From Chrysophaeum taylorii (lineage: Eukaryota > Sar > Pelagophyceae > Pelagomonadales > Pelagomonadaceae): a stretch of DNA of 33,263 nucleotides. Location: positions 1 to 33,263 of the forward strand of contig JAQMWT010000492.1 of assembly GCA_029834535.1 (NCBI GenBank). The letters are read 5' to 3'. Made by a program: the position numbers and the translations under genes. The notes under the pieces were generated by a model. The model was not told where the DNA came from. It saw only the letters and a list, made by a program, of their open reading frames with translations, and searched no databases. Numbering within the stretch: the first letter of the stretch is position 1; each line of letters begins with the position of its first letter. Shown one piece after another: positions 1 to 33,263 of the stretch.

Positions 1-9
1 TGACGTCGT

Positions 10-330
10 TCAAATCGCAACTTCCGGCCCTGAGCACCTTTTCGAGCTTTTTTTTGCGGTATATGCCGGCAGCAATTTTTGTGCGCCGCAAAAGCGACTG
101 AAGCGATTGATTGCGCGGCATGGTGATGGTCTCGCTTCGTTCTTGTAGCGAAGCAGGTGGAGAGCGATTTGAACGCGGGGCAACGCACAAAACCGTTCGC
201 AGACAATCGCCGTCTTGCCGAAGCCGGGTCCGGCGAGCGATGATGAACAAAATGCCGTTCTCTCTCCCCAGTAAGTGTAAGTGTGCCTGCCCCCCAAAAA
301 TGTCTGAAAAGATCCGTTGCGCGAGTTTTC
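10..330 (-). pseudogene. Decayed NACHT/STAND-like P-loop NTPase fragment
   Basis: The minus strand from about 297 down to a stop at 10 encodes a Walker-A-like stretch (AGPGFGKTAIVCERF). It is followed by a segment (QIALHLLRYKNEARPSPCRAIN) whose spacing resembles the region after the P-loop in NACHT/STAND ATPases. The peptide just upstream of the P-loop (LLGRENGILFII) lies in a different frame, which suggests a frameshift, and nothing recognisable continues past the stop at 10. It is therefore read as a broken remnant of a signalling-type NTPase. It could instead be the end of a spliced gene running off the left edge. The family assignment rests on one motif and general spacing only. Confidence 0.35.
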
Positions 331-374
331 GATCCTAAGCCTACACGTTGAATCGAGGAGGATCTTGAGTAGTG

Positions 375-989
375 ATGAAGTTGTTGTTTGTGCTGTTGTT
401 GGCCGTCGCCGTTTTGGGCAAGTTGTCGCCGACGCCCAAGACGGCGCTGAGGGCTCGCGGTGGATCGCTGTGGACGGACTACCAGAAGGCGTTGGAGACG
501 AAGCCCGTGCTGACGAAAGCGACGACGTCGTTGGTGGGGTTCGCGTTGAGCGACGCCCTGACGCAGCTCTTTATCGAAAACGTGAAGACTTTTGATGTGA
601 AGCGTTTGGTAAAGATGGCGTCCTTCGGGTTTCTGATCCACGGAACCACCGGACATTATTTTTACAATTTTCTCGATTCTGTGATGGCTGGGGCTACCCC
701 TCTATTCGTCGCCGCGAAAGTTGCCATCGATCAGACGTTGTGGGCGCCTATTTTCATGGTCATGTTTTTTACATACATGTGCGTCTTCGACGGCACGCCG
801 GACCAGATTCTCCCCAAGATCAAGCAGGATATCTTCACCGCCGTCAAGGGGTCCTGGGGGACCTGGGTCCCGGCCCACACCATCAACTTCGCCTTCATCC
901 CACCCTCCCAGCGCCTCCTCTATATCAACACCATCCAGATCTTCTTCAACATGTTTATGTCGGTCATCGGCAACAAGAAAACAAATTAA
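375..989 (+). CDS. Mpv17/PMP22-family membrane protein
   Basis: This 204-residue protein starts at the ATG at 375; a frame-compatible GTG lies just upstream at 372. Residues 1-16 form a hydrophobic signal peptide (MKLLFVLLLAVAVLGK), so the protein probably enters the secretory pathway or a plastid bounded by ER membrane. From about residue 32 it follows the Mpv17/PMP22/Sym1 pattern: WTDYQKALETKPVLTKATTS, then a short loop and GDxxxQ-like SDALTQLF. Near the C-terminus are the family's W-P (WVPAHTINFAFIPPSQR) and terminal NxxQIFFNMFMS helices. Family members are four-helix inner-membrane or peroxisomal proteins implicated in small-solute permeability and organelle DNA maintenance; the substrate here is unknown. 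The gene is intronless and converges on the next gene with only 13 bp between stops. Confidence 0.85.
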   Translation: MKLLFVLLLAVAVLGKLSPTPKTALRARGGSLWTDYQKALETKPVLTKATTSLVGFALSDALTQLFIENVKTFDVKRLVKMASFGFLIHGTTGHYFYNFLDSVMAGATPLFVAAKVAIDQTLWAPIFMVMFFTYMCVFDGTPDQILPKIKQDIFTAVKGSWGTWVPAHTINFAFIPPSQRLLYINTIQIFFNMFMSVIGNKKTN

Positions 990-1002
990 TTTTCTCCTAC
1001 TA

Positions 1003-1641
1003 CTACTTGAAGAGCAGCAATATGGCTAAAAGGACACATGGAACCAGGAGCCACCACGGCTTTTTTTGGCGGCGTTTTGTTTCCGATGGCACGGGGTCGA
1101 TGGCCTGGAGCTCCTTGGCCTCGTGTTCGTCCAAAACTCGCGCCATCGCGGGGTCTTTGTCGATGATTTCCCGGTACATGTGCCGTTTCAAGCGGAGCTT
1201 CCCAAAGGTCTGGCGCGCGTAGGCCTCCCGCAGCGCCACGGCGCGGTCGTTCGTGGGGGTACAAACGGCCTCGAAGAGTCCCAACGCGCCGTAGCGCCGG
1301 CACGCTTCCGCCGTATTAACCGCTTCCAACGCGAGGAGCCCCAGGCGGTCGTCGCGCTGCTCGAACCGCTCCTGCGCCAGCGCGCACAGGGGCTCGGGGT
1401 CTATCTTCGGCACCATCTCAATAATTTGCGGATGACGGTTTATGTTGCACGGCTGGCCCTCGTCGTGCTTCTGGACGGCAACGAACATCGCCAACAGCGC
1501 CGCGTCCTCGCACTTCAACAATCCCTCCACTTCCGCGCGCAGCGCCTCGCGGGACGGGTCGAGCCCCGTCGTCGTCGCCGCCGCGGGCTCATCCTCCTCG
1601 TCGACAGCCACGCCGTCCCACTTCGAGTAGTCGATCGGCAT
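1003..1641 (-). CDS. Tail-anchored protein of unknown function
   Basis: This intact 212-residue ORF opens with MPIDYSKWDGVAVDEEDEP, a short acidic leader of the (Y/S)KWD type seen in several stramenopile and oomycete proteins. The middle (about 30-180) is helix-rich and charged without a motif I recognise. Residues 181-190 are basic (SETKRRQKKPWW) and lead straight into a C-terminal hydrophobic segment (LLVPCVLLAILLLF) ending in a single Lys. That layout is typical of a tail-anchored membrane protein with a cytosolic N-terminal domain, likely at the ER or mitochondrial outer membrane. The start is the only ATG giving the KWD leader. It is convergent with the Mpv17-family gene. Function is not assigned. 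Confidence 0.7.
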   Translation of the reverse strand: MPIDYSKWDGVAVDEEDEPAAATTTGLDPSREALRAEVEGLLKCEDAALLAMFVAVQKHDEGQPCNINRHPQIIEMVPKIDPEPLCALAQERFEQRDDRLGLLALEAVNTAEACRRYGALGLFEAVCTPTNDRAVALREAYARQTFGKLRLKRHMYREIIDKDPAMARVLDEHEAKELQAIDPVPSETKRRQKKPWWLLVPCVLLAILLLFK

Positions 1642-1699
1642 GCGATGCGATAAGGGGAAGGATTGATGTCATGAGCTGGGGTTCTGACGTCAATCTTTC

Positions 1700-2167
1700 T
1701 CTGGTGCTCGCGCTTTTTCTAAGACCGCCCAACGCCTGCTACTCGAGCTGGACGAGAAAGAGGACAAGATTGTTGCTGCCCAGCGAAAGGATATCTGTCG
1801 CCCGCAGGTTGTTCGACTCGTGTGGCGAAACCCCGAGTCGATCATTTTCGCCCAAATGTACCACGGCGCCTTCGCGCGGCCGGCACCGAAAAAAAACGGA
1901 CGAGCAAAAAGCGCAGGAGTCCGCCGAGGTGAAGCGAGTCTTCGAGCGGCCGAAGAGCGACCTCGCCTCGGAGAAGTTTTTCGAAATGAATGCCATCGCA
2001 ACGCAGTACCGAGATCAAATCTAAGGGACGTTCCAAGCTTCGCAAGAGGCGCAGTTCGCGAGGGCACCCTCCGGCACGCCATGATCAAGGCCTTCTTCGA
2101 TCTTCAACCCCCACCGAGGAGTCGAAGAAGAACCAGGGAGGCAGGCCGCAGACGTATCATAATAAGT
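1700..2167 (+). pseudogene. Frameshifted coding remnant, unidentified
   Basis: Three plus-strand frames take turns in giving protein-like sequence. First comes KTAQRLLLELDEKEDKIVAA through YHGAFARPAPKK. After an A-run near 1890 it becomes TDEQKAQESAEVKRVFERPK in another frame. Near 2105-2165 a third frame reads TPTEESKKNQGGRPQTYHNK and stops. A single open frame does not cover the region, and no convincing GT-AG pair joins the pieces. The likeliest reading is a decayed gene or transposon fragment. The lysine-rich GGRP ending would suit a transposase or chromatin-type protein, but I do not recognise the family. Downstream to 2408 I see only the sequence beyond the 3' end of the U2 gene. Confidence 0.25.
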
Positions 2168-2408
2168 AAAGGGTCTAGTTGGTTTAACCGCCCTGTTTTC
2201 TTTTCTACAACGCAGGGTGTGCACATATGGTGTGGTGGCTGAGCGACCGCCAGAAACGCGAAGAAAAAAAAGTTCTTGCTTGCGGCCGAGGGTTTCTTTC
2301 TTCCACGCTCTCTCTGGCTCGAGGGTCAAACAACGCACGTCACCCGAATGCGGGGGGAGTGTCTCTCCGACTGAGTTTGGGGTGTTTGGAGAAACGTATT
2401 GGTTTGGG

Positions 2409-2595
2409 GGGGTCGGCATCGCTCGGCGGTAGTGCAAGACCGAGGACACCTGTGCACGCCGGGCGCAAGCGCCGCGGTGAGTACGAGGCTCACAAATTCA
2501 GTTAACCATTTCTATGGCAGTGCCATAGATATCAACGGTTAAGCTGATAAGAACAGATACTACACTTGATCTTAGCCAAGAGGCCGAGAAAGGAT
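2409..2595 (-). ncRNA. U2 spliceosomal snRNA
   Basis: Read on the minus strand, the RNA begins AUCCUUUCUCGGCCUCUUGG and continues GCUAAGAUCAAGUGUAGUAU, which is the near-universal U2 5' domain. The branch-point recognition sequence GUAGUA is the complement of 2558-2563. It is followed by a self-complementary stem-loop (CUAUGGCA/UGCCAUAG, stem IIb), a U1-like Sm site AAUUUGUGA (complement of 2490-2498), stem III and a 3' stem-loop with the U2-type CUUGCACUACC loop ending in ACCC. The length of about 187 nt matches metazoan U2. The 3' end is set from the terminal hairpin and may be off by one or two bases. The copy shows no damage in the functional 5' half, so it is probably an expressed gene rather than a pseudogene. 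Confidence 0.93.
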
Positions 2596-2645
2596 GCCCT
2601 GTGCAACGCACGTGCGCGCGTGCGCGGAGGGAGTGGACCTTCCAG

Positions 2646-2655
2646 AATATATTTT
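2646..2655 (-). promoter_or_regulatory. Possible upstream element of the U2 gene
   Basis: An AT-rich AAAATATATT (minus strand) stands about 51-60 bp upstream of the U2 5' end in otherwise GC-rich sequence. That is where snRNA genes of many eukaryotes carry a proximal sequence element. The same 146-bp interval must also serve the divergent CHORD-like gene starting at 2741. Position is the only evidence. Confidence 0.25.
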
Positions 2656-2740
2656 CTAGTGTCGAACCACATTTTTTTTTGTTGTGAATTAAAAAAGAAT
2701 CGTACCCCGAATAAAGGGTAAGGGTGGTCTGAAGTGTATC

Positions 2741-3055
2741 ATGAGCAGCAATCCTCCTCCTCCTCCTCCTCCTCCTCCGAAGGTGTGTCGCCAATGCCTT
2801 CGGAGGTTCCGTCCCGGGGATATGTGCAGGTACCACCCTGGTCTGTTTGTGTGCCGGTACCACCCAAACTGCGCGAGCGCATCGGGGGACGGCTTGGGGT
2901 ACTACGGCGACGGACCGAAGAACGACGGTTGGCCAGCGAAATTTTGGGATTGCTGCGGAGCCGAAAACGAGGGGCAGGAAGGCTGCGCGCAGCGGCCACA
3001 TCTCTCCTTCGACGACGACGACGATACAGAAGACGACGATCTGTACGTTGTGTGA
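2741..3055 (+). CDS. CHORD-like zinc-binding mini-protein
   Basis: This 104-residue protein starts MSSN and then has nine prolines from a CCT microsatellite. Residues 16-87 carry Cys/His ligands spaced as in a CHORD module: C16-x2-C19, C29-x2-H32-P-G, then W69-x-C71-C72, C82 and H87. CHORD domains bind two zinc ions and in SGT1/RAR1/CHP-type proteins act as Hsp90-linked scaffolds. Here a single module makes up almost the whole protein, with no CS domain. The CRYHP motif occurs twice (29-33 and 38-42), a local duplication that adds an extra Cys-His pair. The tail is acidic (DDDDDTEDDD). It is intronless, divergent from U2, convergent with the LON-domain gene, and stops with TGA. CHORD membership is inferred from ligand spacing, not overall similarity. 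Confidence 0.7.
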   Translation: MSSNPPPPPPPPPKVCRQCLRRFRPGDMCRYHPGLFVCRYHPNCASASGDGLGYYGDGPKNDGWPAKFWDCCGAENEGQEGCAQRPHLSFDDDDDTEDDDLYVV

Positions 3056-3095
3056 GGTAGCGGCACTCAAGATCACAGCCACCTACCACGTCAAT

Positions 3096-3113
3096 ATTAT
3101 TATTATTAAGAGG
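3096..3113 (-). promoter_or_regulatory. Putative 3'-end/polyadenylation motif, copy 1
   Basis: In mRNA sense for the minus-strand LON-domain gene this reads CCTCTTAATAATAATAAT, 40 nt past its stop. An identical 18-bp string occurs 19 nt past the stop of the next minus-strand gene (4113-4130). It also sits between the stops of two convergent genes. It resembles an AAUAA-type 3' processing signal; it could also be an ordinary ATT microsatellite. Confidence 0.3.
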
Positions 3114-3152
3114 AAGAAGAAGGAGGAAAATGGTGAATATGCAGATTATGAT

Positions 3153-4058
3153 TTATTTTCGCGGCGGCGGCGACGCAGCAATCGCCTCCAAAGCGAGGGA
3201 CGCGGCGAGGTTGCGGGTGTCATCTTGGAGGCGGGATCGGACGAAGGCAATGCGGGCTTCGGTGGAGTCGAAGTCGATGAGGCGCTGGCGCTCTGCCGCG
3301 CGGTCGAGCCCGAGGAGCGCGTCGAGTGCGAAGGAGAGGCGGAGGAGGCGGCGGTGGGGGGGGATTCCTCTATACCGAAGCCTCAGAAGCGCGTCCGGAA
3401 GCTCGAAAGCTCCCGACGTCCGCGACTTTTTGATCAAACCCACGAGCTGGTCGACGTCGGCCCACACCTCCTTTTCGAGCACCGTGAGGAGATGGCGATC
3501 TTCGGGGGGTGATTGGGTACGGACGGTGCCCGTAAGCCACGCCGGATCGACGTCGTCTAACGGATCGTCCACCAGCGCCAACTCCCTCGCCGCTCCAAAG
3601 GCCTCGGCGGGCGTCGCGTGCTCTGCGAGCTCCTCCTGATCCAGAAACGGTTCGCACCGCACGCCGCGACGCAGGCTTCCGCGTCGCGCGGGTTCGGCGA
3701 GTTTTACTCTGTGTTTCGCGTGGACGAGAGCGAACATTTCTGTCGCGTAGCTCCGACACTCCAGCACTTCCACGACCGTCCCGATCGTGGCTCCTTCGAG
3801 GCAATGGACGTACTCTCTCTGGTCTCCAAGTAGCTCCGTGAAGACGAAGGTGAGTGCTGGTTCGTGGACGCGCAAAATCTCGCGAACTCCGGGGTAATAG
3901 GTCCACCCCGCGGCCACGAGCGGGTAGCCCTCCACCTCGCTCGGGGTCTGCCGGATCAACGCGTCGAGCTGCGACCGCACATCCCGCATCGCCACGAGGC
4001 GCGGCGGCGGCGGCCGCCGCCAAACAGTTGTCGTCACCAAAAACGCCGCCGCCAACAT
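3153..4058 (-). CDS. LON substrate-binding-domain protein
   Basis: This intact 301-residue ORF has an N-terminus (MLAAAFLVTTTVWRRPPPPR) that looks like a short targeting or signal segment. A second Met (MRDVRSQLD) at residue 24 could start the mature form. Residues 44-145 fit the PUA-like LON N-domain: YPLVAAGWTYYPGVREILRV matches the usual PLFPLxxVLFPGxxLPLxIF opening. The later GATIGTVVEVLE and HRVKL strands match the GTVGxV...RFRV core. The C-terminal part (170-301) is helical, as in the helical half of Lon and cereblon N-domains. There is no AAA+ module and no Ser-Lys protease, so it is not a Lon protease but a stand-alone LON protein. The assignment is by pattern and moderate. Confidence 0.55.
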   Translation of the reverse strand: MLAAAFLVTTTVWRRPPPPRLVAMRDVRSQLDALIRQTPSEVEGYPLVAAGWTYYPGVREILRVHEPALTFVFTELLGDQREYVHCLEGATIGTVVEVLECRSYATEMFALVHAKHRVKLAEPARRGSLRRGVRCEPFLDQEELAEHATPAEAFGAARELALVDDPLDDVDPAWLTGTVRTQSPPEDRHLLTVLEKEVWADVDQLVGLIKKSRTSGAFELPDALLRLRYRGIPPHRRLLRLSFALDALLGLDRAAERQRLIDFDSTEARIAFVRSRLQDDTRNLAASLALEAIAASPPPRK

Positions 4059-4112
4059 TCCAGAAGAAGAGGAAAAATATCAACGGAACTTTAATTTACA
4101 AAAAAAAACTTA

Positions 4113-4130
4113 ATTATTATTATTAAGAGG
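4113..4130 (-). promoter_or_regulatory. Putative 3'-end/polyadenylation motif, copy 2
   Basis: This is the same 18 bp as at 3096-3113 (mRNA sense CCTCTTAATAATAATAAT), lying 19 nt after the TGA of the giant REJ/GPS gene. Confidence 0.3.
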
Positions 4131-4148
4131 TTTGGTGTACAGAAAAAG

Positions 4149-7100
4149 TCAGGACCTCTTGTCGTCTTCTTCGCTAAGGCGGGTGTCGGTGGTCTGATCG
4201 ATGAACTTGTCTGCGCGCTCCTTCTCTTTCCGGAGGCGCCGCTCTCGCATCAGAAGAACTTGCCGATGCGTGAAGGTGACGAGCCGCGTGGCGAGGAAGA
4301 CGAAGAGACCCTGCATCATCGCACCCGTGAGTCAGGTTGTTGTTTTTTTTTGGGAGGGAGGTTTTGTTTTCTACCGAACACGCGATCGTCGCGAGCGCGA
4401 GCATGCCCATGTTCCAGGCCGAGGTGCTGTTGGCTTTGACGCGCGTGACGATGAAAAAGGTTGCGAGGGGGGCGAGCATGATAACCTGGTCGCGAATCAA
4501 CGTCAGAAAAACAAAACCCGACCTCGCCAAAGACCGTGTCCTGGACGATCTCGGGAAGGCGCAGAAAGCCGGCAGACAGGAAGAGCCCGGCGGAGACCTG
4601 CAAACCCGTCGTATTAATGGACAAATCCTCCTTACCATCGCGAGCGTCTTCCAGCGCATGTCGACGTTGATCTCCTCGAGCACTTCGGGGGTGAGTTCGG
4701 TTTTCGTCATCGATTTGAGGTGGAGAGCGAGCTCGTCCGAGACGAGGCGCGACACCAAGGGTTTGAAGTCGGGTTTCAGTTCGAGCAGGAAGTCGAACGC
4801 GTCTTCGGGCAGCTGGGTAGAAAACGCGTAATGGGCTCTGTTCAGCTTGGGGTTGTGCGCGAGCTTCTCTTGGATGAGCCCGGGCATGACGACGTATATC
4901 ACGAATATCACCGTCGGGTTCACGAGACAGTAAAGCATCCCCAACAGAAACAGCGCGTCGAAGAACCAGCTCCACGTCTTTTTGACGCCTTGGTTCGAAG
5001 CTTCGATAACGAGATAGTACATCGGGACCACGAAGACAACGATAAGCACAAAACACGACGCGACCGTCGCTTTTCGCGACGGGCCGCGCCCGCGGTCCGC
5101 GTCTTCGTCGTCGTCGATGCCAACGCTTCGCTCGTACACCTTCCTTTCGGCCCAAGACAGTTGGCTCACGCGGGCGAACTCCGTGAGTCGCGCGGCGAGA
5201 ACTTCCTCGTCTTCTATAGATTCGATCATCTCGTACCATTTGCGAGCGAGACCTTGTTTTTTGAGAGTCAGTCACGCTCGCTACGCAAAAAAAAACATTA
5301 TTTAAGCCTCACGTAGTTCGCGCAGCACGATGTGGAAGACGTTGCTTTGGAGCCGGGCTGGGGACCTGCTCCAGCCCCACTTGTCGACGAACTCCTGCTC
5401 GAGTTTGTGCAGGATCCGCGCCTGCGACGACGACGACGACGACGTCCTCGGTGAAATTATCGACTTATCGACTTATCCTTACCTTGCGGCCGCCCGCGAC
5501 GGTGCCCTCGGCGACGGCCGTGGCGATATCGGTTCGAATTTCCTCGCGCCTCGCGGCCACCGCTTCGCAGACTGCTGGCGTCCGTTCTCTTGCTTCTTCG
5601 ACGAGGGTCTTGTCTTCGAAGAGCGCAGCAGCCTTGCAGCGAAAAAACACGCGCGTCGGCTTAATCATCGTTCGGGAGTGGCGTTCCGGAGGGACGCTTT
5701 GATGAATCTTCAGGCCTTCGTGCGTCGTCGTTTTGTGCGTCGACTTCTTCGATATCAACGAGGTGCTCGCTCGCGCGGAGAGAAGCGACGGCAGTCCACC
5801 ACCCTGTTGCGAATCGCTTCGTCGATCGAACCAAGTTAACGACGCGCGCGACAACGATTCCGGCAGATGTGCGAAGGAAGGCGCGCTCCTCGCAAATGGT
5901 GGCGACGACAACGGCAACAGGCCGTCGCCCCGCGCGCGCAACGAACGCGTCGATCCAGATATATCTTCGGTGTGCACGGATACCGACACATCATCATCAT
6001 CATCATCATCATCATCACGAGTCGAAAGCTCCATATCTCCGGTCGTCGACTCCGGTATGGGAGGCGCGCCGGCGGCGGCGGGAGCACTTCCGCATTTTTT
6101 TTGGAAAACGCGCGTCGAGCACACGACTTTAAAGGCCTTTTCGAATACTAGGATGAATGGGATGACTATTGCTGTCGTGATGAGAACAACCCAGAAGTGT
6201 TCTATCTTCGCGTAACTGTCGCTCGGAGGAGCTCGATACGTACAAGAACCTGCGATCAAAAATTCTTTACGTACTGACGAGCACGTCGTCGCGCGCCTGT
6301 CATCTCGTTCCACTTGCACATGCGACGCCCGCTGAAGGTGCGCCGTCGCAAGCACGTCCTCGCCGACCTCTTTTGGTCGCACCCTATACGTTACGCGTCT
6401 CGACGATGCCAATCATAATAGGCGTACCAGGGTCGGGATACCTGCGTTTTCGAGTTTAACTTGCGACACACAAGGCCTCCTCCTTACTCGTATTGCTTCT
6501 CGAAGGCAAAACACGCGCCAACCAGCAGGATTTCGAAGGCGAACGCCAGGATTCGCGCCGCTCGGGGTTCGGTGTGGCTATAAACCACCCAAATGCTCAA
6601 AGGGACGTAGTGCTCGAACAACGCCTCTTTGAACCGCTGTTGCCACGGCGGGATCCCACCTTTATTCTCGAGCAAGCGCGAGGTCAAAGTGGATCGGCTC
6701 CGCGTGAGTTCCCGGAAACTAGAATGTCGCCGGGTGATCCCCGGCCGTTCGTCTTTTTCGTCTTGCTGTTCCTCTCCGCCGCCGGAAAAACTCGCTTTCG
6801 ACATCGCAGCAGCTTCAGCTTCAGCTTGATGATGGTCGTCGTCCAACTCGCGACCGTCCAGAAAGTCGACGCGAATCTTTGGCACGTCCGAGTCCGTATC
6901 GTCGGATTGCTCCGCATCATCATCCAACAAGAAGAAGTCGAGCGTGTCGTCGTACTCGAGATATCTCTCCTGGACAACGATTTCCTCCACCGAAGACGCG
7001 TCGGGCGCCGTCGGCGCGCCAACGTCTTTTTTTTCTGCGCGCGCGTCGCGCGCGTCGCGAAGGTGTCCCACGGACATGAGCGACAAGACGACGACAACAA

Positions 7101-9361
7101 AAGTGAGCAGTATGGCCAGCATGATGCGCGCCCGTTGCACGTCAGGCGCGCCGCCAAACGTGTTCTTCAAGAAGAGCTGCGAGTACGTCGCGAATACGTT
7201 TTGAGTACCAAAGTCGCGCGCCGCCGTTTCGTTTGCCGACGAGTCCGCGATCGCAACTTGGCAGTCGCACGCCACGCTCGACGACGTGGAGAGCGCCGAG
7301 TTCATGCTGCAGCCGGCGGTCGTCCACGCGAGATCGCTCGAGCCCCAAGAAACGCAAGCTTCATCTACCTCCAAGCCGCAGCCCACCACTTCTTCGTATT
7401 TTGTGCCGTTGCACTCGCGCCGTATTGTTGTGTTGTCTACGGGACACTCGACTTCGAGCATTTCGTACGAATTCCAAGGACAAACGAGAGTGACGTTCGC
7501 GCGCAGCGGCGCGGACGTCGGAGCGAGCGTCTCGTTCGGCGATTTTGGAAGCAGAAACGACGCTGTCGTGTTGACGCTATTCGCCGCCGCCGCAGCGGTG
7601 AAACGAACGACGGAGGTCGACGTGAGGAGGCCGCCGGAGCTCCGCGCATTTTTGCGGAGCTCTATCAACGTTGCGGCGTATGCCTCGCTCTGCTCGGGAA
7701 GCGTCGCCGACGTCCCCGACGTTGCCAACTCGACCGACTCGGCGCCAGAGTTGCGGCGCGCCGCCGCGTCCGCGTTCGTTGCCGACACGCTCGCGGCATC
7801 CTCGTCTGAAACCAGTAACGCGACGAGTTTCGTCGAGAAGGTGTCGATCGCTTCGTACATGACCTGGCTCGCGCTTTCGTTCGCCCAAGTGGTGGTGGTG
7901 GTCAGGCGGCGCCGCGCCGCCTCGAGCTCGTCGAAGACGCTCGAATCCAACAGCTGGCTGAGAATGTCGAGGCTGTGCTTCGCGTGGTCTTGGTGATAGT
8001 CGATCTCTACGGCTTCGCCGATAACACCATTGATCTCGTCCAGGACCAGCGTTGCGGTGTCGAAAGAAATCGCGGAAGCGTTGTACGTGACGTGCCAGAG
8101 GCAGGCCGCGAAGAGCGACGTCTGCTCCGAGGAGCCTGCCGACTTTCTTCAAAACACGCGCGGCGTTCGACGCGACGTACCTTGGGTGAGACTTCGAGCG
8201 CTTGCGATAGCATCGACGATCGTGGCGAGCAGGTCTGTGTCGCTTGGGGCGGTGCGGGCAGAAGCGATCGCCTAATTATCAAGACAGTGGTCCACTTTCT
8301 TTCTTTCTACGAAAAGTTTTTTCTTGACTCACGATATTGCACACGTCCTCGTACGAGCTTGCCTCGAGAGCTTTCGACAAGAGGAGGTCGACTTGCGTCA
8401 AGAGGGCAGTCCCGCGCTGAGTGTTTGGTGTGACAACGACCTCGACAGAATCCGTGGTCGAAGCGCCTATTGCGTCTCGAATCGTGGCGACGATCGTTAC
8501 CGAGCATTCGTCGCACGCGTCTTCGACGCCAGCAGGAAGAAAAACGTCGCGCAAGACGGCATCTTCGGTCGAAACTCGGAGTATTTGTCCTCCCTCGATC
8601 CCAAAACCATACAGGAGCGGAAGCTCGTCCGCCTCCCAATCGAAAGCGGAAATAGTGAACGTCGTGTTCAACGCCTGTCCCCGCCTCGGGTTCGACTCGA
8701 CGCCGCCACCCCTAGGACTTCGCGCCACGTAAAAACCGACGGTGGCGAAGCCAGCATCACTGTTGTCAGTGAGCACGGTTCTGAGCTCGAAGGTGTAGCT
8801 GTTTCCTTCTATCAACGAATCTCGCTCGACGACCAGGTTGACTTGGCCGCTATCTACGAAGAGACACCCGTTCGTGCAGCTGAACAAGCACGCGTCGCGC
8901 GCCAGAGATCCGTCCTGGCCAACCACATCGCAGCGAGATCTAACGGCCCGCGCCACCCAGTCACAGGTTGACGATTCGTCGCCCGACTTGAACCAAATCG
9001 TAGAGTCGACTCGGCAACTATCGCTGCCGACGGTACGACGTCGATTGACCTGCAGACTCGACCGGCTCACGTCCAAAAGATTCGCCCCGCCAACGAACGC
9101 GCCTTGGACGACGCTCCAAGTCGTGTTCAACCAGAGTGCTGTTGTAACAGCTCGTGGACCAACGTACGTCAGGGCGCTCCCCGTCAACACCAGGCGCTCG
9201 TTCGCGAGGACGACGCTCGACGCCGCGTCGATGCTAACCGACGGAGGGTCACCATCGTGATACAGCTCGACCGACGCTGACGAGGTATCGGACTCCAAGG
9301 ACAGACTACTACTACTACTACGAGACTCCTCGCGCCTCGTCACAGAGACGGCGACCCGAAA

Positions 9362-9394
<33 letters not shown>

Positions 9395-12300
9395 GTATTC
9401 CAGGAGAGTTAGATTGAGGGCGAGCTCTTCGCTAGTCGCGTCGCCAATTATCGCAGTCGTGCAAGACGTGTCTTCGAGATCGTAGATATTTGTGCAATTC
9501 CATTCAAAAGCGAGTCCAGCCGCAGCTCCAGTCGCTCCTCGCACGTCTGGATCTCGCGACGTTGCTGCCGAGATGATCTCGACGCCTCGTTGCGGAAGCG
9601 ATCGACTTCCGCCGGTGATTACGGCCTCGAGATCCGAACGTCCACAGCTCACGCGCACACTATGGGTGCTAGAGTTGCCTGTCAGTTCGTCCGTGACGCG
9701 GACAGACAGCACGTAGTCTGTCGCTGCATCGAGAGCGTACGAATCGAGACTGAAGACTCTCGGATCCCGAGACGTTGACTCGAGTCCGGATGCGCTTCCA
9801 CCGTAGTAAAAGTCGAGCGACCACTCGTAATCGAGGTATCGGGATGTAGAAGAGGACTCGTCAGAATAACCGCACACCGTCGTGGTGGCATCTGCCATTA
9901 CCGAGAGTGCATCCGGTCGAAGCACCGTTCTGCCCGCGGTCCCGCCGACAATCTTAACCGTAGGTCGCGAATCTGACGACAGAAATATCGTCGTGCTGGC
10001 ATTGTTTCTCCCACCAAAATCGTTCTCGAGGGTGAGCGAGACGCGGAGCGATCGAACGCCCTCTTTAAACAGTGTGGTGAGTGCTTCGGAGGAGTAAGCC
10101 AGTAATTCGCTCCCTCGCGTGCTGGCCGTTGCCGGTGGTTTCTCCAAAACCGCCAAGATTTCAGACGACGATGCCGCGGTACCGTCGAGCGCCGGCGTTT
10201 CGTCCACGGTCCAGTTTACCAACGCAAAATCGCGGCCCGCTGAACCAGTGGAGAGATAGGCATTGACGTCGAGCTCTACGCAAATAGACGCCGACGACGG
10301 GGCCTGGAACACGACGTTCGGGATGATCGGCACTGCCGGAGCTAACAATTCGACGGTTTGTCTCGTCGACGTCCGATTGCAGGCGCAGCTATCGGTGGTG
10401 GTGCACGCGTCTTTTATCACGCCATCGCGTAGTGTCCAATTAGCGCCAGGCAAGATAGAGGAGTCACTCACGTCCGCATCCACCTGGGTGTTCGAAAGCC
10501 ACGTGCAGTCAACAATGTTGGGTGGAACCACGAAGAGTTGCGAACATTCGAAAGAGACACCTACATCGAGACCGGCTTGATCCGTAGCTTGGTCGAAGGA
10601 GACGACAACCAGCGTTGCAGTTGTATCAAACTGCGCCGACAGTAGGCGAGGCGCAGACGACGAAGACGTCACGCATCGATAAGAGCTCGGAAGAACCGTG
10701 CTCGGTTGGGTGGTTGGTTTACCAGACGTCGACACAACCGTCGGCAACATGCTTTCGCTCGTGGTTTGAAAAGCGACTGCGGGCGCGGCCGTCGGCGAGA
10801 TAGTAGGCGACTGCGTGCTGGACGAAGAAGAAGGCGCGAAGCTCGTCCGCTGCGCGTAGGTTGTTGGACACACGGTCGGCGGTGTTGAGGTACTCTCGAA
10901 ATACGTGGGCGTCAGAGATACTACGCGCCGCGGCGAGGGTTGTTGGTTAGACGGGTCCGACGACGGCAGCGGACTGCTCACGTCTATCAAAGCTGCTGCG
11001 GGAGACGCGGACGGCGCGGAACTCGGAACGAACGACGGCACCGCGCTCGGCTCGTCGGGCCCAATCTGCACTTCAGCCAGACTGCTGGGTGCTCGCGTAC
11101 TGGCAAACGACGGCTCCTCTACAGAAGAAGAAGAAGAAGAAGAAGAAGCAGCCCACGACGGTGAAGAAGAAGCAGCCCTCGAGGGTATTGCCGTCGGTCT
11201 GTTCGCCGGCACGAGAGTCGGCGTCGGTCTCCGGCTCGGTATGGTCGTCGAAGGCGCAGGAGCAGGTTGTTGGAGCGTGTGCCAGCTCGTGGGATGAAGG
11301 GTCACGTCTTCGGGCTCGAGCGTCGGCGCGTTTACCGGCTCGAAAGTTGGCGTCTGTGTTGGGAGCATAGACGTGTAGGCGAAAATGGGATTTCCCACGA
11401 TCTGAGACGGCAGACTCGTCGGCGGCGCGCTCGGGAATTGGTGCTGCGCGAGATCAGAATCCTGGGGTTGCCCACCTACTAACGTCGTTGTTGAAGGCGC
11501 CCCCGTCGAGAGTGTTGCCGTCGGAAGCCACGACGTCTGAAGCGTAGGAAGCGCGTCGGGCGTTACGGTCGGGAGCAGCGTAATCCCGAACTCGGAAGGA
11601 GCTCGCGTTGTCGCTGTGTTCGTCCCGCTTCCCATCCCGGGGAGCGTATCATTCTTGAAATTCGTGGTGGTGGGCAAGAGTGCTGGAATTGTGAGATTTG
11701 CTCCAGTATGCTCTAACGAGGATGGCAAAGGAATTCTTGTCGGAGAAGGCTCTGGTAGGCGCGAAGGCACTGACTCCGAGGGAAACAACGAAGGCGGACG
11801 AGAAGGAGCAAACGACGGTAGGGGTGCCGGGAAGAACGATGTCGACGGCTGTATAGTCAACGGATAAGGCAGATCAGAAGAAGCAAGCGACGGCAGCAAC
11901 GATGGAGATGATGATGGCAACCGCGACGGCACCATCATTATTGGTGGTGTAGCAAACGAAAGCAGCACCGCCGAAGGTAGCGCCGATGGAATCACAGACG
12001 GCGACTCTTCGGGCTTGAGCGATGGAACAAAAGAAGGCACGTCGCTGGGTGGCGACGACGACGGATGGTCCGAGGGGCAAGCCGTTGGATAGATAGATGG
12101 ACTGAAGGACGGATTTTTGGATGGCGCGCTGTAAGGAATCTTGCTTGGTACGCGGCTCGGATCGTTCTCTGGACGTGCGGTGGGCGTTTGGCTCAAAAAA
12201 CTGGGAGATGGCGTTGGCTTCGGCATTGTCGAAGGACGAGAAGTGGGAATCCGCGGCGTAAGAGATGGCATTTTCGACGGTGCTGGAGTAGGCTGCACGG

Positions 12301-15300
12301 ACGGCACGCTTGATGGTTCAGATGGCGGAGCTAGCGTTGGCGCAACGGCCGGAGATAAGCTCGGCGCTTCCGTAGGTCCAGTGGACGGGTGAGAAGTAGG
12401 AGCGTTCGTCGGCACCACCGCACCGATTGCGCCAGCGGACAGCGCGCTGGGGTCTATCGTCGGAACTCGGGACGGCGTCGGGATCACGCTCGGAACGGAC
12501 AATGGAAGCGATGATGGACTGGAACTTGAAATGGATGCTGGAGTCACAGACGACTGGCTCGACGGTCTCGCGCTTGGCATGCTCGAATGATGAGACGTTG
12601 GACTCGTAGTCGGAACCATTGTTGTCTTCGAAGAAGAAGGTTGTGTTGTCGGCCAAGCGATAAGAGTCTTCGTTGGTAGCGATGAGGGGTTGACACTACT
12701 CGATGGGATTGCGGACGGAATTGCCGACGCGAAAACAGACGGCTGGCTAGATGGTTTGCCGCTCGGCACGCTGCTCGGTGACACCAAAAAATAGGATGCT
12801 GTGGTTGGAATCGAGGCCGGCAGAGCTGAAGGGTTTTCAGTTGGGAAGGAACTGGGTTGATCAGTGGGCCAGGACGACGACGGAGATAGCCTCGGCTGGC
12901 TCGCTGAGGGAGTCGCAGCTGGCGCGGGTGTCGGAGAATTTGTGGAAAGCAAGGACGGCGAAGAAGAACTTGGCGTAGGAATTTCCACGGGGCTGGCCGA
13001 GGGTGCATCAGACGGTTGTCTCGACGGGATGACACTGGAGGGGTCGCCCGTTGGAAATCCCGATGGTCCAATAGTCGGTGCGCTCGATGGAAATGACACA
13101 GCGCCAGGAACCGGGGTCGGCACCGCAGTGGGATATGAACTCGGATACTTCGAGGGCGTCGACGACGGCAACGAGCTCAGCGCACTCTTCGGCTTCGCAG
13201 AAGGGATGGTAGATGGTGCCTTGGTGGGTAACGACGACGGGCGGGAGCTTGGTGTGCTCGACGGCATCGCGGATGGAGAAGCACGGGGTGATGCAGATGG
13301 TTGGCTCCAGGGCGTTGCGCTAGGAATGCTCGAGGGTAGGAACGATGGATTCGAGCTCGGCGGGGCTGATGTCGGCGACGCAGCGGGATAAGCGCTAGGC
13401 AGCAACAACGGTGACAAGCTCGGAGCACCAGTTGGCGCCGAGGTAGGATTATCGATGGGAAGAAGCATCATCGAGGGCAGCGAGCTAGGTGCGCTCGATG
13501 GCGTTGCGAGCGAAGAAGCAGACGGGTTTCCGGACGGCGCGCTCGAGGGTGATCCGGTCGGAATTCGGCTCGGATAACTCGACGGGCTCGAGATAGGCAC
13601 TGAGCTTGGTGCGCTCGAAGGTAGCAGCGTCGGAATCGAGATAGGACAGGGGGTCGGGACCGCAGTAGGAAGTGCGCTTGGCTGCTTTGTCGGCACGGAT
13701 GACGGCGACGAGCTGGGCGCGCTCGTTGGATCCGCGGATGGAGTCGCGGTCGAGGCAAAAATCGGAGGTATGGTGGGAAGCGATGATGACGGCGAAGAAC
13801 TGGGCCCATTAGACGGCGGCGTCGAGGACGAAACGGCTGTTGGAGTTACGGTCGACAGTCGACTCGGAATGCTGCTAGGAATGCTCGAAGGACGAGAAGT
13901 AGGCGCCGCGTTCGGAACAGTAGAAGGCAGCGACGTCGGAGGCGGCGTCGTCGTCGGGAACGAGACGGGAATTGATGTCGGCACTGAGGTAGGATATGAG
14001 TAAGGCCGCGTCGTGGGCGTCGTTGACGGTGACGAACTCAGCAGGCTTGCTGGATGCTCCGAGGGGGTTGCAGTCGGCGCATTCGTGGGAGGCGACGAAG
14101 GCACGGCGCTTGGTTTTATCGTTGGCTGCGCCGACGGAGCTGCAGTTGGGTTTGCTGTTGGTGGGATTGAAGGGGGTGCACTTGGAATGTTGCTCGGGAT
14201 TCTCGTGGGACTCACAGTCGGCGTTGCGCTGGGAATTCTCGTGGGCCGAGATGATGGATTCGCCGTAGGCGAAGAGATAGGAACTGATGTCGGGATCGCA
14301 GCGGGATGCGAGCTAGGCTGCGACGTAGGGGGCAACGAGGGCGACGATGAAGGCGCGCTCGTGGGATCAGAGGTTGGAATTGCGGTCGGCGCAGAGGTCG
14401 GAGCTTTTGTGGGTAACGATGATGGCAAGGAACTGGGAACGCGCGTCGGCAAGGCTGATGGAGCCGCGATTGGGGTTCCGGTGGGTTGGCTCGAGGGTGA
14501 CGCGTTCGGAACGCTGGTAGGAGCGTTTGAGGGACTCGCGGTCGGCGTCGAGCTTGGTATGCTCAACGGCAGCGACGTCGGAATTGTTGTCGGGAGCGCG
14601 GTAGGAAATGACATCGGCACGGCAGTAGGAGCCGATGTAGGCTGAGTAGTCGGTGCCGACGATGGCAGAGAGCTGGGCATTTCGGCGGGCGCGGAGGTAG
14701 GAGCTGTCGTCGGGAGGAATGATGGCAGCGCTGATGGATCGGTAGATGGAGTGTCGGACGGTTGGCTCGAGGGTGATGCATTTGGAACGCTCGTAGGAGT
14801 GCTTGAGGGACTCGCGGTTGGCGTCGAGCTTGGCACGCTCAAAGGCAGCGACGTCGGAATTGTTGTCGGGAGCGTCGTCGGACGTGACGACGGTGCAGAC
14901 GATGGTGGGGAGCTGGGCATGCTTGTTGGATATGCCGAGGGCGTTCCGGTGGGCGTGGAAGTCGGAGCTGTTGTCGGAGGCGATGATGGCAGCGCTGATG
15001 GATAGGCAGACGGTCTCTTAGTCGGTGAGCTCGATGGCAATACGCTGGGAGCGCTAGTAGGAGTGCTCGAGGGACTCGGAGTAGGCATCGAGCTCGGCAC
15101 GCTCAAGGGTTGCGACGTTGGAATCGTTGTCGGGGGCGCGGTAGGACGTGACGTCGGCACGGCAGTAGGATCCGAGTTAGGCTGCGTCGTGGGTGCCGAC
15201 GACGGCAAAGAGCTGGGCATGCTTGTTGGACGTGCCGAGGGCGTTCTGGTGGGCGCGGACGTCGGAGCTGTTGTGGGAAGTGACGACGGCATCGCTGATG

Positions 15301-18300
15301 GATCGGCAGATGGATTCTCGGTCGGTGAGTTCGAAGGCAACAAAGTCGGAGTGCTAGTAGGAGTGCTCGAGGGACTCGCGGTTGGCATCGAGCTCGGCAC
15401 GCTCGACGGTAGCGACGTCGGAATTGTTGTCGGGAGCGCGGTAGGACACGACGTGGGTACGGCAGTGGGATCCGAATTAGGCTGCGTCGTGGGTGCCGAC
15501 GATGGCGAAGAGCTCGGCATGCTTGTTGGATCTGCCGATGGCGTTTCGGTGGGCGTGAAGGTCGGAGCTGTTGTGGGAGACGACGACGGCATCGTCGATG
15601 GAACAGCTGAAGGAAACTCAGTCGGTAGGCTCGAAGGCAATACGCTCGGAACAATGGTAGGAGTGCTCGAGGGATTCGCGGTTGGCATCGAGCTTGGCGC
15701 GCTAAACGGGAGCGACGTCGGAATTGTCGTCGGGAGCATGGTAGGACACGACGTCGGCGCCGAAAACGGCAAGGAGCTTGGCATGCTTGTAGGATCTGCC
15801 GATGGCTTTCCGGTGGGCGTGAAGGTCGGAGCTGTTGTGGGAGACGACGACGGCATTGTTGATGGAAAAGCTGACGGAATCTCCGTAGGTAGGCTCGAAG
15901 GCAACACGCTCGGGACGCTGGTAGGAGTGCACGAGGGGCTCGCGGTTGGTACCGAGCTTGGCGTGCTCAACGGCAGCGACGTCGGAATGGTCGTGGGGAG
16001 CATGGTAGGACACGACGTCGGTGCCGACGACGGCAAAGAACTGGGCATGCTCGTTGGACGCGTCGAGGGCGTTCCAGTGGGCGCAGACGTTGGAGTTCCC
16101 GTGGGAAACGACGACGGCATCGTCGATGGAACAGCAGACGGCGTCCCAGTCGGTAAACTTGAAGGCAATCCACTCGGAACGCTGGTAGGGATGTTCGAGG
16201 GGCTAGATGAAGGTGTCGAGCTCGGCACACTTAAAGGCAACGAGGTCGGAATCGTTGTCGGAAACGAAGAAGGACGCGAAGTTGGCACGGCCGTAGGCTC
16301 CGAGTTAGGCTGCGACGTTGGCGCGGCAGTAGGCTCCGAGCTGGGCATGCTCGTTGGACGCGTCGAGGGCGTTCCAGTGGGCGCAGACGTTGGAGTTCCC
16401 GTGGGAAAGGACGACGGCATCGTCGATGGAACAGCAGACGGCGTCCCAGTCGGAAAACTAGAAGGCCATCCACTCGGTACACTGGTAGGGATGTTCGAGG
16501 GGCGAGACGAAGGCGTCGAGCTCGGCACGCTTAAAGGCAGCGAGGTCGGAATCAAGGTCGGGAACACAGTAGGACGCGAGGTCGGCACTGGCGTAGGATC
16601 CGAGTTAGGCTGCGACGTTGGCACGGCAGTAGGCTCCGAGCTGGGCATGCTTGTTGGATGCGTCGAGGGCATTCCAGTGGGCGCAGACGTTGGAGCTGCC
16701 GCGGGAAGCGCCGACGGCATCGACGACGGAGCTGCCGCGGGAAGCGCCGACGGCATCGACGACGGATCGGCAGACGGACTGGGCGTCGTCGGGAAATTCG
16801 AAGGCACCACGGTCGGACTCGGCGTCGTCGCGCTTGAGGGACTCGCAGTTGGCGCCAAGCTTGGCACGCTCGAAGGCAAAGACGTCGGAATCGAGGTCGG
16901 GACCCGCGTAGGTCGCGACGTGGGCGCGGCAGTCGGATCCGGTTTCGGGTGCGTCGAAGGCGACGTCGAAGGCGACGTCGAAGGCGACGAGGTGGGCGAG
17001 GCGGTTGGGCGTGCCGAGGGCGTCGCGGTCGGTGCGGACGTCGGCATCGCCGACGGCATCACCGATGGAACGGCAGACGGAGTCGCGGTCGGCGAGCTCG
17101 AAGGCAATCCACTCGGAACGCTGGTAGGGGTATTCGAGGGGCTAGACGAAGGCAGCGAGGTCGGAATCAAGGTCGGCAACAGAGTAGGAGACGAGGTCGG
17201 CGCTGCAGTGGGACACGATTCGGGCTGCGTCGTGGGCGCCGACAATGGCAAAGCGCTGGGGATGCTGCTTGGATCCGCCGAGGGTTTTCCAGACGGCGCG
17301 ACGGTCGGCACCGTCGTCGAGGGATTCGGAGACGGAACCAGAGACGGCGCCCCAGTTGTCGGCAAACTAGAAGGCAATACGCTCGGACAACCCGTAGGGA
17401 TGTTCGATGGGCTCCAAGAAGGCGCCGAGCTCGGCAGGCTCGAAGGCAGCAAAGTAGGACAGAAAGTCGGAACGCCGGTGGGATCGGACTCGGGTCGCGA
17501 CGAGGGCGTCGCGGACGGCAGACCGGAAGGCAACGCAGTCGGCGCACGGCTCGGTGCCAGCGTTGGGGTCGCCGAGACGTTGACATCGATCGCAAAGACG
17601 TAGAGGGCACCCGAATCTTCCTCCTCGCCGTCTGCGCGATGCGAGGCCACGGCGATAAGATCTTCGTAGACGCTCACGGCTCGGCCAAAAAAATCCCCGG
17701 ATTCCCCGTCGCTCGCCACGATTTTCGCGACCTGAGAAAGGTGCTTGTACAGGTAGGCCGCGCCCGTCTTGACCACAACCCCGTCCTCGCCCATCGCACC
17801 GGCGACGATCCACTTGTCATAAATCGACACCGACCTGCCCAGCCAATCGTCTTCCTGCGCGTCGCTCGCCGTCAGCTTCGCTACCTGACTCCACGGGTCC
17901 GCGTCGTCAAAAACGTAGACCGCGCCAGCATTTGAGGCGAGGTCGTCGTGAAACCTCGCGCCACTAACGATCCTCTTTTCGTAGATTCCCACAGACTCGC
18001 CCAAATAATCGCCCGAGCCTGCGTCGCTCGCCGTCAGCTTCGCGGTCCTCCGACACCCCTCGAACACGTACAATGCCCCCGCATCTTCCGCGGCGTCGTC
18101 GTCCCTCGACGCGCCGACGACGATGGTGTTGTTGTAGACCGCAACCGACGACCCAAAATAATCCTCGGGCTCGCTGTCCCCGGTGAGCTTACATACCTGA
18201 GTTCCCGTCGAAAGGTCGAAGACGTACGCGGCCCCCGCGTCCACCGTACCATTTCCATCCTCAAAATACGCCCCAACAACGACCGTGTCGTTGAAGATGG

Positions 18301-18727
18301 CCACAGACCTTCCAAAGTGATCGTCCTCTTCGCCGTCGCTGGCCGTGAACTTTGCAATCTGGACGTAACCCTCGAAGACGTAAGCCGCGCCCGCGTCTGT
18401 CGCGACGTCGTCGTCGTACCGAGCTCCAACCACAATACGATTCCCGTACACGGCGACCGCCCCCCCAAACTCGTCGTCCACACCTCCGTCGCTCGGGACG
18501 ATCTTTGCGAGTTGCAGAGTTGCGTTGAACACGTAAACGGCTCCTTCGTCTTCGAAGGCTTCGTCCTTGAACTTCGCACCGGAAACTACAGTTCCGTCGT
18601 ACAAAGATACCGTCGCCCCAAACCGGTCGCTCTCCCCGGCGTCGTGAGCCGTCAGTTTCGCGACCTGCGACACCGACACCTCGATCAAGCCGCCGGCACT
18701 GCCGGCGGCCAGCAGAACGAGCCACAT
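4149..18727 (-). CDS. Giant FG-GAP / Pro-Ser-Thr mucin / REJ-GPS polycystin-1-like membrane protein
   Basis: I assembled nine exons, all GT-AG and all in frame: 18727-8333, 8271-8181, 8135-6488, 6383-5483, 5421-5313, 5252-4636, 4597-4523, 4485-4375, 4310-4149. They total 14,109 nt, about 4,702 residues, ending in TGA. I start at the ATG at 18727 because it opens a signal peptide (MWLVLLAAGSAGG); the frame is open 42 codons further upstream. Order: seven FG-GAP blades (about 22-377); Pro-Ser/Thr repeat (about 385-2670); Ig-like and REJ region (about 2690-3500, with SPRGGGVESNPRRGQALNTT); GPS (3756-3787); TM1 (about 3833-3850); an acidic low-complexity linker; TM2 after FEHYVPLSIW; TM3; a poly-Asp stretch; then TM4, TM5 and more hydrophobic segments. 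This follows polycystin-1 up to about TM5, but there is no PLAT domain and no cation-channel domain. Likely a cell-surface adhesion or sensing protein. Intron 5 (5253-5312) decides whether the gene ends at 5302 instead. Confidence 0.75.
7261..7356 (-). other. GPS motif within the REJ protein
   Basis: The Cys/Trp framework of a GPS motif is present: CVSWGSSDLAWTTAGCS and then ACDCQ. It lies about 46 residues before the first hydrophobic membrane segment, as in polycystin-1 and adhesion GPCRs. The autoproteolysis tripeptide (His-Leu/Thr-Ser/Thr) that normally follows CxC is absent; the sequence reads CDCQVAIADSS. Confidence 0.65.
10690..17575 (-). repeat. 12-bp-periodic Pro-Ser/Thr coding repeat
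   Basis: About 6.9 kb encodes the four-residue unit P-[ST]-x-x (for example PSSMPSSLPTTAPTSAP), some 2,290 residues with almost no interruption. The phase is kept throughout, so length changes come in multiples of 12 bp. Such Ser/Thr/Pro stalks are expected to be heavily O-glycosylated and extended. The edges toward 10690 are more diverged than the centre. Confidence 0.9.
14673..16941 (-). repeat. Higher-order 300/264/240-bp tandem array inside the Pro-Ser/Thr stalk
   Basis: The plus-strand landmark CTGGGCAT(GC) and its variants recur at 14673, 14913, 15213, 15513, 15777, 16041, 16341 and 16641. The spacings are 240, 300, 300, 264, 264, 300 and 300 bp. A 300-bp unit is 25 copies of the 12-bp unit; the shorter units lack three or five of them. 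Neighbouring units are nearly identical, notably 16041 and 16341, which points to recent unequal exchange. Confidence 0.85.
17590..18664 (-). other. Seven-bladed FG-GAP beta-propeller domain
   Basis: Seven consecutive repeats of about 45-50 residues follow AK(L/I)xxSDxxxxDxFGxSVxxYxxxIVVGAxxxDxxxxxxGAxYVF. Seven is the number needed to close an integrin-alpha-type propeller. Several blades keep the Asp-rich loop typical of Ca-binding FG-GAP repeats (for example DAGESDRFG and DGEEDDHFG). The propeller follows the signal peptide directly, so it is the outermost domain of the protein. Confidence 0.85.
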
Positions 18728-20801
18728 ACTTTCGCGGAAAAAAACGCAGCGGGGGCTGGGGCAAAAATTTATTTTATTTTCGATTGCGTCATTTAATTTT
18801 TGGTTCACCATCATCGCGTGCGAACGTCGTGACGCAGTGGCCGTTATCGGCAACGTTATCCGGAACGATGCGATGCAGATTCGTACATTGTTGGAGAGCG
18901 CGTCTCGTGGCCCGTCACGCCGCCGCCGCCGCTAAAGGAAGCAACGAACAACCCAGGGTTCGCGTTCGCGCGGCGAGTTCGGGTTCGCTACTGCGTTCGC
19001 GGCGAGTTCGGGGGTTCGCGCGCTGTTGGGATGCGAACCACAGCGAACGCTGCGGACCGAGTTCGCGCGTCGAACGCGAACCAGGTCGTGGTTCGTTGCT
19101 TCCTTTACTCGTGGGTCCTACGACGTCTGCGACGACGAAACTGCACAACCGCCAGATCCGCATCTCAACCGAGGTCTCATCAACCGACGGCGAGCTAGCT
19201 CCCCTCGGCGCGCGTTTCTATTGGAGTTTCTCGACCCCAATGAGCGCCGGGTGGGAAGCGAATTCGGTTGTACATAGCATAACCTTCCTTCGAGACGAGT
19301 CGCGCAGTACAGGCCTCTTGGTCTCATTTTTGCTGCTATGGATTCACGCTGCTGAATATTATGATCGCAGCAACTTTGTGCCGCCGAAAGTCGCATAGTT
19401 TCACCCCGGTGGGTAAAGCAGGGCGACGACGACGCGCCGACATGCGAGCGTGTCTTCAATAATATGCGTGCCGTCGGGTGATCTTGGTTGGCGATGAGAC
19501 CTGGCTTGAAGAAGCAACAGAGTTATGGCACACGTTCTGCCCGAATGAATACGAGGACGACGACGCCGCCAATACAACGAAACACGCTGTAACCTAGAAA
19601 ACCCTGAGCTGCACGCGGAAGCCGATGATGACGACGAGGACGCCGCAAAAAAAAAGGCCGGCCCCCAAAGAAGAACACACGGCCAGAGCCAGTCACGGGT
19701 AAGAACAGCGACGCGAAAGAAGATGATGCCCAACCGACGGTGAAAGTGATGAGTCGATATTTGGGACGCAACACTCGTGTCGTCGTCGTCGTCTTCTTCT
19801 TCGATGTCTCCACGAAGGAAGCCGCCGACACCATGCACTCGGGGCTCGTATACTTGGAAACGCAAATCGACGTGCTGAATCTACAACAATATTATGGCAT
19901 CGAAGAACGCCCGCCCAGCGCTGGAAGAGAGAGCGCGTTGTGGTTCAAGAACAACTGGCGGTGACGAAGATCGGGTTAAGGCTGATCCATCAACGCTCAT
20001 TGCGAAAAACTGATCGACGCGCACACGCATCAGTCTACTTCAGCACGATTAGTTATCCCCGAAGTAAAACGACGATTTTGTTGCGCCAGGAGTCCGCGAA
20101 TTGCCCCGAGAAAAATATCCACGCGTCGTGACAGCAGCAAATATGTCATGGAAATTTATAGTCGGAAAAAAACATTCGAATCAGTACTGGCGTGTCGTCT
20201 TCCTCTCGACGATATCGACCAACCTCTTTCTTTCGGTGGACGAGCGTTCGCCAACGCGCGCGAGAATCGTACGGGGGCTTCTCGCTCGGAAAATGGTGGT
20301 TGGAATAGCGCTCTGGATGATATGAATGACTAGGTACCCAAATTCGTCTGGCCTCATGTCATTAACGATGACACGTATGAGACCTTATTACACAAACTCA
20401 ACTTTTTCGCTGGTGGACCTAGCGTCGCATTTTTGTCGGAAAAAAATTAATGGCGATCTTTTTTTATGAAAACCAATCTCCTGTGTGGCCATGCTCTCAG
20501 GTCATAGATATCGCCGTGATGATGATAGCGCTCCTACCGTCGCGCTTGGAAGAAGGCGCTACACATCAGACCTGCTCGCCTCCCGGGTTGGCCGGTTATT
20601 ATTATTATTATTACTTAGCACCCGGGAAAAAAGTCCTCCCTCCGCGCTGGGAATCATGGGGTTCGGTCGGTTAAGCATAGAACGCGTCGGACAGGTCTGA
20701 TTGTTCGTCGACCTACACGTTCGCGGCCTGCGACGAAGTGAATTAAACGGAAAGAGTTTCCGTTAGTTGAATTTCGGGGATCTCAGAACAACAACAACAC
20801 A
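18728..20801 (+). other. Gene-poor interval with eroded coding fragments
   Basis: I find no intact gene in these 2.07 kb. Between 19470 and 20000 the plus strand gives short protein-like pieces in shifting frames (GDETWLEEATELWHTFCPNE; then FFFDVSTKEAADTMHSGLVY continuing to QQYYGIEERPPS). They suggest an old, unidentified element or gene. A TTA microsatellite lies at 20596-20613. A 10-bp inverted pair (ATCAGACCTG at 20565-20574 and its complement at 20692-20701) brackets it. Confidence 0.4.
18933..19107. mobile_element. MITE-like element with 17-bp perfect terminal inverted repeats
   Basis: TAAAGGAAGCAACGAAC (18933-18949) is repeated in perfect reverse complement at 19091-19107. Imperfect complementarity continues inward through GTTCGCGTTCG-type sequence. 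The 175-bp unit encodes nothing. The outermost TA on each side could be a TA target-site duplication (Tc1/mariner or PIF style) or simply the end of the inverted repeat. The interior carries several GTTCGCG/GAGTTCGG repeats. Confidence 0.6.
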
Positions 20802-21521
20802 ATGCTGCTGCTGGTGTTCTGCGTCGCTTCGGGCTTGAGCGTGCCGAGCGGTCTTGGGCCGAGCCTCGCGCTGCGCGGCGGGGCGGTCGCCGACTACAGC
20901 GGTGCCGCGTCGGAATTGTTCAACAACATGCGGGCTCCGGCGGCGTTGATCGGGGGTTCGATCGTGCCTATAGGCTTCGCCGCCATTCCTGAAATTGTTC
21001 CGCAGCAGGATTCCACGGTCACCAAAGCCCTCAAGCGCATCCACATGGTCCTCGCGATCGCGAGCTTGTCGGCGGAGATCTTGGCGGTTATTTACTCGAC
21101 GATATCTATCAACAAACTCTCGGAGACGACGGCGGCTCCGACCTCTTCGGTGACAGAACTGCTGCGCCGCGACTACGAGCTGCCGTGGCTCGGGTGCAAC
21201 ATCAATTTTCTCGCGGGCTTGTTTGGCTTTTCGATGTTGCTCGGGCTTCGCGCCTGGTTCAGTTTCGGGGCGAGGCTCGGTCGGGTCGGGGTGCTGATCG
21301 CGACTTCAGTACTCCTCCACTCCGTCTCGATCGTGAATGCGGGGATCGCTGCGGGCGACGGCGCCGGGGAGCGCTTTGGCGGCAATTTCGCGGGCCTTCT
21401 CAAGCGGTACCTTTGGCTGCTGTTTAAAGACGCGATGGCTCGGAAGTCTTCGCTCCAAGTCGGGGCGCTCCTCACCTTGAGCTTCGCCGCCTACTTCTAC
21501 GCCACCTATACCCCCGAGTAA
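20802..21521 (+). CDS. Polytopic membrane protein with signal/plastid-type leader, unknown function
   Basis: This intact 239-residue ORF starts MLLLVFCVASGLSVPSG, a signal peptide, followed by LGPSLALRGGAVADYSG. The latter resembles the leader-plus-LRGG arrangement seen in predicted plastid or secretory proteins of heterokont algae. Hydrophobic segments follow at about 43-62, 82-107, 144-168 (WLGCNINFLAGLFGFSMLLG), 180-202 and 222-236, giving roughly five membrane passes. There are no catalytic motifs that I recognise. The last quarter is basic between helices (LLKRYLWLLFKDAMARK). The gene is intronless and its stop is 13 bp from that of the convergent PPR gene. Role unknown; an envelope or thylakoid location is a guess from the leader. 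Confidence 0.65.
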   Translation: MLLLVFCVASGLSVPSGLGPSLALRGGAVADYSGAASELFNNMRAPAALIGGSIVPIGFAAIPEIVPQQDSTVTKALKRIHMVLAIASLSAEILAVIYSTISINKLSETTAAPTSSVTELLRRDYELPWLGCNINFLAGLFGFSMLLGLRAWFSFGARLGRVGVLIATSVLLHSVSIVNAGIAAGDGAGERFGGNFAGLLKRYLWLLFKDAMARKSSLQVGALLTLSFAAYFYATYTPE

Positions 21522-21534
21522 AAATAATTACAAA

Positions 21535-22473
21535 TCACGAAGAAGACCGCCGCCGCCGCACGACGACGAGGCGGTCGGGATCCGCCGCGGTCGACACAAC
21601 CACGTTGTTGTTTTCGTCGTCGTTTTCGCCGCCGCGGAGCACGTCGAGGATTGCGGCTCTCGTGACCCCCGCCTTGGTGACTAGGAGAATATCGTCGTCT
21701 TTGTTACTGCGGAGAGCGAGGCGGACGAGTGTCCTTGCGACTGGGGCCGCGGTCTTTCTGAGATCGAACGTATTCTCCTCCTCGCGAGCCGCGAACCGTA
21801 CTCCGCTCGCCGTCGCTTCGAGGAACGTGGACTCGGCATCTTCAAAACGGCCCGCATTCTCGCAGGCCGAGATGGCCGAAACGTAGGATGTCGCGTCCGG
21901 CGCGATCTCGCGATCCCGCATCTCCCTTAGGATCTCGAGGGCAGTCTCCCATCGCTTTCCGCGCGCGCACGCTCCGAGAGCCGCGTCGTAGGCCGCGCGG
22001 TCGGGAAACATGTCTCGCCGCACATCCTCGAAGAGCTCGAGGGCCTTCTCCCACCATCCGGCCCTCGCACACGCCGAGATCGTTGCTGTGTACGAGGCGA
22101 GGTTTGGGTGACGCATCGCCTCGAGGATCGCGACGGCTCTCCTGCCTTGGCGGCCCTTCTCGCACGCCGCGATCGCCGCGTTATAGGTGATTGTGTTCGG
22201 TTTGAGGCCGCGGCCCCGCATCTCCTCGAGCAGCGACACGGCCTGCTCCCACCCGCACGCCGTTATGGCGGCGTTGTAGTGGATCACTTCGGGCCTTCTC
22301 ATTTCCGCGAGCAACCCGAGGGCCTTATCAACCTGTTTCGCGCGCCCGTACGCGCGAATGGCCATCGTGAAGTGCTTCGCCGTCCGCAGGGGACCGATCT
22401 TCTCCAGAAGTCGCTCGACCTCAGCCAAGTGCCGCGCCTCCTTGAGCCTAGCAAACACGCGACTACTCCTCAT
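21535..22473 (-). CDS. Pentatricopeptide-repeat (PPR) protein with degenerate Smr-like tail
   Basis: This intact 312-residue ORF ends in TGA. Residues about 35-215 hold five to six PPR units with the usual helix pairs: KPNTITYNAAIAACEKGRQG, then RRAVAILEAM; NLASYTATISACARAGWWEK, then ALELFEDV; DRAAYDAALGACARGKRWET; and APDATSYVSAISACENAGRF. PPR proteins bind single-stranded RNA in organelles and take part in editing, splicing, cleavage or translation. After residue 235, FDLRKTAAPVARTLVRLALR and the following LLVTKAG and RLVVV strands resemble the start, centre and end of an Smr domain. The Smr DLHG motif reads DLRK, so nuclease activity is doubtful. There is no clear transit peptide before MRSSRVFARLKEA, though the N-terminus is basic and could be mitochondrial. 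Confidence 0.85.
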   Translation of the reverse strand: MRSSRVFARLKEARHLAEVERLLEKIGPLRTAKHFTMAIRAYGRAKQVDKALGLLAEMRRPEVIHYNAAITACGWEQAVSLLEEMRGRGLKPNTITYNAAIAACEKGRQGRRAVAILEAMRHPNLASYTATISACARAGWWEKALELFEDVRRDMFPDRAAYDAALGACARGKRWETALEILREMRDREIAPDATSYVSAISACENAGRFEDAESTFLEATASGVRFAAREEENTFDLRKTAAPVARTLVRLALRSNKDDDILLVTKAGVTRAAILDVLRGGENDDENNNVVVSTAADPDRLVVVRRRRSSS

Positions 22474-22621
22474 TTCTCAACACTAACCACCTGTTTAGGA
22501 AAGAAAAAAAAAAAAAAACTTTTTGAGAGCGACCAAGACACCCACGCCTAGAAACGAAAGGGGAAAATTTTGTCGAATGAATATGCGTGGTTTTTGCGAA
22601 TAGATTCAGGACAAGTGCAGG

Positions 22622-22956
22622 CCAGTAAGTTCACCCACCTTGTCCCAATCTCTAACCCTAGTAAGTTCAGGTCTGGTCCCAGTAAGTTCGCCTGGCCACC
22701 ACTTTGTCCCAATCTCTATTAGAGACTCTAACCCGGCGTAAAAACCCACTCGTTGTGGTCACACCCACTCACCCCACTCTCCTTTGAGCTCGTCGCTCTC
22801 ACCCCCGCCAATCCAAGCTGCTTTGATCCGCACGCGCCGCCAACCTTTGAGTTTGAGTTTTCTAAAAACAAACCCCAGTAAGCTCACCTGGTCACTCGGT
22901 TCACCTAGTCCCAATCTCCAACCCCAGTAAGTTCACCTTGTCCCAGTAAGTTCACC
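22622..22956 (+). repeat. Six interspersed copies of CCAGTAAGTTCACC
   Basis: Exact or one-to-three-mismatch copies start at 22622, 22658, 22679, 22875, 22924 and 22943. Three are followed by a second shared motif, GTCCCAATCTC (22642, 22706 and 22908). The interval 22474-22987 has no gene. The array lies immediately beside the 3' side of the decayed Helitron helicase, so it may be part of that element's terminal region. Confidence 0.6.
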
Positions 22957-22987
22957 TACAGTGCCCGTGTAGACGCCGGGAGGGGGC

Positions 22988-23556
22988 TTATCGGTATTGC
23001 GCAGCACGTGTGGGGTAGGGTGGCGTCGTCGACTCAGATGAGTATATCTCCTCGGGGTTGCCGATCGGCAGAGAGCCACGTAGAGCTGGACGTGGCAGAA
23101 GACGGACTTGTGGGAAAGAGGACGCCGACCTCGCGGGGCGTCTGGCCCTGGCTCTTGTTGATCGTTTGGCGTCTGCGGGCCTTAAGGGATACAGGTTGGA
23201 GGAGCCTCGGTGACAACGACACGATCGATCATGTATCTGGTACCGTTGCAGTGGCCGTGCGACGGGTCGACGTTGCGAAGACTTTAAGCTCGCGATCAAA
23301 GTCAGCATGCCGTTGGTTGTCAGGGAGTCGAAAACTCGACTGTAAAGAGCGAGGCGTCGACTTCCGACCCAACCTAGTCGGCCGAAAAGAACTCCGACGC
23401 CTCGCCTCCGGGAAAAAAAGGCCGCGGTCATGCGCGCGTTGTCAGCATCGACAACATCGTTTCGACGGGGCGTGAGAATGGCGCGCTGAAAGAGCCGCCG
23501 CGGGTCGTGGAAACAGTCTGCGAGGTCGCCGTAGACGGCTTGGAGGATCAATGCCT
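22988..23556 (-). pseudogene. Helitron PIF1-like helicase fragment, frameshifted (copy 1)
   Basis: Minus-strand peptides match the C-terminal part of Helitron RepHel helicases in the right order but in different frames. They are DLADCFHDPRRLFQRAILTP with DVVDADNARM; then PGGEASEFFSAD after a frameshift in a T-run; then LRNVDPSHGHCNGTRYMIDR; then TINKSQGQTPREVGV; and finally VFCHVQLYVALCRSAT, which is the helicase motif VI region. Several frameshifts, an in-frame stop and an internal deletion before LRNVD show that it is dead. Helitrons move by rolling-circle replication; the Rep half is not present in the window. Confidence 0.8.
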
Positions 23557-23900
23557 GGCTCGCGGGCCTACCTGATCCTTACCCTAAATCGGGGGACAAC
23601 TTCACAGAGGCAAAGGCGGCCCAAACTCGCCGCATCTACCGTGAGTGGGGGATCGCCAACGCATTGGGCCGGGCTCGCTGCGCCCTCACCGCCCTCACCC
23701 ATGTCGCCGCCTCGGGGAACACCACCCCAGGCCGCCCGATCCCAGCAGGACGTCGCCCTTCGTCGCACATACGTCCGGCGGCAGCATGCGTACGACCTAC
23801 GGGCGGGGCCCGTCCTCTCTTCGCCTGCCCCACGACTCGGCGATGACCCCGACTAGGTCCCGCGTACTTATCTCCGCCCGTCAGGCACATCCCTCCTGCC
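23557..23900 (+). other. Interval without a supported gene
   Basis: One plus-strand frame reads sensibly for about 50 codons (GDNFTEAKAAQTRRIYREWG then IANALGRARCALTALTHVAA) but has no start, no family signature and runs into low-complexity Pro/Arg sequence. It may be a relic inside the Helitron-derived block. I see nothing else here. Confidence 0.3.
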
Positions 23901-24072
23901 CCACAAACCACCCACATCCTTCATGCTCCCCACACACACACCCCTCTTAGCAGTCGACATTTAAAGGCAACCCCACAAACCCCCCCACATCCTTCACGCC
24001 CCCACACACACACCCCCTCTTAGCAGTCGACATTTAAAGACAAACCCACAAACCCACCCACATCCTTCATGC
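23901..24072 (+). repeat. 72-73 bp tandem repeat, about 2.4 copies
   Basis: The units begin at CCACAAACC (23901), 23973 and 24046. They share ACATCCTTCA, a CA-dinucleotide run and CTCTTAGCAGTCGACATTTA. It is noncoding and C/A-rich on the plus strand. Confidence 0.75.
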
Positions 24073-24077
24073 CGGAG

Positions 24078-24131
24078 TATGAAATGGAACCTTCCACATT
24101 CGTCTATGAAATGGAACGTTCCACGTTCGAG
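24078..24131 (+). repeat. 27-bp direct duplication with internal palindrome
   Basis: TATGAAATGGAAC-TTCCAC-TTCG occurs at 24078-24104 and again at 24105-24131. The second copy contains the palindrome TGGAACGTTCCA. It abuts the second helicase fragment. Confidence 0.6.
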
Positions 24132-24140
24132 CAAAGGTTG

Positions 24141-24283
24141 AGGTCTTCGCAACCTCGACCCGTCGCACGGCTACTGCAACGGTATCAGATACATGATCGA
24201 TCGTGTCGTGTCACCGAGGCTCCTCGAACCATCATCCCTTAAGGCCCGCCGACGCCAAACGATCAACAAGAGCCAGGGGCAGA
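24141..24283 (+). pseudogene. Helitron PIF1-like helicase fragment (copy 2), cut by the LTR element
   Basis: The plus strand encodes LRNLDPSHGYCNGIRYMIDR and then, after a frame change, RRRQTINKSQGQ. This is the same helicase segment as copy 1 in opposite orientation (143 bp against 23141-23283, roughly nine bases in ten identical by eye). Similarity stops abruptly after the SQGQ codons at 24283, where the LTR begins. The copy was therefore interrupted by the retrotransposon, and its continuation should lie beyond the element's far end, outside the window. Confidence 0.8.
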
Positions 24284-24622
24284 TGTGGCGTAAGAAGAGT
24301 TTTAGGGGCTACCTGGCGTGCCTTCGAATCCTGGCTCGCCGATCGCGTCCGTGCCCTTGGTGGGATCACTGGACGAGGATGGCCGTTCTCCCGCCACGCG
24401 ACCACAAACAACTTCCGTGCCTGGTCCTCTCAACTTGAGGATCGGCTGTTGCTTTATGATCAAGGATAATCGAAAAACAGAAATCAGGGTGACACATGTC
24501 GTGACGGAAAAGGAAGATGATGTCATAGAAAACTCTGACATCATCGGAACGGAGTAGGGTGCCCCTGATAAGGGGGGCCCTAGAAGAGGGGTAAGCCTTA
24601 GGGGGCGGGAGTTGCCGCCACA
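24284..24622 (-). repeat. 3' LTR of the Ty3/gypsy element
   Basis: The 339-bp segment begins TGTGGCG and ends CGCCACA, a 7-bp terminal inverted repeat with the canonical TG...CA ends. On the outside it starts exactly where homology to the Helitron fragment ends. On the inside it is bordered by a purine-rich stretch and the polyprotein stop 41 bp away. The five bases before it (GCAGA, 24279-24283) are the predicted target-site duplication. The partner LTR is not in the window, so the call rests on boundaries rather than on LTR-LTR identity. Confidence 0.8.
24516..24545. promoter_or_regulatory. Inverted TGACATCA pair in the LTR (bZIP/CRE-like)
   Basis: GATGATGTCA (24516-24525) and TGACATCATC (24536-24545) are perfect reverse complements separated by 10 bp. 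TGACATCA resembles CRE/AP-1 half-site combinations bound by bZIP factors, and a nearby GTGACG (24501-24506) adds another. LTRs carry the element's promoter, so this is a plausible enhancer; it could also form a hairpin in the transcript. Confidence 0.35.
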
Positions 24623-24634
24623 GGACTCCCCTGG
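24623..24634 (-). other. Polypurine-rich tract next to the 3' LTR
   Basis: On the element's strand the LTR is preceded directly by CCAGGGGAGTCC, with the purine core AGGGGAG. This is the position of the primer for plus-strand DNA synthesis. It is short, and assigned mainly by location. Confidence 0.4.
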
Positions 24635-24662
24635 TAAGAATTCGAGCTGCCCCAGCGAGGAG

Positions 24663-27600
24663 CTAGCGCGAGGAGCGCGGCTTCGCCTTACGAGCATCTC
24701 GTGAACGAATCTTCTGATAAACGCGGGTGATGATCGGTTCAGGAACTCGACCACTGCGTAAAGTAAACTTGGGGACCAACACATCAATCTCGTGTGGAGC
24801 GAAATCCGTGACACAAGGAGTTGTGTTGGAGGAAATTCGGGACTTGTCGGTGAAACTTCGACCTTCAACGTCCTTGAATTCGGGCTTGAGCTTGCGGTGC
24901 GAAAGGTGAGAGGTCGGCTTGAAATAAGCGACATCATCGTTCGGACCCAAATCGGAATAGAAATGTAGAGCAACACGATCATTTTGGTAATCGTAAGGCT
25001 CGTAAACTTCGGCAACATAAATCTTCTTGCGCCAATCAGAGCGCTTCCGGTCAGGAATCCGGAAAACAACAAACTTACCGTGCTGATAATCATCACGGAA
25101 GGTTTCTTCGGGTTTGCGGATGGTTTGATCAACGATCGGAGGTACCATCACCGGCGTGATCTGACTGACATGAACACGCCGCTCTTCGGGCGGAGAGTCG
25201 AGAGACTCAATCCTATAGGTGACCGGGGAGAGGCGTTCCTTGATAATAAACGGCCCTCGCCATTCCGGTCGAAGTTTGTTCTGAAGGAAAGGGATGTAGA
25301 GCAAAACGTGCGATCCTTCCTTGTATTCAACATCAACATGATCAGCATTGTAAGCCAATCGCTGTTTCTTCAAAGCTTTATCACGAGCCTCGCGGACGAT
25401 CTTTGTATAATATTTCAATCGTTCGCGAGTCTCGGCGACTGCATCAGAGCGAGTCTTCGGCAACAATCGTGTATCAAAATCCATGAGTGTGTAGTCAGTC
25501 GGCAGCATCGGCTGACGGTTCAGGCGCAGCATAAAGGGAGAAATCTGCGTGCCTGGAATAAACTTGCGGTTGTAGCAAAACGCAATATAATGAGCAAAGT
25601 CAGGCCAATCCGTGATGTTCCGGCCCTGAAGGCAAGCACGGAGGAAGGCCTTGATAAATCGGTTGACACGCTCAGCCGGGTTCGACTGGGCATGATAGGG
25701 AATCGTAGTTTGGTATCGTGTGTTAAAGAGATGGCAAAACTCGCGCATCAACTTGTTCACGAACTCTTTACCGTTGTCGGTACGAATCATCTGGGGGAAG
25801 TAGCCCTTGAGGAGAATGTTAAGGACAAAAGACTCGAGGACAGACTCAGCAGTCTTATCGTTCAAAACATCCAGAATCAAGAAATGTGAGAACGGATCAA
25901 AAAATACTAGAAGATACGTCTCGGGACCAGCGCTGGGCAAGGGTCCAAATAAATCCATGCAAAGAACAGCACCATCACCATCGTAGACGGGCTGCTGCAA
26001 GAGTCCAGCTCGTTTCGGCTCCGGTGTACGAGCTTTCTGACAAACTAAGCATTCAGCAATGAAGACTCCAACTTCGTTCGACATGTGAGGCCACCAAAAT
26101 CGTTCTTGGATAGCCTGGACGGTACTGTGACGTCCCATATGACCAGCGTTGACCGGAGTATCATGATAGAGTCGAATAATGCGTTTGCGCAACGTAGCAT
26201 GTGCAACAATCATCGGGTGCGAATCAACAGAAATGCGGTAAAGAACATCTTTAACGACTTCGAATCGTTCGTTCGCTCGGGAACGTCGCGGCGTCTGACC
26301 TTGGGCCATTCGGTAGCGAATATCCTCGCACGTAGCATCAGATTCTTGCTCACGTGCGATCTCAGCGAGCGTCATATTATCGGGTATCTTATCGATATAA
26401 TCTTTGTAAGCGGCTGCGTCCTTGAAGATCTGTGGCTCATCACGCGCACGGTTCTTCCGACGTTGTCTCGTAGCGTGAGACGTAGCCAATTTCATCGGAT
26501 CCTTTTCAGGGTCTTCGTCTCCGTCTTCCGGCAGTTCGGTCGTAATAAACGACATTATGAAGTGGCAGCCAGAGACGGGAACTCCTCGGTCATCAACAGG
26601 TCGGGGAAGCTCTTGGAACACTAAATACGCGTGGTTCAAAGGTTCTCCAAACTCGTCAGTCTCGATGACATGATCAATCGGGTTGCGGGAGAGACAGTCA
26701 GGGATACTCATTCCCGGTGACTTTCCCGGCTTGTAACCAAGTTCAGGGTCAAAATTGGCGAGGCGAATTGCCCAACGAGCAAGCTGCCCAGACGAGTGCG
26801 TCGCCTTACGTAAAAACGCCAAATTTCGGTGATCGGTCTCCAAAACAGTCCGGTGCCCTTCGATGTAGGCTCGAAAGTGCTCTAGAGAAAGTATAACTGC
26901 CAGCAGCTCTAGCCGACGGGGCTCATAATTTCGCATCTCCTTCGGCACAGCTCGGCTCCAGTATTCAATTACTCGTTCTTCTCGAGTCACTCTTCCGGCA
27001 TCGTCCTTGACTTCGACAATCTGGAAGATATATGCTCCAAGTCCATCCTTGGAAGCATCGGATCGGATCTGAAAAGGCAGATCATAATCGGCGTGGTAGA
27101 CTCCACGGGAATCAACCAAAGCTTCAATAATCGTATCCCAAGCTTTCTGACACTCGGGCGTCCACTCGAACTTTACACCTTCGAGGCATAATCGTCTCAA
27201 CGGTTCCACAATCTTCGAGTAGCCCTTCACATATCGCCGGCAGTAATTACTCATGCCGATGAAAGAACGTATCTGGGTCTTCGGGGAAGTATTCGGTAAA
27301 GTACCTGGAATCGGCATCTTCTGCAGTGCTTCCAGCGTCTTTGGATTCGGCTTCAAGCCTTCTGGGGTAGAAATGTGTCCCAGAAATTCTATATCATCTT
27401 TGAGAAGGTGGAACTTCGCGGTTCGACCGCTGTACCCTCTCTGTGCCAAATGACACATCACTTCGATCAAAACTTGTAAATGTCGATGAAGATCGTCGGA
27501 TCCCATCATAATATCGTCAACAAACGCAACCAAGTCTTGATACATCCATTTCGAAAGGTCGCTCGCCATTTGCTTGCAGAAAAGAGCTCCGGCCGTCTTC

Positions 27601-27734
27601 ACACCTAGAGGTAATCGCAAGAAACTGTGGGCGCCAAGTGGGCTAACCATCGTGACAGCGTCCTGCGCTGCCGGATCCAGACGAAGGTTGTGGTATCCCC
27701 ATCTAATATCAATGCATGTCCGCCATCGTCTCAT
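24663..27734 (-). CDS. pol: Retrotransposon polyprotein, C-terminal part: reverse transcriptase - RNase H - integrase
   Basis: This 1,023-residue frame continues in the same phase from the upstream ORF past a single TGA; the open frame actually resumes at 27761. Residues 7-80 complete the reverse transcriptase: first catalytic Asp in CIDIRWGYH, then LPLGVKTAGALF, then the FVDD box at 71-74. RNase H spans about 218-350 (RSDAS D226, LELLAVILSLEHF, and ETDHRNL D301). The integrase zinc knuckle is H532/H536-C562-x2-C565. The DDE core is D594 (MDLFGP), D653 (RTDNGKEF) and E688 (NPAERVNR). A GPY/F-type segment follows (LRPEWRGPFIIKERL, about 821-835). The last 150 residues are an unfamiliar, basic, aromatic-rich extension (HGKFVVFRIPDRKRSDW); it is not an obvious chromodomain. 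All catalytic residues of this half are in place. Confidence 0.92.
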   Translation of the reverse strand: MRRWRTCIDIRWGYHNLRLDPAAQDAVTMVSPLGAHSFLRLPLGVKTAGALFCKQMASDLSKWMYQDLVAFVDDIMMGSDDLHRHLQVLIEVMCHLAQRGYSGRTAKFHLLKDDIEFLGHISTPEGLKPNPKTLEALQKMPIPGTLPNTSPKTQIRSFIGMSNYCRRYVKGYSKIVEPLRRLCLEGVKFEWTPECQKAWDTIIEALVDSRGVYHADYDLPFQIRSDASKDGLGAYIFQIVEVKDDAGRVTREERVIEYWSRAVPKEMRNYEPRRLELLAVILSLEHFRAYIEGHRTVLETDHRNLAFLRKATHSSGQLARWAIRLANFDPELGYKPGKSPGMSIPDCLSRNPIDHVIETDEFGEPLNHAYLVFQELPRPVDDRGVPVSGCHFIMSFITTELPEDGDEDPEKDPMKLATSHATRQRRKNRARDEPQIFKDAAAYKDYIDKIPDNMTLAEIAREQESDATCEDIRYRMAQGQTPRRSRANERFEVVKDVLYRISVDSHPMIVAHATLRKRIIRLYHDTPVNAGHMGRHSTVQAIQERFWWPHMSNEVGVFIAECLVCQKARTPEPKRAGLLQQPVYDGDGAVLCMDLFGPLPSAGPETYLLVFFDPFSHFLILDVLNDKTAESVLESFVLNILLKGYFPQMIRTDNGKEFVNKLMREFCHLFNTRYQTTIPYHAQSNPAERVNRFIKAFLRACLQGRNITDWPDFAHYIAFCYNRKFIPGTQISPFMLRLNRQPMLPTDYTLMDFDTRLLPKTRSDAVAETRERLKYYTKIVREARDKALKKQRLAYNADHVDVEYKEGSHVLLYIPFLQNKLRPEWRGPFIIKERLSPVTYRIESLDSPPEERRVHVSQITPVMVPPIVDQTIRKPEETFRDDYQHGKFVVFRIPDRKRSDWRKKIYVAEVYEPYDYQNDRVALHFYSDLGPNDDVAYFKPTSHLSHRKLKPEFKDVEGRSFTDKSRISSNTTPCVTDFAPHEIDVLVPKFTLRSGRVPEPIITRVYQKIRSRDARKAKPRSSR

Positions 27735-27761
27735 CGCGAGAAAGGCTAAAGCATCATCTTG

Positions 27762-27764
27762 TCA
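27762..27764 (-). other. In-frame TGA interrupting the reverse transcriptase
   Basis: The stop lies between DSWPNI and QDDALAFLAM, in the segment joining the RLN-type motif to the first catalytic Asp of the reverse transcriptase. The frame is identical on both sides. TGA is the normal stop in neighbouring host genes (CHORD-like, PPR, REJ), so reassignment is unlikely. At this place related elements often carry Arg; CGA to TGA is one CpG transition. Confidence 0.85.
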
Positions 27765-30700
27765 AATGTTTGGCCAACTGTCATTGACCAATTGATCGTT
27801 GAGCTGACGTAAGTCAACTGCAGCACGGAACGCGTTTGACGTTCCAATCTCAGCTCCTTTCTTCGGAAGCATCAACACGGGAAAGCCCCAAGGTGAGTTG
27901 GCCGGACGAATGACTCCATCCCGGCACCACTCGCTGATCTGCTTGCGGAGACAATCGAGCTTCGCAGGCGTCAATCGGTAGGGCGTCATCTTAATCGGTC
28001 GCGGATTCGCGTCTTTGAATCGTAGAGACACAGGAGGCGAGTCCACAGGTCTCATAATCGGGTCGAAAAAGGCCCAAGAATATTGCACACAGTGACGGAG
28101 CATCAGTTTCGCCTCGTCATCTAAGTGCGGATTGTCAGGAATTCCCAGCTCCTGCACAACCTTGTCAACTTCTTCCTTTGTAGGAATTTTAACTTTCATT
28201 GCTTCGTTGTCCTTGACATGCTCAGGAGTCTGAGGCAGTGGTGCACCCTCGGCGTCGCGCGGCGCATCTCTCCATGGCACATCGAACTTTTTCTCGTATT
28301 TTAGTTTCACTTCCGGGTGGCTTTTGTTGATCCTCTCGCCTTTGACACGAACACTCGGCTCGCTCTTAATCTTCGGTTCCCGATCTCGCTCAGGATCTGG
28401 CGGAACGTCTAAATTTGGTTGTCGGGGGGGCCCAGCAGAAGAAGCATGAGACGTCCCCGGCTCATCTGTTGCAGGCGGAATCAACGGTACCTCTGGAGGT
28501 GTCCATTTGGTGCGATCTTGAAGATCATCAGTTGACACCCATCTTATGACACGTGTGCGCGTGTTTAACAGCGGAACTTGTACGTGACGAAGGGTGGTTT
28601 CATCAATTTGTAAATAATAATCAAACGGTCGGTCTGCAGGACTCAACGCTGACGGCAAAGCTTCGCCGCTCAGGTGAAATTCCTTGGTCACAGAGTTGTG
28701 CAGATCGAGCATTAATAAGGCTATCGTGTCAGGTGGCACGACGGACGCCAAGTGTTTCAATGAGGTAGTTTTGGAGAGGCCGGCCCAATCAAAATCAGGG
28801 GGCATCGTCAGCAACTCCGAAGTCATTTCCAGATTCAGAGATCTGTAATCGGAACGGTGCGGTCCTACGCGAAGCGGGACACGCGTAACAGTATAAGCTG
28901 CGTCTGTCGCGGCTCGTGATGATCCTAAATTGTTCATCTGAAGTAAATGTCGTTCGTCGGCGTAGCCAAGTGCGGCGGCGAACTTGTGCTGCATATTCTT
29001 GCAAGTCTTGGGAACTGCGCGCAAATGGAGCGGATGGCTGGAAACCAACAATCGCACGCGACAGCTCATCAAACTAGGAGTTATGTCGTAAAAATTGACG
29101 ACGTAAACGTAAGGGTGCAAACGTGCAACGTAAGAAATAATCGAAGCCTCCTGCTCTATCAACCACATGAAGAAACCAGCCATCTTGCATAATTTCATCG
29201 TCCAGTGGGTAGCGGTGACTCCCTTCCCAACATCTCGGGAAGTCAAGTTGCACAGAGCGGAGTGTACGCAGGGTGGCGACGCGACACACATCGACGACGA
29301 CCATTCCGCGTAGGGTAAATAAGATTCGATCAACCGTAAGGTTGTAACATAGCGACCACACAATGTGTGCTGCACCACAGGAATATTCGGAAAGTTCTTG
29401 TGGTGGATCTGGTTGGCGGTGTCCGACGCATCGAGTGCTAGCACGACTCGAAACGACGTCCCACACGTTTCGTTGGCTCGTTGGAGACCTAAAGTACTGC
29501 CTCCGGCTCCACTGAACAGCATCACCACCTTGCGATAAGTGATTGGAAGCCATTGAACCTTTTCATATCGGCGGCGGATCTCCGCTTCGGTGATCTCGCG
29601 GCATTTCTTTTCATCTTTTTCTGACCTTCGAGCGAAATCGTCGCTGCCTTCAGGTCGTTTGAGGGTGGACTTGTCCGTCATAGCGGTCGTAGCGTCCTTC
29701 TGCACCGTGCTCAGCAGCATCGGCGGGGGAGATTCGTCGCATCGCGTCAAGTGACTAGCGACAGAAACGGTGAAAGAAAGGTTCCCCTTGTCGTATCCTT
29801 CTTCACATTCATTCGTAAGTTCGTTGATTATAGAGACGTTCAACTCATCTTCGTACCTAACGATATCACCAATCGCAAGGGCTTCGCCTTGAGTGACGAT
29901 CGTCGGCACTTCTTCCGTGGCAGTAACCGCCACCCGAGCAGCGGACCGGTCGCGCTCTTCGCAAGAAGAACACATTCCTTCGACAACCCCCAACTGCTCG
30001 TTCTCAGCAAACGTAGCGACGAAAACCTGTCCTTTTTCCATAGGCTTCGACAAAATAACCGGTAGATTGTACGTTCGACCGGGCTCGATTTGAAGCGTGC
30101 GCGCAGCATAAGCGATTACTTCTCGCGCGTCTTCTCCCGGAGCTGGGGAGAATTTGGTCGTAGCATGTCCCCGCGTAGCCATGGCTACCTTACGTTCCGG
30201 CGGCGGGCTTCGGAGATCTTTAATCGTGCTCAAACGAGCATAAACTCGAGTCTTGACCAGGTCGAGACTCTGCCGAAAGGCATCGTGTCGATGATTGTAA
30301 ATCGGTACGGTTATCGGATTTCGATCGTAAATAGACCGAAAGGTCACGATTGGTGCATCGACTCGTTCATCCTTAACTTTAATCTTCTTGCGCCCGTAGA
30401 CAACTTGGGTTCGACAAAAACAGATCCGATCATGGGGAAAATCCACGATGGCGCCTAAAATTCGTATATCGCGCCCTCCCAACAGGAACAGGCAATTCGT
30501 ATCGGCTACAATAGCGACAATGGGGGCAGCGAAGTCGTCGGCGAAAGCGACCCGAAGGGCGATCCAACGATGGATCGTCGTCGTATTCAATCCTGATCCG
30601 TACAGCTTGCGCTTAATCGGAAGTTCGCCTTCATCGAAAATCAGCTGATCTTTGGTCAACTTTTTGACCATTTCTCGGCAAATATAAGAAACATCGGCCA

Positions 30701-32171
30701 TTCCATCGACACCGATGGTCGTCGAGAATTTCGGACCGTCACGATTCCTGTAGATGTGACAGGCCATAAACGTTAGAGAACCCGTATCTAAACAACTGAG
30801 GGTAATCAAATCATCTTCGATCGTCTTGCCGTCTCGCGGCGTCAACGAAGTGTGAGCACATCGGGCTCTGATTCGCTCATCTCCGGGGTTGGGCATCGAT
30901 ACCGCGGCTTGAGCTTTCGTATTATCTGTTGTTGGCGTCCTCGCCATAACGCTCGCGGCAGCCTCTTTATCTGGCGGCTTCCGCTCTTCCTCCAAGACAA
31001 TCTCAGAGGGAATCAGTGTTGGTAAGGGATCCTGGTCTTCGTGGTTCACGGAAGCAAAGGACCCCTCCCATAAATCATTCATTTCGTCTTTCCAGAATGC
31101 ATCTGTAAATCCATTCGTCGCCTGCTGATCCTCATCAGCATCGGCGATCGGTTCCGTGTCAGCTGCGGCTTTGAGTCTGCAGCTGCGCGGTTGTTCTGGT
31201 GTCTTCTTTAGCAAGAAATTCCGAGCTTTCGTCCACCAATCCTGCAGGTTCCACGTCTGCTCGTCTTCGTCACACTTGAGAACGCTGCTAATCTTCTTCA
31301 TAAGTCTATCCTTTTCTTCCGGCGGCGTATCCGTGTCTCGATCCGTAGTAATCGAAACCGTTTCGGGGGGGTCCGCAGGAAAAGATGGCGTCGTCCCCGA
31401 CGTCAACTCTGTCGTAAAATCGTCGTCTGCAATACTCGCGCTTGTCATCGTCTCGTCAGTCGAATGCACGCACGAGCTAGCACTGCAGAAAGTCATGTCT
31501 GGCTCACAGCCAGTTCGGTCGCCAGCGGTCGTCTCTGGAGGGCCCAAAGATAAGCCGATGGCATCGAGGGCTTCCTCATCAAAAATCAACGGTGGGTCGT
31601 CCATGGACGACTCGTCAAATAACGTTATCGCGGACACTGGTTCACAAAGTGTAGCTTCTTCATCTTCCGAATCTGAATCGCCTTCCCAGTATCGTGGAGC
31701 TTCAAGTTCCTCGCTCGAATCTTCGAGCTCATCGCTCGACATCTGCTCATAAATCTGTGCCAAAGACCGACGATTGGTCAGCACGTCGTTGGGTGGCTCG
31801 TCCATCAGTGGGCGAGCGAGATCTTCGAATGCGGCCGCGGCAAGGGCGTCGGCTGCGTCGTCGGTGCGGGTGTCCGTGTTCGGGTACACCGTCACTCCTA
31901 ATGGTAACTGTTGACCGCAAGGGGTCGTAAATGTGAGCGTTGCGCTCAAAAAACTCGAATTATATTGGTGTCGGCCTCCGTCGTATTCGTCGTCGCGCGA
32001 TCGGCGTCCTCTGTGCCGGCGCGAACTTCGACTGGGGCTCTTGTTATCTTTGTCTCTCTCTGGCGTCAGTTCGGCAGGTCCTAGTACCTCTGGATCGTCC
32101 CTGTAGGCGACTGGTGCTCCCAAGTCTATCCGAACCGGCTCATCGTCTCGTCTATCGAAACATCGACGCAT
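27762..32171 (-). CDS. pol: Retrotransposon polyprotein, N-terminal part: acidic region - protease - C5 DNA methyltransferase - start of reverse transcriptase
   Basis: This is a 1,469-residue ORF. Residues 1-430 are acidic and low in complexity, with a basic patch (SSRRHRGRRSRDD) and no recognised domain. Residues 450-590 are a retropepsin-like domain ending in LLGGRDIRILGAIVDF. Residues 680-800 form a beta-rich segment of the kind often found after the protease. Residues 878-1160 are a C5 cytosine methyltransferase. Residues 1165-1330 are a linker with a charged KIKSEPSVRVKGER stretch. From 1360 the reverse transcriptase begins (PVSLRFKDANPRPIKMTPYR; GVIRPANSPWGFPVLMLPKK; AAVDLRQLND), ending at the TGA. 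The first ATG is at 32171, but the frame is open back to a TAA near 32207, so translation may enter by a +1 shift from an upstream frame, as in Ty3. MTase and RT lie in one uninterrupted frame, so this is not a chance neighbour gene. Confidence 0.9.
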   Translation of the reverse strand: MRRCFDRRDDEPVRIDLGAPVAYRDDPEVLGPAELTPERDKDNKSPSRSSRRHRGRRSRDDEYDGGRHQYNSSFLSATLTFTTPCGQQLPLGVTVYPNTDTRTDDAADALAAAAFEDLARPLMDEPPNDVLTNRRSLAQIYEQMSSDELEDSSEELEAPRYWEGDSDSEDEEATLCEPVSAITLFDESSMDDPPLIFDEEALDAIGLSLGPPETTAGDRTGCEPDMTFCSASSCVHSTDETMTSASIADDDFTTELTSGTTPSFPADPPETVSITTDRDTDTPPEEKDRLMKKISSVLKCDEDEQTWNLQDWWTKARNFLLKKTPEQPRSCRLKAAADTEPIADADEDQQATNGFTDAFWKDEMNDLWEGSFASVNHEDQDPLPTLIPSEIVLEEERKPPDKEAAASVMARTPTTDNTKAQAAVSMPNPGDERIRARCAHTSLTPRDGKTIEDDLITLSCLDTGSLTFMACHIYRNRDGPKFSTTIGVDGMADVSYICREMVKKLTKDQLIFDEGELPIKRKLYGSGLNTTTIHRWIALRVAFADDFAAPIVAIVADTNCLFLLGGRDIRILGAIVDFPHDRICFCRTQVVYGRKKIKVKDERVDAPIVTFRSIYDRNPITVPIYNHRHDAFRQSLDLVKTRVYARLSTIKDLRSPPPERKVAMATRGHATTKFSPAPGEDAREVIAYAARTLQIEPGRTYNLPVILSKPMEKGQVFVATFAENEQLGVVEGMCSSCEERDRSAARVAVTATEEVPTIVTQGEALAIGDIVRYEDELNVSIINELTNECEEGYDKGNLSFTVSVASHLTRCDESPPPMLLSTVQKDATTAMTDKSTLKRPEGSDDFARRSEKDEKKCREITEAEIRRRYEKVQWLPITYRKVVMLFSGAGGSTLGLQRANETCGTSFRVVLALDASDTANQIHHKNFPNIPVVQHTLCGRYVTTLRLIESYLPYAEWSSSMCVASPPCVHSALCNLTSRDVGKGVTATHWTMKLCKMAGFFMWLIEQEASIISYVARLHPYVYVVNFYDITPSLMSCRVRLLVSSHPLHLRAVPKTCKNMQHKFAAALGYADERHLLQMNNLGSSRAATDAAYTVTRVPLRVGPHRSDYRSLNLEMTSELLTMPPDFDWAGLSKTTSLKHLASVVPPDTIALLMLDLHNSVTKEFHLSGEALPSALSPADRPFDYYLQIDETTLRHVQVPLLNTRTRVIRWVSTDDLQDRTKWTPPEVPLIPPATDEPGTSHASSAGPPRQPNLDVPPDPERDREPKIKSEPSVRVKGERINKSHPEVKLKYEKKFDVPWRDAPRDAEGAPLPQTPEHVKDNEAMKVKIPTKEEVDKVVQELGIPDNPHLDDEAKLMLRHCVQYSWAFFDPIMRPVDSPPVSLRFKDANPRPIKMTPYRLTPAKLDCLRKQISEWCRDGVIRPANSPWGFPVLMLPKKGAEIGTSNAFRAAVDLRQLNDQLVNDSWPNI
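28692..29540 (-). other. C5 cytosine DNA methyltransferase domain inside the polyprotein
   Basis: The canonical motif order is visible (residues of the 1,469-residue ORF). Motif I, VVMLFSGAGGSTLGLQ, is at 882-897 (AdoMet-binding FxGxG). Motif II/III, VVLALDASDTANQIHHKNFP, begins at 909. Motif IV, ASPPCVHSAL, is at 964-973 with the catalytic Cys968 in PPC. A Glu in the motif VI region is in WLIEQEASI. Motif VIII is SCRVRLLVSS (R-x-R at 1038-1040). Motif IX/X is SELLTMPPDFDW and, at 1143-1151, SVVPPDTIA, the counterpart of GNSVPPxxA. The target-recognition region between VIII and IX is short (about 70 residues). The ENV tripeptide and the GN of motif X are not conserved, so activity is likely but not certain. 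No PWWP, BAH, ADD or helicase domain accompanies it. Confidence 0.88.
30402..30824 (-). other. Retropepsin-like aspartic protease domain
   Basis: The second half is clear: LFLLGGRDIRILGAIVDFPH matches the LGxDxLxxxxAxIDF end of retropepsins. The catalytic loop is expected at TTIGVDGMADVSYICREMV. There D-[ST]-G-A reads D-G-M-A, while an intact DTG occurs 27 residues earlier in SCLDTGSLTFMA. Either the active site is altered or the DTG belongs to a shifted fold. Confidence 0.6.
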
Positions 32172-32676
32172 TCGTTGTCTTTTTCCAAAACTCCGACCAA
32201 ACGTAAATTAAATCTCGGTTGGCCAATAAATCCGTGCCTCGGGGTCGGAATTGTACTTCTTTCCGCTCTGGCGGTTTCTTCCTCAGGAAACATTGAGCTC
32301 GTATCCTTATCGTCGGTACGCTCATCTTCCTATTATCCATGCTGATCGTCCCATCCAATTCGGTTCCGGGCGGCAGCTATACTCATCCCTCATAGTATGT
32401 TCGGGATCTTTCTTTATCACGTAGCCATCATCATATGCAGGCTGAAAATCTTTGAACTCTTCGTTCGTGAGTAATACGCCAGGGCTTTTACTGAGCTCCA
32501 AAGGCAGTTCATGCGTTATAAGATTCTTCATCTCTTCCGCTTTCGTATTCATTTTCTCGGCCGTTTCACTCGGCCTCTCATCCACTCCATCGCTTCGAAT
32601 ATCGGCAATCGCCTCGTCACTAAAAATGTGTCGGCACACGAATGTCTGCCATCGTCAAAGGGAATAAAACATCTGC

Positions 32677-32734
32677 AAAAACGTCTGCAGTCGGTTCGTA
32701 CGAACCGACTGCAAAACGTCTGCAGTCGGTTCGT
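32677..32734. repeat. 28-bp perfect palindrome within a 35-bp partial tandem repeat
   Basis: The palindrome at 32686-32713 reads TGCAGTCGGTTCGT followed by its exact reverse complement. The 22-bp string AAAACGTCTGCAG plus TCGGTTCGT occurs at 32678-32699 and again at 32713-32734. The RNA would fold into a stable hairpin in the leader or gag region of the retrotransposon. Confidence 0.8.
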
Positions 32735-33110
32735 CGGGGGGGCTGCAAAAGAAGAAGGCGTCGTCCCCGACGTCATATCTGTCAAAAACTGGCCACCAAA
32801 GGGCACGTGACGTTCGATGGGTGTGTACTCAGGTGCGCGCTTATCATTCGAGGTAACCTCTGCGACGCATCGTCGATCGATCGTGGAGGCGACGTGCCAT
32901 CCACTTGAATGTTCGGAGGTAAACTCATAGCATCGAGCGTAGCAGCGGCGGGTCCCTTACTTTGGGCGTCATCGGCTGCACGGGGCTCGTAAATCGGATT
33001 CACACATAACTCCGGCGCGTCGTCAAGACCGAGGGTTGTGTCAGCTGACGACAAATCATATCGTGCCACCAACGGTGACACCGGGTTAGAAGCGATTGTC
33101 GGCTTCGACC

Positions 33111-33221
33111 CGTAGTTTAACGACGTTTCGGTCAAATTCTTCGATTCTGTGGGGATTTTGGTTTGGGTGAGCTCCTTCGACTTGGATTGCTCTTGATCGT
33201 AGTTTAACGACGTTTCGGTCA
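33111..33221 (-). repeat. 24-bp direct repeat in the gag-like region
   Basis: CGTAGTTTAACGACGTTTCG plus GTCA occurs at 33111-33134 and again at 33198-33221, 87 bp apart. It encodes TETSLNY twice in the minus-strand frame, which shows local duplication in that reading frame. Confidence 0.75.
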
Positions 33222-33263
33222 TCTCGGACGACTCGCGTCGTCGTCGCGCGGATTTCCTAACTT

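Follow-up and report, generated by a model that had tools for sequence, protein, structure and literature searches.

Known retrotransposons with C5-methyltransferases

C5-methyltransferases have been described in LINE and DIRS retrotransposons of Symbiodinium and in a Gypsy element of the charophyte Klebsormidium nitens (de Mendoza et al. 2018, PMC5890265). SymbioDIRS-Dnmt3 and SymbioLINE-Dnmt are, like the gypsy family reported here, present in many copies and under purifying selection, but they belong to different classes (DIRS and LINE; PMC5890265). According to the same paper, Symbiodinium Copia elements are without any DNMT domain, whereas a Copia family of Chrysophaeum taylorii has one. 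PMC12344493 does name Copia, referring to the 2018 paper, yet the text of PMC5890265, as far as it covers this point, does not bear that out.

KnitGypsy-Dnmt3 of K. nitens resembles the gypsy family of C. taylorii in holding its C5-methyltransferase within a Gypsy Pol polyprotein, and we also count as a likeness that it is intronless, with Ka/Ks below 0.2. Its domain is of the Dnmt3 type, with key residues conserved, and its repeat structure is DIRS-like according to a figure legend (PMC5890265). In contrast, the family described here has ordinary LTRs, a motif VI that reads EQE, and a domain located between a protease-like region and the reverse transcriptase (RT). Unlike the Dnmt3-type domain, the one found here appears to lean weakly toward DNMT2, the profiles compared being DNMT2, PF00145, Dcm and phage models. 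Most likely, the gypsy capture happened independently of those in dinoflagellates and in the charophyte. In the text that our literature search covered, there was no description of a C5-methyltransferase in a pelagophyte retrotransposon; as far as this search shows, a stramenopile host of C5 carriers, a gypsy element that combines ordinary LTRs with EQE at motif VI, and a carrier of the copia type are all new.

Organization of the element

The window (the whole stretch of DNA that was analysed, 33,263 nucleotides) is contig C492 of the 70.8-Mb, 697-contig assembly of C. taylorii, which was sequenced from laboratory-cultivated samples (PMC10366177). An earlier note, made from the letters of the window alone, had taken the host for a stramenopile, and C. 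taylorii, a pelagophyte, is one. It had also placed a C5-methyltransferase inside a Ty3/gypsy polyprotein at 28692-29540, giving no strand. We confirm a C5-methyltransferase-like domain within such a polyprotein, with borders at 28680-29558 on the minus strand. The minus-strand orientation, the cut and broken state of the copy, the replacement of ENV by EQE and a probable Ty1/copia capture had all been overlooked. The features are as follows:

24284..33263, minus strand: Ty3/gypsy LTR element, 5' part cut off (window compared by BLAST with ten flanked copies)
24284..24623, minus strand: 3' LTR, about 340 bp (matches both LTRs of other copies)
24663..27734, minus strand: ORF 2, 1023 aa, with the remaining RT, RNase H, integrase and a C-terminal extension
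25692..26198, minus strand: integrase zinc finger and core (PF17921, E 9.6e-18; PF00665, E 1.8e-11)
26751..27089, minus strand: RNase H (PF17917, E 1e-24)
27357..28118, minus strand: reverse transcriptase, one in-frame TGA in the window copy (Pfam RVT_1)
27762..32171, minus strand: ORF 1, 1469 aa, with an acidic N-terminal region, the protease-like region, the methyltransferase-like domain and the RT start
28122..28679, minus strand: linker from the methyltransferase-like domain to the RT
28680..29558, minus strand: C5-methyltransferase-like domain (profile matches, motifs, structure model)
30213..30830, minus strand: protease-like (retropepsin-like) region (motif only)

Alignments of the window with the ten flanked copies extend from the contig end to the end of the 3' LTR. 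The window copy is truncated at the contig end (33263), so that the 5' LTR and about 1 kb are missing, and it is broken by one in-frame TGA within the RT match and by an interruption of the frame upstream of 32171. An RT start, as had been read from the sequence, follows the domain in the same frame. RNase H, an integrase zinc finger and an integrase core come after it. The Pol order RVT_1, RT_RNaseH, Integrase_H2C2, rve, with all matches above Pfam cut-offs, is that of Ty3/gypsy. The upstream retropepsin is a candidate judged by its motif: DGMA occupies the place expected for DTGA (VDGMADVSYI in 25 of 28 copies), and the region gave no Pfam match and no protease among PDB sequence matches.

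The C-terminal extension after the integrase (about 170 aa; window 24663 to about 25178, minus strand) has no Pfam match at E 10. In Ectocarpus, Gypsy elements carry chromatin-reader domains and a DNA transposon carries an N4/N6 methyltransferase (PMC12477816); by analogy with the former, the extension could be a chromatin-reader-like tail. Directly adjoining the gypsy 3' LTR, window 23141-24283 consists of 150-nt inverted arms (91-92%) flanking a 73-bp tandem array. Parts of window 22608-23980 also match flanks of five of the ten other gypsy copies (C235, C320, C47, C5a and C552); this sequence is thus a recurrent gypsy neighbour and perhaps a preferred target. An ORF of 3524 aa at window 8279-18853 (minus strand) contains long PS/PT-rich repeats, and its N-terminus is FG-GAP-like by eye.

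A conserved passenger in a many-copy family

The domain occurs at no fewer than 134 places in the genome (134 of 1005 candidates scored), without a stop in 113 of the 134. By eye there are two subfamilies, with about 88-100% and 81-87% identity to the window. Complete elements displayed among the ten copies with flanks measure 9.8-10.5 kb, and most of these ten have LTRs that can be aligned with each other over about 300-341 bp. Pair identity reaches 100% in C5a, 98.8% in C164 and 98.2% in C5b; in the other seven it is 92-96% in the main pieces, some of them partial. LTRs start with TG and end with CA in the copies displayed, the window copy having the 3' LTR only, and 5-bp target duplications were seen by eye in three of five copies, with no clear one in the other two. 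Both C5 copies have a single ORF of more than 3000 aa. The gypsy family is probably young and still moving.

Sister copies with the domain in the same place, which the earlier note had proposed to look for, do exist. For 64 copies with both regions on one strand (105 of 150 and 105 of 151 matches used), we measured the spacing from the protease-like region to the stretch behind the methyltransferase. Among the matches listed, it is 1409-1631 nt in 61 of the 64, leaving domain-sized room, and 1276, 1736 and 10100 nt in the remaining three. Among the same matches, no sister copy lacking the domain was demonstrated. About twelve of the best RT places, by eye without a methyltransferase match, were considered as such copies; in C66 and C357 the spacing is wide enough to hold the domain, which indicates that the table of domain places is incomplete and that these places do not demonstrate absence.

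We estimated selection from pairwise dN/dS, excluding copies with less than 90% coverage of a region. For the domain (36 copies) dN/dS was 0.20 and 0.18 in the two low-dS bins and 0.056 between subfamilies, the latter value being indicative only because dS is near saturation there. The protease-like region (28 copies) gave 0.31 and 0.25 in its two main bins and 0.18 for 3 pairs, between-subfamily dS not being computable; for the RT (29 copies) the values were 0.14-0.15 and, across subfamilies, 0.02; for the spacer (22 copies) they were 0.34, 0.30 and 0.51 and, across subfamilies, 0.17. Within the main subfamily, the domain is therefore more constrained than the protease-like region and the spacer, and less so than the RT. 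In sum, the gypsy domain lies in the polyprotein at a fixed place in nearly all measurable copies, is under purifying selection and has its key catalytic residues unchanged.

These data bear on the idea that the domain is no more than an accidental likeness, a single insertion event or an artefact of assembly. In its favour, PF00145 covers just 56 residues of the domain, and in the ORF the score only equals the cut-off; yet the domain occurs at no fewer than 134 places, the spacing is fixed, selection is purifying and the profile match is significant. Copy number and constant place refute the idea, and we leave it next to no probability.

Sequence and fold of the gypsy domain

The motifs of the domain are FSGAGG (domain residues 15-20), SPPC (94-97), EQE (135-137), RVR (167-169) and VVPP (273-276). 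The earlier note had suggested a PF00145 search, and a match was obtained, spanning motifs I-II only. The whole ORF just reaches the cut-off with 22.0 bits; the domain alone scores 27.9 bits (E 2e-6). Residues 10-98, with motifs I-IV, are matched by a profile built from 27 DNMT2 proteins (hhalign probability 97.3%, E 1.8e-11; 34.9 bits with HMMER). Of the motifs announced, I, II and IV are present by profile, with PPC in 36 of 36 copies, while VIII and X, like all of motifs VI-X, are read by eye, and the RxR of motif VIII falls in a low-confidence part of the structure model. Past motif IV there is no significant sequence homology: the score of the DNMT2 profile was matched or beaten by 22 of 100 column shuffles for the C-terminal part alone and by 82 of 100 for the middle part.

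Searches with the domain, as ORF region and alone, returned no protein at E 0.001 from protein databases; against PDB sequences they gave weak DNMT2 matches only (E at least 0.033; with a profile, at least 0.34). Viral contigs, scanned with each of the two domains and with the gypsy alignment, yielded no relative, nor did prokaryote contigs scanned with that alignment. An AlphaFold2 model built with DNMT2 rows appears to show the whole C5-methyltransferase fold (residues 7-293), with a strand directly preceding E135 and low confidence for the stretch holding RxR (164-175). Use of the DNMT2 rows means that this fold is partly built in, and without an alignment the model has a pLDDT of 34. Foldseek ranks DNMT2 first for the model.

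The departure at motif VI raises the possibility that the domain no longer methylates, and that selection keeps it because it binds nucleic acid or has a structural role in Pol. Instead of ENV, 35 of 36 copies have EQE and one has EQG; the target-recognition region is short, no significant homology follows motif IV, and CpG sites bear no signature (see below). Against this possibility, the PPC cysteine, E135, R167 and R169, together with the rest of PPC and Q136, do not vary in any of the 36 copies, and residues 89-178, from motif IV to VIII, are the best kept between subfamilies (92% identity between window and C235, vs 71-83% elsewhere). We regard loss of methylation as unlikely, though a serious alternative.

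A second, Ty1/copia family

About 55 of the 121 PF00145 matches fall in another repeat family. L052:1136-4999 (C96) is a 1288-aa open frame, running on, with a protease-like stretch SLIDGGAS (by eye; no Pfam match), a methyltransferase-like domain (PF00145, E 6.3e-8) and an integrase-like core (E 0.0039, below cut-off). This domain has LPCQ and ENV, so LPC replaces PPC and ENV is kept. In L037:3-3250 (C524), an integrase-like ORF (3-1364; rve E 0.0018, below cut-off) is followed by RVT_2 (E 2.7e-40), and the integrase stretches of L037 and L052 are nearly identical. Integrase before RVT_2 identifies the second family as Ty1/copia, from one RT-bearing copy. The copia domain has at least 134 genome matches (126 of 643 candidates scored) and no relevant match among PDB sequences. 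The C5-methyltransferase-like domain of the copia family, which lies between protease-like stretch and integrase, was probably acquired in a separate capture.

One source or two

The copia domain scored 35.4 bits with Dcm (TIGR00675) and 37.5 with PHROG 363, its best models, and 3.6 with the 27-protein DNMT2 model; the gypsy domain scored 18.9, 28.2 and 34.9 bits with the same three, the scores being drawn from different parts of the domains (motifs I-IV versus II-VIII). Built without pelagophytes, the DNMT2 model gave 30.8 bits for the gypsy domain and 3.7 for the copia domain; a pelagophyte-only version gave 25.0 bits and no match. These profile scores make the copia domain Dcm-like, not DNMT2-like, although it has LPC for PPC and sits in a retrotransposon polyprotein; it shares ENV. 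The gypsy domain seems to lean weakly to DNMT2, about level with phage methyltransferase models (28.2 and 28.6 bits).

DNMT2/TRDMT1, the tRNA C38 methyltransferase, is similar to the gypsy domain in the region of motifs I-IV. The gypsy domain differs from it in its length of 293 aa with a shorter middle part, in its altered ENV and in having AYT at the place aligned with C-F-T, which is invariant in the 27 DNMT2 proteins; we therefore do not count it as a DNMT2 member. It might still act as a DNMT2-like RNA methylase on genomic RNA or primer tRNA inside the particle. The DNMT2 profile does outscore PF00145 and Dcm, and DNMT2 heads the Foldseek ranking; but phage models do about as well, the pelagophyte-only model scores lower, CFT is absent and the ranked structure was modelled with DNMT2 rows. 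On balance we hold RNA methylation to be quite unlikely.

An hhalign comparison of the gypsy with the copia domain gave no match (E 0.27). A common origin is unsupported, and one capture followed by strong divergence would be the less likely course. Two captures are the simplest reading of the sequences, and a fairly likely one. A fuller version, in which two independent captures from different enzyme sources both came to lie beside a protease-like region, and in which the gypsy enzyme methylates element RNA or primer tRNA as an RNA m5C methyltransferase, strikes us as very unlikely, since phage models fit the gypsy domain about as closely as DNMT2 models do; if true, RNA m5C methylation of this kind would be a new accessory function of retrotransposons.

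Other methyltransferase matches were noted in the genome. The host DNMT2 gene on C634 is the hypothetical protein CTAYLR_008533 (100% identity). A strong PF00145 match (61 bits) at C621:16962-17498, in a 2086-aa frame, is perhaps a host DNMT5-type enzyme; DNMT5a and DNMT6 are listed for pelagophytes (PMC9998398). A third, weak PF00145 group (profile positions 7-77, about 21 bits, frames of 594-980 aa) comprises:

C344:454807
C692:20570
C268:13693
C178:66354
C38:120632
C330:213673

Traces of methylation

Comparing 33 copies with one young copy, C-to-T changes affected 1.6% of CpG, 1.1% of CpA, 1.9% of CpC and 2.4% of CpT, with no CpG excess. CpG is not depleted either, observed/expected being 1.30 in the young reference copy and 1.40 in window bases 1-22400. 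The earlier note had suggested that the element could methylate its own copies; these counts do not demonstrate it. In a similar CG test by de Mendoza et al., SymbioLINE-Dnmt is named as significant (PMC5890265). Relative to the young reference copy, T-to-C differences peak at TpG (898 of 20116 sites, 4.5% vs 1.8-3.3%), which could reflect CpG loss in the lineage of the reference copy.

A proposed role in retrotransposition

To the following explanation we give an even chance: a Ty3/gypsy element captured a C5-methyltransferase domain, retained it within Pol, after the protease-like region and before the RT, and uses it to methylate its own nucleic acid. Pol would be packaged in virus-like particles, where the domain would bind S-adenosylmethionine and methylate the element's nucleic acid in cis, during or after reverse transcription, cDNA being the likeliest substrate. 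Methylation would then make it easier for the new copy to enter host chromatin or to persist there. The C5-methyltransferase-like domain of the copia family, in a comparable place, would answer the same need. Cis action on element cDNA during replication has been proposed for the Symbiodinium elements, and retrotransposon DNMTs of the published cases methylate CG de novo in yeast (PMC5890265).

Copy number, spacing, dN/dS, invariant catalytic residues, the motif I-IV profile, the model fold, the second family and the yeast precedent speak for this explanation. EQE for ENV, the lack of second-half homology, the low-confidence RxR, the DNMT2 rows in the model and the missing CpG signature speak against it. 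The occurrence of this kind of passenger in two superfamilies of one 70.8-Mb genome suggests a function of the domain in retrotransposition itself, as opposed to a leftover of one event.

With C. taylorii, stramenopiles join the lineages whose retrotransposons hold C5-methyltransferases, and Ty1/copia would be added to the carriers if the copia case stands. The capture of epigenetic enzymes by retrotransposons may thus be more varied than has been recorded.
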